A stretch of DNA of 64,000 nucleotides, from assembly GCA_021732415.1 (NCBI GenBank), contig JAKFVC010000008.1:1-64000 (forward strand), read 5' to 3'. The notes beneath the pieces were generated by a model, which searched no databases, was not told the origin of the DNA, and was given only the letters and a program-made list of their open reading frames with translations. The first letter of the stretch is position 1. The number at the start of each line of letters is the position of its first letter. Position numbers and translations under genes: made by a program. Source of the DNA: Planctomycetaceae bacterium (lineage in GTDB: Bacteria; Planctomycetota; Planctomycetia; Planctomycetales; Planctomycetaceae). Shown piece by piece: positions 1-64,000 of the stretch.

Positions 1-41
1 AGCCCCTCTCCCCGGAGTACCAGGGCGAGGGGAGCCAAGTC
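1..41. repeat. Partial intergenic inverted repeat at window edge
   Basis: C-rich and G-rich stretches (about 3-13 and 23-34) are imperfectly complementary around a short loop, like the other intergenic palindromes here. The upstream part lies outside the window. Confidence 0.3.
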
Positions 42-119
42 AACGCAATGAAGGTGCGCCGCCGTTCTGCGCGATTCATCGAATGCGGACTGCTGTTTAA
101 CATAGGGAGCGTTCATCTT

Positions 120-1586
120 ATGTCTGCTGTTAATTCTCTACCCAATATCGTCACATCGCTCCACCGCCGCGCCTTCCTGCAAAACAGCGCCTCGGCATTC
201 GGCATAGGCGCACTGGCCACGTTGTTGCAACGGGATGGCTTCGCCGCGGAGCGGGCTCCTCAAGAACATCCTCCACTTCCCGGACTGCCGCACTTTGCCC
301 CCAAGGCCAAACGGGTCATCTCGCTGTTCCAATCGGGCGGTCCGTCGCATCTGGAGTTGCTTGACTACAAACCGAAGCTCAAGGAATTCCACGGCAAGGA
401 ACTCCCCGACAGTATCCGGCAGGGCCAGCGACTGACCGGGATGACTTCGGGCCAGAAAAGTTTTCCGGTCATCGCTTCCAAATTCCAGTTCGCCCAACAC
501 GGGCAATCGGGAGCCTGGATCACCGAACTCTGGCCTCACACGGCCAAGGTCGTCGACAATCTGTGCATCGTCCGCTCGATTAACACCGAAGCGATCAACC
601 ACGATCCAGCCATCACGTTCATCCAGACAGGCTCCCAGCAACCGGGTCGCCCGTCATTGGGTGCGTGGCTGAGTTACGGGCTGGGTTCCGAGGCTGACGA
701 CCTCCCCGCATTCGTGGTGATGATCTCTCAAGGTAGTGGCTCCGATGCCAATCAGGGACTGTTGGAGCGACTCTGGGGCAGTGGCTTCGTGCCGTCCAAT
801 CATCAGGGGGTGAAGCTGCGCAGCGGAGCTGACCCCGTTCTGTATCTGTCCGATCCGCCAGGAATTGATCGAGCACTCCGCCGCGAGATGCTCGACAAGC
901 TGGCCGCCATGAATCGCCTGCAGCTCATCCAGACGGGCGACCCGGAAATCGCCACTCGGATCACGCAGTACGAGATGGCCTTCCGGATGCAGACGTCGGT
1001 GCCGCAGCTGACGGACCTGTCTCAGGAAACGCCCGCGACACTCGACATGTACGGTCCCGAGGCCAGCAAGCCGGGGACATTTGCCGCGAACTGCCTGCTG
1101 GCGCGACGGCTGGTCGAACGGGGCGTGCGGTGCGTGCAGCTCTACCATCGCGGCTGGGATCAGCATGGCAGCCTGGCGTCGAACATGCCCAAGCAATGCA
1201 AGGACATCGATCAGCCGCAGGCGGCGTTGATTGCGGATTTAAAGCAACGCGGATTGCTGGACGAAACACTGGTGGTCTGGGGCGGAGAGTTTGGTCGCAC
1301 CGTCTATGGCCAGGGAGGCTTGAAGGACGACTACGGCCGCGACCACCACGGCCGCTGCTTCAGCATGTGGATGGCCGGCGGCGGGATCAAGCCGGGAGTC
1401 GTCCACGGAACGACCGACGATTACGGCTACAACATCGTCGAGAAGCCGGTCCACATCCACGATCTGAATGCGACGCTACTACGCTGCCTGGGAATCGATC
1501 ACGAACGCCTGACATTCCCCTTCCAGGGCCGCGACTATCGCCTGACCGACGTGCATGGGAAAGTCGTCAACGAGATCCTGGCGTAA
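120..1586 (+). CDS. DUF1501 family secreted protein
   Basis: A 488-aa protein of the DUF1501 family, abundant in planctomycetes and related in fold to sulfatases and alkaline phosphatases; its biochemical role is not established. The N-terminus has a twin-arginine-like signal (HRRAFLQ then a hydrophobic stretch ending about residue 35), so Tat export is inferred. Family landmarks near the C-terminus are [12 protein letters not shown] and [13 protein letters not shown] chose the ATG at 120 over the longer frame from 48 because AGGGAG lies 11 nt upstream and the paralogue at 25455 starts at a matching place. DUF1501 genes often follow a DUF1549/DUF1553 cytochrome gene; any such partner would lie upstream of the window. 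It faces away from the surface-protein genes that follow. Confidence 0.9.
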
Positions 1587-1608
1587 GCGACTCAGCGGAC
1601 AAACAAAT

Positions 1609-1652
1609 CCCATAAGTCCCATCCGTCCCATTGGTCCCATAAGTCCCATTCC
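1609..1652. repeat. GGGAC-type short tandem repeat
   Basis: Four to five degenerate copies of a 9-11 nt unit (TCCCATAAG, TCCCATCCG, TCCCATTGG) lie head to tail. The same unit recurs at 24985-25025, 25309-25323 and 44170-44237, always between genes. Confidence 0.65.
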
Positions 1653-1653
1653 T

Positions 1654-1693
1654 AAAAAAGCAAGACGCCAGGGAAAGGTCCCTGGCGTCTTGC
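1654..1693 (-). terminator. Rho-independent terminator of the 1802-aa surface protein
   Basis: A perfect 15-bp inverted repeat (1660-1674 and 1679-1693) with a 4-nt loop is followed on the minus strand by six T residues (complement of 1654-1659). It begins 22 nt after the stop codon. Confidence 0.9.
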
Positions 1694-1714
1694 AGAATCG
1701 TTCGCCAGTCCGTC

Positions 1715-4700
1715 CTACGACAGATGCTCAAAGTTCGTAATCTTCGACCTGATCTTCTTGGGCAACGGAGTCGTCGGGGCATAGTCCGCGATCGACAGCG
1801 TGCTCGCCGCGAAGGTATCGTCGCCGGCCCCGCCGTCAAACTGGAACTTATTAGCGGAACTGAACGCCGGGCAGGCCGCATTGGCCCCCACGGTCAGCGA
1901 ATCGTTTCCACTACCCAGCGAGATAAACACCGAGTCGTTATAAACCGCCGTTCCGCCAGCACCGCCAGTCCGGACGATGTCGCTGCCGATACCCGTGTCG
2001 ATGCGTGTGACACCATTAACCGTCAGCGTCCCAGCGGGTGTGCCGCCCAGGTCCAGCGTGTCGACGCCGCCGCCAATATCGGTGTAATTCAGACTGCCAA
2101 CAGTCAGATTCTGCAGGGCGACCGTGGAGTTACCCGTCCCATCCTGGATGACAAACGCCTTGGCGACTGTGACTAACTGGTTATTCCCCACGGTGAGAGT
2201 GGTATTCCCGCCACCCACCTCGTACAGGTTGACCCCAGTTCGTCCACTAATCGTCGTGCGGTTCATGACGACCGCACGCGTTCCGGACGAGGCCTGGTTG
2301 GTGATCTGCAAGTTGCCAGAGATCGAGTTCAACGCACCCGCACCGAAGGTCACCGTCGTCCCACCCGCTCCGGTAGCGCCATTGGCGATTGTCAGATTGC
2401 CAGCGGCATTCGCGCCCAGCACCGTCAGGTTATCCACGCTGACGCTGGTGGTGGCAGCCGTCCCATTGGTGAGGGTCACATTACCCGTCACGCTCACCAG
2501 GCTGGTGCCCGCCGAGCCCCCGACGGTCAAAGTGTTCGAGGTCGTCGCGCCACCATTCGTCAGCGTCAGGCCCTTCGTTGCGGAGAGCCGTGTCGCCGTG
2601 ATGGCATTCGTTCCCGTACTCAAACCATTCGTGGCAGCGACCAGTCCCGTGAAGGCGTTACCGGTCGTTCCAAGGAAGGAGATGCTATTGGCCGGGCTGG
2701 CACCATTCGTAAAGGTGGATGATGTCGTACCGCTATTACCCAGGCTGTTGACCGTGATGGCATTGCTGGTCGTCGCGATCCCATTCTTGACGGTCACATT
2801 CCCGACAGACCTCAAACCACCGGTCGTGCCCACCAAACTTACAGAATTCGTCACATTGTCGCCGTTGGTGATCGATGTCGTCCCGCCAATGACTTGCGCC
2901 GTCGTCGTGTCGATCGTCACCGCAGCCGCCGCGCCTGTGCCGCTACCGTTGATGACGGACACCAGCCCGTTGACGGCGGTATTGCGAATCGCAACGGTAT
3001 AGCCCGTCGCAGTCGAGGGTTGCTTGATATTGAGATCGCCCGTGATCGTATTCGGGGCGTTCGAGGCATTCTGTCCCAGCCTGACCGTCTGGCCTCCCGC
3101 GCCGTTGTTGGTCAACGTGACATTGCCATGTGCCGTGAACCGGTCGAGATCGATCGTCTGAGCACCGGTCCCCGCACCGTTATCGACACTGACATTCAGA
3201 GCACTAAACGTATCGTTGGCCGCATTACTGCCAAGCCGCACCGTATCGTTCCCGAGGCCTCCCACAACATTGAGGCTGCCCGTCATCGTCAGTCCCAGGG
3301 TCGGAGTCACGGCCTGCACGGTCGTCAGAATATCGTCGCCCGCACCCAGGTTGATGTTGACGTCGCCGCTGTCCAGGGTGGCACTCGCGGTCAAGCCGCG
3401 CAACACGACGACATCATTCTCCCCGTTGGTATTAATCGTCAGAGTCCCGGTAACCAGATAGGGTCCGGCACTCTGCCCGTTTGTTCCGGCGCCGATGAAA
3501 TTCGTATAACCATTTCCGGTCAGCGTGACCGAATTCGTGTTGCTGAAATCGACGATGATGTCATCGACAAAATCGGTTCCGGTCAGCAACAGGTTTCCGT
3601 TCGCCGTATAGTTCACAACAATCGGCGGCGGCAGAACCGTCAGCGAAACATCATTCCCATTGCCCGGAGCAGTGGTACTTTCCACGTACGAAATCCGCAA
3701 CCGCTCGCTCGAGACATCATAGATGCCACCTTGCGGATGGCCGTTAAAGATCCCACTGATCGCGCCCGCAGGAACCTGGTTAATAATGACAATGGTGGCA
3801 AAAGTCGGCAGATCGATGCCCGCACCGATGGACGGCGTCAAAGTGGCACCTGCCAGAGTGATCGCCCCATTCACGACCAGCCGATCGTAATCAGTCCCCG
3901 CCGCCGTGACGCCATTCACATCCACATCCAGGAAGGCCGTCGACGCGAACGTCAAAGCTCCGGTCGTCAACGTCCCGGGCCCCGCGATTCCCGGAGCCAG
4001 CCGCGCCGTGTTGTTGACATTGACCGCTCCGGCAATAGTGCCAATGCCGCGGAGAATCGACGAGTTATTGACGCTCACCGCACCCGTTCCGCTGTTCGTG
4101 CCGTTAATCTGAACGGTACCGGCATTAATGTTGGTCGCACCAGAGTACGTGTTGGCCGCATTGTTTAAGATGAGGACGCCAGCACCAGTTTTAGCCAGAG
4201 CGGCACCGGCGCCGCCCGAGATCACGCCCGAGAGTGTCAGTTGCGTTCCAGTCACATCAACAGTGGAACTCGCCGCCAACGCCACGGTTCCGGCGAACGA
4301 ACTGGTGCCGGTCGAAGTCTGCAACGTACCGCCATTGAGGCTGACCGGTTCCGTTGCCGCATACGCGACGTTTCGCAAATCGAGTGTGGCTGTCGCATTC
4401 ACGACGGTATTGGCCCCGACTGCTCCCAAAGCACCACTGGCGGTTACCGCTAAAGTACCGGCACTAATGGTTGTCACGCCGGCATAATCGTTCGCAGAAT
4501 TGGACAGGATCAGTGTGCCGGCGCCACTCTTGGTGAGAGCCTGCGTCCCTGTGACCTGACCACTTAACGTGAGTTGTGTGCCAGTGACATTGACCGTTGC
4601 TGCTGCCGTGCTGAGGGTCACCGTTCCGCCCAGGGCACTCGTCCCGGTGGAATTTCGCAGGGTTGTCCCGTTCAACGTCAGATTGGCAGTGGTGTCAGAG

Positions 4701-7123
4701 AAACCCGCCAGATCCAGGAGAGCATTCGTATTCACCGTGACCGCGGTCGCATCGGGGAAGACGTTGCTGGCCCCCAGGCTGAACGTACTGGAGCTCGTCC
4801 CGTCCTGCAGAATCACAGTGGGCGTATTGAATGCTGCGTCAAAGCTGTAGAAGGTTGTCGAATCGCCACCATTGGTGTTGATGGTCAGCGAAGTGGTCGG
4901 CGCCGCGAAGTCCACGAATTCACCAAGTGACGAGTCGATCCGCGTGAACGCTCCGGCAGCGTCGGTGACGGTGATCGTCTCCGCACCGCCGGTGAATGTG
5001 AAGACGCGATTGGCGGCGTTCACGTTGTCGGTGATTGGTTCGAGTCCCGTGTAGGTAATCGTTCCGGCAATCGCTCCCGTCAGCGTCATCGAGCCGTCAT
5101 TATTATTAGTAAACGAGTGTGTGACAGTCGTCGTCGTTCCACCAATCACCGCGAGTTTGTCACCAATAGCGGAATTGCCGCCGCCGTTGAAGGTGATCCC
5201 ACCCGCAGGAATGATATTCCCACCCGACAGGTCGATGGTAAAGGTGTCGTCCCCTGCTCCACCATTCACGATGATCGGCAGGGCGTTGGCCGGACGTGAA
5301 TCAACCAAGGCCGCGCCGAGATAGGTCTCGAGATTCGCGCCGTTCAAGACGATGCGGATCGAATCACTATTGCCCGTACCGGTAATTGTCGTCATGGTCG
5401 GGCTGGCGTCGAGGAGCAACACATTCGTCAGCGTTACGGTGGCCAGCGTCGGACTCGTGGTATTGGCGATGGCGGTCGGTGTGCCAGCGATCTTGAGGTT
5501 CTGCAAGGTCACCGCGGTGGCCGGATTCACGACCGTCACGCCGACTCCCGCACCACCATTGACGAAGGTGTCGGAAGGACTATTGCCCACCAGCGAAAGA
5601 TTTTTGTTGACCGGCACATTCTCAGAGTAGGTTCCGGCTGCCAGGTTGACGGTACCGCCCGCTGTTACCAGTCCAATCGCTTCCGCAATTCGACCAGTCG
5701 CTCCTGTTTGTCCTCCGGCAGCCACGACCGTCAACGAAGCGTAGCTCGGTTGAAATCCGGTGGAACCCGAGGTGTCAGTGGCGAGGTTTAGATACGGAGT
5801 ATAGTCCACCAATCCGGAGATCAACCCGGCGACTGTTGCAGCGACGCTCGAACCATACCAGTTGCGTGAACCGTTCATCGTGCCCGTGCCGCCAAAGCTG
5901 AACGCTTTGCCGGTCACGTTGACGAACGAGTTCTCGATGGCATTGATTCCGGATCCAATGACCGTGGCCTGTATCGTCGCGACGCCGAAAGAAACGTTAC
6001 TCACGAAATTGTTGGTGAAGTTGACACCGGTCACTTGATCGATCGCCGAACCACGTGCACTCAGATCGACCCCCGCGTTGCCCCCATTGGGAGCAAACCC
6101 ATTGAGAGTGTTGTTGGTGATGTTGATGCCGGTCTGAGCTCCGTAGCTCCCCAGCCCTGACGTTGCCTGTCGCAAGTCGATCAGGGGGCTGCTCACTGCG
6201 CTGCCTGTCCGTTGAATGGTGTTGCCATCCACGTTGACATAGCTCAACCGGTCAAGCGCGATTCCGACACCCAGGTTGTCACCGCTGATGTTGTTCCCAC
6301 TGATGATGACCGGCGTGACGCGGCCAAACGTGTCAGGATTGACGAAGATACCCGTGGAAGCATTGGAAAATCCGAATGTCGAACCCGCATTCGCCACGAT
6401 CGTGTTGTTGGTGATCTGCACTCCGGCTTCCGAACCACCGGCCGGACTATGAACGACGATGCCGGCGGACCGGGGATTACCATTCGAATAGCCGACTTCA
6501 ATCGTGTTATTCGTGACCACCACCGACTGCGCTTCGGTCTGCAATCCCCCAGTAATTCGGAGCCCACCAGCCCCTGCCTGGCCATCGAACACAAAGGTAA
6601 AGCCACGAATCGTCGTACCGCTTGTGTAAACGATGATGTCGGCGGTCGACGCATCACTCGCGATGCTGGTTGGTCCAGGATTCAGATTATTGGCATTCGT
6701 CTGCGGAATGTAAGTGGTCGATCCGTTCGTCTGAACGGTAAAACTTGAGTTCCAGCCACCGCTCAGCGTCAGGCCGACAAGGTTCGGCGAAGGCCCTGCC
6801 GAACTTCCAATACCGAAGCCTTTGTCGAAAGCAGCCTGGCTGTAGGTGCCCGCCGCGACATCGATTGTGTGAGGCCCGGTGGCATCCAGGTTGGCAACAT
6901 CCAAAGCTTTCTGAATGCTGCGGTAGGGAGTCGCGATCGAACCGTTGCCGGTCGTGTCATTACCGGTCAACGCCACGTAAAACGTCGACAAAACGATGCG
7001 TTCTTCCAGGCATTCCAACCAGCCCACGTGACTCATTCTGCGGCGTTTCTTTTCCAGACTTTTGGTCGCAGACTGGCGGACAAACGTCTTCGAAAGTGCG
7101 GCAAGCCACGAATTCAAACGCAT
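1715..7123 (-). CDS. Giant beta-helix surface protein with LEPR-XLL-type N-terminus (paralogue A)
   Basis: An 1802-aa predicted surface or matrix protein; no enzymatic role is seen. Residues 1-35 are basic, then LECLEERIVLS matches the LEPR-XLL-type motif typical of giant planctomycete surface proteins. About residues 47-500 form a right-handed beta-helix region opening with a DUF1565-like segment (YRSIQKALDVA). The middle has autotransporter-associated beta-strand units (GTLILSNSANDYAG is one example). The last 600-700 residues are low-complexity Gly/Asn/Thr-rich beta repeats ending in NFEHLS. N-terminal and C-terminal parts closely match the 2589-aa neighbour at 7983-15752, but the middles differ. 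The ATG at 7123 has GAGAT about 9 nt upstream. A sigma-54 type promoter and conserved leader lie upstream and a strong terminator downstream, so it is probably monocistronic. Confidence 0.88.
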   Translation of the reverse strand: MRLNSWLAALSKTFVRQSATKSLEKKRRRMSHVGWLECLEERIVLSTFYVALTGNDTTGNGSIATPYRSIQKALDVANLDATGPHTIDVAAGTYSQAAFDKGFGIGSSAGPSPNLVGLTLSGGWNSSFTVQTNGSTTYIPQTNANNLNPGPTSIASDASTADIIVYTSGTTIRGFTFVFDGQAGAGGLRITGGLQTEAQSVVVTNNTIEVGYSNGNPRSAGIVVHSPAGGSEAGVQITNNTIVANAGSTFGFSNASTGIFVNPDTFGRVTPVIISGNNISGDNLGVGIALDRLSYVNVDGNTIQRTGSAVSSPLIDLRQATSGLGSYGAQTGINITNNTLNGFAPNGGNAGVDLSARGSAIDQVTGVNFTNNFVSNVSFGVATIQATVIGSGINAIENSFVNVTGKAFSFGGTGTMNGSRNWYGSSVAATVAGLISGLVDYTPYLNLATDTSGSTGFQPSYASLTVVAAGGQTGATGRIAEAIGLVTAGGTVNLAAGTYSENVPVNKNLSLVGNSPSDTFVNGGAGVGVTVVNPATAVTLQNLKIAGTPTAIANTTSPTLATVTLTNVLLLDASPTMTTITGTGNSDSIRIVLNGANLETYLGAALVDSRPANALPIIVNGGAGDDTFTIDLSGGNIIPAGGITFNGGGNSAIGDKLAVIGGTTTTVTHSFTNNNDGSMTLTGAIAGTITYTGLEPITDNVNAANRVFTFTGGAETITVTDAAGAFTRIDSSLGEFVDFAAPTTSLTINTNGGDSTTFYSFDAAFNTPTVILQDGTSSSTFSLGASNVFPDATAVTVNTNALLDLAGFSDTTANLTLNGTTLRNSTGTSALGGTVTLSTAAATVNVTGTQLTLSGQVTGTQALTKSGAGTLILSNSANDYAGVTTISAGTLAVTASGALGAVGANTVVNATATLDLRNVAYAATEPVSLNGGTLQTSTGTSSFAGTVALAASSTVDVTGTQLTLSGVISGGAGAALAKTGAGVLILNNAANTYSGATNINAGTVQINGTNSGTGAVSVNNSSILRGIGTIAGAVNVNNTARLAPGIAGPGTLTTGALTFASTAFLDVDVNGVTAAGTDYDRLVVNGAITLAGATLTPSIGAGIDLPTFATIVIINQVPAGAISGIFNGHPQGGIYDVSSERLRISYVESTTAPGNGNDVSLTVLPPPIVVNYTANGNLLLTGTDFVDDIIVDFSNTNSVTLTGNGYTNFIGAGTNGQSAGPYLVTGTLTINTNGENDVVVLRGLTASATLDSGDVNINLGAGDDILTTVQAVTPTLGLTMTGSLNVVGGLGNDTVRLGSNAANDTFSALNVSVDNGAGTGAQTIDLDRFTAHGNVTLTNNGAGGQTVRLGQNASNAPNTITGDLNIKQPSTATGYTVAIRNTAVNGLVSVINGSGTGAAAAVTIDTTTAQVIGGTTSITNGDNVTNSVSLVGTTGGLRSVGNVTVKNGIATTSNAITVNSLGNSGTTSSTFTNGASPANSISFLGTTGNAFTGLVAATNGLSTGTNAITATRLSATKGLTLTNGGATTSNTLTVGGSAGTSLVSVTGNVTLTNGTAATTSVSVDNLTVLGANAAGNLTIANGATGAGGTTVTFGAGALNSISGNLQITNQASSGTRAVVMNRTTISGRTGVNLYEVGGGNTTLTVGNNQLVTVAKAFVIQDGTGNSTVALQNLTVGSLNYTDIGGGVDTLDLGGTPAGTLTVNGVTRIDTGIGSDIVRTGGAGGTAVYNDSVFISLGSGNDSLTVGANAACPAFSSANKFQFDGGAGDDTFAASTLSIADYAPTTPLPKKIRSKITNFEHLS

Positions 7124-7170
7124 GACGATGATCTCGGTCTAGTAGTGTGGGTTAGACAGGACAATTTGCG

Positions 7171-7246
7171 AAGTTGACCGTTCGGTGACAGTCTGACCGG
7201 CAGCGCCCTGCAAGCGCAGCCTCCCCCCGTGCGGGGTGTGAAGCCG
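7171..7246 (-). promoter_or_regulatory. Conserved structured leader, copy 1
   Basis: Starting 13 nt after the -12 element, the predicted transcript begins GGCTTCACA. It can form a CCCC-GCAC-GGGG hairpin (7225-7236), then a longer stem GGCTGCGC/GCGCTGCC with a 7-nt loop (7199-7221), then CCGGTC-GACTGT. The copy upstream of the pilin-like gene (16444-16518) has the same order of elements with different paired bases, which suggests selection on RNA structure. It could affect stability, translation or protein binding; I do not recognise a known riboswitch class. Confidence 0.55.
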
Positions 7247-7257
7247 AAGCTTCATAT

Positions 7258-7285
7258 GGCAAATTGAATGCCTGAAACGATGAAC
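7258..7285 (-). promoter_or_regulatory. Sigma-54 type promoter of giant protein A
   Basis: On the minus strand AGGCATTCAATTTGCC has GG (7272-7271) and GC (7260-7259) exactly 10 nt apart, the hallmark of -24/-12 promoters (consensus TGGCAC-N5-TTGC). The predicted start is near 7246, about 120 nt before the ATG. TGTTCA just upstream is also shared with the copy at 16532-16545. Confidence 0.6.
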
Positions 7286-7550
7286 ATACTGATCACCGCA
7301 GGCTTTCCGAAAAGTTTCCGCCGGCGGGCGCGCCGCGCGAGGATCCTGCCCGAACTAGGCCTCGGCGCTGCCAAATCATCTGCCGCCCGGGGGATCTCAT
7401 AGCAGCAGACGGCGGAACCCGGTCCGAATGACACTCAGATGGACAGGGCTGTCCGCTCGAAGTGTTTACAGATTTGTATGGATTGTGAAGAGAACGATAA
7501 CCAGGGTTTACAGGCTACAGGCGTCGGCGGTGCCGTTCGTCTTCCCGCAG

Positions 7551-7616
7551 TAGGTCAGGCTGTGCCTGACGATGGTGATCTTCGACAGCCCAGTGCGTCA
7601 GGCACAGCCTGACCTA
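7551..7616. repeat. Intergenic palindrome, AGGTCAGGCTGTGCCTGAC family
   Basis: Perfect 21-bp inverted arms at 7551-7571 and 7596-7616; each arm is itself a near-palindrome (CAGGC-TGT-GCCTG). It lies in the 860-nt gap between the two giant genes, whose remaining sequence (7290-7550) shows no gene. Confidence 0.85.
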
Positions 7617-7681
7617 CAGGCCGAATTCATTGATTTGACCAAGCTTTGAGATCTCCCTTTTTGACCCCAGAGGGGTCGCAG

Positions 7682-7848
7682 AGAGTAGCCGGTGGTTGAG
7701 CGCAGCGACACCACCGGAATGGATTAAACCAAGAAACTCCGACCCTGAAGGGGTCGCAGAAACGTTGCTCTGCGACCCCTTCAGGGTCGAAAACACTCAA
7801 TGCCACTATTATCCGGTGGTGTCGCTGCGCTCAACCACCGGCTACTCT
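7682..7848. repeat. Nested intergenic palindrome with GGTGGTTGAGCGCAGCGAC arms
   Basis: Outer arms at 7682-7718 and 7812-7848 are 37-bp exact complements. An inner inverted pair (7741-7760 and 7769-7788), built on GACCCTGAAGGGGTC, sits between them. Each arm can form its own hairpin. It looks like a palindrome within a palindrome, probably a REPIN-like or miniature mobile element. Confidence 0.85.
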
Positions 7849-7910
7849 CTTTAATCCCTCCGGGATAAGTACTGATAGGCGATCTCACGCCATTCCGTTA
7901 TTGCGTTACC

Positions 7911-7950
7911 AAAAAAGCAGGGTGTGCAGGACAAATCCCACACACCCTGC
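7911..7950 (-). terminator. Rho-independent terminator of the 2589-aa surface protein
   Basis: Inverted repeat GCAGGGTGTG/CACACCCTGC (7917-7926, 7941-7950) is followed on the minus strand by six T residues (7911-7916). It begins about 33 nt after the stop codon. Confidence 0.85.
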
Positions 7951-7982
7951 TCCATGATCAGCGATCACTTACTAGACGCCGT

Positions 7983-10900
7983 TTAGTTCGTCAGCAGGTG
8001 TTCGAAATTCAGAATCTTCGACTTCACCTTCTTAGCCAGAGGTGATCCCGAGTACTCGGCGATCGACAGCGGGCTGGCGTTGAACGTGTCGTCTCCGGAA
8101 CCACCGTCGAACATGAACTTGCTGGCACTGTTGAAGGCTGGGGAATCGGCGTTCGGTCCGATGAACAACAAATCGTTGCCGGCCCCCAGGGCGATGAAGA
8201 CCGTATCGTTGAGGATCGCGGTTCCGGTCGTGGCGATCCGTACGGTATCGCTGCCCGCACCCGTGTCGATCCGGGTCACCCCGTTGACTCGGAACGTGCC
8301 CGCGGTGTCGGCCAAGGCCAGGGTGTCGGTGCCACCACCCAGATCCGCGTAGTTGAAGTTGCCGACCGTCAGGTTCTGCAGGTTCACCGTCGACGATCCG
8401 GTGCCATCCTGCACAACCAGGCCCTTGGAAATCGTCGAGGCTGCCACATTGCCAATCGTCAACGAGGTATTGCCCGTGCCCACTTCGTAGATGTTGACAC
8501 CGGTCCGACCACTGACGGTGGTCTGGTTCATGAGGACCGACCGCGTCCCTGTCGAGGACTGATTGGTGATCTGCAGATTGCCCGAGATCGAATTCGCAGC
8601 GTTCGCTCCGAACGTCAGGCCCGTCCCACCGGCACCAGTTGCCTGGTCATTGATCGTGACATTCCCCACCGCGTTCGCACCAAGGGTCGTCAGGCGATCG
8701 ATGCCGATCGTCGTGGTACCCGCCGTACCGTTGGAGATCACCAAATTGCCCGTGACGGAAACGAGGTCCGTCGCGGCGGCACCGCCGATCGTCATCGCGT
8801 TCGACGTCGTCGCGGTCCCGTTATTCAAATTGATGCCCTTGGTCGACGACAATCGCGTGGCGTTGATCACGTTCGTCCCGGTACTCGCCCCATTGGTTGC
8901 GGTGACCAGTCCCAGGAACGTATTGGCCAGTGCTCCGTTGAACGTGATCGTATTCGCCGGGCTGGCACCGTTGGTGAGGTTGGTCGCCGAGTTACCACTA
9001 TCCGTGATGTCCGTGATCGTGATGCCGTTGGTGTTGGTTGCGGTCCCATTCTTAATCGCGATCGAACCCTTCAACTGCAAGCCACCCGTCGTGCCGACAA
9101 TCGTCACGGCATTGGTGAGATTGTTGCCGTTGGTGATCGTCGTCGCTCCATTCACCGATTGAGCCGTCGTGGTGTCAATCGTCACGGCCGCTGCTCCCGA
9201 GCCGCTGCCATTGGTCACGTTCAGGAAGCCTCCGACGCTGGTGTTGTGCAGTCCGACCGTGTAGCTGCTGGCGCTGGCCAATTGATTGATGACCAGGTTA
9301 CCAGTGATCACGTTAGCCGCAATGACTCCCATTGCGACCGTCTGGGCCGCAGAACCACCGTTGGTCAACGTCACGTTGCGAGTCGCTGTCAGGCGGTCCA
9401 GGCTGATCGTCTGAGCGAGGCCCGTCCCCGTATCAATCGTGACGTCACGAGCCAGCAAGGTATCGGTCGCGGTGACACTACCGAGCGTGACGTTGTCCGT
9501 CCCGGCTCCGCCGATGATCGACAGATTACCGGTCATCTTCAGACCGGCGTTGAGAGTCGGAGGAATCAGACTGTCGATGGTGGTGATCGTGTCGTCATCA
9601 GCTCCCAGATCGATCGTCAAATCCCCGCTGTCATAAGTCGCATTGGCACCGACGCCGCGGATCAGCACCTTGTCATTGCCGTTGCCCAGCTTGATCGTGA
9701 TGTTGCCCGTGACCGTGTACGGCCCGGCCAACTGGATGTTGGACGTCAGCGGACCAGTGAAGTTGGTCACATCGTTGCCGATCAAGGTCAGCTGGTTCGT
9801 GCCGGTGAACGACAATGTCAAGTCGTCGTTCCAGCCTGTGCCATCCAGAGTCAGATCGCCATTGACGCCTTGCGTGACGAGAATCGGTGGCAGCATGACG
9901 GTCAACGAGACGTCGTCGCCGTCACCGAAGAAGCTGGGGGTCGATGGACTGGAGCTGGGTTGGTGGAATTCCTTGTACGACACGCGGAGACGTACACCAT
10001 TCACATTGATGACCGAGCCTTCCGGCTGACCGCCAAACGTTCCAACGACTGCCCCGCCCGAGAGATTATTGATGATGGTGAAGCGATCGTAGGGATGTGC
10101 TGCATAGCTGATCGTCGGCACCAGCGTTGCATTCCCCAGGGTCACGGTGCCATGCACTGTGAAGTTGTCGAAGTTCGTTCCTTCACCCGTGGGGCCGGTC
10201 GCATCTGGCGGCGTATAGCCGGTCAGTTCGATCGGCAGCGTGTCGTTGGCGGTCAATGTCAGCGAACCCGAAATATCCACCTGTCCCGGGCTGGCCCCGG
10301 CGGCAAGTGTGACAGCCTTGTTCGGGGCTGCTCCCAGGTCCACGCTTTCCGTGTACGACCCTGTCAGAGCGTGAATCGTGCCGACTGCGGTCAGCATGTT
10401 GTAAGCTTCGGTAATCGCTGCCACACCCAGTTGCGAACCACCCGCATGGGCGGTGAGATCCGAGAAATCGCCTTGAAAGCCAATCCCCACCAGGTTCGTC
10501 CCGAGGTTGAGGTACGGTGTGTAGTCGACCGTTGCCGGCGAGCTGATCCCGGCGGTAATCGTGGCGAAGACACTCGTGCCCCAGTAGTTGCCCGAGGCAT
10601 CGACGGGCGATGCGCTGGTCAACAGGCTGCCGGCACCATTCACCGAGATGCTGTTATTACCCGGAGTCGAGGTGCCCGACACACCCATGTTCAAGGTCCC
10701 GGCGTTCAAGATGGCAGCCTGGGTGAATCCCGAGCTTTCGACGATGACGTTGTTTCGCAACGTCACAACGCCGCCCCCAATGAAAACCGTGGAGGTCGGG
10801 GCGGCGGTATTGGCATAGAACCCGGTAATACTGACCGTACCGGCGGTCACTGTCAGAGCGGCACCACCGACACCACCGCTGATGGTGACGTTATCGATCG

Positions 10901-13900
10901 TCGCCACGAGGTTCAGGTTCTTCGGGATACCGACGTTCTCACTGAAGGTGGACGCGGCGGTGACATTCACCGTTGCTCCGGCGAGGGCGGCGTCAACACC
11001 GTCCTGGATCTGAGCCGTGTTGTTATTCACGTTCACCGTGGTCGGCGTACCCGTGATGACGGTCGCCGTGACATTGTTGTTGAGATTCAAAATCCCGGTC
11101 GTCAGGAAGTCCGCGTTGCCACCGGTGATGTTAATCGCACCATTGACATTGATCGTGTTGGCACCCGCCTGCAGAGTCAGGAGACCACCGTTGTGAATGA
11201 TCCCCGCGATATCCATCTGGGCATTCTCGGTGATCGACACGGCACCCGTCCCATTATTGACGGTAATGGAACCGAAGACGTTGGCGGTCGTCATGGTGAT
11301 GACGGCACCGGTCAGGTTGGTCGTCCCGGTGGTGACCGTGCCGGCCTCGGTGATATTTCCGCTGACGTCCAGGGTCAGCGTGCTGGCGGTGTTGGCTCCG
11401 GTGAGATTGATCCCGGAATCTTCCTGGATCGAGACGGCACCGGCTGACGTGAAGGTCACGTCGGTCAAGGCCGTGGTCGTCCCGGCTCCGCCAATCGTGA
11501 TCGCCGTCCCGGAGAACGTGGCCTGCGTGGACACGGTCAGGCTGGTCGAACTATCGGTAATGGCCCCGGTGGAAGTCAAACTGAGGCTGTTCGCCGAGTT
11601 CGAACCCGCGAGGTCGGTCGCCGAATCTTCCTGAATGGTCACCACACCTGCGGAGTTGAAAGTCAAACTACCGTAGTTGGTGGCCTCACCACCGCCACCC
11701 AGAGTGATCGTCGCCGCCAGGAAGCTGGCATTATTAGTGACGGTGACGTCACCGGTATCAGTGATTGTGCCGGTCGCTGCCGTAATCGCCAATGAGGTCA
11801 GCGTCCCTGTGGCCGCGAAGTTGATATCGTTGATGTCATTCAGAACCACTGCGGTTCCGGACACAATCGTCACCAGACCCCCGAAGTCATCCGCCGCATC
11901 CAGAGTGATGGGATTGGCACCGGCCGTCAGGCTGGTGGTTCCCGTGATCAAGACGGCACCGCTATCGGTGATCGCCCCTGACGTGACAATCAAATTGCCG
12001 CTGATCGTAGATGCCCCGAGATCAATGCCATTCACGTCATTCAGGGTGACGGTATTGCCGTTGGTAATAGCCACCGTACTGAAGTTGTTGCCGGCATTAT
12101 TGAGCGTAATGTTGTTCGCTGCGCCGGCAGCCAACGTGCTGGTTCCGGTCACTGCCAATGTTCCTGCCCCACTATCAGTGATTCCGCCCACGGTTGTGGT
12201 GATGCCCAGAGTGCCACCGACAGTGGTCGCTCCCGCACCTGTGAAGTCCACCAATCCCGTCGCCGTGACGCTCAGGAGCCCCGACACGGTCGAGGTCCCC
12301 AGGTTGATGGCATTCGTGTCGACCAGGGTCACGTTGTTGCCGCTGGTGATGACGACTGTGCTGAAATTGTTGCCGGCGTTGTTCAACGTGATGTCATTGC
12401 CAGCTCCCGCGGCCAACGTGCTGATACCCGTTACGGCCAATGACCCTGCGCCAGTATCGGTAATTCCGCCCACGGTCGTCGTGATGCCCAGGGTACCACC
12501 CACCGTGCTCGCTCCCGCACCCGTGAAGTCGACCAATCCCGTCGCCGTGACACTCAGGTTGCCCGACACGGTCGAGTTCCCCAGGTTGATGGCATTCGTA
12601 TCGACCAGGGTCACGTTGTTGCCGCTGGTGATGACGACTGTGCTGAAATTGTCGCCAGCGTTGTTCAACGTGATGTTATTTCCAGCCCCGGCCGCCAGCG
12701 TGCTGACACCCGTTACGGCCAATGACCCTGCGCCACTATCGGTGATTCCGCCCACGGTCGTCGTGATGCCCAGCGTACCACCAACAGTGGTCGCTCCCGC
12801 ACCTGTGAAGTCGACTAATCCCGTCGCCGTGACACTCAAGTTACCCGTCACGGTCGAGGTCCCCAGGTTGATCGCATTGGTATCGACCAGGGTCACGTCA
12901 TTACCACTGACGACCACCACCGTGCTGAAATTGTTCGCGGCACTGTTCAACGTGATGTTGCCGGCCGAAGTGGCAGTCAGGGTTGTTGTGCCCGTGGCAA
13001 CCACCGCGTTGGCCTGGTCGATCGTTTCGGCACTCAAGGTCAAGGCATCGACGCTCAGGCCAGCGGAATTCAGATGAATGACATCCGTCCCGCCCTGGCC
13101 GTCGATGGTCAGGTCCGTGGTGGCATTGAGCGTCAAGGTCCCGACGGTAATCGTCTGAGCGGTGGTCGCTCCCATGTTGATGGTGATCGAGCCACCGACC
13201 GCAGGGATCGCAAAATCGGTTTGCTCAAAGGTCGGAACCGTGGAGTCCAGTCGAGCCGTGACCCCGGCGACCAGATCGGCCAGGGTAATCGTCGCATCAG
13301 CCGTATCCGGCAGATTGAAGATAATGTTGGTCGGCGTACCGTCGTTGGTGATCGGCTCGAGACCCGTGTACGTGATCGTATGATTCGTACCGTCATTCAG
13401 CACGATCGAGCCATCGTTGGCGTTCGTGTAGTTGTAGGTCTGAGTCGTAAAGGAGCTGCCCACATTGATCAGATTGATCTTGTCGAAACCGGCACCACCG
13501 TTGAAAGTCAGCCCGGTCAGCGGAATGGGGTCACCACCCGCAAAATCCAAGTTCAAGGTATCAGCGTCACTGCTGCCGTCGATCGTGAGATTCTGGATAC
13601 CAGCCAAAGGCCGGGTATCCACCACAACGCCGTTGATCAAGGTTTCGAGCGTACTCCCCACAACGCGCAGTTGGTAGGTATCAGGGCTTCCGTCAGGAGT
13701 GGGAGCCGGGATGCTGACGACCGCTTTGTCGACACGGATCGCAACGTCGTTGCCATCTCCACCGTGATAGGTAATCCGAGCCGTCTTGCCCGATCCACCG
13801 AAGTTGGACGAGACGATCGCACCGTCCGCCAGACCGACAAACGTCCCTGTGACCGCGTCCGCGGCGCCATCGTTGTCGATCAGGATGATCTCGGCCCCAT

Positions 13901-15752
13901 CGACGGGGACGAATGCGCCCACCGTCAAACTGAGCGTCGCGGTGGTCCCGAGTGCCACAGTGCCATTCACGTCCAACAGGTCGTGGCTCGCCACGCTGCT
14001 GACATCGAGTGCCAGAGTACCGGCCCCTGTGAATTGCAATCCATCTGACGTCACTCCACCGCCATTGTTGACGGCATCGCCGATCACCAGCGTGCCAACC
14101 GTACCCGTACCAAGCGCGTTCAATGTTCCTACGCCGGCATTTAGGAATCCATTCACTGTACCGCTGAGATTCGCCACGGCACCGGTTGCCAGGTTCAGCG
14201 TTCCGACTTGGCCGCTGATGGCCTCGGTGTAGGTACCCGAAGTGACAGTGACAGTTCCGGTGTAAATCGGCGGAGCCTGCGTATTTTGGAGATCAATAGC
14301 CTCTTGAATACGCCCGGCAGCCCCTGTTTGACCGTTCACGCCTACGACAGTTAGATCAGAATAGTCGGGTTGGAAGCCGGCCGAGCCAGAAGTGTCGGTA
14401 CCGAGATTCAAATAGGGAGTGTAGTCGACAGTCCCGGTGATCAAGCCGGTCACAGTGGCGAGTACGTTCGAACCGTACCAATTCGCAGAACCATTCATGG
14501 TCCCGGTTCCGGTGAAGTAAAGCGCTTTGGCCGTTATTCCGGTGAAAGAATTTGCCGTCGAATTGATTCCTGACCCTAATACATTTGTTAGCCCGCCTAC
14601 GACACCGTATGCCAGATCCCGGACGATGTTGCCAGTAATGGTAACTCCGTTCACCTGCTGGATCTCATTGTTGCGCGTGCTCAAGTTGATACCAATACTT
14701 CCCGCGGCCGAGCCATCGAGCCCATCGAGTGTATTGTTGGAGATAATGATGCCGGTTTGAGGAATTGACGAATAGGTATCAACCCCAGTCGAATGCTTGA
14801 GCGCAATGAGCACCTGACTTACTGCAGTCGAGCCAGTTCGCTGGATCGAATTACCATCGACCGTCACGTAACTTGCCTTATCAATTGTGATGCCCGTTCC
14901 CAGATTGGGCCCACTGATATTGTTTCCGCTAATGATGATCGGAGTAACGCGACCCGGTGTCGTTTCGGGATTGACTAAAATACCGGTTGAATCATTATTG
15001 AACAGATAAGTCGATCCGCCATTTGCCAGAATCGTGTTATTGGTTACTTGAACTCCCACGGCCGTGCCATCGTTGTGAACACTGATCCCGGCGGGCGGCG
15101 GTGTATGAACAACGATTCCGACAGACCGAACTCCTGAATTCGAATATCCTACCTCAACGGTGTTTTGCGTAATCAGCGTGTACTGGCCTTCCGACAACAA
15201 GCCACCGCTCTGACGCGTCCCGCCATCTCCCAGTTGTCCGTCGAAGACAAACGTGAATCCGCGAACGGTCACGTGGTTGTTGTAGATCGTGATGTCTTGA
15301 GTGAAGGGCGATGGTGAGGAATTATCGACGTTCGTCTGAGGTAAATAGACCGTCGTTCCGAACGTTTGGGTTGTAAAGTTGGAATTCCATCCAGCATCAA
15401 TTGTTAGACCATCTAAATTGTCAACATAGCTGGCACTACTGCCAATTGAGAATCCGTTGTCCAGTCCGGCTTGGTTGTAGGTGCCGGCCGCAACATTAAT
15501 CGTGTGCGGGCCGGAACTATCGGATCCGGCCGCCGTGAGCGCTTGCTGGACGGTTCGGAAAGGGTGTGTAATATCGCCCACATTCAGATTGTCGCCTGTT
15601 GTCGCGACATAAAAAGTCGACAAGAACAAGCGGTCTTCCAGACATTCGACCTGTTCAATGCCAGTCCAAGAGCGGCGTTTCACACGAACAGAACTTGATA
15701 TTTTCCGCAAGGCAGACTTGGAGAACAGCGACAGCCAGGGGGTGAGACGCAT
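7983..15752 (-). CDS. Giant beta-helix surface protein with LEPR-XLL-type N-terminus (paralogue B)
   Basis: A 2589-aa predicted surface protein. The start is set at 15752 because MRLTPWLSLFSK aligns with MRLNSWLAALSK of paralogue A; the open frame upstream to 15998 has no counterpart. VECLEDRLFLS is the LEPR-XLL-type motif, followed by a beta-helix region matching A (HTINVAAGTYNQAG against HTIDVAAGTYSQAA). The centre, absent from A, has 94-residue near-identical tandem repeats with DTNAINLG and ATGLVDFTGAG, then further Thr/Asn/Gly beta repeats. The C-terminal part again matches A and ends NFEHLLTN. No enzymatic motif was seen. The pilin-like gene lies 317 nt upstream on the same strand, so they may be cotranscribed. 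Confidence 0.85.
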   Translation of the reverse strand: MRLTPWLSLFSKSALRKISSSVRVKRRSWTGIEQVECLEDRLFLSTFYVATTGDNLNVGDITHPFRTVQQALTAAGSDSSGPHTINVAAGTYNQAGLDNGFSIGSSASYVDNLDGLTIDAGWNSNFTTQTFGTTVYLPQTNVDNSSPSPFTQDITIYNNHVTVRGFTFVFDGQLGDGGTRQSGGLLSEGQYTLITQNTVEVGYSNSGVRSVGIVVHTPPPAGISVHNDGTAVGVQVTNNTILANGGSTYLFNNDSTGILVNPETTPGRVTPIIISGNNISGPNLGTGITIDKASYVTVDGNSIQRTGSTAVSQVLIALKHSTGVDTYSSIPQTGIIISNNTLDGLDGSAAGSIGINLSTRNNEIQQVNGVTITGNIVRDLAYGVVGGLTNVLGSGINSTANSFTGITAKALYFTGTGTMNGSANWYGSNVLATVTGLITGTVDYTPYLNLGTDTSGSAGFQPDYSDLTVVGVNGQTGAAGRIQEAIDLQNTQAPPIYTGTVTVTSGTYTEAISGQVGTLNLATGAVANLSGTVNGFLNAGVGTLNALGTGTVGTLVIGDAVNNGGGVTSDGLQFTGAGTLALDVSSVASHDLLDVNGTVALGTTATLSLTVGAFVPVDGAEIILIDNDGAADAVTGTFVGLADGAIVSSNFGGSGKTARITYHGGDGNDVAIRVDKAVVSIPAPTPDGSPDTYQLRVVGSTLETLINGVVVDTRPLAGIQNLTIDGSSDADTLNLDFAGGDPIPLTGLTFNGGAGFDKINLINVGSSFTTQTYNYTNANDGSIVLNDGTNHTITYTGLEPITNDGTPTNIIFNLPDTADATITLADLVAGVTARLDSTVPTFEQTDFAIPAVGGSITINMGATTAQTITVGTLTLNATTDLTIDGQGGTDVIHLNSAGLSVDALTLSAETIDQANAVVATGTTTLTATSAGNITLNSAANNFSTVVVVSGNDVTLVDTNAINLGTSTVTGNLSVTATGLVDFTGAGATTVGGTLGITTTVGGITDSGAGSLAVTGVSTLAAGAGNNITLNNAGDNFSTVVITSGNNVTLVDTNAINLGNSTVSGNLSVTATGLVDFTGAGASTVGGTLGITTTVGGITDTGAGSLAVTGISTLAAGAGNDITLNNAGNNFSTVVITSGNNVTLVDTNAINLGTSTVSGLLSVTATGLVDFTGAGATTVGGTLGITTTVGGITDSGAGTLAVTGTSTLAAGAANNITLNNAGNNFSTVAITNGNTVTLNDVNGIDLGASTISGNLIVTSGAITDSGAVLITGTTSLTAGANPITLDAADDFGGLVTIVSGTAVVLNDINDINFAATGTLTSLAITAATGTITDTGDVTVTNNASFLAATITLGGGGEATNYGSLTFNSAGVVTIQEDSATDLAGSNSANSLSLTSTGAITDSSTSLTVSTQATFSGTAITIGGAGTTTALTDVTFTSAGAVSIQEDSGINLTGANTASTLTLDVSGNITEAGTVTTGTTNLTGAVITMTTANVFGSITVNNGTGAVSITENAQMDIAGIIHNGGLLTLQAGANTINVNGAINITGGNADFLTTGILNLNNNVTATVITGTPTTVNVNNNTAQIQDGVDAALAGATVNVTAASTFSENVGIPKNLNLVATIDNVTISGGVGGAALTVTAGTVSITGFYANTAAPTSTVFIGGGVVTLRNNVIVESSGFTQAAILNAGTLNMGVSGTSTPGNNSISVNGAGSLLTSASPVDASGNYWGTSVFATITAGISSPATVDYTPYLNLGTNLVGIGFQGDFSDLTAHAGGSQLGVAAITEAYNMLTAVGTIHALTGSYTESVDLGAAPNKAVTLAAGASPGQVDISGSLTLTANDTLPIELTGYTPPDATGPTGEGTNFDNFTVHGTVTLGNATLVPTISYAAHPYDRFTIINNLSGGAVVGTFGGQPEGSVINVNGVRLRVSYKEFHQPSSSPSTPSFFGDGDDVSLTVMLPPILVTQGVNGDLTLDGTGWNDDLTLSFTGTNQLTLIGNDVTNFTGPLTSNIQLAGPYTVTGNITIKLGNGNDKVLIRGVGANATYDSGDLTIDLGADDDTITTIDSLIPPTLNAGLKMTGNLSIIGGAGTDNVTLGSVTATDTLLARDVTIDTGTGLAQTISLDRLTATRNVTLTNGGSAAQTVAMGVIAANVITGNLVINQLASASSYTVGLHNTSVGGFLNVTNGSGSGAAAVTIDTTTAQSVNGATTITNGNNLTNAVTIVGTTGGLQLKGSIAIKNGTATNTNGITITDITDSGNSATNLTNGASPANTITFNGALANTFLGLVTATNGASTGTNVINATRLSSTKGINLNNGTATTSNAMTIGGAAATDLVSVTGNLVISNGTAGTTTIGIDRLTTLGANAVGNVTINDQATGAGGTGLTFGANAANSISGNLQITNQSSTGTRSVLMNQTTVSGRTGVNIYEVGTGNTSLTIGNVAASTISKGLVVQDGTGSSTVNLQNLTVGNFNYADLGGGTDTLALADTAGTFRVNGVTRIDTGAGSDTVRIATTGTAILNDTVFIALGAGNDLLFIGPNADSPAFNSASKFMFDGGSGDDTFNASPLSIAEYSGSPLAKKVKSKILNFEHLLTN
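12080..12925 (-). repeat. Three 282-bp tandem repeats inside the giant gene
   Basis: Sequence starting CTGAAATTGTTGCC recurs at about 12078, 12360, 12642 and 12924, giving exact 282-bp spacing (94 codons). The units are near identical, which points to recent amplification or gene conversion. The frame is kept, so repeat number can change protein length without disrupting it. Confidence 0.85.
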
Positions 15753-16069
15753 GAGAATCGTTCCGCTTTTATGATTGAGGGCGTCGCTTCGAGGCTTGAT
15801 CTGAACTCTCAGATTCCGCCGAGGCACACACCCAGTGATGGATACAGAGAAACTTCCGCCTGGTTTCCTGCGTCGAAGGACCGGACTTCGAACGCAGCTC
15901 GCACACGACCCTGGGATTCGCGACACATGTCGTTCGAGTCCGCGCAACGCGAGACTCGGGAACTGTGTGGACAAGCCATCCGTGACGAGCGAACTCAATT
16001 GCCAGAACTGTCCGCGAACCTGTAGCTTGACTCTCCGAGTCGGGGAGCCTGCAACTACAAGGGATCGGA
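15753..16069. other. Gap between pilin-like gene and giant gene B
   Basis: 317 nt without a convincing gene. Just below the pilin-like stop codon, GACTCTCCGAGTC (16029-16041) forms a small hairpin of a type seen again at 33432-33662. No -24/-12 element was found here, so gene B either uses an unseen promoter or is read through from 16387. Confidence 0.5.
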
Positions 16070-16387
16070 CTAGTTCTCGACGCCACCATCAACAGTGGCC
16101 GTGCAGAGTTGGAAGGTGTCGGCGACTTGATTGCCGACTTCGCAGAAGTCTTCCACATCATCGAAGACGGTCCCGGCAACGCTGGCCGAGTGACCGGTGA
16201 GACCTGAGTAGCTGTAATCCTGATTGATGTTGCCAATCGCGTCGGCGATGTCATCCAGTTCGCTGGTGATCGAGTTGCGGAGGGTATTCAAACCAACCAG
16301 AAGTCCCAGAACCAACATCGTGGCGATGAGCACGAGTTCCGACGAGACAATGAATCCCGCTTCGTCTGACATGAATTTCTGAAACAT
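16070..16387 (-). CDS. Flp/type IVb pilin-like small protein
   Basis: A 105-aa protein with one N-terminal hydrophobic segment. MFQKFMSDEAGFIVSSELVLIATML resembles Flp-type pilins: a short hydrophilic leader, an acidic pair, a Gly, then Glu within the first turns of a long hydrophobic helix (about residues 15-36). Flp pilins are cleaved by TadV/PilD-type peptidases and assembled by Tad machinery; no tad genes are in the window. The C-terminal half has two Cys (in EDFCEVG and QLCTATV) that could form a disulfide. Upstream it has the sigma-54 type promoter and the same structured leader as giant protein A, which ties its expression to the surface island. A pseudopilin or adhesive minor pilin is possible. 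Confidence 0.65.
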   Translation of the reverse strand: MFQKFMSDEAGFIVSSELVLIATMLVLGLLVGLNTLRNSITSELDDIADAIGNINQDYSYSGLTGHSASVAGTVFDDVEDFCEVGNQVADTFQLCTATVDGGVEN

Positions 16388-16443
16388 GAAAAACTCTCCG
16401 AAATGCGAACAACTCTGGCAGCATGAATGGAAGTTGATTCACC

Positions 16444-16518
16444 GGATTCGACCCTTCCACAACAGTCGGACCGGAAGCGCACAGATGGCGCGACTTCCTC
16501 CCTGAGGGATGTGAAGCC
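16444..16518 (-). promoter_or_regulatory. Conserved structured leader, copy 2
   Basis: The predicted transcript opens with GGCTTCACA 13 nt after the -12 element, as in copy 1. It then has a CCC-TCA-GGG hairpin (16500-16508), a stem of GGAA and GCGC with GCGC and TTCC (16473-16498), and CCGGTC-GACTGT. Against copy 1 the paired bases change together (GGAA/TTCC for GGC/GCC), while loops differ freely. Confidence 0.55.
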
Positions 16519-16531
16519 AAAGACAGCTCAG

Positions 16532-16558
16532 GCAAATTGGATGCCGGGAATGGTGAAC
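16532..16558 (-). promoter_or_regulatory. Sigma-54 type promoter of the pilin-like gene
   Basis: On the minus strand CGGCATCCAATTTGCC has GG (16545-16544) and GC (16533-16532) 10 nt apart. The upstream TGTTCA is shared with copy 1. The predicted start is near 16519, about 130 nt before the ATG. Sigma-54 control of pilin genes is well known in other bacteria. Confidence 0.6.
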
Positions 16559-16559
16559 A

Positions 16560-17025
16560 ACTCGGAGGGAAAAGACTTTATATACTTTTTTTACATTTGA
16601 GAGTTTCTCTGCGCGTATTTTCGCGCATACTCGGTAGGGGTAATCACTTAAATAGAACGTTCTGCAGATGAATGGGAACGCCACCGGACGCGCCGATGAC
16701 CGTTGATGGGTGTCTCCGCGAGTTCGCCGGACGAGCGAACCCGGGCGAGCGCATACACAATGACCCACTGTCCGACGCGAGCGCTAACGGCTGTTAACCT
16801 TCCTGTCGCGGGTGTTGATCGTGCTTCGTCGTCAAAACCGTGAGCCGAATGGCGCTTGCCACCGGTTCTTTGGGGTTGGGCGTCCGATCCGAAAACTCGG
16901 CGGCTGGCCCGGTCCATTCATTAGCCGGAGGGCGCTAGTCCCCGGTCGGTGTGATGAAAAGGGACATTACCGAACGAAAGTGATGGTCCGACTTTTGTTG
17001 CACGCGGTAATTGAACGCGCTGCAT
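16560..17025. other. Gene-free stretch upstream of the pilin-like promoter
   Basis: No supported gene. There is a small hairpin (TGCGCG-TATTTT-CGCGCA, about 16610-16627). GCCGGAGGGCGCTAGTCCCC around 16923-16944 has a diverged reverse-complement counterpart near 43065-43090, so it is probably a remnant of another dispersed repeat. Confidence 0.45.
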
Positions 17026-17241
17026 GAATTCCCCGAAGGGGATACGCATCATAGCCCAGGGTTGCCCGCTCTGCGGGCTACCCTGGGTATCCAATCCATA
17101 TTGAACCCTACCCTGAAAGGGTTGCGTATGAAGACGGAACCCCTTCAGGGTACGAGAACCTCGTGGACCACTTACCCAGGGTAGCCCGCTGGCGCGAGCA
17201 ACCCTGGGCTATGTTGCATAACCCCTTTGGGGTATTCATTC
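17026..17241. repeat. Large nested intergenic palindrome, CCCAGGGT family
   Basis: Arms of about 40 bp at 17050-17089 and 17173-17213 are near-complementary, each a hairpin around AGCCCAGGGTTGCCCGC. They are flanked by an outer pair built on CCCCGAAGGGG and CCCCTTTGGGG, and the centre has another inverted pair (ACCCTGAAAGGG and CCCCTTCAGGG). Confidence 0.8.
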
Positions 17242-17398
17242 GTAATCGAAACAGATTCCCGATTGGCCTGACTTTCAATACACCGCGACTCTTCATCGCT
17301 TTTCATCACATCAGCCCCCGGTTCCGTTTTCGGAGCTGAATATCCCGATCGAACCGGACGCTAAACAACCTTACACGATCCTGGGACTAACTCAGTTT

Positions 17399-17527
17399 CG
17401 TGCCACTGTTTCGCGACTGTACTCAGTCGCTAAGCAGTGCTGTCTTCAGCTGTGATTCGCGGTTTTGCATCTGGCCGCTGGAGGAGCACTGCTTAATGAC
17501 CGAGTACGGTCATGAAACAGTGGCACG
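17399..17527. other. 129-bp multi-branched palindromic element (cloverleaf-like)
   Basis: Terminal inverted repeat CGTGCCACTGTTT (17399-17411) pairs with 17515-17527. Inside are a perfect hairpin GCGACTG-TACT-CAGTCGC (17413-17430), a second stem TAAGCAGTGCT pairing with 17485-17495, and a third perfect hairpin ATGACCG-AGTA-CGGTCAT (17496-17513). The fold is a closing stem with three branches. It could be a miniature mobile element, a structured RNA or a protein-binding site; no gene is recognisable inside. Confidence 0.65.
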
Positions 17528-17698
17528 AGCCTTGTCCCAACTTCACGCAAGGCTATTTAGCGCGTGCCGGCTGATTTTGCACACGGTGTTTGCACGTGGC
17601 TCTCAAGCAATGGACCGGAAACGACACCAGCCGCCCGTAACGGCGGCTGGTGGTTATAGAGTGAGAAGCTTGAGTCGACTCTCGACGTGGTGTCAGGA

Positions 17699-19405
17699 TT
17701 ACGTCGCGTCGAACGGAATGGTCTTCAAGCCGCCCGTCCCAAAACTGGTGTCGAGCTGGCCGTCGGTATCCAGGCGAGCCACCGCAAAGTCGGTGTTCGC
17801 CGGATCGGTCCGCAGGGCGTGTCCAAACAGGACGATCTTGCCGTCGGGTTGCAGCACGATGCCGTTCGCCACGTCGTTGTCGCTGCCACCCATATTGAAG
17901 GCGATACTCTTCTTGCCATCGGTGGAGAAGTTGGTATCGAGTTCTCCGACGGACGTCAGCCGGGCCGCCGCGAAATCGAAGTCGCCGGTGGCGCTAATCT
18001 GGGCCAGGCCCGACAGGACGATGCTGCCATCCGATTGAATGGCCACGCCGGTGGCCTGATCCTCGAGACTCGCCCCCAGGTTGAAGGGGATCGTCTTCAT
18101 GCCGTCGCCGCTGAAGGTCTTGTCCAGCGAGCCGTTCTTTTTAATCCGCGCGATAGCAAAATCGCCATCGCCGTCGACCGAGGAAGCGGAACCCGCCACG
18201 ACAATACCGCCATCGGATTGCAGGGCCACAGACGTCGCCCGGTCATTTCCAGTGCCGCCCAGATTGAAGGCGACCGTCTTCTTACCATCGCCGCTGAACG
18301 AGCGATCGAGGGTTCCGTTCGTGGTGACACGAGCAATCGCAAAATCGTCGTTGCCAGTACCGCTGGCCTGGGCATAGCCCACGACCACGATCCGGCCATC
18401 GGGTTGAATCGTCACCGCGGCGCCGCGGTCATCGCCGGCGCCGTTGTTATTGAAGCCGATAAACTTGCGGCCGTCACCGGTAAAGCTGGTATCCAGCGAA
18501 CCGTCCGTTTTCAGGCGGGCCAGGGCGATGTCGTTATCGCCTAGCTGGGCTTTCTGGCAGTATCCCACCAGCACAATTTTTCCATCGCTCTGAATGGCGA
18601 CTCCGGTTGCTCGATCATCGCCCGCACCACCGTAATCGAAGGCCACGATGGCCTTGCCGTCACTGCTGAATGTCGTATCCAGCGCACCGTCGGTATTCAG
18701 ACGCACCACGGCGAAATCGAAGTTGCCCAGACCGCGTTGAGCATAGCCGCCGACGACAATCTTGCCGTCAGACTGCAATGCCACGCAGGTCGCGATATCC
18801 TGATCCAGGCTGAGATGATCGTCGGCATCCCGGCCACCCAGATCAAACGAGATGATCTTCTTGCCGTTGGTGCCAAACGACGTATCCAGCGAGCCATCCG
18901 CGTTGAGTCGCGTGACGCCGAAGTCGTAGTTTCCGTAGGTATCAATCTGCACCGCACCGACCAGGATCATCTTGCCATCAGGCTGCAAGACCATGCCCAG
19001 GGCCTGATCGGTATCGATCGAGGTAGAGGGAGTCTCGGTGGTGCCATCCACAGTCGTGGTGGAGGTGGACGAAGTCGTGGTATTGCCGTCAGCGTCCGTG
19101 GTTGTGGTGGTCACCGTAACGGTCGTGGTCGGATTGCCGTTGGAATCCACACCATGCGTCGTGGTCGTCGTGCTGGTGGTCCCGGCGACGGCCGCTGTTT
19201 GTTCATCCGATGACGCCGAATTCGGGTCTGTCGGATTCGCGCCCGACGTATTGGTGGCCGACAAGAGCTGCCGGTTCTCCAGGAATTCGACGGTCACTTG
19301 CCGAGTCGCGGTCTCTTCCGAGTTCCGCTTGCGTTTCGGTGCTCCGGATAACCAGCGACCGACCGAATCGTACCATGAGTCTGCGTGGGAATGGGGACGT
19401 GACAT
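17699..19405 (-). CDS. Delta-60 repeat protein with LEPR-XLL-type N-terminus
   Basis: A 568-aa secreted or surface protein. The ATG at 19405 has GAGGT 9 nt upstream and gives MSRPHSHADSWYDSVG; the open frame extends to 19690 without support. VEFLENRQLLSA near residue 50 is the LEPR-XLL-type motif. A Thr/Ser-rich linker follows, then seven delta-60 repeats, each of the form QPDGKIVVxGxA...DFAxxRLxxDGxLDxSF, spaced about 50-55 residues. Seven such units would suit a beta-propeller, which is inference. No catalytic residues were recognised. It lies downstream of the inverse-autotransporter gene on the same strand, separated by a 655-nt repeat-filled gap, so it is probably transcribed separately. 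Confidence 0.85.
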   Translation of the reverse strand: MSRPHSHADSWYDSVGRWLSGAPKRKRNSEETATRQVTVEFLENRQLLSATNTSGANPTDPNSASSDEQTAAVAGTTSTTTTTHGVDSNGNPTTTVTVTTTTTDADGNTTTSSTSTTTVDGTTETPSTSIDTDQALGMVLQPDGKMILVGAVQIDTYGNYDFGVTRLNADGSLDTSFGTNGKKIISFDLGGRDADDHLSLDQDIATCVALQSDGKIVVGGYAQRGLGNFDFAVVRLNTDGALDTTFSSDGKAIVAFDYGGAGDDRATGVAIQSDGKIVLVGYCQKAQLGDNDIALARLKTDGSLDTSFTGDGRKFIGFNNNGAGDDRGAAVTIQPDGRIVVVGYAQASGTGNDDFAIARVTTNGTLDRSFSGDGKKTVAFNLGGTGNDRATSVALQSDGGIVVAGSASSVDGDGDFAIARIKKNGSLDKTFSGDGMKTIPFNLGASLEDQATGVAIQSDGSIVLSGLAQISATGDFDFAAARLTSVGELDTNFSTDGKKSIAFNMGGSDNDVANGIVLQPDGKIVLFGHALRTDPANTDFAVARLDTDGQLDTSFGTGGLKTIPFDAT

Positions 19406-19584
19406 GATGGGCATACCTCGTGCCGGGGGTGGACACCCCGCTGGGACTTTTTTTAAGGCAGGAATGGAAAGGCGAGGAGCAGGAAAGGTTGTTCGGGGAA
19501 TCCCGATCGGAAGTGGCAGGGGCCGGGAATCTACTACAGACTCCAGAATGAGGCAATACCAGTTTTGTCTTGATTGGAGGCAAC

Positions 19585-19937
19585 TTACAGCCGCTAACTG
19601 GTGGAGAATAATTCTTAAGATTCTGGATGACTGTGTCACAGTGAAAGGCAGAATTGCCATCTGTTGTCGCCCCCGTTGGGCTTGCCCCAACGGAGCGGTG
19701 ACTGGCCAGCTACTAGAGAGAAACGTTCTGGACCCTCAACGCGTGGTCTCCGATGCCCCCTGCCGCCGTGAGCGAACCGTGGTCACAGCAGCGACGGGCT
19801 GGCGGCAGGGGGCATCGGAGACATAAAGGTTGAGAATTCAGCAAAACTCACTGTTGGGTAGCTGGCCAGTCAGCGCTCCGTTGGGACGAGCCCAACGGGG
19901 GCGTTTTCCAATTGCCCCCACCAAATAGCGACTGCAC
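19585..19937. repeat. About 340-bp palindromic element, copy 1
   Basis: A 236-bp core (19668-19903) is bounded by CGCCCCCGTTGGGC and its exact reverse complement. It contains an inner palindromic pair built on TCTCCGATGCCCCCTGCCGC. The reverse complement of the second copy (core 38355-38590) matches it along the whole core and into flanks on both sides, ending near CACCA-ATAGC. No coding frame is evident. It has the look of a MITE or other non-autonomous element. Confidence 0.85.
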
Positions 19938-19952
19938 CCTCGCCGGAAGGAA

Positions 19953-19976
19953 GACGGCCGGGGCGGCCATCCTACG
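19953..19976. repeat. Solo arm of the GGCCGGGGCGGCC palindrome family
   Basis: GACGGCCGGGGCGGCC followed by ATCCTACG is the same arm found in inverted pairs at 28281-28371 and 31560-31699. Here no partner arm was seen. Confidence 0.75.
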
Positions 19977-19994
19977 GAAAACGGCGCCCGGAAA

Positions 19995-20032
19995 TGCGAA
20001 ACAGCCCGGCCAGGTCACCCTGGTCGGGCTGT
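19995..20032 (-). terminator. Probable terminator of the inverse-autotransporter gene
   Basis: 14-bp stem ACAGCCCGGCCAGG/CCTGGTCGGGCTGT (20001-20014, 20019-20032; one wobble pair) with a 4-nt loop, followed on the minus strand by TTTCGCATTT. It begins 28 nt after the stop. Confidence 0.7.
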
Positions 20033-20060
20033 TGCAGTTTGTTTGCTGGATTGGCAACTG

Positions 20061-23000
20061 TTACGGGAACAGCGATCCAATCGGGGCAATCGTGTAAGGA
20101 ATAATGATGCTGTTGAGGAAGTTATTTCGCGGGAACTGCGAATCAGGATCGGTGAAGTGATTCGTGCTGTTCAGGATGGAATTGACCGGTGTGGGGGTGT
20201 CTTCCACCTGGAAGTCGACCTGGAACCGACCAATCGCATTACCGAAGTTGTCTTTCTGTTGGACTGATCCGGCGGGAGCCGTCGAATCCCCATTGAATCG
20301 GCCATCCTTGATCACACCATTGATGTCACGATCGGTGCCCGATGCGGCAGTCACGCTGCCGATCGAGTTCCCCGTGTTGCCGGTGAACCGCAGATCCAGC
20401 CGAGCCACTCGATCCAGGAAGATGCGAGTCGTTAAGGCATCGGGCGTATTGTACGCGGTGAGCGGCGTCTGCGGCCCGGCCACGAAGGAGTCAGTGCGGA
20501 AGTCGTCATTGTAGTTGCCCGAGAACGTGTTGTCGCGAACGTCAGCTCGGACCTCGCTGCCAGTACCGACCAGGATAAACATACCGTCGCCTGCCGTGGC
20601 ACCAGCCGTGTCTGCCGGGTTGCCACCACCGTTGTTGGTGATCGTGTTGCCCACGGCGGTCAAGGTCAGCTCGGCCAGGTTTTCCGGGTTTTGCGTCGGC
20701 CCGAAGGTTGTCTCGTCGACGTCAACCGCAAATTCCAGCCAGCCATTGAAGTTCGTATTGTCGTCGTGCTGGGTGTTCATCACCACCAGGACACCTTCGT
20801 CGCGGTTGCTGTCGATCAGGTTGTTGGTCAAGGTCACGTTGCCGAAGGCACCGAAGCCCTGTTCGGCTGCGGCTGCGGTCAGGTCTTCAAATCGCAGTTC
20901 AACACCGCGATGGCCGTTGTCGGTAATCGTGTTGCCGTCGATGGTCGCGTTCAGGATCGAGTGCGGAATGGTATCCACATCCTGGATCAGCTGGAGGGTG
21001 GAATCAAACGCGTAACCCATCGAGTTCCGCATCATGATGCCGTCTGCCGCGTTGGCAGTAATCACATTGTTGGTGATCGTCAGGTCCATCTGACCCGACC
21101 GGACTTCGGCGTTGATACCGTTACCCGTACGAGTCGTGATACCCGTCGTGGCATCGGTGGTCGTCGTACCGTTGTTCTGAATGGTGTTGCCATTCAACAC
21201 ATAGACCGAGTTCCCCGTGAATCCGGCCGGACCTTCCGAGACCTGATTCGTGGAGACCTGCACGCCGTCGTCGCGGTTCTGTTCAATCAGGTTATTGTTC
21301 AGAGTCACGAAGGTATGTGATGTTTCCTGGCTGGAGTGGGTATCAACTGGCGTCCCCTGCAGCGGATCGGGACCGACGTGGACACCATCCACACCGTTCT
21401 GTCGAATCGTGTTCGCCGTCAGCGTCGCCATCAGCGTCGCGTCCTGGCGGACATTCATCAGGATACCGCTACCAGTGCTGAAGTCGAGTGCGGTGGTACC
21501 GGTCGTCGGCGAGCCATCCACCGTCACAGTGCTGCCATCGATCGTGTTATTGGAAATGGTCGCGACTAGCGACGAGTCGGCAGTGAGGTCGAGATTAATA
21601 CCGTTCACACCTTGAATCGTCGTCACCGTCGTGACCGTGGTGCTAACGCCAGTCGTGGGATCGACGGTTGTCGTATTGACGGTCGTGTTGCTGGCCGTCG
21701 TGATGAAGTTGTGGTCAGCATTCAAGACTGCATGCGTTCCGAAGCTCAACTGCATGCCCAGACCGTCAGCTCCATTCAGGAGGAGGTCGTTGTTACTCAC
21801 TTCGTTGGCAGTCACTGTGGCATTGCCGCTATTGAAATTCTCCAGAATACCGGTACCGGCGTTATTCTGAATCGTGTTGTTGGTAATTGTACTGTCGAGT
21901 GTGGCCGAACCAGCCAGGGAGACGATCAAGCCGTCACCGTTCGGCGTCGCGGTCGAGGCGAGATCGGTGGTGTCTTGAATGGTGTTGCCGTCAATCAACT
22001 GCGTGGCAGTCGTCGTACCGCCGTAGGTCAGGCTGACACCCGCATCCTGGTTGGCCGTAAACACGTTGGACAACAAGGTGATGTTGGCCTGGCCGTCGCT
22101 GATGTTCGATGTCAGACCAATCTCCTGGGTCGGCACGATGGCACCAGTGGTCGCGTCGACCACCGTGTTGGCAATCGTGCTGTTGGCCAGTTCCAATCCA
22201 ATCGTGGACCCGGTCGTGCCAGACACCAGGATGCCCGGCCCGACATTGTCGTTGACTGTGATCTGGTTGAAGGTGATCGGGTCGACCAGGGTCCCGTACG
22301 AGCTGCCGTTCTGGGCACTCAAGGAGATCCCGAAGCCCGTGTTGCCGTTAAACTGGCTCTGTGAGAAGGCCATGTTCAACTGGGCACCGTTGTTGAGTGA
22401 GGAGCTTAAACCACCCGCAAGGTTGTTCTGCACCGAGTTGCTGTCGAACGTCCCATTGATGATCCCCCCGTTGTCCGCGTTGAAGACGGCACCCACCAGG
22501 GTGTTGCCGTTCAACGTGGTATTCGAGAAGTTGACGAAGTCGATGTTGCCGCCATCGGCATTGACATTCAAGCCGTTCAACGAGTTGGTACTCAAGGCAT
22601 TGTCCGAGGCATCCACGTTGAAGATGCCACCGTTGAAGCTGGCGAAGTTCAAACCGCTGCCACCGTTCAACGTGGACGATTGACCGGTCAGGGTCAAGTC
22701 GAGCGTGCCGGCATCGGCCGTGGCCTGGAAGCCGTTGGCACCGTTGTTGTTGGTCACGTTGTCCGTGGCCACCACGGTCATGATGCTGCCGTTGGATGCG
22801 GACAGTTCCATACCATTGTCAGCATTGTTGCTGAAGGTGTTGGAAGTAATCGTCGCGTCGACGTCGGATCCCGCGCCGTCGCTCCGCAGGATCAAGCCGG
22901 TCAAGCCGGTCTGGGCGATGTTGTTGCTGACGTCCAGTGTCAAAGCAGAACCGGTCGAGTTCGAGATATCGATATTCGCCAGGCCGCTGTCGCTGAAGTT

Positions 23001-24599
23001 GTTGTTGGTGACAGAACCCGTGCCGTTGCCGTTGACCGAGATTCCCGCAAGTCCCGCGTTCACGAAGGTGTTATTGTTGATATTGAAGTCGGTAATGCCG
23101 TCGCCGAAGATACCGTTGCCGGCCGGTCCGTTCGGTGATACGGCACCAATCTGGAGTCCAGACACTTCGTTATTGTTCGCCAGCGTCACGACATCACCAT
23201 TCGGATTGGTAATGATCGGTGCCGGACCGCCATCGTTACCCGGCAGCACCAGCGTGCCATAACGCAGATCGTTGAAGAGATGTTCGGTCCCCTGACCGAG
23301 CAACCGTTCGTTGTCGATCAACGAGATGCCCGTGTTCAAGCCAGTCAGGATCGGGTTGCCCGAATTATCCAACTGGTTGTGATGGACGAAGACGATGTCT
23401 GCTCCCGGTGCGGCATCAGACAGGCTTCCAAATGGGTTCTTGACCGAACCATCGCCCGTCCCGACCGGATTGATGTTGTCCACGTGGTGCACGACATAAG
23501 CCAGACCCGTATCCGGATTGATGGCTCGGACTTGTTCGCTCAATTCTCGACGGAAGACGTTCAACCGGTTGTTGCGTTCCACATTCGTGTAGAGCCGCTC
23601 GCGAACGGGTTGCCGTGACAGGACGCGTTTTTGACCACCCACGGGGAAGTAGTAAGTCACCGCACCAAACAGGTTCTGGCCGAACAGCTTGTCAGAACTG
23701 GCACTGATCGACATCTGCAGATCCTGGGTCACCAGCACTTCCGTGCGATACTTGAAGCCCACGGTCGATTCGACAGACGGAGCCTGGAAGTAGTACGCAC
23801 CGACGTAGGAACGGAGGCCGTAATCACCGAAGAAGGGCATCGCACCACCGACTTCGAAGTCACCGCCACGCAGGGCGTTTTCGACCAGGCGATTGGTACC
23901 GATCCCGATGTTCTGTCCAACGAACGAGATGTTCCCGTTGCGGCTGGTGCTGAGAGTGCTTTGATTGTCATTCGAGGGGATGTATGCGTTGAGGCGCATA
24001 TCCATGTACTTGCCGAGGCTTTCCAGGCTGATACCCCATTGATCGTAGTTGGTGGCGTTGCTGTTATCGTAGTCGTACCAGAACGACGCACCGAAGACGC
24101 GATCGATTTCGGGCGAGTAGAAACGACCGCCGGCACCGACGTTGCCGACGAAATCATTGTTGTTCGTCACGATGGCCCGGCCGTTGACAAACAACAGGCT
24201 GCGATCGGGTTCGAAGGTGATCGGCACGAAGCCGTTGATCGACTGGTAACCCTGGGCCCAGCCGGGACCATTGCCGATGTCGGACCGGACGCTCATCCGG
24301 ATCGCAAAGGGATTCAGCGGCACATAGCCCGTCGGCCCAGTCGGCCCGGGAGCGTAGCCCGGTTGACCGCCAGGAGGCGGATAGTACCCGCCGTCACCAG
24401 GGGGTGGATAGTAGAAGTTGTTCTGCTCCGGAGCCGGCGGAGGTGCGGCGACCGGCGTATCGGCCGGTGTCGGAACCTCCACGCCGTCTTCCAGTGACGC
24501 CGTACCAGGATTGGTGGCCGGTTCTTGCGATTGGACCGGGGCGTACGAGGCCCAGGCCAGCAAGACGACGCAGCAGAGAGTAACTCTTGTCAGACTCAT
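20061..24599 (-). CDS. Inverse-autotransporter-like protein with beta-helix passenger
   Basis: A 1512-aa outer-membrane or surface protein. The ATG at 24599 has GGAG 9 nt upstream and gives a Sec signal peptide (hydrophobic core about residues 5-20, cleavage near YAPVQSQ). A Pro/Gly/Tyr-rich linker with YYPPPG repeats follows (about 45-85). About residues 95-330 look like an inverse autotransporter barrel of the intimin/invasin type (VGAGGRFYSPEID, GASFWYDYDNS, LNAYIPSN). The rest, about residues 360-1500, is a right-handed beta-helix of short Asn/Thr/Gly repeats (GNTIQNNG and variants). Intimin-type proteins usually carry Ig-like passenger domains, so the beta-helix passenger is unusual. It may act as an adhesin. 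It faces away from the DUF1501 gene at 25455. Confidence 0.8.
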   Translation of the reverse strand: MSLTRVTLCCVVLLAWASYAPVQSQEPATNPGTASLEDGVEVPTPADTPVAAPPPAPEQNNFYYPPPGDGGYYPPPGGQPGYAPGPTGPTGYVPLNPFAIRMSVRSDIGNGPGWAQGYQSINGFVPITFEPDRSLLFVNGRAIVTNNNDFVGNVGAGGRFYSPEIDRVFGASFWYDYDNSNATNYDQWGISLESLGKYMDMRLNAYIPSNDNQSTLSTSRNGNISFVGQNIGIGTNRLVENALRGGDFEVGGAMPFFGDYGLRSYVGAYYFQAPSVESTVGFKYRTEVLVTQDLQMSISASSDKLFGQNLFGAVTYYFPVGGQKRVLSRQPVRERLYTNVERNNRLNVFRRELSEQVRAINPDTGLAYVVHHVDNINPVGTGDGSVKNPFGSLSDAAPGADIVFVHHNQLDNSGNPILTGLNTGISLIDNERLLGQGTEHLFNDLRYGTLVLPGNDGGPAPIITNPNGDVVTLANNNEVSGLQIGAVSPNGPAGNGIFGDGITDFNINNNTFVNAGLAGISVNGNGTGSVTNNNFSDSGLANIDISNSTGSALTLDVSNNIAQTGLTGLILRSDGAGSDVDATITSNTFSNNADNGMELSASNGSIMTVVATDNVTNNNGANGFQATADAGTLDLTLTGQSSTLNGGSGLNFASFNGGIFNVDASDNALSTNSLNGLNVNADGGNIDFVNFSNTTLNGNTLVGAVFNADNGGIINGTFDSNSVQNNLAGGLSSSLNNGAQLNMAFSQSQFNGNTGFGISLSAQNGSSYGTLVDPITFNQITVNDNVGPGILVSGTTGSTIGLELANSTIANTVVDATTGAIVPTQEIGLTSNISDGQANITLLSNVFTANQDAGVSLTYGGTTTATQLIDGNTIQDTTDLASTATPNGDGLIVSLAGSATLDSTITNNTIQNNAGTGILENFNSGNATVTANEVSNNDLLLNGADGLGMQLSFGTHAVLNADHNFITTASNTTVNTTTVDPTTGVSTTVTTVTTIQGVNGINLDLTADSSLVATISNNTIDGSTVTVDGSPTTGTTALDFSTGSGILMNVRQDATLMATLTANTIRQNGVDGVHVGPDPLQGTPVDTHSSQETSHTFVTLNNNLIEQNRDDGVQVSTNQVSEGPAGFTGNSVYVLNGNTIQNNGTTTTDATTGITTRTGNGINAEVRSGQMDLTITNNVITANAADGIMMRNSMGYAFDSTLQLIQDVDTIPHSILNATIDGNTITDNGHRGVELRFEDLTAAAAEQGFGAFGNVTLTNNLIDSNRDEGVLVVMNTQHDDNTNFNGWLEFAVDVDETTFGPTQNPENLAELTLTAVGNTITNNGGGNPADTAGATAGDGMFILVGTGSEVRADVRDNTFSGNYNDDFRTDSFVAGPQTPLTAYNTPDALTTRIFLDRVARLDLRFTGNTGNSIGSVTAASGTDRDINGVIKDGRFNGDSTAPAGSVQQKDNFGNAIGRFQVDFQVEDTPTPVNSILNSTNHFTDPDSQFPRNNFLNSIIIPYTIAPIGSLFP

Positions 24600-24984
24600 G
24601 AATGGCTCCAACCAAGTGGCGGGGGGAGGCACGCGGTGGTCGGGGTTCGCGTTCCGGATCGAGATGCAGAGCCCAAAGGAAGGGGTAGTGCGGACTATCG
24701 CACTTGTGACTCTTTTTCGGACTGTAGGCCTCGTTACGGTTAGTTAAACTGGTAAAACTTTGCCACTTTTTCTGGAAACTCCGAAAATACCGGTGGTAGG
24801 GTGGCCGTCAGGTTTGGGTGCGGGACGCAGCGGATTCCGTAAGTCGTTACGTATTAGGCGATAAGGCGCATTCTTCGCACATCACTCAATGTTCGACATG
24901 TCGCATTCCACTTATTTTCACTGCGCGCCGTATTCCGCGCTGTCGCCCGATTCGATCACGGTGCGGGTTGGAATTCAGCAGCGC

Positions 24985-25323
24985 GATGGGACTTATGGGA
25001 CCAATGGGACGGATGGGATCTATGAGATGCTGCCGCAAGATAGGTTGCGTCTCATGTTGTTAGCCCCGGTAGGGGCGACCGCATAAAGCCCGGGGCGGAA
25101 GCCCCGGGACTCGACGTAAACGGAATGTCGTAGCCCCGGAGGGGCGACCCAAGACCCAAGCCACCACCATCCAAGGGGGTCGCCCCTCCGGGGCTAAACT
25201 TTTCTCGCGCGCTACGACCCGTGGCTTCCGCCCCGGGCTTTATGCGGTCGCCCTTCCGGGGCTACGGCAATCGCGATCCCGTTCACATCACTGGCACCGT
25301 CCCCAAATCCCATAAGTCCCATT
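24985..25323. repeat. Nested intergenic palindrome flanked by GGGAC repeats
   Basis: GGGAC-type repeats at 24985-25025 and, inverted, at 25309-25323 flank a palindrome (25061-25263). Its arms contain GCCCGGGGCGGAAGCC and TAGCCCCGGAGGGGCGACC with their complements. The sequence from 24600 to 24984 is the upstream region of the inverse-autotransporter gene; I saw no gene or clear promoter there. Confidence 0.8.
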
Positions 25324-25454
25324 CCCTCCCTCCCAAACCCCGCCGATGTCTTGACGCCAAGCCGCAACCCGTCTGACAATAGAACACCGTGCTGCCAGGC
25401 GCAGCGATCAGGGTTAAGGGCCGGCGCTTCAACCGCCAGAAACAGGGTTCCGCG

Positions 25455-26915
<1,461 letters not shown>

Positions 26916-27013
26916 CGCCCTGCAATCAGGTGAGCCGGGTGCCGTAAGGCCCCGGACAATTCTGGCTGAACGACCTCTTATCGCCCCGACACATCGTGAT
27001 GTCTGAAGAAGAG

Positions 27014-27175
27014 TTTTTAGCCACAGATTGACACAGATGAAACACAGATAAATACAGGCAAAAGGTTGAGTGGCGTTGATTCGCATCGTTGATCATGATT
27101 CGATTGCCCCCCGTTAAGATTATCAAGTACGTTGACCCAATCTGTGTTTCATCTGTGTTAATCTGTGGCTAAAAA
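27014..27175. repeat. Inverted repeat, TTAGCCACAGATTGACACAG family
   Basis: Arms at 27014-27049 and 27140-27175 are 36-bp near-perfect complements. A related pair lies at 53867-53955. The right arm runs into the upstream open frame of the next gene, which helps rule out a start at 27165. Confidence 0.85.
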
Positions 27176-27191
27176 TCCCTCAAAGTGCACC

Positions 27192-28277
27192 ATGAACCTG
27201 TTGGATCTCGACTACGAAGTCCCCCTCGACAAAGACCTGAACCAATTCGGCATCGGCGTCATCGGGGCCGGGTTCATCATCCGCGACTGTCACCTGGTCG
27301 CCTACCAGCAGGCTGGCTTTCGCGTACTGGGAATAGCATCACGCAATCCGCAACGTGCAGCCGAAGTCGCGTTGTTGCGAGGCATTCCTCACGTTTATCA
27401 ACACTTTCGCGAGATGCTGGAAAACCCCGAGATCCAGATCCTGGATATTGGCGTCCCCCCGCAGCATCAGCCAGCGATCATTCGCGAAATCGTCCAGCAC
27501 GCCAAGCACGTCCGAGGCATCCTGGCTCAGAAGCCGCTCGCCATGAGCTACGCTGAAGCCAAGGAAATCGTTGACCTGTGCGAGTCCGCCGGAATCACAC
27601 TCGCGGTCAATCAGAACATGCGGCACGACCACTCAGTCCGCGGTTGCCGGGACTTGTTGCAGCGCGGCCTCCTGGGCGAACCGGTCCTCGGTACGATCGA
27701 TATGCGGGCGATTCCCCACTGGATGCCGTGGAGCCAGGATCTTCACTCGCTGTCGACATTCGTGATGTCGATCCATCACCTCGATTGCTTCCGGTACTGG
27801 TTCGGCGACCCGCAACGCGTGATGGCGAGCACCCGCCCCGATCCTCGGACTAAGTTCCCGCATACCGACGGCATCAACCTGTATATCCTCGAATTCGCGA
27901 ATGGCAGTCGAGCCAGCAGTTGGGACGACGTCTGGACCGGTCCCGTCCGCGAGGGGAGCCAGGGAGACATCGGCATCCACTGGCGAGTCGAAGGGACCGC
28001 CGGCCTGGCCCGCGGCACAATCGGCTGGCCCAGCTATCCCGCAGCGACCCCCAGCACGCTCGATTTCACGACCCGCGAACGAGGCGACTACTGGTTCCAA
28101 CCGCGCTGGAAACAAGCCTGGTTCCCCGACGCCTTCCGCGGCACGATGGGCGAATTATTGATGGCGGTCAAACATCAAACCCAACCCCCGATCAGCGGCC
28201 GAGACAACCTGCGCACCATCGCGCTGGTCGAAGCCATTTTTACGGCCGCCAAAGAACACCGCGTCGTCGATCTGTAG
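27192..28277 (+). CDS. Gfo/Idh/MocA family oxidoreductase
   Basis: A 361-aa predicted NAD(P)-dependent sugar or sugar-acid dehydrogenase, probably cytoplasmic. The Rossmann motif IGVIGAGFIIRDCH is near residue 20, AQKPLA follows at about 120 (the EKP-type cofactor and catalytic segment), and the C-terminal alpha/beta substrate domain includes SIHHLDCFRYWFGD. I chose ATG 27192 because the nine codons before it come from a repeat arm. The substrate cannot be told. It lies downstream of DUF1501 and upstream of a zinc-ribbon mini-gene on the same strand, but palindromes separate all three. Confidence 0.85.
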   Translation: MNLLDLDYEVPLDKDLNQFGIGVIGAGFIIRDCHLVAYQQAGFRVLGIASRNPQRAAEVALLRGIPHVYQHFREMLENPEIQILDIGVPPQHQPAIIREIVQHAKHVRGILAQKPLAMSYAEAKEIVDLCESAGITLAVNQNMRHDHSVRGCRDLLQRGLLGEPVLGTIDMRAIPHWMPWSQDLHSLSTFVMSIHHLDCFRYWFGDPQRVMASTRPDPRTKFPHTDGINLYILEFANGSRASSWDDVWTGPVREGSQGDIGIHWRVEGTAGLARGTIGWPSYPAATPSTLDFTTRERGDYWFQPRWKQAWFPDAFRGTMGELLMAVKHQTQPPISGRDNLRTIALVEAIFTAAKEHRVVDL

Positions 28278-28280
28278 ACC

Positions 28281-28371
28281 TGTAGGATGGCCGCCCCGGC
28301 CGTCTTGCATTTCGCGGTCGCAGCGAAATAATCACAACTCAAAATACGACGGCCGGGGCGGCCATCCTACA
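28281..28371. repeat. Palindrome, GGATGGCCGCCCCGGCCGTC family
   Basis: 24-bp exact inverted arms at 28281-28304 and 28348-28371, each arm itself near-palindromic (GGCCGCCCCGGCC). It starts 4 nt after the oxidoreductase stop codon and may serve as its terminator. Confidence 0.85.
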
Positions 28372-28388
28372 CATCAGAATCAATCGAC

Positions 28389-28559
28389 ATGTCAAATCAA
28401 CCACCGGCCGATGAACAACGCACACAGCCCTCTCCCACGAAATCTTGCCGCCCATCCTGTCCAGCCTGCGGCGGACCATTGATGGAAATCCGCGCCAAAC
28501 TCCAGTGCGCCCACTGCCACACCATCTGCGAGACTTGCTGCGAAGGCGGTCGCGGGTAA
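28389..28559 (+). CDS. Very small zinc-ribbon protein
   Basis: A 56-aa frame, ATG 28389 to TAA 28557. Residues 19-53 contain CRPSCPACGG, then CAHCHTICETCC: eight cysteines and two histidines, enough for one or two zinc sites. Such tiny proteins are easily missed by gene callers. There is no clear Shine-Dalgarno sequence and the function is unknown. The next gene starts 54 nt downstream on the same strand, so the two may be cotranscribed. The non-random Cys spacing is the main support for it being real. Confidence 0.6.
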   Translation: MSNQPPADEQRTQPSPTKSCRPSCPACGGPLMEIRAKLQCAHCHTICETCCEGGRG

Positions 28560-28613
28560 GATCCGTTGGCGCTGGTGAAATTCGGACTACAAATTTACTG
28601 AAGGTCTCAATTC

Positions 28614-29453
28614 ATGTTGGAAGCATTCGAGAAGATTGTGAAATCGGGCCCGGAACTCGTTCGCGATGTCGATGAGTGCGTCGTCCCCGCGGGACAACTG
28701 GCCCTCTGGTGGCTGGGCCAACACAGCTTCATCGCCAAGGTCGGCAAGACGATCATCTACATCGATCCATTTCTGACCGCAATGGACGGCCGGCAGGTTC
28801 CGCCGTTGGTCAGCCCCGAACTCGTCCGGCACGCCGACATTATCTGCGGCACTCACGATCACGCCGACCACATTGATCGTCCCGTCTGGCCGGCCCTGGC
28901 CGCCGCATCTCCCAAAGCGACATTCGTCGTACCCGATTTGCTGCGGGAACGGCTGGCAGTCGAACTTCCGTTGTCCGTCGATCGCATGGTCGGATTAGAT
29001 GATGGCCGCAGTGTGGAAGTGGCCGGCGTGAAGATCTCCGCCGTCGCCGCCTCGCACGAGTTCCTCGACCAGGACCCCGTCAGCGGCCGGTATCCCTACC
29101 TGGGATTAATCTTCGAAGCCAACGGCCGGACGTTCTATCACGCCGGAGATACCGTCTGGTACGAAGGCCTGCAGACGAAACTCCGCCGCTGGCAGTTTGA
29201 TTTGATGCTGCTGCCGATCAATGGCCGCGATGCGCATCGCCTGTCAACGGGCATCATCGGGAACATGACCTACCAGGAAGCTGCCGATCTGTCCGGTCCG
29301 CTGAAGCCGGGGCTGGTTATTCCCACGCACTATGAAATGTTCGCGGGGAACCCGGGTGATCCGACGGCATTTCGTGAATACATGGCCGTCAAATACCCGA
29401 CGGTAAAGACGCACCGTTGCCGGCATGGCGAGCGGCTGATAATTGGCGAGTGA
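28614..29453 (+). CDS. MBL-fold metal-dependent hydrolase (UlaG-like)
   Basis: A 279-aa metallo-beta-lactamase-fold enzyme, probably cytoplasmic. THDHADHID (about residue 81) is the HxHxDH metal motif. HAGDTVWY (about 180) supplies the bridging Asp, and PTHYEMF (about 240) the last His. WLGQHSF near the N-terminus is typical of the UlaG (L-ascorbate-6-phosphate lactonase) branch, but no ascorbate genes are nearby, so the substrate is open. Length fits the family. Adjacent carbohydrate genes make a sugar-lactone substrate plausible but unproven. Confidence 0.85.
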   Translation: MLEAFEKIVKSGPELVRDVDECVVPAGQLALWWLGQHSFIAKVGKTIIYIDPFLTAMDGRQVPPLVSPELVRHADIICGTHDHADHIDRPVWPALAAASPKATFVVPDLLRERLAVELPLSVDRMVGLDDGRSVEVAGVKISAVAASHEFLDQDPVSGRYPYLGLIFEANGRTFYHAGDTVWYEGLQTKLRRWQFDLMLLPINGRDAHRLSTGIIGNMTYQEAADLSGPLKPGLVIPTHYEMFAGNPGDPTAFREYMAVKYPTVKTHRCRHGERLIIGE

Positions 29454-29462
29454 CGGTATTAA

Positions 29463-29808
29463 CGTGGGATGGGACTCCAGTCCCGTCTGAGCCCGTAACA
29501 ATCGGCGATGCACATCATTCAACCCTTGCGATCTTCGCGCAACGCACGGGTTGATTTTCGTGGCGAGTTCCGCCTGCTTCAATACGGCCAGAATCCGGGT
29601 GCCACTGGCTGTGCCAGTGTATTGCCGGATATAGGATCGAATGACCACTCGCACTGGCACAGCCAGTGGCACCCAGAAAATGAGTTTATTGAAGCGAAGC
29701 TCGCCTGATTGCGCAATGCTCGCCGTGCGCTGCGCGAAGCTCCAGTGGGGTAAATCTGTGCGAAGCGGAATGTTACGGGCTCGGACGGGACTGGAGTCCC
29801 ATCCCACG
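29463..29808. repeat. Triple-nested palindrome in the gap before pgm
   Basis: Outer arms (29463-29500 and 29771-29808; GGGACTCCAGTCCCGTC family) are 38-bp near-perfect complements. Intermediate arms lie at about 29561-29583 and 29688-29706. Innermost arms 29597-29619 and 29652-29674 belong to the GTGCCACTGGCTGTGCCAG family. This fills the 370-nt space between convergent genes; no gene is present. Confidence 0.85.
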
Positions 29809-29823
29809 ACATTCGCTCCACGT

Positions 29824-31470
29824 TTAATCCTTGCCAACCGCGTTATCCACAATCTGCCGCGCCTCCGCGACCACCGTCTGCAGATGCTGATCGCTGATAA
29901 AACTCTCGGCATAAATCTTATAGATATTCTCGGTCCCCGAAGGCCGTGCCGCGAACCAGCCGTTCTCGGTGACGACCTTTAATCCACCGATTCCCGCGTT
30001 GTTTCCGGGAGCCTTCGTCAACTTGGCTTGAATGGCTTCTCCAGCGAGCGTCGTCGCCGTGACAGCTTCAGGTGTCAGCTTCTTAAATCCGGCCTTCTGA
30101 GCGGGGCTCGCAGGTTGATCAATGCGCGTATAGCGTGCTTCACCAAACTGGGCGACGATTTCTTTGTAGTGTTGCCCGGGATCTTTGCCCGTCACCGCGA
30201 GTATTTCCGCAGCCAGCAGATTCAGGATGATTCCATCCTTATCGGTCGACCAGACGCCTCCATCTTGCCGCAGGAAACTGGCTCCTGCGCTTTCTTCGCC
30301 ACCAAAGCCCAATGTGCCGTGGAACAGGCCATCGACAAACCATTTGAACCCGACCGGAACCTCGACCAGTTTCTTGCCGAGACTTGTCGCAATGCGATCG
30401 ATCACGCTGCTGCTGACGAGCGTCTTGCCGATGCCGGCATTGGCCGGCCAACTCGGACGGTGCGTGAAGAGATATTGAATGGCCACCGCCAGGTAATGGT
30501 TGGGATTCATCAGTCCGACCGACGGCGTCACGATGCCGTGCCGGTCGGAATCGGGATCGTTGCCGAACGCCAGGTCGAATCGGTCCTTCAATTTCACGAG
30601 ACTCGCCATCGCATACGGGCTGGAACAATCCATGCGGATCTTGCCGTCATGATCAACGGTCATGAATCCAAATTGCGGATCGGTCTGGTCATTGACGACC
30701 GTCAGATTCAGACCGTAACGCTCGGCGATCGGCCCCCAGTAACCAACGCTCGCGCCACCCAGCGGGTCAGCTCCCAGCTTGATCCCAGATGATCGAATGA
30801 CATCCAGATTCACCACGCTCGGCAAATCGGCGATGAAGGCTTCCATCAGATCGCGCGAGTGTGTCGTGCTGGCCTTGATCGCTGCCTCATAGGAAATCCG
30901 CTTGACGGCTGCATTCTTGCCGCGGAGGATTTCGTTGGCTCGATCCTGCACGACACCGGTGATATCGGTATCGGCCGGGCCGCCGTTCGTCGGGTTGTAT
31001 TTGAACCCTCCATCTTCAGGAGGATTGTGCGATGGGGTAATCACAATCCCGTCCGCTAAGCCACTGGTCCGGCCCCGGTTGTAGGCCAGGATCGCGTGGG
31101 AAACGACCGGGGTCGGGGTGAAGCCGTTGCCGTTCTGGATGAAGGTTTCGACACCGTGTGCGGCCAGGACTTCCAACGCCGTCCGTTCCGCGGGTGCCGA
31201 CAGGGCGTGAGTGTCTTTCCCCAGAAACAGCGGACCTTTGATCCCCTTCGACTGGCGATACTCGACCAGGGCCTGCGTGATGGCCGCGATGTGGGCGTCG
31301 GTAAACGTGCCGTTGCGCGAAGTCCCACGATGGCCGCTGGTGCCGAAACTGACGAGTTGCAGCGGATTGCTGGGATCGGGCTGCAGATCGTGATAGGCCG
31401 CGAGAAGCTGCGAAATATCAACCAGCAGCGCTGCCGGAGCGGGCTGTCCAGACAGGGGACTCAGTGCCAT
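29824..31470 (-). CDS. pgm: Phosphoglucomutase (alpha-D-glucose-specific)
   Basis: A 548-aa enzyme interconverting glucose-1-phosphate and glucose-6-phosphate, linking glycogen and polysaccharide synthesis to central metabolism; cytoplasmic. Length matches the bacterial Pgm family (about 546). FGTSGHRG (about residue 42), the phosphoserine loop [11 protein letters not shown] (about 140), DPDSDRHG (about 300, metal binding), GGEESAGAS (about 385) and the C-terminal RPSGTEN phosphate-binding loop are all present. ATG 31470 follows GAGGAAA; the longer frame to 31605 runs into a repeat arm. It is divergent from zwf, which uses glucose-6-phosphate, so the pair sits at one metabolic branch point. 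Confidence 0.95.
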
Positions 31471-31849
31471 GACAATTTCCTCAAAGCGGTTGCGTGGTGA
31501 GACGACAGACGGGGCCCGACTTCGCGATGTTATCGGTTCTTGGAGTTGCTGGAAAGCACCGTAGGATGGCCGCCCCGGCCGTCGAGCTTCAATGTCTTCG
31601 ACCAACAGTCAAAGTCCAGCTTCTGAATACCACGTTTGCTGGCAACTCGCTTCATCCACCCCCAATCAAATGCAAGACGGCCGGGGCGGCCATCCTACGG
31701 ACGAAGACGACACGGCTGTAGTGTTGAATGACGCCCAATTCTGTTATCCTGCGTCTCTGGAGTTCCGATTCTGATCCATCGAACAATCGCCCATTTTGCC
31801 TGCTCGCATGCCCGTTGCAGTCAGGCACTTTTTCCATCGAGATCTTCCC
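31471..31849. other. Divergent promoter region between pgm and zwf
   Basis: 379 nt without a gene. It must hold both promoters, but I could not assign elements with confidence. A palindrome occupies 31560-31699. Confidence 0.5.
31560..31699. repeat. Palindrome, GGATGGCCGCCCCGGCCGTC family
   Basis: Exact inverted arms at 31560-31583 and 31676-31699, the same arm as at 28281-28371 but with a longer, unrelated spacer. Confidence 0.85.
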
Positions 31850-33418
31850 ATGACTGACACCAGTTCGTCTGCGACCTTTCCGGCTCATGGCGGTGACGCG
31901 ATCAACGCCGAAGCGACGATCGTGATTTTTGGTGCCTCCGGCGACTTGACCGCCCGCAAACTGGTCCCGGCCCTCTACCAACTGGCGCGCGAGGGATTTC
32001 TCTCATCGAAGTCGCCAATTGTGGGCGTCGCCCGGCGTCCCAAGAGCGACGAGGAATTCCGCGGCGAAATGCACATGGCGATCAAAGACTATGCGCGAGA
32101 CGGCCTAGGCAGTGACGAACTGTGGGCCAGTTTCGCCAAGCGCCTGCACTATCATCAACTCGATATCGTCGACCCGGCGGAATATCCCCAACTGGACGCG
32201 CGACTGACAAGCCTCGAGCAGGCCCAGGGGATCGGCAAGCATCGCGTCATCTATATGGCGACGACTCCCGATCTGTTCGTTCCGGCCACCGAGGCCTTGT
32301 CCAAAGCGAAGATGATCCCGAAGCCAGACGCCGTGGACACCTTGCGGATCGTCTTCGAAAAGCCGTACGGGCATGACCTCGCGTCGGCCCAGGAATTGTC
32401 GCGCATCCTCGGCCGCTTGCTGCATGAAGATCAGATCTACCGCATTGATCATTATCTCGGCAAAGAAACCGTTCAGAACATCTTGTTGTTCCGCTTCGGC
32501 AACACAATTTTCGAGCCCCTGCTGAATCGCAATCACGTCGATCACATCCAGATCACGGTGGCCGAATCCCAAGGCATCGAACGGGGCCGCGGCGGTTACT
32601 ACGACAAGTCGGGTGCCTTGCGAGACGTGTTACAAAATCACGTCCTCCAGTTGCTCTGCCTGATTGCCATGGAGCCCCCCGCGATGTTCCGGGCCAAGGA
32701 AATTCGCGACGAAAAACTGAAGGTCCTGCAGTCGCTGCGTGAAGGAAGCAAAAAGCTCAGCGAGTGGGCCATTGCCGCCCAGTACACATCGGCGGAAATC
32801 GGCGGCAAGGTCGTTCCCGGCTATCTGCAAGAGGATCGTATCCCGCCCGATTCTCACCGCGAGACCTATGTCGCGATGGATGTGCGTGTCGACAACTGGC
32901 GCTGGGCCGGAGTCCCGTTCTGCCTGCGCACCGGGAAACGCCTGCCGGCTCGCGTGACGGAAATTGCCATCCAGTTCAAGGCGCCCCCGCTGTCGTTGTT
33001 CAAGACAGTCGAGTGTGAAGGCGACTTCTGCCAGCTCGTCGAGGACCGTCCGAATCAGTTGATCTTCCGGATTCAACCGAAGGAAGCCATCACGCTGCGA
33101 GTGTCTTCGAAGCGGCCGGGAATGCAGTATCAGATTCATCCCGTGAAGATGGACTTTAGTTTTGACCAGGAATTTGACATTAGCCTGCCGGAAGCCTACG
33201 AGCGTCTGTTGCTGGACGTCCTGCGCGGTGATTCGACCCTCTTCACCCGCAGCGACGAACTCGAAGCGGCCTGGCAATTTCTCACTCCCGTCTTGCAGGC
33301 TTGGGAGCAACCCAATCACAAGCCGGAAGAGTACCCCGCCGGAAGTTGGGGTCCGAAAGCTGCCGACCAGATGCTCGCCCGCCACAGAGCCGAGTGGCGC
33401 CAACCGAATCCGGTTTAG
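31850..33418 (+). CDS. zwf: Glucose-6-phosphate 1-dehydrogenase
   Basis: A 522-aa enzyme oxidising glucose-6-phosphate to 6-phosphogluconolactone with NADP+, the entry to the oxidative pentose phosphate or Entner-Doudoroff route; cytoplasmic. FGASGDLTARKL near residue 25 is the NADP-binding fingerprint. RIDHYLGKETVQN (about 200) holds the catalytic His and substrate Lys. EKPYGHDL (about 175) and the C-terminal beta-domain segments RTGKRLP and IQPKEAI are as expected. The ATG at 31850 agrees with family N-termini; the frame extends to 31796 without support. It is divergent from pgm. No lactonase or edd gene follows. Confidence 0.95.
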   Translation: MTDTSSSATFPAHGGDAINAEATIVIFGASGDLTARKLVPALYQLAREGFLSSKSPIVGVARRPKSDEEFRGEMHMAIKDYARDGLGSDELWASFAKRLHYHQLDIVDPAEYPQLDARLTSLEQAQGIGKHRVIYMATTPDLFVPATEALSKAKMIPKPDAVDTLRIVFEKPYGHDLASAQELSRILGRLLHEDQIYRIDHYLGKETVQNILLFRFGNTIFEPLLNRNHVDHIQITVAESQGIERGRGGYYDKSGALRDVLQNHVLQLLCLIAMEPPAMFRAKEIRDEKLKVLQSLREGSKKLSEWAIAAQYTSAEIGGKVVPGYLQEDRIPPDSHRETYVAMDVRVDNWRWAGVPFCLRTGKRLPARVTEIAIQFKAPPLSLFKTVECEGDFCQLVEDRPNQLIFRIQPKEAITLRVSSKRPGMQYQIHPVKMDFSFDQEFDISLPEAYERLLLDVLRGDSTLFTRSDELEAAWQFLTPVLQAWEQPNHKPEEYPAGSWGPKAADQMLARHRAEWRQPNPV

Positions 33419-33431
33419 AAGGACGCAGTCC

Positions 33432-33662
33432 CGTAGCCCGACTCTCCGAGTCGGGTGCGTGGGAATCGCGAGATCGAGTCGATGGCGCAGGCGAAGGAGT
33501 ATGAGAGTGAGTGTGTGTGAGAGTGACGGCGTAAGGACATGGGGCAGTCGTGGTCGCCCCATGTTCACTCTCTAACACTCCATCCCTCATACTCTCACAC
33601 TGCATCAATGATGAGTCGAACTGTATCTAAAAAGAAGCTCCGACTCAGAGAGTCGGGCTACG
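33432..33662. repeat. Nested palindrome, CCGACTCTCCGAGTCGG family
   Basis: Outer arms 33432-33454 and 33640-33662 are near-complementary. Inside are inverted GAGTATGAGAGTGAGTG-type arms and a central GACATGGGGC/GCCCCATGTTC pair (33535-33562). It spans most of the 250 nt between zwf and the exbD-like gene. Confidence 0.75.
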
Positions 33663-33669
33663 ACACACC

Positions 33670-34446
33670 ATGCCGATCCACTATCGTTGTCCGAGTTGCG
33701 ACCAGTTGCTCAGCATCACCACGCGGAAGGCGGGGCATGAGGTCCCCTGTCCGCAATGTGGTGCCATGACGGTCGTCCCATTGGCCGACGAGCCGTTGGA
33801 ATCGGGTTCGGCCTCTTCCGCAGTAGAAGAACCGGTCGACCACGAGATGTTCGCCAAAGGGACCGCACCGGCCACCCCGTTAGCGGCAGTTCCCGAAGCG
33901 CTGGAACAACCCACAGAACCCGTCGATGATCTCTCTGAAGAGCACATCGTCACGTCGCACGAGGAAAGTTTCGCCAACGACCTGTCCGACGAAGACGCCG
34001 GCGGTTTTCAGCTCCGGCGGAGCAATCCAGAACTGGGAGAACTCGACCTCACATCGATGGTCGACGTCACGTTTCTATTGCTGATTTTCTTCATGGTCAC
34101 AGCCTCGTTCAGCCTGCAGAAAACGATTGAAATCCCGGTCCCCAAACAGGACCAAAAGGGGGCCGCTCAAACGCTGACAATCGAAGAGCTGCAATCCAAC
34201 ACGATCTTCGTGAAGATCGACGAACGGAACGGAATCTTCGTCGACGAAGCCCCCGCCGGAGACCCGTCCAAACTGACCGATATCCTCACCCAGGCCCGGC
34301 TGACCACGCTCCGGACGGAAGTCGCCATCGACGCGCATCCCGAAGCCCTGCACGAAACTGTCGTGCTGGTGATCGACGCCGCCACCGCCGCCGGCATGCA
34401 GAAGGTCCGCATCGTGTCTCGGACCGGTCCGGGCGACGTTCCGTGA
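33670..34446 (+). CDS. ExbD/TolR-family biopolymer transport protein with zinc ribbon
   Basis: A 258-aa inner-membrane protein. Residues 7-30 form a zinc ribbon (CPSC...CPQC), followed by an acidic, Pro-rich cytoplasmic linker (about 35-118). A single membrane helix (about 130-148, SMVDVTFLLLIFFMVTASF) includes Asp132, matching the conserved proton-pathway Asp of ExbD. The periplasmic domain ends with IDAHPEAL and VIDAATAAGMQKVRIVS, typical of ExbD/TolR. Ordinary ExbD is about 140 aa, so the N-terminal ribbon and linker are a large addition. No exbB or tonB is in the window; it presumably pairs with an ExbB encoded elsewhere. Confidence 0.88.
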   Translation: MPIHYRCPSCDQLLSITTRKAGHEVPCPQCGAMTVVPLADEPLESGSASSAVEEPVDHEMFAKGTAPATPLAAVPEALEQPTEPVDDLSEEHIVTSHEESFANDLSDEDAGGFQLRRSNPELGELDLTSMVDVTFLLLIFFMVTASFSLQKTIEIPVPKQDQKGAAQTLTIEELQSNTIFVKIDERNGIFVDEAPAGDPSKLTDILTQARLTTLRTEVAIDAHPEALHETVVLVIDAATAAGMQKVRIVSRTGPGDVP

Positions 34447-34972
34447 CGTTTTCGTAGGACGGGTCTCCTGGCCCGTCCGAGCCTGTAACAAACGACGTCA
34501 CACGCGATCGACGCCCGCGAGCTTCGCGCAGCGCACGGGTTACAGTGGCATAGGAGGAACAAAAACTCACGCAAAGGCGCCAAGGCGCAAAGAATTTATT
34601 TCTTCGTTCTTTGCGCCTTGGCGCCTTTGCGTGAGATCAATCTTCTTGAAATCACTGACACGGGTCCCTCGCCATCCCTTCTCAATTGGGCTCTTACGCC
34701 CTCGTATCGAGCCGCCAGTTTTCCCGCACGCTGCATATCGCGGAAGGCTGGCGCTCCGCGAAATTCGCAGGGTTTGATGGTATGTCGATTCGAGTGTTAC
34801 AGGCTCAGACGGGCCTGGAGACCCATCCCACGACCAAAATCCGGTGGCCGACGGTTCATAGACTGCATAGAATCCCTATGGCAATCGGGTCCCGTATGAC
34901 GAAGTAGCATAGCGGGTTCCAATTTACAGCGAATTTGGGGCCGCAATATCGGCCGCATGAGGAGTGTTGATC
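34447..34972. other. Repeat-filled gap before the groES-like gene
   Basis: 526 nt with no supported gene. It holds the nested palindrome 34455-34831. The last 140 nt (34832-34972) should carry the groES-like promoter, which I could not assign; no CIRCE-like inverted repeat was seen. Confidence 0.5.
34455..34831. repeat. Nested palindrome, GACGGGTCTCC outer and GCGCCAAGGCGC inner arms
   Basis: Outer arms 34455-34490 and 34795-34831 belong to the same family as 29463-29808 and 41758-41861. Inner arms 34566-34594 and 34607-34635 are exact 29-bp complements of the CGCAAAGGCGCCAAGGCGC type. A long inner hairpin thus sits inside an unrelated outer palindrome. Confidence 0.85.
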
Positions 34973-35320
34973 GTGGCAGAATTTGTGGAACCGTTGGGCA
35001 AGCGCATCCTGATCCGCAAGGACGAGTCCCGCCAGGCGACTCGCGGTGGGATTCTGCTGCCAGATTCCTCGGAGATTCCCACGATCACGGGCCGAGTCGT
35101 CGAAATCAGCGTGCAGATTGAGCGCGACGACGATTTTCCCATCCACAAGTACGACAAGGTCTTGTTCCACCCCAAGAACGCCATTCCGGTCGATCTGGAA
35201 GCGGACAACTTGTTGTTTGTGGTGCCGATTGAAGACGTCGTGGCCGTATTCCGTCGCACCAAGGCCCCCGCGATTCCCCCCGAAGAGATGATCGACGGGA
35301 CGGACGATGCCGAGAAATAA
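34973..35320 (+). CDS. GroES-family co-chaperonin
   Basis: A 115-aa protein of the GroES fold. The GTG at 34973 has GAGGAG 8 nt upstream and gives MAEFVEPLGKRILIRKDE; the frame opens nine nt earlier. GGILLPDSS corresponds to the GroES mobile loop, and the beta-barrel segments (GRVVEI, KYDKVLFH, LLFVVPIEDVVAVF) follow. It is longer than typical GroES (about 95-100 aa), with an acidic C-terminal tail after VVAVF. No groEL is adjacent, so this is probably an additional GroES paralogue. It could serve a second chaperonin or have diverged in role. Confidence 0.8.
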   Translation: MAEFVEPLGKRILIRKDESRQATRGGILLPDSSEIPTITGRVVEISVQIERDDDFPIHKYDKVLFHPKNAIPVDLEADNLLFVVPIEDVVAVFRRTKAPAIPPEEMIDGTDDAEK

Positions 35321-35330
35321 TCAGCGGCAC

Positions 35331-36128
35331 TTAGGGAGTCCACAGCTTGGGCGCCGCAGCCCCCACGGATTCTGGACGAACTCGCCGAGCCTTCATGCGT
35401 AGATATGGGGCAATGAACCAGCCGCGATGATGGTAATCGCCCGGCAGCGCGGTGGGATCGCCGCGGTACGGTTCCCGCAGGTCTTCAATCACAAACCCCG
35501 CCGAGCACAGCCCCCCCACCAGTTGCTCCCAGCGATGCATGAACTCGGTGGTGCCCGGCTCGCGATACGACGTGTCGGTCGCGGGAGGCAGCGGTCCCTG
35601 GTGGTAATAGCTGGTCCCGATCACGTACTGATCGCGGACCGTCCGTCCCACAATCTGCAGGCTGGTCGGCTGTTTGTGCTGACTGATGTAGATGCCGCCA
35701 TGCCGTGACACGCGAGCAATCTCACCATAGACCTTGGCGAGATTCTCGACATAGCACGTACTGACCGGCTGATGCACGATGTCGAAACTCGCGTCCGCGA
35801 ATTCCGAGAGATCGTCCATCGAACCCTCAACGGTGCGGACATTGAATTGCCGCCGTTCGGCTTCACGACGATCCAGGGCGAGCATCGACGGGCTGATATC
35901 GAAGACCGTGACATTCGCCCCGGCACTGGCATAAAGAATCGACTGCCAGCCCCCCGCAGCCGCCAGGCACAGCACATCCAGCCCTCGCACGGATGGAGGC
36001 AACCAATTGCGGCCATCCAGGATCTTCAGCGGCTCGGCACATTCGGCGTCCGTGGCGACCTTGGCGAAGACACTGCCGCCGTCTGCCAGTTGATTCCAGG
36101 CGGCTCGGTTTTGCTGCACGAACGACAT
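35331..36128 (-). CDS. Class I SAM-dependent methyltransferase
   Basis: A 265-aa predicted cytoplasmic methyltransferase (Methyltransf_11/UbiE-like fold). Motif I appears as VLCLAAAGGWQSILYA (about residue 52) rather than the usual GxGxG, VFDISPSML is motif II, and EGSMDDLSEFADASFDIV (about 100) covers motifs post-I and II. The substrate is unknown. It lies downstream of the ketosynthase-like gene on the same strand, with a palindrome in the 110-nt gap between them, so cotranscription is possible. The groES-like gene converges on it with only 10 nt between the stop codons. Confidence 0.85.
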   Translation of the reverse strand: MSFVQQNRAAWNQLADGGSVFAKVATDAECAEPLKILDGRNWLPPSVRGLDVLCLAAAGGWQSILYASAGANVTVFDISPSMLALDRREAERRQFNVRTVEGSMDDLSEFADASFDIVHQPVSTCYVENLAKVYGEIARVSRHGGIYISQHKQPTSLQIVGRTVRDQYVIGTSYYHQGPLPPATDTSYREPGTTEFMHRWEQLVGGLCSAGFVIEDLREPYRGDPTALPGDYHHRGWFIAPYLRMKARRVRPESVGAAAPKLWTP

Positions 36129-36145
36129 GGAATTCGTAGCCGACT

Positions 36146-36222
36146 CCCGTGGCAGACGCTGCTAGCGTCGGCGAACCATTAGCAACTCGGTAGACACCGA
36201 CGCTAGCAGCGTCGGCCACGGG
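36146..36222. repeat. Palindrome, GTGGCAGACGCTGCTAGCGTC family
   Basis: 26-bp inverted arms at 36146-36171 and 36197-36222 with one or two mismatches; each arm is a hairpin around GACGCTGCTAGCGTC. The same family occurs at 38229-38253/38680-38704 and 60541-60595. Confidence 0.85.
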
Positions 36223-36230
36223 GGCGGAAA

Positions 36231-37520
36231 CTAGATCGCGCGAATAATCGTCGCCGCACTCTGGCCGACATTTGTCCGGTTCACGCTCATCGCAATATTG
36301 CTGCGAAGACGGAACGGTTCGGTATGCACGACGTTCACCCGGCAATTGGGATCAGGCGTTTCATAGTTCAGCGTCATCGGCAGGATCCCGTGCTTCAAAG
36401 CCAGCACGCTGCCCGCCAATTCCACCGCACCGCTGCCCGCATCGAACTGGCCGAAGTACGACTTCAACGCCGTCACCGGGATCTTCTCGGCGGCACTTCC
36501 CAAGGCTTCGTGGTAGGCCCGCGATTCCACGCAGTCGTCTTCCACGGTGCTCTTGCCATGAGCATTAATATGTCCGATATCGCGGGGATCAATCTGAGCC
36601 TTCCGCAACGCGGCCTGCACGGCCCGCACGATACCGCGACCACCCGCCCGATTGGCCGGCCCACCGCCATCGCAACCACCGGCGACAGCCAGGATCTCGG
36701 CATAGATGTCAGCACCACGAGCCACCGCGTGATCGTAGCGTTCGATGATGAAGCAAGCGGCACCCTCACCGACGATCATGCCATCGCGTTCCATATCGAA
36801 CGGACGACACGCCCGCCGCGGATCATCGACCCGGCGCGACAGGTGATCGTACAGACTCAAACGGGTAATATCGACGGGATGCACGCTGGAGCTGCAAGCT
36901 CCCACGATCATGGCGTCGGCTGCACCGCGCTGAATCACGCGTACTGCTTCGTCCAAAGCCAGCAAGGCCGAGGCATCACGGCAGGTAATCGTATTGTTCG
37001 GGCCGCGGGCGTCGTGTTCGATCGCCACGTGGCAGGCCGGCATGTTGGGCAAGTGCTTCAGCAGCCACAGCGGAGCAATCTGCCCCATGCTGTCTTCGCC
37101 CCACCGGGTGAATTCGAACTGGTCTTCGTCAGTGCAGGCGACAGCCGCTTCGCTGAGCTCCTTCGGCGTGATCGAGATGTGCCCCGCGCCGAATTCGACA
37201 CCCAGTCTTTCGGGGTCGATTCCGTGGAGACCCAATTTGGCATCGGTCATCGCCAAGCCGGCGGCCGACACACCCAATTGGATGTCGCGCGACATCACCT
37301 TCAGCATCTTCTTGTGCTGAATGTAATCGAGAGGATCGAAATTGCGAACTTCAGCCGCGAGCTTCGACGGAACATCTAACCCGGGGAACGCGGTCAGGAA
37401 ATCAATTCCCGAACGACCATTCACCAAGCTGTCCCAGAACGGCTCGTTGCCAATTCCGATCGGTGACACCACTCCGACGCCGGTAATGACGACGCGGGGT
37501 ATCTCATAAGTTGCCATCAT
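36231..37520 (-). CDS. Beta-ketoacyl synthase-like protein lacking the catalytic Cys
   Basis: A 429-aa thiolase-fold protein of the FabF/KAS II family by length and motifs (VVITGVGVVSPIG at the N-terminus, RPFDMERDGMIVGEGA at about 240). The gap-free alignment to FabF across GPNNTITCRDASALLA puts Asp182 where the nucleophilic Cys belongs (a Cys sits two residues earlier). KSYFGQ puts Gln358 in place of the second catalytic His, while the first His (H321 in NAHGKST) is kept. The C-terminal GFGGTN motif is also changed (NRTNVGQS). Condensing activity is therefore unlikely; a chain-length-factor-like or decarboxylase-like role is possible. ATG 37520 is preferred to the GTG at 37526. The methyltransferase gene follows on the same strand. 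Confidence 0.85.
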   Translation of the reverse strand: MMATYEIPRVVITGVGVVSPIGIGNEPFWDSLVNGRSGIDFLTAFPGLDVPSKLAAEVRNFDPLDYIQHKKMLKVMSRDIQLGVSAAGLAMTDAKLGLHGIDPERLGVEFGAGHISITPKELSEAAVACTDEDQFEFTRWGEDSMGQIAPLWLLKHLPNMPACHVAIEHDARGPNNTITCRDASALLALDEAVRVIQRGAADAMIVGACSSSVHPVDITRLSLYDHLSRRVDDPRRACRPFDMERDGMIVGEGAACFIIERYDHAVARGADIYAEILAVAGGCDGGGPANRAGGRGIVRAVQAALRKAQIDPRDIGHINAHGKSTVEDDCVESRAYHEALGSAAEKIPVTALKSYFGQFDAGSGAVELAGSVLALKHGILPMTLNYETPDPNCRVNVVHTEPFRLRSNIAMSVNRTNVGQSAATIIRAI

Positions 37521-38228
37521 AGCCACACCCTATGGACTACGGCGCCTCGGGTTCGTCCCCACTCGAGGCGCATCACAGATACTTTCCCCGACCAACGCTC
37601 CATGTTGGCCAAGTTTGACCCATCCGAAGATGGTCTCAAAGCACCTGAAACTGCACGCCCTGCATCTTCCCGAATTGCCCAAGTTTCCCAGCCGGAGCAA
37701 TCAAGTCAGTTACAGAACTTCAGTACGTACTGATTATCGGTCGCTCCCCAGCCCGGAGGTGAGGTTCACACGTTGCGAACGGTGATCAGGATTCGTCAAC
37801 AACCGCGCAATCAACCAGACCCGAGGGAAGGGAGAGTCAATTACGGATTGAGGTTAAAGTGCCACACGTAAGTACAAAATCGAGCCGCAAAAATGCGGTC
37901 GTGGGTTCCACGAATTCAGATTTCAGACGCTGCATGCCAAAAGGTAGGAAAGCGTGTTACCCAGCTACAACACACCACGGGAGCTGCCTAGAATCGCCGC
38001 TCCGGCGTGATTGATTGAGCCATTTGATGTCTCCTGTGCTGCCGGATTCCCCAACCCGACATGCTGCACAATCTCCACCAACTGACTCTCTCAACACCGA
38101 ATTACATCCTGTCTCGGTTAAATTGTCAAGAAGTCTCTTCCTGAGACATCCCGTCTGAATAGGCAGCAAATGTACCGGTCGCGTTTCAACTGGTTAAAGC
38201 GTAAGAAGTTACCCAGTTTAACTGAATT
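37521..38228. other. Gene-free region upstream of the ketosynthase-like gene
   Basis: 708 nt with many short stops in all frames and no recognisable RNA gene. It should contain the promoter of the minus-strand ketosynthase-like gene; no -24/-12 element was found. Confidence 0.5.
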
Positions 38229-38704
38229 CCCCGTGGCAGACGCTGCCAGCGTCTGTGAGCCGGATTTTAGACGATAACGTCGCCGCCTCAAACCCGTTAT
38301 GGCCAATACAGCGCTGAACGGGAGCAGCCGTTATTGGGTAGCGCGTTTCGAAATCGCCCCCGTTGGGCTTGTCCCAACGGAGCGCTGACTGGTCAGCTAC
38401 CTAATAACGAGTTTTGCAGAATTCTCAACCTTTACGTCTCCGATGCCCCCTGCCGCCAGTCAGTCGTTGCCGTTACTACGGTTCGCTCACGGCGGCAGGG
38501 GGCATCGGAGACCACGCGTTGAGGGTCAAGTACATTTCTCTCTAGTAGCGGGCCAGTCAGCGCTCCGTTGGGACAAGCCCAACGGGGGCGACAACAGGCG
38601 GCAATTCTGGGTTTCACTGTGGCACAGAATCTCGAAAACGATTCCCCACCAGATAGCAGCTACACCCGGCCTGAACGCCGACGCTGGCAGCGTCGGCCAC
38701 GGGG
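38229..38704. repeat. About 340-bp palindromic element (copy 2) nested in a GTGGCAGACGCTGCCAGC pair
   Basis: The core 38355-38590 is the reverse complement of the core at 19668-19903, with equal length (236 bp) and roughly nine in ten bases alike by eye. Flanking similarity extends it to about 38323-38663. Outside it, 25-bp arms of a different family (38229-38253 and 38680-38704) face each other, as if the large element had inserted between the arms of a smaller one. The right outer arm ends 5 nt before the truA stop codon. Confidence 0.85.
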
Positions 38705-38708
38705 GCGG

Positions 38709-39503
38709 CTATTCATAGTCGACTTGGACGAGAAATAAGCCCTGAGGGGGCGCCGTAATACCGGCGATCCGCCGATCACCCGTGTGGAGAATGTGCAACA
38801 CGTCGTCGGTGGTCCATTTTCCACGGCCCACCTCGAGCAATGTTCCCGCAATGCAACGCACCATATTGTAGAGAAACCCGTCCGCCACGATATCAATGCA
38901 GACCCAGTCACCCTGCTCATTCGGCGGCACTGGATCAATCCCATCCGACATCGACATGGGCCAACTGGCAAACCGCTGGACTGACAGTTCCAGGACCGTA
39001 CGGACGCTGCTGTCACGGTTGGGGTATTGAGTTTCAAATGCCCTGAAATCGTGAGTCCCCACCAGTTCCTGGGCCGCCCGGTGCATGGCCGGCACATCCA
39101 GCCGGTTCCGGGCATGGTGACTGAACCGCTTCAAGAACGGCAGCGGACAGCGGGCATTATCGATGATGTAGCGATACCGTTTGCGAATCGCGTGGTACCG
39201 CGAATGAAACTCCAGCGGAACCTCTTCGGCCTTCAGAATCGTAATTGCGTCCGGCACGAGCGAATTGATCCCAAACCCGAGACGCTCGGCGGGAATTCGA
39301 CACTCCGTCAAAAAATGAGCCACCTGTCCGACCGCATGCACCCCCGAGTCTGTCCGGCCGGCAGCCATCAGGATGGGCTTTTCCAGGGTGATCTTTTCAA
39401 TGGCAGCCGCCACCACCGACTGAATGGCCAGGCCATTCGTCTGTTCCTGCCAACCGACGAAATCGGTTCCGTCGTATGCGAGTTTGAGTCGAATGTTACG
39501 CAA
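38709..39503 (-). CDS. truA: tRNA pseudouridine(38-40) synthase
   Basis: A 264-aa cytoplasmic enzyme converting uridines 38-40 of the tRNA anticodon arm to pseudouridine. LAYDGTDFVGWQ at the N-terminus, AGRTDSGVHA with the catalytic Asp52, RYRYII (about 110), and FLYNMVRCIAGTLLEVGRG (about 205) are the TruA landmarks. Length is normal for the family. It is transcribed alone. Its 3' end abuts a palindrome arm, showing that such elements can sit immediately after stop codons. Confidence 0.95.
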   Translation of the reverse strand: MRNIRLKLAYDGTDFVGWQEQTNGLAIQSVVAAAIEKITLEKPILMAAGRTDSGVHAVGQVAHFLTECRIPAERLGFGINSLVPDAITILKAEEVPLEFHSRYHAIRKRYRYIIDNARCPLPFLKRFSHHARNRLDVPAMHRAAQELVGTHDFRAFETQYPNRDSSVRTVLELSVQRFASWPMSMSDGIDPVPPNEQGDWVCIDIVADGFLYNMVRCIAGTLLEVGRGKWTTDDVLHILHTGDRRIAGITAPPQGLFLVQVDYE

Positions 39504-39697
39504 GGTGGGTATTTTTACAGCCGCAAATCGTAGGAGATGGTCTTTCCCTGGCCGTCATTCGGCCCGGGATTTGATGTTATCGAATCGAGTTCACTGTCTT
39601 CAATTCGAGGTCAATTTTGTAAGGACTGCGTCGAGATCCCCGACAGAAATTCGCGTTTTCTTTGGAAAAACTGCGATTCTTTCGAGTTTGTTATGTC

Positions 39698-39715
39698 TGG
39701 CATGGTGATTGCTTT
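39698..39715 (+). promoter_or_regulatory. Sigma-54 type promoter of the Gly/Tyr/His-rich protein
   Basis: TGGCATGGTGATTGCT matches the -24/-12 consensus: GG at 39699-39700 and GC at 39711-39712, exactly 10 nt apart. The predicted start is near 39724, about 67 nt before the ATG. ATTGAAC/GTTCAAT (39727-39733, 39747-39753) could form a hairpin at the start of the transcript. Confidence 0.6.
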
Positions 39716-39790
39716 TCAGAGTCGGCATTGAACTCGCAATCGGTTGGTTCAATAAATCCCCACGCAGCAATTTGAAGTCAGGAGTTTACC

Positions 39791-40147
39791 ATGAGAAAGT
39801 TTGCAATTGCCTTCGCGGTTCTCGCCCTCTGCGGATTGGCCACTACGTCGGCCCAGGCTGGGCCGTATGGCGGCTACGGTTACGGTGGTGGATATGGCGG
39901 TGGCTATGGTGGCGGCTATGGTGGCGGTTACGGTTATGGGGGCGGGTTCGGTGGTTACCGGGCACCGATCTACCATGCTCCGTCAGTGCATATCGACCGT
40001 CAGTATCACGTCGACTACCAACATTGGACACCGGGCCGCGGCTTCCACACGCATGGGCATTACCACAATGTGCCCCACTTCACGCCAGGCCACTTTGATA
40101 CCGTCCACCGCAACCACATCCATGGCAATCCCCGGTATCACCATTAG
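39791..40147 (+). CDS. Small secreted Gly/Tyr-rich, His-rich protein
   Basis: A 118-aa protein. Residues 1-23 form a Sec signal peptide ending near TTSAQA. Residues 24-55 are tandem GGYGGG-type repeats with alternating Gly and Tyr. The C-terminal half is rich in His (about 18 His, e.g. HTHGHYHNVPHF and HRNHIHGN), suggesting metal binding. The Shine-Dalgarno AGGAG lies about 8 nt upstream of the ATG. The gene has its own sigma-54 type promoter and a strong terminator, so it is a monocistronic and probably regulated, well-expressed unit. A structural or metal-binding envelope role is plausible; no family is recognised. Confidence 0.75.
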   Translation: MRKFAIAFAVLALCGLATTSAQAGPYGGYGYGGGYGGGYGGGYGGGYGYGGGFGGYRAPIYHAPSVHIDRQYHVDYQHWTPGRGFHTHGHYHNVPHFTPGHFDTVHRNHIHGNPRYHH

Positions 40148-40179
40148 TCGCAGCGACAGTAAATCATCAGCAAAGAACG

Positions 40180-40220
40180 CCAGCAGCCCCGGAGCCGAAG
40201 CTTCTGGGCTGCTGGTTTTT
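40180..40220 (+). terminator. Rho-independent terminator of the Gly/Tyr/His-rich gene
   Basis: Stem CCAGCAGCCC/GGGCTGCTGG (40180-40189, 40206-40215) followed by five T residues. It begins 33 nt after the stop. Confidence 0.88.
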
Positions 40221-40309
40221 CGTTTTCATCGACGTATTGGTTTTGTCGCCACGCTCACCAGAGCGTGGGACAACCACGGTGGCTACGTCGTCGAATTCTT
40301 CTCGTCGAA

Positions 40310-41623
40310 CTAGAATGCAATCGTCTCACCGGGAACGGCAACCGGCGCCACCGGCAGCGGACCGAATTCGTACTTGGTCGGGCCGAGCTTCAGATCGGAA
40401 TTCAACGCCTGCTCCCAGGTGACCATCTTGCCCGAGTAGGTCGCCATGCGGCCCATGATGGCCGTCAGGGTGCTCTCGGCGACAAACTGGCCTTCATTCA
40501 GCGGTTGGCCGCTGCGAATGCTGGCGAACAGATCGTCATGCTCGGTCTGATACGGATTGTTGGGCTGACCGTTGTAGCGCCACTTGGTGGCCCCTTCCAT
40601 CGACCAGCGGCCGCCATCCATGCTGGCCTTGCCCTTGGTGCCGATGAAGTGCTCGGACACACTATTGAGGCAACCGGCAATCTGACGGCACTGGCTGAAC
40701 ATCCACGAGCCATCCGCATATTCGTAATGGACGTCGTGATGGTCGAAAATGTGACCGTAAGCCGGATCAACCCGGACCTGGCGACCGCCGGAACCGAAGC
40801 AGCTCACGGGGTGAGCTCCCTTGGCCCAGTTGACGACGTCCAGGTTATGCACGTGCTGTTCGCAAATGTGATCACCCGACAGCCACGAGAAATACAACCA
40901 GTTGCGAAGCTGCCATTCGACATCGCTCCATTCCGGCTTGCGAGGATTCATCCACAGGGCGCCGCCATTCCAATAGGCGCGAGACGCCACGATGTCACCA
41001 ATCTCACCGCCGTGAATGCGCTTCATCGATTCGATATAGCCGAACTGATGATGACGTTGCAGACCGCACACGACCGCCAGCTTCTTCGCCTTGGCTTCTT
41101 CCGCAGTCTTCAAGCACGACCGCACACCCGGGCTGTCGACCGCGACCGGTTTCTCAATAAAACAGTGCTTGCCAGCCGCAACGGCAGCGGCGAAGTGCTG
41201 GGGGCGGAAGTGCGGCGGAGTCGCCAGGATCACCACATCGACACCCGAGCCAATCACCTTCTCGAAGGCGTCGAAGCCGGTAAACATGTGCTCTTTGTCG
41301 ACCGCGAATCGTTCCTGCTTTTCGCCGATGGCCTTCTTCAATTCGTTGGCCGCGCCGTTGATGCGGTCTGCGAACATATCGCCCATCGCCACGAGCTTCA
41401 CAGCACCCGGAGTCGACAGGGCTTGCGACGCCGCACCAGTCCCGCGACCACCGCAACCAACCAGACCAATCTTGATGGTCTCATCGCCAGCCGCATAAGC
41501 ACCGGGGAGGACTCCCAGCGTGCCCAGGGCACCGGCCCCGACTGCGGCCAGAGTGGACGTCTTCAAAAAGTCCCGCCGAGACGGCGTCGAGGGTTGTTTC
41601 AAATCGATATCAGCGCGTGACAT
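40310..41623 (-). CDS. Tat-exported Gfo/Idh/MocA family oxidoreductase
   Basis: A 437-aa predicted NAD(P)-dependent oxidoreductase. SRRDFLKTSTLAAVGAGALG (residues 15-34) is a strong twin-arginine signal, so it is probably exported folded, with its cofactor. The Rossmann motif IGLVGCGGRGTGA starts about residue 52, and CFIEKPVAVD (about 155) holds the catalytic-site Lys. The C-terminal substrate domain includes WLSGDHICEQHVHNLDVVNW. Such exported forms are multiplied in planctomycetes and are thought to act on sugars. It differs from the cytoplasmic relative at 27192. GGAG lies 9 nt before ATG 41623. It lies downstream of the FGE-fold gene on the same strand, with a palindrome between. Confidence 0.88.
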   Translation of the reverse strand: MSRADIDLKQPSTPSRRDFLKTSTLAAVGAGALGTLGVLPGAYAAGDETIKIGLVGCGGRGTGAASQALSTPGAVKLVAMGDMFADRINGAANELKKAIGEKQERFAVDKEHMFTGFDAFEKVIGSGVDVVILATPPHFRPQHFAAAVAAGKHCFIEKPVAVDSPGVRSCLKTAEEAKAKKLAVVCGLQRHHQFGYIESMKRIHGGEIGDIVASRAYWNGGALWMNPRKPEWSDVEWQLRNWLYFSWLSGDHICEQHVHNLDVVNWAKGAHPVSCFGSGGRQVRVDPAYGHIFDHHDVHYEYADGSWMFSQCRQIAGCLNSVSEHFIGTKGKASMDGGRWSMEGATKWRYNGQPNNPYQTEHDDLFASIRSGQPLNEGQFVAESTLTAIMGRMATYSGKMVTWEQALNSDLKLGPTKYEFGPLPVAPVAVPGETIAF

Positions 41624-41757
41624 TGGTCAATCTCCGATCAAACGGACTAAGACGGGACTTCAAAAATATGGCCGAGTCAGCCGTCGCGGGAATCCGCCGC
41701 TCACTTCGACCATCCGCTCTTCACCAACAAGCGAGCCCTGACAGCTCGGTGTGCATC

Positions 41758-41861
41758 GTGGGACGGGTCTCCAGGCCCGTCCGTCCAGCAAACAAAAGTT
41801 CTTCGACTGTCTCTGTGATCGCTTCCAGCGTTGACGGACGGGCCTGGAGACCCGTCCCACG
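41758..41861. repeat. Palindrome, GACGGGTCTCCAGGCCCGTC family
   Basis: 29-bp exact inverted arms at 41758-41786 and 41833-41861. The same family forms the outer arms at 29463-29808 and 34455-34831. Confidence 0.88.
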
Positions 41862-41870
41862 ATACGCGAA

Positions 41871-42950
41871 TTACCGGTCCTCTTGGCCGTCACCGGTTCC
41901 CATATACAACACCTTCTCCGCGGCGGTGTCGTCCGCCAGCGGACGCACGACGCGGAAACCGAGGAACAGGGCATCGGTATGATACCAGCGGCTCTTGGGA
42001 AGCTGCGGGTCTTGCACCTTCCAGAGCGGATCTGACTTCTCTCGAGCCGCACTGCGCAGCAATTCGGGCTTATCATCCCACGACCCGCCACGCGCGACAT
42101 GCGGGTACAGTTTCGTCGAGGGCACGAACGGTCGGAGCGAAACCTTATCGGCCGGCAGCTTGGAATAGGCATCGGGGAAGTATTGATCCAGCGTCCATTC
42201 CATGACGTTGCCGTGCATGTCATGCAGCCCCCATGGATTCGGTTTCTTCTTGCCGACCTTTTGATAGGCCCCTTCGCTGTTTTCTTCCGACCACGCATAG
42301 TCACCCAGCTTGGAGGCATCATCGCCGAACGAATACGCGGTCGTCGTGCCGGCGCGGCAGGCATATTCCCATTCGGCTTCGGTCGGCAGGCGGTAGTAGT
42401 GCCCCGTCTTGGCGCTCAACCACTGGCAATAGGTCTTCGCCGCCAGTTGCGTCATACAGATCGCGGGATACCCGTCGTGGCCCATGCCGAAGGTCATATC
42501 GGTGTAGGGTTTTGTCGGACGCGTTACGGTATCCGAGGCCAGATCCTGCGCGGTCGCGACCGTCTTCAGCACCTGCCGCTTCTTGATGTCGAGGTTGTGA
42601 TTCCAGACGTCGTATTCGTCCCAGGTCACTTCGCACTTGCCCATCCAGAAGGGGGCAATTTTCACCTTACGCTGAGGCGCTTCATCAGGCTTGTGACCCG
42701 GTTCGGTATCCGGGCTGCCGATGAGGAACTCGCCACCGGGAATGGGCAGCATGTCGAACTTCGCATCGGTTCCATACACCTTCTCGGTGTAGGCCTTCAT
42801 CTCGGCTTCGGTCTTGGCTTCGGCGGCCGGGTTGGCCGGCACGGAAGGGGCCTTATCCTGAGCAAACACCACTGCAGCCGAGATCAACCCGACACTCACC
42901 AGCCACGCCGAACATTGCATCCGACCCCACCCACGACATACGCTAATCAT
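41871..42950 (-). CDS. FGE/SUMF1-fold secreted protein without active-site cysteines
   Basis: A 359-aa protein with a Sec signal peptide (hydrophobic about residues 12-30). The FGE-sulfatase domain starts near residue 65 with [23 protein letters not shown], then [14 protein letters not shown] (about 190), [15 protein letters not shown] (about 240) and ARGGSWDD near residue 285. True formylglycine-generating enzymes have two Cys just after that RGGS; here the segment reads [17 protein letters not shown] with none. It therefore keeps the C-type-lectin-like fold but probably not the oxidase activity. The ATG at 42950 is preceded by GGGAGAG; the codon before it is TTG. A binding or different catalytic role is likely. 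Confidence 0.85.
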
Positions 42951-42974
42951 CAAGAATACTCTCCCAGTATAATT

Positions 42975-43036
42975 CGTAGGATCGGCATCCTGCCTGTCAC
43001 TATTTCAGGTTGAAAGGCAGGATGCCGATCCTACGG
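42975..43036. repeat. Palindrome, GTAGGATCGGCATCCTGCC family
   Basis: 21-bp exact inverted arms at 42975-42995 and 43016-43036 with a 20-nt spacer, in the divergent gap between the FGE-fold gene and apbE. It must lie within or beside their promoters. Confidence 0.85.
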
Positions 43037-43125
43037 TTTTGTGATCTCACTCTGTAATCGATCCAACCGGGGGCTAGCGCCCTGCGGCTGATTTTCTCCC
43101 GGCCGGCGCGACCGCCTGGAAAGCA

Positions 43126-44166
43126 ATGCTCACCATGACTGCCATGCTGTGGCTGGGATTTCTATTCGGTCTGACGACCGCCAACCTGCCAGAACCCACG
43201 TTGACGCGTTATGACTTTTCACAACGGCTCATGGGAATATCATTCGATATCTCAGTATATGCCCCTGACGAGACAGTCGCAAACGAAGCGGCAGAAGCGG
43301 CCTACAGACGTATCAGAGAACTCAACGCCATCTTCAGCGACTACGAACCCGACAGCGAACTGAACCGTCTGTGTAAGACCGCCGGAACCGGTCGCGCAAT
43401 CCCTGTCAGTCGTGAGCTCTGGGAGATCATTCTGGCGAGCGTCGCCATCTCGGAAAAGTCGGACGGCGAGTTCGACATCACCATCGGCCCGTTAGTCCGC
43501 CTGTGGCGTAAGGCCAGACGTGCCAAGCAGTTGCCCGATCCCGAACAGATTGCGACCGCCCGCTCGCTGGTGGGCTACAAGCTCATCAAGCTGGACCATC
43601 AAGCCCACACCGTCGAGCTGACCAAACCCGGCATGCAGCTCGATCTGGGGGGGATTGCTGTCGGCTATGCCTGCGACGATGTCTTGAAATTGTTTCAGCA
43701 ACGAAAATTGCCGCGCGTGATGATCGACGGCAGCGGCGACATCGTGGTCGGCGAGCCTCCCCCCGATCAAACCGGCTGGATCATCGGGATTGCCCCAACA
43801 TCAGCCGATGGCCCGCCCAGTCGACAACTTAGCCTGAAAAACGCGGCCGTTTCGACCTCCGGAGACGTCTTTCAACACATCGAAATCAATGGCGTAAGGT
43901 ACTCGCACATCGTCGATCCGCGAACCGGATTGGGAATCACCGACCGCAGCACGGTGGTGGTCATCGCCAAGACGTGCCTCGCGGCCGATGCCTGGTCCAC
44001 AACAGTCAGTGTGTTAGGCCCCGAACGTGGGATCAAGCGCCTGCTGGAGACCCACCCCGATGCCGCCGCATTCATCGTGAGGACCACCGCCAAACAACCT
44101 TTGCCGGAAACGGTGGAAACGCCGACCTTAAAGCAGTTTCTCACCAAAGGCGCGTCCGACAAATAG
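43126..44166 (+). CDS. apbE: FAD:protein FMN transferase (ApbE family)
   Basis: A 346-aa enzyme that attaches FMN covalently to Thr of target flavoproteins such as NqrB/NqrC or RnfG/RnfD, acting in the periplasm. The N-terminus is hydrophobic (TAMLWLGFLFGLTTA), fitting a signal peptide or anchor. RLMGISFDISVYA, LNAIFSDYEPDSELNRL, DGEFDITIGPL, LDLGGIAVGYACDD, IDGSGDIVVG and SHIVDPRTG are the family blocks in order; the usual Lys in the DLGGIAKGY block is Val here. Start 43126 or 43135 (ATG) cannot be separated, though GGAAAG fits 43135 better. No nqr or rnf genes are in the window. Confidence 0.88.
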   Translation: MLTMTAMLWLGFLFGLTTANLPEPTLTRYDFSQRLMGISFDISVYAPDETVANEAAEAAYRRIRELNAIFSDYEPDSELNRLCKTAGTGRAIPVSRELWEIILASVAISEKSDGEFDITIGPLVRLWRKARRAKQLPDPEQIATARSLVGYKLIKLDHQAHTVELTKPGMQLDLGGIAVGYACDDVLKLFQQRKLPRVMIDGSGDIVVGEPPPDQTGWIIGIAPTSADGPPSRQLSLKNAAVSTSGDVFQHIEINGVRYSHIVDPRTGLGITDRSTVVVIAKTCLAADAWSTTVSVLGPERGIKRLLETHPDAAAFIVRTTAKQPLPETVETPTLKQFLTKGASDK

Positions 44167-44169
44167 ATC

Positions 44170-44237
44170 ATAAGTGCCATCCGTCCCATAAGTCCCATGT
44201 ATTAATGAATGGGACTTATGGGACAGATGGGACTTAT
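44170..44237. repeat. Inverted GGGAC-type repeat downstream of apbE
   Basis: Arms 44170-44198 and 44209-44237 are 29-bp near-perfect complements made of TCCCATAAG/CTTATGGGA units. It starts 4 nt after the apbE stop codon and may help end its transcript. Confidence 0.8.
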
Positions 44238-44342
44238 AGGACTAGTGGGAGCCATGCATTTTTTATCAATGGGGCGGTCGAAGGCCTGGTTCACCGAATG
44301 CACTTGATCGTGGAACATTCCACGACGATCTTTGAATGCCGC

Positions 44343-44549
44343 CTACCGAGCGCGTGGTGATCGGAATTGCCGCATTCGCAGGACTCGGTCGATCTGCACG
44401 ACTTCTCCGTCATGGACGTTGATCGTGATCTGGCCGAAACGCAGCCCTTCCAAGGCCTGGCGGATGCTGTCGGTGACCGTTTGAGGAATTGGCACCAGAG
44501 CGGAATCAATGGCCTCGGCAACCAGTTCGGGGGTCAGTGCGGTGCTCAT
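44343..44549 (-). CDS. YezD-like small protein (DUF2292)
   Basis: A 68-aa protein. The second half, ALEGLRFGQITINVHDGEVV followed by QIDRVLRMR, matches the YezD/DUF2292 pattern of a short beta-hairpin with a basic tail; family members often occur near sulfur-assimilation genes, but none are seen here. ATG 44549 with GGAGAG 8 nt upstream is preferred to the frame start at 44564. Function is unknown. It converges on apbE. Confidence 0.7.
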   Translation of the reverse strand: MSTALTPELVAEAIDSALVPIPQTVTDSIRQALEGLRFGQITINVHDGEVVQIDRVLRMRQFRSPRAR

Positions 44550-44651
44550 AGGAACTCTCTCCATCGGGACAGGGCGTTGGGGGAATGTGTAAAACGGAAA
44601 CTATCGCGGTGTCGATGACTTTTCTGCTTGAGCGCCACACCGGTTCTTCAG

Positions 44652-44695
44652 GACCAGTGGCTGTCCACTACTTTGCGGCAACCACTGGTCTTTAA
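44652..44695. terminator. Hairpin between the yezD-like and lipoprotein genes
   Basis: Stem GACCAGTGG/CCACTGGTC (44652-44660, 44682-44690) with TTTAATT on the plus-strand side. It lies about 55 nt downstream of the minus-strand lipoprotein gene but lacks a T run in that direction, so its direction of action is unclear. Confidence 0.4.
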
Positions 44696-44745
44696 TTCAA
44701 TCGTTTTACATCCACCCGACTGGGTGATAATTGTTGATAAAAAAA

Positions 44746-45168
44746 CTAGCGAGAACTTGCAGTCTGAATATCAGTCTTGAGGTCAAACTCAAATGAATTC
44801 GATCCCGAGACCACTTCACGTTGCAGCTCAGACTTGACGTTATAACGCACGGGGATGCGCACCAGTGACGCTCGTCCTTCACGGCCGTCGACATCATGAT
44901 CGATCTTGACGCGGTGCGAGCCGACAACTGCACCCCAGCGATGCTTCGAATACTGCAATTGAAAATTGCCATCCTCGTCAGTGACACCTACCGATGGCGC
45001 CTTGCCTGCGGGTTGAAACTCGACGATGGCATCTGCCAGTGGTTGGCCATTCAATCGCACCCGTCCGCGTACTGGAGCCAGGCCAGAATCCGAACCTCCG
45101 CACCCCGCTAACGTGCCTAGCAGCGCTCCACCGACCATTAGCCAACGTACAAACAACTTCAGACTCAC
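44746..45168 (-). CDS. Small lipoprotein with carboxypeptidase-regulatory-like domain
   Basis: A 140-aa protein. The GTG at 45168 has GAGGAG 9 nt upstream; the longer frame to 45510 overlaps the DUF1559 gene and is rejected. The signal peptide ends in the lipobox LAGC (Cys about residue 23), so it is membrane-anchored. The rest (VRGRVRLNGQPLADAIVEFQ, then VTDEDGNFQL) is a transthyretin-like carboxypeptidase-regulatory fold. In planctomycetes such lipoproteins regularly follow DUF1559 genes, as here (82 nt downstream, same strand), so joint function in a surface or pilus-like structure is inferred. Confidence 0.85.
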   Translation of the reverse strand: MSLKLFVRWLMVGGALLGTLAGCGGSDSGLAPVRGRVRLNGQPLADAIVEFQPAGKAPSVGVTDEDGNFQLQYSKHRWGAVVGSHRVKIDHDVDGREGRASLVRIPVRYNVKSELQREVVSGSNSFEFDLKTDIQTASSR

Positions 45169-45250
45169 GTGACGACTCTCCTCAACGAGATAATGCGTGT
45201 GATTGATCAAACCCAAGGTGAAAGAGTGTTTTTGAAAGGCAACCGGGTTA

Positions 45251-46219
45251 TTAATAGCCACTGGTAATCGCTCCATCATTGCGCATTGCCAGCCGTTGAT
45301 ATGTCCCCAGCATCGTGCTTTCGTTGCCGGGAACTCCCAGGGTGTTGTCGAAGTGAATCGACTCGTTGATGAACTGCACGCGGCCGTCGGCGAACAGGAA
45401 ATGGGCTCCGCCGACATGACCGCTATGGAAGGCTCGTGGAGCGTTCGTTCCTGGCAGGTTGATCTTCCAATTGGCGATTCCCTGATTCTGACGCAGGCCG
45501 TTTTCGCCATTGCCCTGGTAGTTGCGAACCCCGATCCAGATGGCCGAATTGAAGTCCCAATTTCGCTCCCCGACCATTAACGTGTTGCTGGTGCCGTCGG
45601 TGATATCGACGATACGGACCTTGCTATCCGGCCAGAAGATGCCAAACGGATCTTGTCTGCTCAACAGCCAGTCCGAAGCCCAGGACCAGCGAGTGCCGTG
45701 GACGCCGGCATAACTGGCAGTGGCTGTTGCCGTGTCCCCATAAGCATTATTAGTGAATATCTTCTGGTCATTAAGGTCCGGTGCGATATCCGTCGGGCAC
45801 CGAAAAACGTTGACCGGGATCTGAGTCAGAGGACGCAGCGCGGCCGTCTTCATCAGCACGTGCAGCTCTTTGGTATTCACGCCGAGCTGATTGAACAAGG
45901 CACCTTGTTCCAGTTGCGGCAGAATGAAGGCACCCCAGCCGTAGCCGGCTTTCCCCGCGGTGTCGAAGGTGGTGTCGACAATCGCATGGACATTACCCGG
46001 CGGGAAGGCTCCGAAGGATTCGTGATAGTTGTGTAAGGCCAGGCCAATCTGTTTCAGATTGTTGCGGCATTGAGACCGCCGAGCGGCCTCGCGGGCTTGT
46101 TGAACGGCCGGCAGCAGCAGGGCGATCAGGACGGCGATGATGGCAATCACCACCAGCAATTCGATCAGGGTGAATCCCCGTGGGATACGCGACGCGGTGG
46201 GTTTCGAGGGAACCGACAT
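45251..46219 (-). CDS. DUF1559 protein with prepilin-type N-terminus
   Basis: A 322-aa protein. ATG 46219 (GGAGAAG upstream) gives a short basic leader followed by RGFTLIELLVVIAIIAVLIA, a type III (prepilin) signal cut between Gly and Phe by a PilD-type peptidase. QQAREAARRSQCRNNLKQIG then leads into the DUF1559 domain, with the C-terminal HVGGAHFLFADGRVQFI block typical of the family. Planctomycetes hold dozens of these paralogues, thought to be pseudopilin-like surface components. It probably forms an operon with the lipoprotein 82 nt downstream. Confidence 0.9.
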   Translation of the reverse strand: MSVPSKPTASRIPRGFTLIELLVVIAIIAVLIALLLPAVQQAREAARRSQCRNNLKQIGLALHNYHESFGAFPPGNVHAIVDTTFDTAGKAGYGWGAFILPQLEQGALFNQLGVNTKELHVLMKTAALRPLTQIPVNVFRCPTDIAPDLNDQKIFTNNAYGDTATATASYAGVHGTRWSWASDWLLSRQDPFGIFWPDSKVRIVDITDGTSNTLMVGERNWDFNSAIWIGVRNYQGNGENGLRQNQGIANWKINLPGTNAPRAFHSGHVGGAHFLFADGRVQFINESIHFDNTLGVPGNESTMLGTYQRLAMRNDGAITSGY

Positions 46220-47158
46220 ACAATTCTTCTCCTGCTCGGCAGGAACCTGTGGCGGCTCCTGCCAATGATGTTGAGTGGCTGGTGTGCGTGGACGAGAATG
46301 GCCCGGAATCCGCGATCTGAGTGCGCGACAGGGCGAGACAGTTCTGCAGGGACTGCTCACTGGGTCGCGGCGTCATTCCAGGTGCGAAACGAGTCTTCAG
46401 ACAAGTTTCAACAGCGAACTGTGGTCCCGCGGGGGACAGGACCGAGGCACAATGGGACGCAACAACATGCTGGCCTGAAATTCAGGCCATGAGGGCGTTC
46501 GCTGAATTGCAGAGCGAGCAATTCAGCATCCGGGGCATTTCTCGTCGGGAGGCATTGGAACACGGGAGACCTCCAAGGTCTCAACTGCGGCCTCCGGCGT
46601 AACCAGTCAGCACTGCAGCCAGCAAGTAAGAGAAGGGGGCTTGAGTCGCCCCTCTTTTAATTATCACCATTTGAGTGATGGTTATATTATCGGTATCTCA
46701 AGCCGTTTTGTCAAGTCCTTTGATTTGCCTAGGAAAAAGTTTTCATTTTTGTCGTATCTCGATATAAATATGGCGATTACGAACTCTCACAATAATCGAA
46801 AAAACATAATTGATGATCGAGGCGCTCTTCGTAGATGATTCAAGTTGAATGGCCTTCGTAAATCTTCGTTTCTTTGTGACCTTCTGTTCAAAAAAGAGGG
46901 ATTGGAACAGAAGGTCACAAAGGACACGAAGAAGTGCGAAGAGGGTAAGAGTGATTAATCTGGTCAGCCCAGTACCAGAAAACCTGACACTCAACACAAA
47001 ATCTTGGTTTGTCGCTCACCTCGACTGTGCGGGGCTCGTATACTTTGGGAATGTACGGCTTTAGCGAGTCGAAATTGAACTGAGACGCTACGGAGCTGCG
47101 AACCGACTGCGGGACTGTCACACAAATACCCCCTTGCGGGGTCGGCCGGATATTCGAT
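46220..47158. other. AT-rich gap with hairpins upstream of the DUF1559 gene
   Basis: 939 nt without a supported gene. The stretch 46630-46860 is more AT-rich than its surroundings. It has an inverted GGCTTGAG/CTCAAGCC pair (about 46637-46645, 46697-46705) enclosing ATCACCATT-TGAG-TGATGGT. A longer inverted repeat (46864-46889 and 46905-46931; TTTGTGACCTTCTGTTC) follows. Promoters of both divergent neighbours should lie here but cannot be assigned. Confidence 0.55.
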
Positions 47159-48301
47159 ATGGCAGGCTGGTTTTCACGCGTATTGCAGGGGAGCGAACCG
47201 GCCGAGGCCGAGCCGGTGGAGTTTTCGCTGACCTGCCGCTGTGGGAATACCGTCACCGGGATCCGCGGGCAACGGATGCACGTGGCCGTCTGTCGCGAGT
47301 GTCGCTATCAAATCTGTGTCCTGCCGGTCAGCCCCTATCCCCGGCCCAAAGTCCGCACGCCAAAGAAGAAGCCTCCCAAGCCCGTCCTGAAGCGCGAAGT
47401 CGCCGATGAAGAAGAAGTGCGGACTCCGCCGCCGATTCCCAAGCGGGGATCGCAACGTGAGGGGAAAGCCAAGCAGGCCGAGCCAGCATCCAAGAAATCG
47501 ACTCGAACAGATTCGAAGCCATCCCAGGCCGCCCCTCGTGAGCCACAATTTACCGCGCAACGCAGCCCGATTGTGACTCCGTTAAGGCTGATTGCCGTCG
47601 GGATGCTGGGAGTCGTGACGCTGGCGGGATGGTGGGTGGCGCACCGTCGGGCCGTGGGGCAGGCAGTGGTGACATTTGCGGAAGCGTCCAAGGCCGGTCG
47701 GACAGCTCTGGCGGGATCGGATTTCGACTCGGCCGATCTGCAATTGCAACGAGCGGTCACCGCGCTAGACTTGCTGGGGCGCGACGACCGGGAAGCTCGG
47801 CAGGTCCGGCAATTGGCACGCGAAGCGGCTGCCGCTCATGGTCTGTCATTGAGCGGTCTGTTCGAGCTGATCAGCGACGTTCGCGGCGCGCGAAAGATCT
47901 CGCCCGCCAATTGGCAGCAATCGATCAAGCAGAGTCACGAGGGTCGCTGGTTTCTGCTGGAGACGAATGCTCTGCAGCTTACCACCGGCGATCCGCCCCA
48001 ATGGCGATTTTCCGTGCCCCTGATACCGGGGGCCGAACCGCTGCAGATTAGCGGTGACCTGGCGGCCTGGTCTCGAGTGCTGGGCTCGACGCCCCCGACC
48101 CACGTGATTCTGGCCGGGCAATTGGAAGACGTTCGCCCCTTGGGAAATGGCACGGATCAAGGGCTGGAAATTGTCCTGAAGAAGGAATCACTGTGCCTCT
48201 GGACCAATGCGGACGTGTATTCGACTTTGGGCGGAACCCTGGATGAAAGCAGTCGGACAACGTTGAAGATACAAGGTCAGCTACTGGGGATTACCGAATG
48301 A
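47159..48301 (+). CDS. Membrane protein with N-terminal zinc ribbon, unknown function
   Basis: A 380-aa protein I do not recognise. Residues 26-52 form a zinc ribbon (CRCG...CREC). A basic, Pro/Lys-rich linker (about 60-140) leads to one membrane helix (about 143-162, LRLIAVGMLGVVTLAGWWVA). The outer domain starts with an Ala-rich helical stretch resembling a TPR-like hairpin (about 170-215) and continues as a beta-rich region. The ribbon, linker and helix layout recalls the ExbD-like protein at 33670. The stop codon overlaps the next start (ATGA), so translation is coupled and the two products probably work together. Confidence 0.7.
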   Translation: MAGWFSRVLQGSEPAEAEPVEFSLTCRCGNTVTGIRGQRMHVAVCRECRYQICVLPVSPYPRPKVRTPKKKPPKPVLKREVADEEEVRTPPPIPKRGSQREGKAKQAEPASKKSTRTDSKPSQAAPREPQFTAQRSPIVTPLRLIAVGMLGVVTLAGWWVAHRRAVGQAVVTFAEASKAGRTALAGSDFDSADLQLQRAVTALDLLGRDDREARQVRQLAREAAAAHGLSLSGLFELISDVRGARKISPANWQQSIKQSHEGRWFLLETNALQLTTGDPPQWRFSVPLIPGAEPLQISGDLAAWSRVLGSTPPTHVILAGQLEDVRPLGNGTDQGLEIVLKKESLCLWTNADVYSTLGGTLDESSRTTLKIQGQLLGITE

Positions 48302-49836
48302 GTGAAAACCAGAAAGTAGCCTTCACGCTCCGGCTCGGGCTCATCCTTGTCTGCTGCCTTTGTTTGCCGCAATCATTGTCGGCCGCCGGGCGCGTCTTCC
48401 CCGTCCAGGAATTCGAAGAAGTTCGGGACCGTTGGGTCGGACTGGAAACCACGGTGGAAGGTCGGCGGCAGGCGTACGATGACACGTTGATCAAGCTCAA
48501 GAATTCCACGGTCACCTTCAAGCCCCTGACGAAGCCCCCCAAGTTGGAACGTCGCGGGGCCAATTTGCGGCTGACGGGAACGCTGGAGAAGGTCGACTCG
48601 AAGTTCGTGTTTCAAGTGAAGACGGTGGAAGAAGTTCCCAACGATCTCGAACAGTACGAGGTTCGTGAACGGGACATCAAACGGACCGAACCGGCCCAAT
48701 GGTATGCCCTGGCGGCCTGGGTCGAAGGGCGCGGCAAGTTCTATGACGACTCGGTGCTGCTGGAGAAAGCCCAGGATTGCAAACGTAAAGGCTTCGACAT
48801 CGAACGCCGGCAATTAACCGCTGAGGACCATCGGGCACGGATGGCGTTGGCCGTTCGTTCGACCGAATTGGGGGTGCCCGACACCGTGCGTCAGGAACTG
48901 GTCCATGATGCCTATGTCCTGCGTCGCAAGGCAATCCTCGAGAAACCCGAACAGGCCGCGGAAGATCAGCTCGTGACCGACATGGAGCAGGATCTGCCGG
49001 GGGCGACGACTCCGTTGAAGGTCGACAATCCGGCACTGCGGCAGCGTTATCTCCTGGATCCGCAAACGGTCTATGCCGAGACCAAAGCCCCCGAGCGGCC
49101 GACGCTGCATCGCCTGCTGTGGAGCAGTCTGGCACTGGCCCGGCTGGAACGGCAACTGTCGCCCGATTTTCAGAACGGGTTTGAGATTGCCGAGAAGATC
49201 GACGAACAACTGCCCGAGTTTCATTCCAAGGCGGAAACCTACCGCGACAAAGTTCTGGAACGCCGGGCGCTGAATGTCGAGAATATGACTCGGGGGGAAG
49301 TGCTGAAGCTGCGGCAGGATTACGTCGACCGCAAACAGCCCCGGCTGGGAGAAATCGCGATCGAGGCCTGGCTGAGATCGAAACAGAAGCGCCTGGCTGG
49401 CGACGACATTGAAGGTTTAATGAGTCTCGCCGATCAATACGAAGAGCTACTGAAACAGCCTCAAACCAAGCTGCGATTGATCCGCCAGGCGGCCGAATTG
49501 CATCCCGGGTCGGCCGAATTGGTCGAGCGCATGAACAAGCTGGGATATCGGCGCAACGGCGACAAGTGGATCACGGACGCGGAATTCCGAGCGATTCCAC
49601 AAGGCCGCCTGGAGCAGGCGTTGCAGGATGGCCGCGTGGAAATCGGCATGACGGCGAAACAAGTCCAACGCAGCCTGGGAGTTCCCGCCACAACCACACG
49701 CATCGCGGCCCGCGGCATCGTCAACGAGATCTGGAGTTATCAAAGCCCCGGGAGTGCTCAGCCGTTGATGATTTACTTGATTCGTCGGTTGCCGGCGGCG
49801 GAAAGTACGGTGGTGGGGGTGGACAAGTTGCCGTAA
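48298..49836 (+). CDS. Secreted helical protein with BamE-like C-terminus, unknown function
   Basis: A 512-aa protein with a Sec signal peptide (hydrophobic LRLGLILVCCLCLPQSLSAA, cleavage near residue 30). The body is charged and largely helical, rich in Glu, Arg and Leu. Near the C-terminus GMTAKQVQRSLGVPATTTR, followed by EIWSYQ, resembles the BamE/SmpA fold (GMTxxQVxxxLGxP...W.Y). The start overlaps the previous stop by 4 nt. No family name can be given; the pair may be planctomycete-specific. Confidence 0.7.
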   Translation: MSENQKVAFTLRLGLILVCCLCLPQSLSAAGRVFPVQEFEEVRDRWVGLETTVEGRRQAYDDTLIKLKNSTVTFKPLTKPPKLERRGANLRLTGTLEKVDSKFVFQVKTVEEVPNDLEQYEVRERDIKRTEPAQWYALAAWVEGRGKFYDDSVLLEKAQDCKRKGFDIERRQLTAEDHRARMALAVRSTELGVPDTVRQELVHDAYVLRRKAILEKPEQAAEDQLVTDMEQDLPGATTPLKVDNPALRQRYLLDPQTVYAETKAPERPTLHRLLWSSLALARLERQLSPDFQNGFEIAEKIDEQLPEFHSKAETYRDKVLERRALNVENMTRGEVLKLRQDYVDRKQPRLGEIAIEAWLRSKQKRLAGDDIEGLMSLADQYEELLKQPQTKLRLIRQAAELHPGSAELVERMNKLGYRRNGDKWITDAEFRAIPQGRLEQALQDGRVEIGMTAKQVQRSLGVPATTTRIAARGIVNEIWSYQSPGSAQPLMIYLIRRLPAAESTVVGVDKLP

Positions 49837-49841
49837 GCGGC

Positions 49842-49972
49842 AAATGACTAATGTCTAATGACTAATACCTAAAAGGAGTTGCGTTGCGACTTCATTTGAG
49901 AAATTGGTACACAAATCCCTTGCGCTTGATCGCCTCCTTTTAGACATTAGGCAATTAGACATTAGGCATTTC
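49842..49972. repeat. Inverted repeat, TTAGACATTAGGC type
   Basis: Arms about 49842-49880 and 49935-49972 are imperfect complements made of CTAATGTCTAATGACTAAT-like units and CTTTTAG. It fills the gap between the BamE-like gene and the radical SAM gene. Confidence 0.7.
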
Positions 49973-50053
49973 CCTCAATCAGTCGAGTCACAGCCACAGT
50001 TGTGGTAGAATCCATTGGCTCAGTATTTCGAATTTCATCGGAGAGACCGTCTC

Positions 50054-51253
50054 ATGGCGTTTGTGATTCCGCGCGTGGCTTACCGAGTGGCGACCGAGAT
50101 CTCGCCGCGACTGGCGATGAAAGCGGCTTATCTGCTGTGCTACAAGGGAATGCGCGCCGTCTGGGCCTATAAGCGACGTCTGCGCAATAATGAACTCTAT
50201 CCCCCGTTCATGTTTATTGCGCTCACCAACAAGTGCAACCTGCGCTGTCATGGCTGCTGGGTCGAGAAGGAAGGAATCGGCTACTACCTGCCCGAGGATG
50301 AGCTCGACACGATCATCACCGAGGGCAAGAAACAGAAGGCGCATTACTACACGCTGCTGGGTGGCGAGCCGATGGTGTACCCCAAGCTGCTCGACATTTT
50401 CGCCAAGCACCGCGATTGCTACTTCCAGGTCATCACGAACGGCATGCTGTTCAACGAGGCCAACGTTAAGCGGTTGCGTGAACTCGGCAATGTGACCCCG
50501 TTGATCAGCATCGACGGCAATGAGGAGAACAACGACAAGCGCCGCGGTGCCGGTGTGTTTGCCGCGGCCGAGCAGGGAATGCGACTGCTCCAGAAGAACA
50601 AGATCATCTTCGGGACGGCGTGTACCATCACTGGCCAGAACATGGATGAAGTCCTGTCGGACGAGTACCTGCAATGGTTCATCGATCGCGGAGCCATGTA
50701 TATTTGGTACTACGTCTATCGTCCGATGGGTGCCGAGCCGCATACCGAATACTGCGTCTCGAAAGAGCAGCTGATTGAGATCCGCAAACGCTTGCTCAGA
50801 CAGCGGAAGAAGCATCCGATCTTCATCATCGACACCTACTGGACGGCCAAAGGCGAAGCCTTCTGCCCCGCAGCGACCGGCCTGGGCTTCCACGTGAATC
50901 CGCGTGGCGGTGTTGAGATCTGTCCCGCATTGTCGTTCGCTCGTGATACGATCAAGGACAACGGCGGCGACCTGTTTAAGACAATCAACGAGAGCGAGTT
51001 CCTCCGCGGCTTCCAGAGTTTCGTGAAGGATCGCACCAAGGGCTGTGTGATTCTGGAAAGTCCGGTCGAGTTGAAGAACTACATCTCGGACATGGGCGCC
51101 AAGGATTTTTCGACCCGCGATGCTTACGCGGAGCTCGGGGCCTGCACACCTCGTTCGAGCCACCATCTGCCAGGTGAGGAGATTCCCGAAGACTACTGGC
51201 TGTATCGGTTCCTGAAGAGCCAGGTGTTCTTTGGGATGGGGGCTGCGGGGTAG
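50054..51253 (+). CDS. Radical SAM protein
   Basis: A 399-aa predicted radical SAM enzyme. ATG 50054 has GGAGAG about 10 nt upstream; the frame is open to 50015. The cluster motif CNLRCHGC gives Cys61, Cys65 and Cys68 (CxxxCxxC). GGEPMVYPKL is the GGE motif for SAM binding. Later Cys in AFCPAATG, EICPAL and KGCVI could bind a second cluster, as in SPASM-type enzymes. The N-terminal 40 residues are hydrophobic and basic and may associate with the membrane. It precedes the SGNH hydrolase gene by 16 nt, so the two form an operon. The substrate is unknown. Confidence 0.85.
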   Translation: MAFVIPRVAYRVATEISPRLAMKAAYLLCYKGMRAVWAYKRRLRNNELYPPFMFIALTNKCNLRCHGCWVEKEGIGYYLPEDELDTIITEGKKQKAHYYTLLGGEPMVYPKLLDIFAKHRDCYFQVITNGMLFNEANVKRLRELGNVTPLISIDGNEENNDKRRGAGVFAAAEQGMRLLQKNKIIFGTACTITGQNMDEVLSDEYLQWFIDRGAMYIWYYVYRPMGAEPHTEYCVSKEQLIEIRKRLLRQRKKHPIFIIDTYWTAKGEAFCPAATGLGFHVNPRGGVEICPALSFARDTIKDNGGDLFKTINESEFLRGFQSFVKDRTKGCVILESPVELKNYISDMGAKDFSTRDAYAELGACTPRSSHHLPGEEIPEDYWLYRFLKSQVFFGMGAAG

Positions 51254-51269
51254 TCGTTGATCGCTCATC

Positions 51270-52634
51270 ATGCCTGCTAGCAAACTGTCCGCATTACCGG
51301 TCCGCCGGGCGACGCTGCTCCTGGCGGGGCTCGTGGCGGCGTTCGTGCCTGTGATGCAGGCGCTGGCCGATCACACGCTGCCTCAACTTAGCAAAGCGGC
51401 CTTGGCGGGCGTGTGCCTGGGAGTGCTGCTTGCCGGTCTCTGCCTGTTGCCGCGGAAGGTAAATCTCTTGCTGCTCTTGATGAGTGGCATGGGCCTGCTG
51501 ACGCTGGGCTTGGCGGAAATCGGCTGCAGTGTGTTCATGTCGCCAGTCTCGTCATCGATTTATGACTGGGACGACCGGACGATATATCACACGGTACCGA
51601 ACTCGAAAAAGAACTATCGGCGAACTTCGATCAACGGCGGACAGACATCGACGGTCTCCATCAATAGCTTGGGTTTTCGCGGCCCGGAGATTCCAGAAAC
51701 AGCGACCGAGCCACGGATCATCGTGTACGGCGACTCGTTCATCGAAGCGGAATACTCGCAATTCGAACAGACGTTTTGCGAGCGATTACGCGAGGATCTC
51801 AAACAGCAAACCGGGAAGTCGGTCGGCGTCATCAACGCGGGCACGAATGGGTTTGGCCCCGATCAATTGCTATTGCGTATGGAAACCGAACTGCCTCGAT
51901 TGAAGCCACAAGCGGTTGTGCTCTCGCTGTTCGCTGATAACGATTGTGGCGATCTGTTGCGGAACAAATTGTTTCGCCTGGATGCGGAGGGGAACCTCGT
52001 CGCCAACACCTGGAGTCGAGCCCCTGACTGCCAGCATCCCGGCAGCCGTGGCCGTTACGAACCGACGCTATGGAAGCTGGCCCGAAACGCGATTCGGGGC
52101 CTGCAGTCGCGTGGTGGCGTGGTCGAATCCTATATGGAACGCTGGCGACTGCAATGCCTCGCCGAGTACGACGAATACATCACCAAGGGCGATTCCGTCG
52201 TTCACGATCTGCAGGCGGATCATTATGATGCCGACATCAGCCTGACGCCGGGGTGTGAGTCAGCGAAATACAAACAGCGTTTATTTGCTCGCATTTTGGA
52301 ACGCATTCACCAAGTCTGCAAACAGAACCAGACCCAACTATTGGTGATGGTCATCCCCTCACCAGGCGATCTAATTGAAGACTACGATTTCTGCCAGATT
52401 GATCGTGAAAAATATCCCGATTACGAGCCGCAGGCCTTGAGTAAGCTCTTCGCCGATGCCGCACGAGAACAACAATTGCCCGTGGTCAATCTGTTCGATC
52501 CCTTTTCGAAATCGGACGCCCAGCGGCTGTATTTTCGCGGCGGCGATAATCATTGGAACGATGAGGGACAGAAACTCGCGGCGGAGATTGTGGCGCCGGT
52601 GGTTAGCAGGATAATTAACTCGGCGGGAGATTGA
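51270..52634 (+). CDS. Membrane-anchored SGNH/GDSL-type hydrolase
   Basis: A 454-aa protein with three hydrophobic segments near the N-terminus (about 14-34, 44-60, 66-88), then a soluble domain. IIVYGDSFIEAEYS (Ser156) is the GDS block, GTNGFGPDQ supplies the block III Asn, and GGDNHWNDEGQKLAAE near the C-terminus gives the DxxH-type catalytic His. These fit an esterase or acyltransferase-associated SGNH fold of the AlgX/AlgJ kind, acting outside the membrane. It follows the radical SAM gene by 16 nt. Joint modification of an envelope lipid or glycan is a guess from context only. Confidence 0.82.
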   Translation: MPASKLSALPVRRATLLLAGLVAAFVPVMQALADHTLPQLSKAALAGVCLGVLLAGLCLLPRKVNLLLLLMSGMGLLTLGLAEIGCSVFMSPVSSSIYDWDDRTIYHTVPNSKKNYRRTSINGGQTSTVSINSLGFRGPEIPETATEPRIIVYGDSFIEAEYSQFEQTFCERLREDLKQQTGKSVGVINAGTNGFGPDQLLLRMETELPRLKPQAVVLSLFADNDCGDLLRNKLFRLDAEGNLVANTWSRAPDCQHPGSRGRYEPTLWKLARNAIRGLQSRGGVVESYMERWRLQCLAEYDEYITKGDSVVHDLQADHYDADISLTPGCESAKYKQRLFARILERIHQVCKQNQTQLLVMVIPSPGDLIEDYDFCQIDREKYPDYEPQALSKLFADAAREQQLPVVNLFDPFSKSDAQRLYFRGGDNHWNDEGQKLAAEIVAPVVSRIINSAGD

Positions 52635-52695
52635 ATCCCTAGGATAGCGGTGTTGCCGTCGACTTTTCATCTTGAGACTGGAAGTGTTGAGACTC

Positions 52696-53853
52696 ATGGC
52701 AGTCAATCAATCCTCAAAAATGCCCCTCTGGCTCAGCGTGTTGGTAGCGGGCTTGTTCGTCGTCGGAGCCTTCTGGATTGGCAATTCCCAGACTGTTTCC
52801 AACAGCAAGAAGAATTCCGCCGGGGAAGACGTTGCCACTCCCACTGCTCCTGCGTTAGCGAAGACGACTGCCCAGCGGCGACCCGAAGATGCCGCACTGA
52901 TTGTTAGGGAACCGGGAAAGACACCGCCCGGAATGGCGTGGATCCCGGGTGGAGTCACTCTGATTGGCAACGCCGAAGGTGAGCACGAAGACGAGCGGGC
53001 CGAACACGAAGTCGCGCTCGATGGTTTCTGGATGGATGCGACCGAAGTCACCAATCGTGACTTCCAGAAATTCGTTCAAGTGACCAAGTATGTGACTCTG
53101 GCGGAAAAGACTCCGACTGCGGCAGACTTGCCGGGCGTCGATTTCAGTCAGATCGATCCGGAGAACCTCAAGCCGGGTTCGATCTGCTTCACCTATCAAT
53201 ACACCGGGAAAAAAATCGACAAAAGTCATCACCAGTGGCCATATCAACTGTGGGGCTACGTCAAAGGTGCCAACTGGGCTCATCCCGATGGGCCCGATTC
53301 CAACGTCGCCGACAAGCTCGATCATCCCGTCGTCCATATCAACTGGGACGATGCCACCGCCTATGCGAAGTGGGCAGGAAAACGCTTGCCCACAGAGGCC
53401 GAATGGGAATACGCGGCACATGGCGGCAAGTCCGATTGGGCCTATCCCTGGGGGAACGATCAACTGCCGGCTGGCAAATGGATGCACAACGTCTGGCAGG
53501 GCGAGTTCCCCTACAAGAATGAAAACCTCGACGGCTTCCCGGAATCGTCGCCGGTCAAATCGTTCCCGGCGAATGGCTATGGCCTCTATGACATGTCGGG
53601 CAACGTGTGGGAATGGTGCAGCGACTGGTATCTGCCGGACTACTACGCCTTCAGCCCAAGAAAGAATCCTCAGGGCCCCGACCACAGCCACGATCCGAAT
53701 GAACCCGGCATGCCCAAGCGCGTGCAGCGCGGCGGTTCCTTCATGTGCAACGTCAACTATTGCACCGGCTATCGGATCTCTGCCCGCATGAAGGGCACGC
53801 CCGATAGCGGCCTCAGGCATACGGGGTTTCGCTGCGTGAAATCTGCCCCTTAA
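52696..53853 (+). CDS. Formylglycine-generating enzyme (FGE/SUMF1 family)
   Basis: A 385-aa secreted or membrane-anchored protein; hydrophobic residues 10-30 precede a linker. The FGE domain starts near residue 80 (PPGMAWIPGGVTLIGN). It includes [27 protein letters not shown] and GLYDMSGNVWEWCSDWY. The end reads RGGSFMCNVNYCTGYRISAR: Cys351 and Cys356 match in spacing and context the two active-site Cys of characterised aerobic FGE, and TPDSG...GFRC follows as in FGE. It is thus a good candidate to oxidise sulfatase Cys to formylglycine. The start is ATG 52696, not the TTG at 52672. No canonical sulfatase gene is adjacent, so it presumably serves sulfatases encoded elsewhere. Confidence 0.88.
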   Translation: MAVNQSSKMPLWLSVLVAGLFVVGAFWIGNSQTVSNSKKNSAGEDVATPTAPALAKTTAQRRPEDAALIVREPGKTPPGMAWIPGGVTLIGNAEGEHEDERAEHEVALDGFWMDATEVTNRDFQKFVQVTKYVTLAEKTPTAADLPGVDFSQIDPENLKPGSICFTYQYTGKKIDKSHHQWPYQLWGYVKGANWAHPDGPDSNVADKLDHPVVHINWDDATAYAKWAGKRLPTEAEWEYAAHGGKSDWAYPWGNDQLPAGKWMHNVWQGEFPYKNENLDGFPESSPVKSFPANGYGLYDMSGNVWEWCSDWYLPDYYAFSPRKNPQGPDHSHDPNEPGMPKRVQRGGSFMCNVNYCTGYRISARMKGTPDSGLRHTGFRCVKSAP

Positions 53854-53866
53854 AGAGGGGGATTTC

Positions 53867-53955
53867 TAGCCACAGAAGGACACAGAAGAAACACAGAAAT
53901 AAATCCCTGATTTGCATCTATTTTCTGTGCTTCTTCTGTGTCCTTCTGTGGCTAA
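53867..53955. repeat. Inverted repeat, TAGCCACAGAAGGACACAG family
   Basis: Arms 53867-53899 and 53921-53955 are near-perfect complements in the gap between two convergent genes, where the hairpin may terminate both. Related to 27014-27175. Confidence 0.85.
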
Positions 53956-53969
53956 AAACTTCATAAATT

Positions 53970-55487
53970 TCACCGAGTCCACTTGAGCCAACGTTCGAAC
54001 ATCCGCTTCACGAAGGGAGTCAGACGCGTGCGGTTGTAGGCGTCGCCCAGTTTGCGAATGGCGTCGGCTTGCGTTGGATAGGGATGAATGACACTGGCCA
54101 GCCGCTTAAGTCCCACCTTGCCGGCCATCGCCACGCTGATTTCAGAAATCAAGTCGCCGGCATGGGCGGCAACGATCGTCGCTCCCAGGATCTGGTCCGT
54201 CCCCTGTCGCACGTGGACTTTCACAAATCCCTGCTCTTCGCCGTCCAAAACAGCTCGATCGACTTTGTCGAGCGGCTGGGTGAAGGTGTTGATGGCGATG
54301 CCCTGCTCGCGAGCGGACTGTTCATCCAATCCAACTGCGGCGATCTCCGGCGACGTATACGTGCAACGCGGAATCGTCAGGGCCGAGGCTCGGCCGCGTC
54401 CGTAGAACAGTGTGTTCTGAATGACGATACGGGCCTGGAAATCAGCCGCGTGGGTGAATTTATGAGTCGAACAGACGTCCCCCGCAGCATAGATGCGAGG
54501 ATTCGTCGTGCGGAGCGAATCATTCACCTGAACTCCCTTCCGCGGGTCAAACGCGACGCCCACCCCTTCCAGGTTTAAGCCGTCGACATTCGGTGTTCGC
54601 CCCACGCCGACCAGGATGGCGTCGACTCGAATCTCCTCAGCATGATCGCCAACTCGACATTGCAGGACCTGATCGGGACCATTGCGAAATACCGTTTCGA
54701 CTGTCGCGTTCGCAACCATCTGTACGCCGTCCTGCCGAAAAGCCGCAGCGAGAATCTGCGCCGCTTCCGGATCCTCTTTCGGCAGAATCTGGTCGTATTT
54801 GTCGATCAACCATACCTGCGAACCAAGTCTTGCGAATGCCTGGGCGAGCTCGCAACCAAGCGGCCCGGCACCGATCACGGCCAGTCGCCGCGGTAATTCG
54901 GTGAGATTAAACACGGATTCATTAGTGAGATATCCCACCTCGTCCAAACCGGGCACCGACGGTCGCGTCGCCCGCGCGCCGGTGGCGACGACGGCGCGGC
55001 GATAGTTAAGCGTGCGGTCGCCGACTTGAATCGTATCGGGCGACATGAATCGCCCATCTCCCAGATAGACATCGACTCCCAGACTTTGGAACCGGGCGGC
55101 CGAATCGTGGGCACTCAGGCCTGCTCGCAGTCGTCGCAGCCGCGTCATCAGTTCGGAGAAATCGACTTGCGGGGGCGAGCCAAAACGCAGGCCAAATTCG
55201 CGGCCGCGGCGCATCTCGGCAACACAACGACTCGCACGGAGCAACGCTTTCGATGGGACGCAGCCGACATTCAGACAGTCGCCCCCCATCAGGTCGCGCT
55301 CGATCAGCGCGACTTTGGCCCCTAATCCAGCCGCCCCCGCTGCGGTGATCAATCCCGCCGTGCCAGCCCCGATCACGACCAGGTTATAACGTCCGGTGGG
55401 TTGAGGGTTCACCCAGTCGGACGGATGGACGTGCGACAGAAGTTGCCGATTGAATTCATCCAACGGACTAATGGGGTTCAGCGCCAT
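53970..55487 (-). CDS. Mercuric-reductase-like FAD/NAD(P)-disulfide oxidoreductase
   Basis: A 505-aa cytoplasmic flavoenzyme of the pyridine nucleotide-disulfide reductase class I. The FAD motif VIGAGTAGLITAAGAAGLG is near residue 38. GGDCLNVGCVPSK holds the redox-active Cys71 and Cys76, and LAVIGAGPLGCELAQAF (about 187) binds NAD(P). YAAGDVCS closes the FAD site, and HPYPTQAD near the C-terminus provides the catalytic His. There is no N-terminal HMA domain and no C-terminal Cys pair, so mercury is probably not the substrate. Such genes commonly neighbour TVP38-family genes, as here. No mer operon genes are present. Confidence 0.88.
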   Translation of the reverse strand: MALNPISPLDEFNRQLLSHVHPSDWVNPQPTGRYNLVVIGAGTAGLITAAGAAGLGAKVALIERDLMGGDCLNVGCVPSKALLRASRCVAEMRRGREFGLRFGSPPQVDFSELMTRLRRLRAGLSAHDSAARFQSLGVDVYLGDGRFMSPDTIQVGDRTLNYRRAVVATGARATRPSVPGLDEVGYLTNESVFNLTELPRRLAVIGAGPLGCELAQAFARLGSQVWLIDKYDQILPKEDPEAAQILAAAFRQDGVQMVANATVETVFRNGPDQVLQCRVGDHAEEIRVDAILVGVGRTPNVDGLNLEGVGVAFDPRKGVQVNDSLRTTNPRIYAAGDVCSTHKFTHAADFQARIVIQNTLFYGRGRASALTIPRCTYTSPEIAAVGLDEQSAREQGIAINTFTQPLDKVDRAVLDGEEQGFVKVHVRQGTDQILGATIVAAHAGDLISEISVAMAGKVGLKRLASVIHPYPTQADAIRKLGDAYNRTRLTPFVKRMFERWLKWTR

Positions 55488-55557
55488 TGGTGCCTACGAT
55501 TATGGTGAGATTAAAACCGATGAGTACAACGACAACGCACACGATTGCAAGTCGATG

Positions 55558-55684
55558 GGAGGGCGAGGCTCCCGCCGAGCCTAAGGCGACCGCAGGTCGG
55601 CGTCCGCCGGAGGCATTCGTTCCATGCCTCCTGCGTCCGCCGAGCTAATGCTCGTATTCGGCTCGGCCGGAGCCTCGCCCTCCC
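55558..55684. repeat. Palindrome, GGGAGGGCGAGGCTCC family
   Basis: Arms 55558-55581 and 55661-55684 are imperfect complements, with an inner pair built on GCCTCC/GGAGGC near 55607-55631. It lies between the TVP38 gene and the reductase gene. Confidence 0.8.
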
Positions 55685-55751
55685 GTCATATCGAAATATC
55701 TTTCAAGAGCCCTCCCGGGTGCCATGCGCATCCGACTCAAACATTGGTTAC

Positions 55752-56504
55752 TTATCTATCGGAAGGTCGTATGAATCTTGCGGCAATCTTCTTAACTAAT
55801 AAAGGAAACAATCCTAAGACGGTGAACGCTATTAATAACTGCGGGTTCAAGATCTTAGTCACCGAGGGATTTTTCAGCTCATCGAGTCCCGGTAAAGATG
55901 TCCCGGCGTAAACATACAGCATCGTCCCCGGCAGCATACCGAGCAGACTCACCCACCAAAATGTCCTGACCGAGATCGGGGTCAGCCCCATGCCGGCATT
56001 GACGACGAAAAATGGAACCGCGGGAATTAACCGCAGTGTGAAGAGATAGAATGCTCCTTCACGTTCAAACGCCGCATTGATTCCCGCCAACTGCTGAGCG
56101 AAGCGGTGTTGAATTACATCGCGCAGCAGATACCGGCTCATGAGGAACGCGACGGTGGCCCCGGTCGTGGATGACAGACTGACTAAGATTAACGCCGGCC
56201 AGAAGCCGAACATCCAGCCATAGGCCAGAGTCATGACGGCAGCCCCGGGCAATGACAGGCCGGCGACGACGACATAGAGCACGAACGCTCCGAGATAGAC
56301 TGCAGCAGGATGTTCAATTTGTGCCTGCCGGAGTTGTGTCAGCGCGGCAATGAGAAACTCGAAGATCGCCGAACTGACTTGTCCGATGCCGCCACTTAGT
56401 AGTATGCCCGAGATGGCGACCAACAACACGCATCCCACCGCCGGCAGTAGCCAGCGGCCACGCCGGACGGATGGGGGTTGTGTCGTGTTGTCGGGTTCCG
56501 TCAT
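55752..56504 (-). CDS. TVP38/TMEM64 family membrane protein
   Basis: A 250-aa polytopic membrane protein of the DedA/VTT superfamily. Hydrophobic segments lie about 18-40, 70-90, 95-125, 155-180, 185-205 and 220-245. The signature G-x-x-x-G-x-x-x-F-x-x-S-RYL (GATVAFLMSRYL, about 118) and FTLRLIPAVPFFVVNAGMG (about 155) are the conserved re-entrant loops. DedA-like proteins act in lipid flipping or envelope maintenance; the exact substrate is unknown. AGGA lies 7 nt before the ATG. The reductase gene follows 264 nt downstream on the same strand with a palindrome between, a pairing seen in other genomes. Confidence 0.87.
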   Translation of the reverse strand: MTEPDNTTQPPSVRRGRWLLPAVGCVLLVAISGILLSGGIGQVSSAIFEFLIAALTQLRQAQIEHPAAVYLGAFVLYVVVAGLSLPGAAVMTLAYGWMFGFWPALILVSLSSTTGATVAFLMSRYLLRDVIQHRFAQQLAGINAAFEREGAFYLFTLRLIPAVPFFVVNAGMGLTPISVRTFWWVSLLGMLPGTMLYVYAGTSLPGLDELKNPSVTKILNPQLLIAFTVLGLFPLLVKKIAARFIRPSDR

Positions 56505-56605
56505 TTAGCATTCCTAAGTCCCGACAGGGACGGCATTCGAGCCTGTGACGACACTCCTTAGAAACGCTTACGAAGTCTTACGACTTCTTCTACATGAATT
56601 ATGGC

Positions 56606-58342
56606 CTACAATCGCGGATTACCTGGTTTGTTCGGTGGCAGATAGCTGGGGGCTCCCTTCACCTTGACCTTGCGTTGATAGACCTTATCTCCACATGTGG
56701 CGAAGATCACATTGTGTTCCGGACCGCCGAAGGTCAGGTTGGAGACTTTGCCGTTCGGGGTCGGAATAATGCAGTTCACGCGGCCAGGTTGATCGCAGAC
56801 CTGGAGTCCCATCCGGGTGGCGACGTAGACTCGGCCATCGCGGTCGACTCGGATGCCGTCGGCGCCGCTGTCTTCGGCCGTGTCGGGTACATGCAGGTGG
56901 AAGTACTTCTGCTTGTGAGCCAATGATCCGTCGGGTTGAATCTGATAGCTGAAGACCCAATGCGTGCGACTGTCAGCGACGTATAACAGCGATTGATCGG
57001 GCGAGACGCACAGGCCGTTGGAGAACTTGAGGCCCGTATCGACGACCTTCTTCTCACCTTTCGGGCTGATGTACCACACCTGGCTGGGATCGGTACCGTT
57101 CCAACCGGGATTGGTGACGTACACACTGCCGTCGTGTCGCACCACAAGATCATTCCCGCGGAAGCCGTCGGCAATCACCGTGGCCTTGCCGGCAGCGTCA
57201 TAAGCGACAATCTGATCGGCTCCGCCGGCAACCGCGTACAGCCGGCCATCGGGACCGAATGCCTGCCCGTCGCCGCGTTTGGTGTCGCTTAGAAACGTAC
57301 TAATCTTTCCGTCGAGGCCGACTTTATAAGTCTTGCTTTCCGGTACGTCATTAAAGAAGACTTCCCCTTGAGCATTCACCGCCGGACCTTCGGTAAACTT
57401 GTGGCCTTCGGAGACCAGCTTCCACTCTTCGCCGGGGAGCAAAATGTCCTGCAACTGGGGCGAACCGCGGCCCGCCTTGATTTCGGTTTGCCAATCCTTC
57501 CAGATCCAACGCATGGCATCGGGGAAGATTTCTGTGGCGTGCTTGCCATTGTGGCCGCCATCGCCCCAGGCGTGATTGACTTCATACCCAGCAAACGTTA
57601 GTGAACGTTCCATCTCTTGATTGGCCATCCACCAGTCACCGCCATAGATGTTCTGGTCGGCACTGCCGTCCTGCAGGAAGATCCGCAACGGCTTGGGTTC
57701 GTACTTGCGGATGAGTGTCGGATAAACATTCCCGCCACGCAGGCCGACATAGGTACCAATAGTGCTGAAGACCCGGCGGAAGGCATCCGGCCGTTCCCAG
57801 GCGGCGGTGAAGGCGGCGATGGCTCCGCTGCTGGCACCGGCGATGCAGCGGTCGTTGCCTCGCGGAGACAAATTGATCTCGCGGCCGTCGGATGTCTTTT
57901 GGTTTTCGACCAGCGGTAGGATTTCTTCGATCAGGAACCGCGCGTAGTTGTCGCCGAGTCCGTCGTATTCGAAGCTGCGATTGAAGCGCGGCAGGGCTTG
58001 ATCTGAAGTCGCCTTCACCAGTCCAGGCGTCACGAAGATGCCAATCAGGACAGGGATCTCTTTCTTGGCAATGAGTTCATCGAACACCTCCGGGGCCTTG
58101 TATTGGACTCCATCCTGGCAGACATAGACGCAGGCCGGATGAGCCGGATCGTATTGCTTGGGGACGTAGACCGAATATTCGCGGACAGTGCCGGGAAAGA
58201 TCTTGCTTTGATCGAACGTGTGCTTGGTGACTTCACCCTTGGGGAAGGCGTCTTGCGCGGGCAGATGAGTCACCTGCAGGGCAAATCCGCAGATGAGAAC
58301 CAGCACGGACAAGGGCCGAAAGCGAATCTGAGGTTGTGGCAT
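56606..58342 (-). CDS. Secreted esterase-SMP-30/gluconolactonase fusion
   Basis: A 578-aa protein with a Sec signal peptide (hydrophobic LSVLVLICGFALQV, cleavage near HLPAQ). Residues about 35-290 are an alpha/beta-hydrolase of the enterochelin-esterase (Esterase_D) type: GASSGAIAAF is the nucleophile elbow and GDGGHNGKH supplies the His. Residues about 310-570 are an SMP-30/gluconolactonase-type six-bladed propeller (SEGHKFTEGPAVNAQGEVFF, NGLCVSPDQSLLYVADS, GADGIRVDRDGRVYVAT). ATG 58342 follows GAGGA by about 10 nt; the frame to 58543 runs into a repeat. A two-domain enzyme removing an ester and then opening a lactone from a plant- or algal-type sugar is a reasonable but untested idea. Confidence 0.88.
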   Translation of the reverse strand: MPQPQIRFRPLSVLVLICGFALQVTHLPAQDAFPKGEVTKHTFDQSKIFPGTVREYSVYVPKQYDPAHPACVYVCQDGVQYKAPEVFDELIAKKEIPVLIGIFVTPGLVKATSDQALPRFNRSFEYDGLGDNYARFLIEEILPLVENQKTSDGREINLSPRGNDRCIAGASSGAIAAFTAAWERPDAFRRVFSTIGTYVGLRGGNVYPTLIRKYEPKPLRIFLQDGSADQNIYGGDWWMANQEMERSLTFAGYEVNHAWGDGGHNGKHATEIFPDAMRWIWKDWQTEIKAGRGSPQLQDILLPGEEWKLVSEGHKFTEGPAVNAQGEVFFNDVPESKTYKVGLDGKISTFLSDTKRGDGQAFGPDGRLYAVAGGADQIVAYDAAGKATVIADGFRGNDLVVRHDGSVYVTNPGWNGTDPSQVWYISPKGEKKVVDTGLKFSNGLCVSPDQSLLYVADSRTHWVFSYQIQPDGSLAHKQKYFHLHVPDTAEDSGADGIRVDRDGRVYVATRMGLQVCDQPGRVNCIIPTPNGKVSNLTFGGPEHNVIFATCGDKVYQRKVKVKGAPSYLPPNKPGNPRL

Positions 58343-58469
58343 CGAGAAGTATCCTCTGGTGACAGGCGACGAAGAGAGACGCAGACATCGTGCGGGACAT
58401 TCTACTGAGGTGGCCTCGAATCGAACATCGCCAAGAGCGCCCCGATCAATCAATAGACTCTTAGATTGT

Positions 58470-58543
58470 GTGCCACTGGCTCGGCCAGTGCTGGTGGTCT
58501 GGTGACAGCCCATCCGGCAAAGCACTGGCACAGCCAGTGGCAC
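58470..58543. repeat. Palindrome, TGCCACTGGCTCGGCCAGTG family
   Basis: Inverted arms 58470-58491 and 58521-58543, each a hairpin around CACTGGC/GCCAGTG. The same family occurs at 29597-29674 and 61812-61890. It lies between the SugE and esterase genes, in the latter's upstream region. Confidence 0.85.
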
Positions 58544-58572
58544 CCGGCGTCTCTACTTATCGGGCATCTGAA

Positions 58573-58893
58573 TCAATGCCCCGCAGTTACCTTCAAACCT
58601 ACGATCGACACCAGCAGCAGCCCGAGAAAAAAGATTCGCGCGGGTGTCGCCGGTTCTCCCAGCCAGACGATTCCCAGGATCGCCGCGCCCAAGGCACCGA
58701 TTCCCACCCATACCGCGTACGCGGTACCGATCGGCAGCGACCGGGCAGCGATGGAGAGCAGAAACAGGCTCAGGATGATCGCTGCGGCGGTGAATAGGCT
58801 CGGGATCGGTTTGGTGAAGCCTGCGGTATATTTCAGGCCAATGGCCCAGCCCGATTCCAGCAACCCGGCGATAATGACGAGAATCCAAGCCAT
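58573..58893 (-). CDS. sugE: SMR-family transporter, SugE/Gdx type
   Basis: A 106-aa four-helix inner-membrane protein of the small multidrug resistance family. The essential Glu13 lies in [39 protein letters not shown] (about 55-74) and [23 protein letters not shown] complete the fold. The match to SugE, including LLE-xxWA-GLKYT, favours the guanidinium exporter (Gdx) branch over EmrE. These proteins work as antiparallel dimers. ATG 58893 is preferred to the frame start at 58932. I checked the upstream region by eye for a guanidine riboswitch and did not see one. Confidence 0.88.
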
Positions 58894-59121
58894 GCTGACA
58901 CCCCTATTGGCAGAGCGTCGTCTTGTCTTCACCGGGTACGTCGCACCTCGTCCGGGGCCATTCGGCCAGTACTGCGTCTATGTTATCGGGCAGTGAGGTC
59001 GCAGTCCAACTTGGGCCTATCCTACGGCGGGATGCTGCTATTTTGGCCAAACGCCTTCGGTTGCTACAATGTGAGCCGATCAAGGATGTGAGCGGCTCAC
59101 CGGGAATGTTGGGGTTACGAA

Positions 59122-60531
59122 ATGTCTTGCTTAGGCGTCAATGTCCGACGGGTATCGCGCGACGGCTTCGAGCCGCGTCACGTCGTGCGACAGGGGTGCT
59201 CTTTCTTCGGATGCCTGTTGATTCTCTTGCTGGCCACAATTCCCAGCGGCTGTAATCGCCATCTGCCGACTGCCCAAGTGGAAATTGCTCGGAAGCATTT
59301 ACAGCTCAATCGGCCGCAACTCGCGATTGACGCACTCGTGAAGGAAGATTCCGCCGAGGGGCATTACTTGAAAGCCGTCGCCCTGCAGGCCAAAGGGGAG
59401 CGAGCGGCCGCCCGCGAGCAGATTGATGAGGCCCTGTCGATCTCGCCGGAAGAAGTCAAATACAAGGCGTATCAGTCGCTGTTGGATCTGGCGGCTCACA
59501 AGCCGGGTGCCGCGCAACATCTGATCGAGCTGTACGACGTGCATCCGTCGTCTCCAGCGATTGCGTTCTTCGCCACTCGGGCGTTCGTTGCGCAGCAGAA
59601 TCTGCAAGGGGCGGTCAAATCATTCAAGCTGGGACTGACTCTGGTGGATGAGGTTCCCGAGTTCATGTTTCAGGCGCTGCAGCACGCCGTGACCACCGAA
59701 CAGGATGCCGACGTCCGGCAGCTACTGAAGAAGCTGGAAGCGGCCGCACCGAATGATTCCGGATTCATCCGCGAGCTGCTGACGATTGCGGTGAAAGCCA
59801 AAGTGGTAGAGCCGGCGCAGCATCTGTTTCAGCGAGTCCAAACGCTCACCCCGGAAGCTCCCGATCTGCCGGAATTGCAGGTCAAAATGGAACTGCTGCT
59901 GAAGCGCAATGAAGAGGCGCTGGCAGCGGCGCACAAGGCACTGGAGGGGGCGCCGAATCAGCCGGGCCTGGAGTTGCTGCTGGCGGAGGCCTTGTTGCGT
60001 TGTGATCCCAAGCCCGAACGTGAACGCGAATTGGTGGCTCTGGTGGCAAAACATCCGGACAACCCCGACTTCATCGCCCGGCACGCCAATTATCTCGTGA
60101 AGAACAAGCGGTTGCCCGAGGCCCTGGTCGTCTTGAATAAGGTGATTGCCCAAACAAAGGTGACGGCAGTCCGGGCCGCCTGTTTGAACATGGTGATCCG
60201 CACGCCGATTGAAGCCAATGCCCCGGGACTTGCCGAGCAAGAGTTGAATAAGCATCAGGCGAAATTCAGCAACCCTGCGGTGGCCGACTATTTCATGGGC
60301 CGGATCCTTTATCTGAAACACGACTATGCCGGCGCGCTGGTCCGATTTCAAAAAGTGGTCACGTCACAAGGAACTTCGCAGTCCGACGCCGGCCGTGCTC
60401 TGGCATCCGAATGCCTGTACTGGCAGCGGCAAATCATGGCCAACCAGATGGTTGATGATCGCTTGAAGGCGGCTCAGGAGGAGCTGAAAAAAATCAGCCA
60501 GCCGACGACGCCCAAGCAGGGGAAGTCATAG
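59122..60531 (+). CDS. TPR-repeat lipoprotein
   Basis: A 469-aa protein. After a basic N-terminus comes a hydrophobic stretch ending in the lipobox IPSGC (Cys near residue 43), so it is probably membrane-anchored facing the periplasm. The rest is helical with TPR-like units: ARKHLQLNRPQLAIDAL, YLKAVALQAKGERAAAREQI, RNEEALAAAHKAL, PEALVVLNKVIAQ and ILYLKHDYAGALVRFQKV. TPRs scaffold protein complexes; the partner is unknown. GGGG lies about 8 nt before the ATG. Transcribed alone, converging on the permease gene. Confidence 0.82.
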   Translation: MSCLGVNVRRVSRDGFEPRHVVRQGCSFFGCLLILLLATIPSGCNRHLPTAQVEIARKHLQLNRPQLAIDALVKEDSAEGHYLKAVALQAKGERAAAREQIDEALSISPEEVKYKAYQSLLDLAAHKPGAAQHLIELYDVHPSSPAIAFFATRAFVAQQNLQGAVKSFKLGLTLVDEVPEFMFQALQHAVTTEQDADVRQLLKKLEAAAPNDSGFIRELLTIAVKAKVVEPAQHLFQRVQTLTPEAPDLPELQVKMELLLKRNEEALAAAHKALEGAPNQPGLELLLAEALLRCDPKPERERELVALVAKHPDNPDFIARHANYLVKNKRLPEALVVLNKVIAQTKVTAVRAACLNMVIRTPIEANAPGLAEQELNKHQAKFSNPAVADYFMGRILYLKHDYAGALVRFQKVVTSQGTSQSDAGRALASECLYWQRQIMANQMVDDRLKAAQEELKKISQPTTPKQGKS

Positions 60532-60540
60532 GGTTAACCC

Positions 60541-60595
60541 CCGTGGCAGACGCTGCCAGCGTCGGAACGCAGACGCTAGCAGCGTCTGCCACGGC
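60541..60595. repeat. Palindrome, GTGGCAGACGCTGCCAGCGTC family
   Basis: Inverted arms 60541-60563 and 60571-60595 with a 7-nt loop, between two convergent genes with stop codons at 60531 and 60605. Its compactness suits a bidirectional terminator. Confidence 0.85.
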
Positions 60596-60604
60596 GTCGG
60601 TGGC

Positions 60605-61603
60605 CTACGATTGCCGCCATTGATCGAATGTGACTGCGGCGATGATTGTCACCCCGAGCATGATGTCCCACAGCGAATTGCCGAGGCCCAGTTGAGTGCA
60701 GCCGCTGTTGATCACGTTGATCATGATGGCGCCCGCCAAGGTTCCCGAAACGGTCCCTCGACCGCCGCTCAGGCTGCCGCCACCGATGACGACGGCGGCG
60801 ATGATTTTCAACTCCAGACCGGCCCCGGCGGTGGGTTCACCGACGCTCAGTCGGGCGAACTGGTAGACGCCCGCCATCCCCGCAAATAACCCTGCAAGCG
60901 TATAGACCGCCATGCGGTTGGCAAACACGTTGATTCCGCACAGCCGGGCCGTCGCTTCATTCGAGCCCAGGGCATAAACGTGCCGGCCGAAGACTGTGAA
61001 TTTCAAGATGAAGGCCAGAATCAATGCAAAGGCGAGCACGAGCACCAGACCCAGCGGAACTCCCATGTAGAGGGCGTTGCCGGAGGTTGTCAGAAGGCTG
61101 CTCAGCCAGGTCGGGACCATCCCCGGTTTCGGGCGAATCGTCGTGTCGTTCGCCAGCATCTTGGCGAGTCCCACGAACAACGTCATGGTGCCGAGAGTGA
61201 CGATGAACGGGACGACTCGCAGGGCGCTGATCAACCAGCCATTCAAGGCTCCCGCGACGCAGCCGGTCAGCAGGCAACCGGTGACAGCGAAATGTGCCGG
61301 ATAGCCGTGAGTCAACAGCCACGCCAGGACGGTGGCCGATAAGGCGATCGCCGTGCCGACCGACAGGTCGATGCCGCCGGCAATGATGATGACCGTCATC
61401 CCCAATGCCGCGACTCCGACCACCGCCGTCTGAGTACAGACCGTACGGGCATTGTGCAGCGTGAGGAATCGGGCATCGGTCCCATTGAAGCCACGATCGG
61501 CCAGTCCAAAAAATGTGATCACAATCGCCAAGGCCAGGAATGGCCCCAAGGCCCGCACCAGCGATTCCCAGGCCGAATTACGATTGCCGCCCGTGTCAGT
61601 CAT
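60605..61603 (-). CDS. RbsC-like sugar ABC transporter permease
   Basis: A 332-aa inner-membrane permease of the BPD_transp_2 (RbsC/XylH) family, with about nine to ten hydrophobic segments. IIAGGIDLSVGTAIAL (about 75-95), PFIVTLGTMTLFVGLAKML (about 130) and AVVIGGGSLSGGRGTVSGTL (about 265-285) are family blocks. Such permeases work with an RbsA-type ATPase and an RbsB-type binding protein, but neither is in the window, so it may pair with distant subunits or its operon was broken up. ATG 61603 (MTDTGG) is preferred to the frame start at 61648. Confidence 0.88.
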   Translation of the reverse strand: MTDTGGNRNSAWESLVRALGPFLALAIVITFFGLADRGFNGTDARFLTLHNARTVCTQTAVVGVAALGMTVIIIAGGIDLSVGTAIALSATVLAWLLTHGYPAHFAVTGCLLTGCVAGALNGWLISALRVVPFIVTLGTMTLFVGLAKMLANDTTIRPKPGMVPTWLSSLLTTSGNALYMGVPLGLVLVLAFALILAFILKFTVFGRHVYALGSNEATARLCGINVFANRMAVYTLAGLFAGMAGVYQFARLSVGEPTAGAGLELKIIAAVVIGGGSLSGGRGTVSGTLAGAIMINVINSGCTQLGLGNSLWDIMLGVTIIAAVTFDQWRQS

Positions 61604-61994
61604 GATCTCAAGATGTCGCGAATCGGTAGGAACGGGTCGAAGTAGCAACGCACAACAGATTGTAGCGTCTTAGCCGACCTTGTTCACCACACGCTCGCCG
61701 ACACGTTCGACAAGGCGAGCGTCCGGCGTAAGCCGGATGGTTGTTAGACGGTGATTATGACTATTCCACGTCATCTAAACGGGCAGACGAAATCAATCAA
61801 TATCTCTTCGATCGGGTGCCACTGGCTCTGCCAGTGCCGAGTTGTCTGCACGCTGTCCTGCAAAGCACTGGCAGAGCCAGTGGCACCCGAACAAGATTTA
61901 TTGATTGAGCTGGATCACACGTTTACGTGACGTGGAATGGTTGCTAATTCTCGTATAACAACCATCCGGCTTACGCCGGACGCTCGCCTATGAA
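61604..61994. other. Gap between pseudo-sulfatase and permease genes
   Basis: 391 nt without a gene. Nearly all of it from 61714 on is the nested palindrome described next; the first 110 nt should contain the permease promoter. Confidence 0.5.
61714..61988. repeat. Triple-nested palindrome
   Basis: Outer arms 61714-61746 and 61956-61988 are perfect 33-bp complements (GTCCGGCGTAAGCCGGA core). Middle arms pair CCACGTCATCTAAACG with CGTTTACGTGACGTGG, and AATCAATCAATA with TTTATTGATTG, imperfectly. Inner arms 61812-61837 and 61865-61890 are perfect 26-bp complements of the GTGCCACTGGCTCTGCCAG family. It begins 6 nt beyond the pseudo-sulfatase stop codon. Confidence 0.9.
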
Positions 61995-63548
61995 TTAGCG
62001 TTTGGCTTGCTCGTTCGAGGGTGTGATTCGCTTCTGGATCTCGGCGATGACCTCGGGATGCTGGGCGGCGACATCCTGTTTTTCGCTGGGGTCGGCGGCG
62101 AGGTCATAGAGTTCGAAGGTCTTCTGGTCGGCGTTGCGGACGACTTTCCAGTTTTGCCAGCGGGCGGCGATCTCCAGCTTGCCGTGATCGGCTTCCCAAT
62201 AGAGGAACCGCGTCGGCAGTTTGGCAGTGGCATGAATGAACTGCCGCAGCGACTGTCCCGACTTACGCACCGGACGCTGCTGGGCGGCGACCAGATCGTA
62301 CACGGTCGGGGCGAGATCCCACGCTGCCGAGACTACTGCAGTCTGCCCGGCCGGAATGCGTCGGGTGCCGCTGATGATCAGTGGGACTCGGAGGCCTCCT
62401 TCGTAGAGATCACCCGGACCGCCTCGCAAAGCAACTGAGGTTGGCTCGTTGCTCTTCGCGGGAGCTTCCGCCGGCCCAGCTGTGGCGCTCGTCACGATCA
62501 AGATCGTGCTCGACAATTGCTTGATTTCTTCGAGTTTCTTCAGCAATGTGCCCACATCTTGATCCAATCGCGCGATGGCTGCCGCGCGATCGGGAGCTTC
62601 GGGAGTCGCTGCGGTCGACAAGTAAACCTGGACGAACATCGGTCGCTGTTTATAGTGCCGCGCCAGAAAATCGGCCGCTTCGGAGACGTAAAATTCCTGA
62701 GCCCGTTGTCCCTGGGCTCCGGCCGCGTTCTTGGTCAGCTTGAGAGACTTCTCATTGTGCATCACGGTGGCGGGAAACGGTTGCACCTTGTCGATGGGAC
62801 CGAACGCGCCCAGCCATTCATCAAACCCTTGTTGAACCGGCATCGCCGCCCCCTGAGGACCGAGGACTCCCCAGTCTCCGAACATGGCGGTGGTATATCC
62901 GGCCTGCCACATGGTCTCGGCAATGGTCAGGTCTTCGGACCGCAACACAGGGACGGCCTTGGACCAGACGCCGGCTTCATCGGGCCGCCGTCCTGTCGCC
63001 AGGCACCAACTGGCGGCAATCGGATAGGGACTGCCCGCATAGAACTGGTTGAACCGGGTTCCCAGCTTGGCCAGTTGATCGATGTTCGGAGTCTTGATTT
63101 CCGATTCACCGTAGCAATTCAATTCGGCGATCCCCAGATTGTCAGCGATGATCATCACGATGTTGGGGGAATCGCTCCGGCGGACTCGTTGTTGGCGGTT
63201 GACCTGACGTAACGCGGCGCGATTTTGATCCTTGGCTTTGGACAGCATGTCGTCCGCCTGCTGCAGTTGGCTCCGTAGCGGCCCCTTCGCGTCCTCTTCG
63301 AGGGCAGGATTGCTATCCAACATCCCCGACAAACCGCGGATCAAGGGAGTCTTCGCGGCCGGTTGATCAGCACCGGCTGCGGCCTGGCCATCCGGTGCCT
63401 CGCCAGCGCCGGCAACATTTCCCCCCGGCTGGACCGGTTTGACTTGTCCCGCGGGATCCTGTCCACATCCCATCAAGAGGCAGATTGCTCCCAGCACGAC
63501 CAAAGTCAATGAGTTTTTCAAGGACCAATTCGCAGGCAGGTGGGTCAT
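61995..63548 (-). CDS. Sulfatase-fold lipoprotein lacking the catalytic residue (pseudo-sulfatase)
   Basis: A 517-aa protein with a lipoprotein signal (LLMGC, Cys28), a Gly/Ala/Pro-rich linker, a short helical stretch (about 90-122) and a sulfatase-family domain from about 128. SPNIVMIIADNLGIAELNCYG, TPNIDQLAKLGTRFNQFYAG and ATGRRP fix the alignment. Where active sulfatases have C/S-x-P-S-R, this has P-I-A-A-S (Pro176 at the nucleophile), and the first metal pair is Asp-Asn instead of Asp-Asp. The later DNG metal block is also missing (VTSATAGPAE). The C-terminal ELYDLAADPSEKQD is typical of sulfatases. It is almost certainly inactive as a sulfatase and may bind sulfated glycans. Confidence 0.88.
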   Translation of the reverse strand: MTHLPANWSLKNSLTLVVLGAICLLMGCGQDPAGQVKPVQPGGNVAGAGEAPDGQAAAGADQPAAKTPLIRGLSGMLDSNPALEEDAKGPLRSQLQQADDMLSKAKDQNRAALRQVNRQQRVRRSDSPNIVMIIADNLGIAELNCYGESEIKTPNIDQLAKLGTRFNQFYAGSPYPIAASWCLATGRRPDEAGVWSKAVPVLRSEDLTIAETMWQAGYTTAMFGDWGVLGPQGAAMPVQQGFDEWLGAFGPIDKVQPFPATVMHNEKSLKLTKNAAGAQGQRAQEFYVSEAADFLARHYKQRPMFVQVYLSTAATPEAPDRAAAIARLDQDVGTLLKKLEEIKQLSSTILIVTSATAGPAEAPAKSNEPTSVALRGGPGDLYEGGLRVPLIISGTRRIPAGQTAVVSAAWDLAPTVYDLVAAQQRPVRKSGQSLRQFIHATAKLPTRFLYWEADHGKLEIAARWQNWKVVRNADQKTFELYDLAADPSEKQDVAAQHPEVIAEIQKRITPSNEQAKR

Positions 63549-63656
63549 TTGGAAACTCCGTGGGGGACAAATGATGCGGACAAGTTAGACGTGAGTTTGA
63601 AGTTGAACTAAAGCTCCAAAGGAGCGCGCTAGGCCAGCCTAGGGCAACGCCATAGG

Positions 63657-63923
63657 TTAACTAACTGGCCAGAGCCGGTGACCATCGGGAGCATGGATGC
63701 TTCGCAATTCGGTAAAGCGGACATGCCTGCCAATTCGTTTCTGAGTTTTACCAGATTTCGCCGGCAACTCTGCGGAAAAGCCACCACAGCCTTCCGGATC
63801 GTCTCCAGCCGGCGTGAGGGCGATGCCTTGCCCGCGAAGTAGTCGCTCTGTCGTACCATCGGTGTACTCAACGACGAACTCGGTCGGCCAATCGAGCGCG
63901 ACCAATTCTTTGAAGACCGCCAT
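63657..63923 (-). CDS. Small conserved-looking hypothetical protein
   Basis: An 88-aa protein starting at ATG 63923 (MAVFKELVALDWPTEFVVEY). It has a beta-rich first half with EYTDGTTERLLRGQ, a central PEGCGGFSAELP, and a basic C-terminal half. Composition and codon use look like a real gene; no family is recognised. The longer frame to 63986 runs into a G-rich repeat-like sequence and is rejected. It stands alone at the window edge. Confidence 0.5.
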   Translation of the reverse strand: MAVFKELVALDWPTEFVVEYTDGTTERLLRGQGIALTPAGDDPEGCGGFSAELPAKSGKTQKRIGRHVRFTELRSIHAPDGHRLWPVS

Positions 63924-64000
63924 AACGAATCCGCCTAACGAGCAGTGAGTTGAAACCCTGAAGGGGCGCGCCCCGTTGGGGCTCAAAACAATCTTACTGT

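Follow-up and report, generated by a model that had tools for sequence, protein, structure and literature searches.

The nearest known regulatory logic is that of the PEP-CTERM sigma-54 regulon with PrsR/PrsK, in which a sigma-54 box and a conserved element stand before many surface genes (Haft et al. 2006, PMC1569441). A predicted sigma-54 regulon described in 2025 (PMC12316311) is reportedly enriched for COG2165 (type II secretion), with a smaller share in Planctomycetia, and the main text of that paper holds 0 occurrences of 'Flp'. Among the top-ranked open-access literature, we found no paper on the leader described here or on planctomycete sigma-54 Flp pilins.

The locus of interest lies in a 64,000-nucleotide stretch of a Planctomycetaceae genome (the window), which carries two minus-strand blocks, at about 7163-7287 (copy A) and about 16436-16559 (the pilin copy, P), aligned over about 118 columns. 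An earlier note had seen one and the same block before giant gene A and before a Flp-like pilin gene, and the comparison agrees: the local alignment score of the two copies is 46, whereas 300 mononucleotide shuffles averaged 9 and never exceeded 14. We read the block as promoter plus 5′ leader belonging to a family of Flp-like (Tad) pilin genes in one planctomycete genus; by this reading, to which we give a probability of roughly 0.77, gene duplication has spread a sigma-54 pilin module. On inspection, both copies carry GGCAT-N-CAATTTGCC with the spacing GG-N10-GC, and GGCTTCACA begins 13 nt past the GC, exactly as had been reported. The string GGCATNNAATTTGCC has only two zero-mismatch matches in the window, which are the boxes of copies A and P. 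The combined pattern of box, spacer and GGCTTCACA matches at two places in the 9.87 Mb genome (reversed-pattern control, 0) and, with a slightly looser box, in 0/58 further relatives. Exact GGCTTCACA is present in only 2 of the 11 leaders described below, copies A and P; copy A has CTTCCATTCA, the 3′ block, in degenerate form or not at all. The features are collected in Table 1.

Table 1. Coordinates of the genes, promoter boxes, leaders and predicted hairpins within the window.
Feature	Position	Strand	Remarks
Giant gene A	1715..7123	-	1802 aa, autotransporter-type (PATR) repeats
Promoter-leader, copy A	7171..7276	-	Model built without A; model positions 7-112 of 134
Predicted hairpin H1, copy A	7219..7244	-	GGCTTC..GGAGGC, inner CCCC..GGGG; H1-region z -2.85
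Sigma-54-type -24/-12 box, copy A	7258..7272	-	GGCATTCAATTTGCC; GG-N10-GC; gap-free alignment with 10 pilin promoters
Giant gene B	7983..15752	-	ATG at 15752, 2589 aa; directly behind pilin
Flp-like pilin gene (P0003)	16070..16387	-	105 aa
Promoter-leader, pilin copy	16423..16550	-	81.2 bits in family model, which includes this copy
14-mer TCAACTTCCATTCA	16424..16437	-	Invariant in the 10 pilin leaders
Predicted hairpin H3, pilin copy	16442..16474	-	CCGG/CCGG + CGAC/GTCG; apical loop with TGGAAGG
Predicted hairpin H1, pilin copy	16493..16517	-	GCTTC..GAAGT, inner TCCC..GGGA
Sigma-54-type -24/-12 box, pilin copy	16531..16545	-	GGCATCCAATTTGCC

Giant A follows its leader with no pilin between the leader and the start codon. 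Giant B is possibly co-transcribed with the pilin, and a sequence comparison of the stretch between the two genes found no second leader. The coding regions behind the two leaders had been taken to be unrelated, which proved wrong once giant B was included: it is a paralogue of giant A, the N-terminal parts sharing 57% identity over 498 columns and the C-terminal parts 56% over 776 (overall range 56-59%). Shared descent thus accounts for both window copies. The four-fold sites of the two giants are identical at 50/169 and 96/278, against 0.31 by chance, yet leaders A and P are 0.70 identical over columns 1-116. PEP-CTERM models gave no match at E<=0.001 to giant A, giant B or the pilin. A whole-genome model search placed no leader before the more distant giant paralogues (C44 of this genome, C29 of G002 and C979 of G003).

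Other features of the window were recorded in passing. A large surface-type gene near the pilin (20061-24632, minus strand) encodes a 1523-aa protein with right-handed beta-helix repeats. The gene at 17699-19690 (minus strand) encodes a Delta-60 repeat protein (TIGR02608, 7 stretches), which carries an N-terminal LExRxLL-like motif; its position beside leader and pilin is, on inspection, kept in G003 (L066). Repeated intergenic palindromic units of the type accctgggt...acccagggt were noticed at 17040-17200, and a Guanidine-III riboswitch (56.2 bits) lies at 58912-58972 (minus strand).

The leader belongs to a family. Of the four genomes of the genus that were searched, three carry it, in 11 copies altogether (seven in this genome, two each in G002 and G003, none in G001), which leaves nine beyond those of the window, five in the same genome and four in relatives. 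A lack of further copies in related genomes, which the earlier note had named as a refutation, was thus not what the search gave. Ten precede pilin-like genes, some of them in Tad operons, copy A being the sole exception. Giant or repeat-protein genes come next behind the pilin in four cases (C24, the contig of the window, C169, C79 and C1, the last with 668 aa). The pilin search returned close copies at 94-99% amino-acid identity in C169, C74, C79, C1 and C335, the C335 gene running off its contig and matching over 92 residues; this genome therefore holds at least six pilin copies at 94-100% identity, one of them cut off by its contig. The copies in congeners show 96-99% identity (G003) and 86% (G002). 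Upstream of these close copies lie the box and a GGAAGG..CTTCCATTC element, with AGAAGG instead in G002 C132. A more distant pilin match in G002 C272 (70% over residues 3-72) also carries the box and the GGAAGG element.

Pattern and model searches delimit the family. GGAAGG-N12..30-CAACTTCCATTC occurs six times in this genome, each time before a pilin (reversed control, 0), and ten times in 59 genomes, nine of these before pilins of this genus; the match in G009 sits inside an open frame and was rejected as a leader. Exact TCAACTTCCATTCA has seven matches in this genome, six of which are pilin leaders. The seventh (C246) was also rejected, there being no pilin behind it and a long open frame around it. 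The spacing between GG and GC is 12 in 11/11 leaders, as counted with a search pattern that allowed one nucleotide of play, and the boxes align without gaps; the distance from GC to GGAAG is 74-79 in 11/11, and the loop is 17 nt in 9/11. When copy A was withheld and a sequence model was made from the other ten leaders, it matched A at 30.4 bits (E 2.2e-6 over the whole genome). Copy A is thus a true member of the family, one that lacks an intact 3′ block and a pilin. With stricter filters and 19 candidates scored per genome, the leader model gave no further match above 20.2 bits in 170 family genomes. The suggestion of a mobile module was dropped, as no convincing copy outside pilin and giant cassettes turned up in those 170 genomes. 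That one regulatory module serves several surface-protein genes is, by contrast, supported.

The neighbourhoods point to Tad pili. On inspection, a second pilin-like gene and then a CpaB-like gene come behind the pilin of C74, G003 C431 and G002 C132; the models for these two were run on G003 genes only, where the CpaB gene matched RcpC (E 3.3e-21) and TIGR03177 (E 4.8e-39). In C335 the pilin is divergent from a TadA/VirB11-type ATPase and a T2SSF protein, the ATPase scoring over the cut-off for T2SSE and, with the TadA model TIGR03819, 343 bits, under the cut-off of 373. The gene order of G003 C240 is, on inspection, that of the window: a P0006-like repeat protein, leader, pilin and the start of giant B. 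The P0003 pilin had no match to Flp_Fap at E<=5, so that 'Flp-like' refers to gene context and the short N-terminal hydrophobic form; the second pilin reached E 0.036 with Flp_Fap, below the cut-off. Genome G001 has Tad-type pilins in C6 (L069), the closest 67% identical to P0003, with neither the leader nor a scoring sigma-54 box. Control of the pilins therefore seems to differ within the genus.

The sigma-54 promoter consensus is TGGCACG-N4-TTGCW. Scored against it, the boxes of 10/11 leaders reached 16.0-17.0 and that of C1 14.2. The genome contains one rpoN gene by the Sigma54_DBD model (213.5 bits). The Sigma54_activat model matched 30 times in the genome, 27 of them over 60 bits, and it also rang in 14/14 control genomes, so that only strong matches count. 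Boxes were likewise sought at pilin loci of other genera, taking the best pilin locus, one per genome, with our own genus left out. A box scoring at least 16 within 250 nt was present at 13 of these 25 loci, against 0/25 on the opposite strand, 1/25 for the reversed control, and a mean of 0.47 (maximum 3) in dinucleotide shuffles; 12/25 had none at the threshold used. The loci considered (L035-L060) are 26 of at least 36 non-genus genomes with a pilin match, and L049, with less than 150 nt of upstream sequence, was left out of the count. When all 45 pilin matches listed were taken, the count was 15 against 1. Within 60 nt upstream of the 13 other-genus boxes, no shared 6-mer above chance was found. 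A predicted sigma-54-type promoter at the pilin leaders, as had been claimed for the block, is well supported by these box counts.

One might read GGCAT..TTGCC instead as a palindrome (GGCA/TGCC) that forms a hairpin or serves as an operator. The corresponding stem folds in both window copies, and copy A with its box folds better than 197/200 shuffles (z -2.09). Yet just four leaders (A, P_C24, C169 and G3C240) retain the palindrome; GGAAT or GGTAT with TTTGCA and similar stand in the remaining seven, whereas GG-N10-GC persists in all 11. We regard a palindrome in place of the promoter as very improbable.

We compared the leader, from the predicted start to ATTCA, with coding and upstream DNA at the core Tad operon. 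Between this genome and G002, the leader is identical at 97/99 positions and the sigma box at 19/19, compared to 33/43 four-fold sites of the pilin, 21/39 of the second pilin, and 95/144 positions far upstream. The pattern against G003 is similar, with 97/99 for the leader, 18/19 for the box, 46/50 for the pilin four-fold sites, 30/44 for the second pilin and 125/155 far upstream. Identity climbs at the box and continues through the leader. In the window cassette, leader identity did not rise above the synonymous sites of the pilin: C24 against G003 C240 gave 82/96 for the leader, 43/51 for the pilin four-fold sites and 126/157 far upstream, and C24 against C169 gave 79/97, 43/52 and 98/152, respectively. 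Thus, these alignments show purifying selection on the predicted transcribed leader at the core operon only. The pilin four-fold sites of the window cassette may have been homogenised by gene conversion; between C24 and C169 they are identical at 26/26 in codons 36-92 and at 10/18 in codons 1-35. The pilin copies at large (window 16070-16387; L061-L065) show four-fold identity of 28-56% over codons 1-35 in 14/15 pairs, and from 16/24 to 26/26 (C24/C169) over codons 36-92, with 25/26 for C24/C79. Gene conversion acting on the part that encodes the mature pilin would be expected to leave this pattern of apparent concerted evolution within the gene.

The leader may act as RNA. Minimum-free-energy folds contained H1 (GCUUC..GAAGC type), H2 (GCGC or GGGAC type) and H3, which encloses UGGAAGG; the whole-leader fold of the pilin copy retains only the inner stem of H1. 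In the same copy, CTTCCA (16428-16433) is complementary to TGGAAG (16454-16459), a pairing that could possibly form a pseudoknot. The H-type pseudoknot is known from the preQ1-I and SAM-II leader RNAs. In its fullest form, this reading holds that the leader is a new class of structured cis-regulatory RNA, with H1, H2, H3 and an H-type pseudoknot between the H3-loop UGGAAG and the downstream CUUCCA, which gates the ribosome site of the pilin on a ligand or factor. The high identity of the core-operon leader, above that of the four-fold sites, is in its favour. The UGGAAG/CUUCCA pairs are complete (6/6) in 9/11 leaders and 5/6 in another, and copy A keeps 4/6 with one double change. H1-like stems were counted on inspection in 8/11 whole-leader folds, and the H3 strands have a mean z of -1.31 (10 leaders; copy A, whose z of -27.58 is an artefact of its 3-nt segment, left out). 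In a strand-swap test on six representatives, the native pairing ranked 32/720 for H1 and 47/720 for H3; over all sequences, which are not independent, p was 0.043 for H1 (n=11) and 0.0025 for H3 (n=10).

Other measures stand against such an RNA. Folding energies of whole leaders were not below those of shuffles (mean z -0.20), the regional means were -0.68 for H1 and +0.28 for H2, and the strand swap gave no signal for H2 (native rank 336/720). In the four closest leaders 96.1% of cells pair, but their covariation score was matched by 111/500 shuffles. RNAalifold on the 11 leaders gave 11 pairs, five with a double change, and a covariation term of -0.31 kcal/mol. The arms of the pseudoknot stem are nearly invariant, so that covariation is no test of it. 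The leader of the window cassette, as seen above, is no better conserved than synonymous sites, and the leader was found in one genus only among the 170 family genomes. Neither window leader matched any Rfam covariance model at E<=10, and a known RNA family was set aside on that ground. A leader peptide was rejected as well, given that the spacing between the conserved CTTC block and the ATG does not hold to one reading frame, all three being represented. Taken together, we consider the gating RNA tentative, a possibility with odds well short of even.

The two hairpins that the earlier note described as conserved fared unequally. A, P_C24 and C169 all pair at the CCC..GGG hairpin; in G3C240 one pair fails as aligned and the minimum-free-energy fold shifts register. 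The other helix (GGAA..TTCC against GGC..GCC) was given up: of the two next-closest leaders, C169 breaks it and G3C240 forms it imperfectly. The covariation argument accordingly fails for that helix, and what is left of it, the H1 and H3 ranks set beside the shuffles just mentioned, is marginal. A more specific proposal, that a genus-specific pseudoknot leader RNA transcribed by sigma-54 polymerase gates translation of the Tad pilin and, after duplication, of the giant surface protein, appears unlikely to us. If true, it would place a transcriptional switch and an RNA switch in series on the whole attachment programme.

The UGGAAGG loop lends itself to two further explanations. CsrA-type RNA-binding proteins could dock on the leader and either prevent or permit translation of the pilin. 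This genome has eight matches to the CsrA family above the cut-off, and three congeners have 5-7 apiece, a large set; GGA occurs 35 times in the 11 leaders, against 19.8 +- 4.0 in mononucleotide shuffles (0/500), the UGGAAGG loop and the ribosome site included. This count is inflated, however, by the relatedness of the leaders and by the ribosome site itself, and the stricter A(N)GGA core is not enriched (9 against 7.9 expected, 190/500 shuffles). Copy A and G002 C132 both lack the GGA of the UGGAAGG site. We hold a CsrA landing site to be quite unlikely.

Alternatively, TGGAAG-N20-CTTCCA may be a DNA site at which a sigma-54 activator would bind downstream of the start, by analogy to the flagellar promoters of FlrC and FleQ, where the activator site is so placed. 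The arms are 20 nt apart in 9/11 leaders and lie 74-79 nt from the -12 element, and it would be in keeping with a downstream site that the 60 nt before the boxes of other genera gave no common one. Yet the repeat is asymmetric, with an invariant TCAA..TTCA context on the right arm that is absent from the left, and the arms of copy A are just 6 nt apart. Moreover, a downstream repeat leaves the constraint on the whole leader at the core operon unexplained. This site, too, we judge quite unlikely.

We thus favour the sigma-54 pilin module spread by duplication, for which the following course of events can be envisaged. Sigma-54 polymerase would bind the -24/-12 box and, upon the action of an enhancer-binding protein, transcribe a leader of about 125-135 nt and then the pilin, from a predicted start about 12 nt past the GC. 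At the core Tad operon, the second pilin and CpaB would come next. The pilin and its promoter-leader would have been duplicated to positions before giant and repeat-protein genes, by which pilus and giants would come to share one switch; sigma-54 polymerase and its activator would then turn on the pilin-giant cassettes along with the core Tad operon. Copy A has no pilin, and giant A would be driven directly by the sigma-54 leader. Since a pilin accompanies every one of the ten other copies, its loss from copy A is the simpler direction. The junction before the ATG of A resembles none of B, C169, C79, C1 and the pilin beyond chance, and as it carries no readable trace, the direction of this presumed loss rests on parsimony. 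The leader may add a second, post-transcriptional control through the hairpins around the UGGAAGG loop and the CUUCCAUUCA stretch, and the core-operon leader probably does so.

The module would provide a regulon for a group in which little regulation is known, one in which sigma-54 would govern Tad-type pilins throughout a planctomycete family. It would also be a case of a pilin promoter-leader re-used for proteins of 1,800-2,600 aa. The leader of 100 nt at the core operon, conserved beyond synonymous sites, is a candidate riboregulator of surface attachment.

The comparison with known systems can be made at three levels. As in the H-type pseudoknot leaders preQ1-I and SAM-II, as these are generally described, the loop could pair downstream, shortly before the ribosome site; unlike them, the leader is longer and of different sequence, with no Rfam match and no ligand known. 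At the promoter, the arrangement resembles that of sigma-54 pilin genes such as pilA, in which a -24/-12 box precedes the pilin. It differs from the predicted regulon described in PMC12316311 by its Flp/Tad-type family, its long conserved leader and its multiplied pilin-giant cassettes. In overall logic it appears analogous to the PEP-CTERM site, where a sigma-54 box and an element common to surface genes are read by an enhancer-binding protein and where the second motif is a predicted activator site and the genes carry PEP-CTERM (PMC1569441). Unlike in that system, the conserved part here is the predicted transcribed leader, and the genes behind it are Flp-like pilins and giant repeat proteins.
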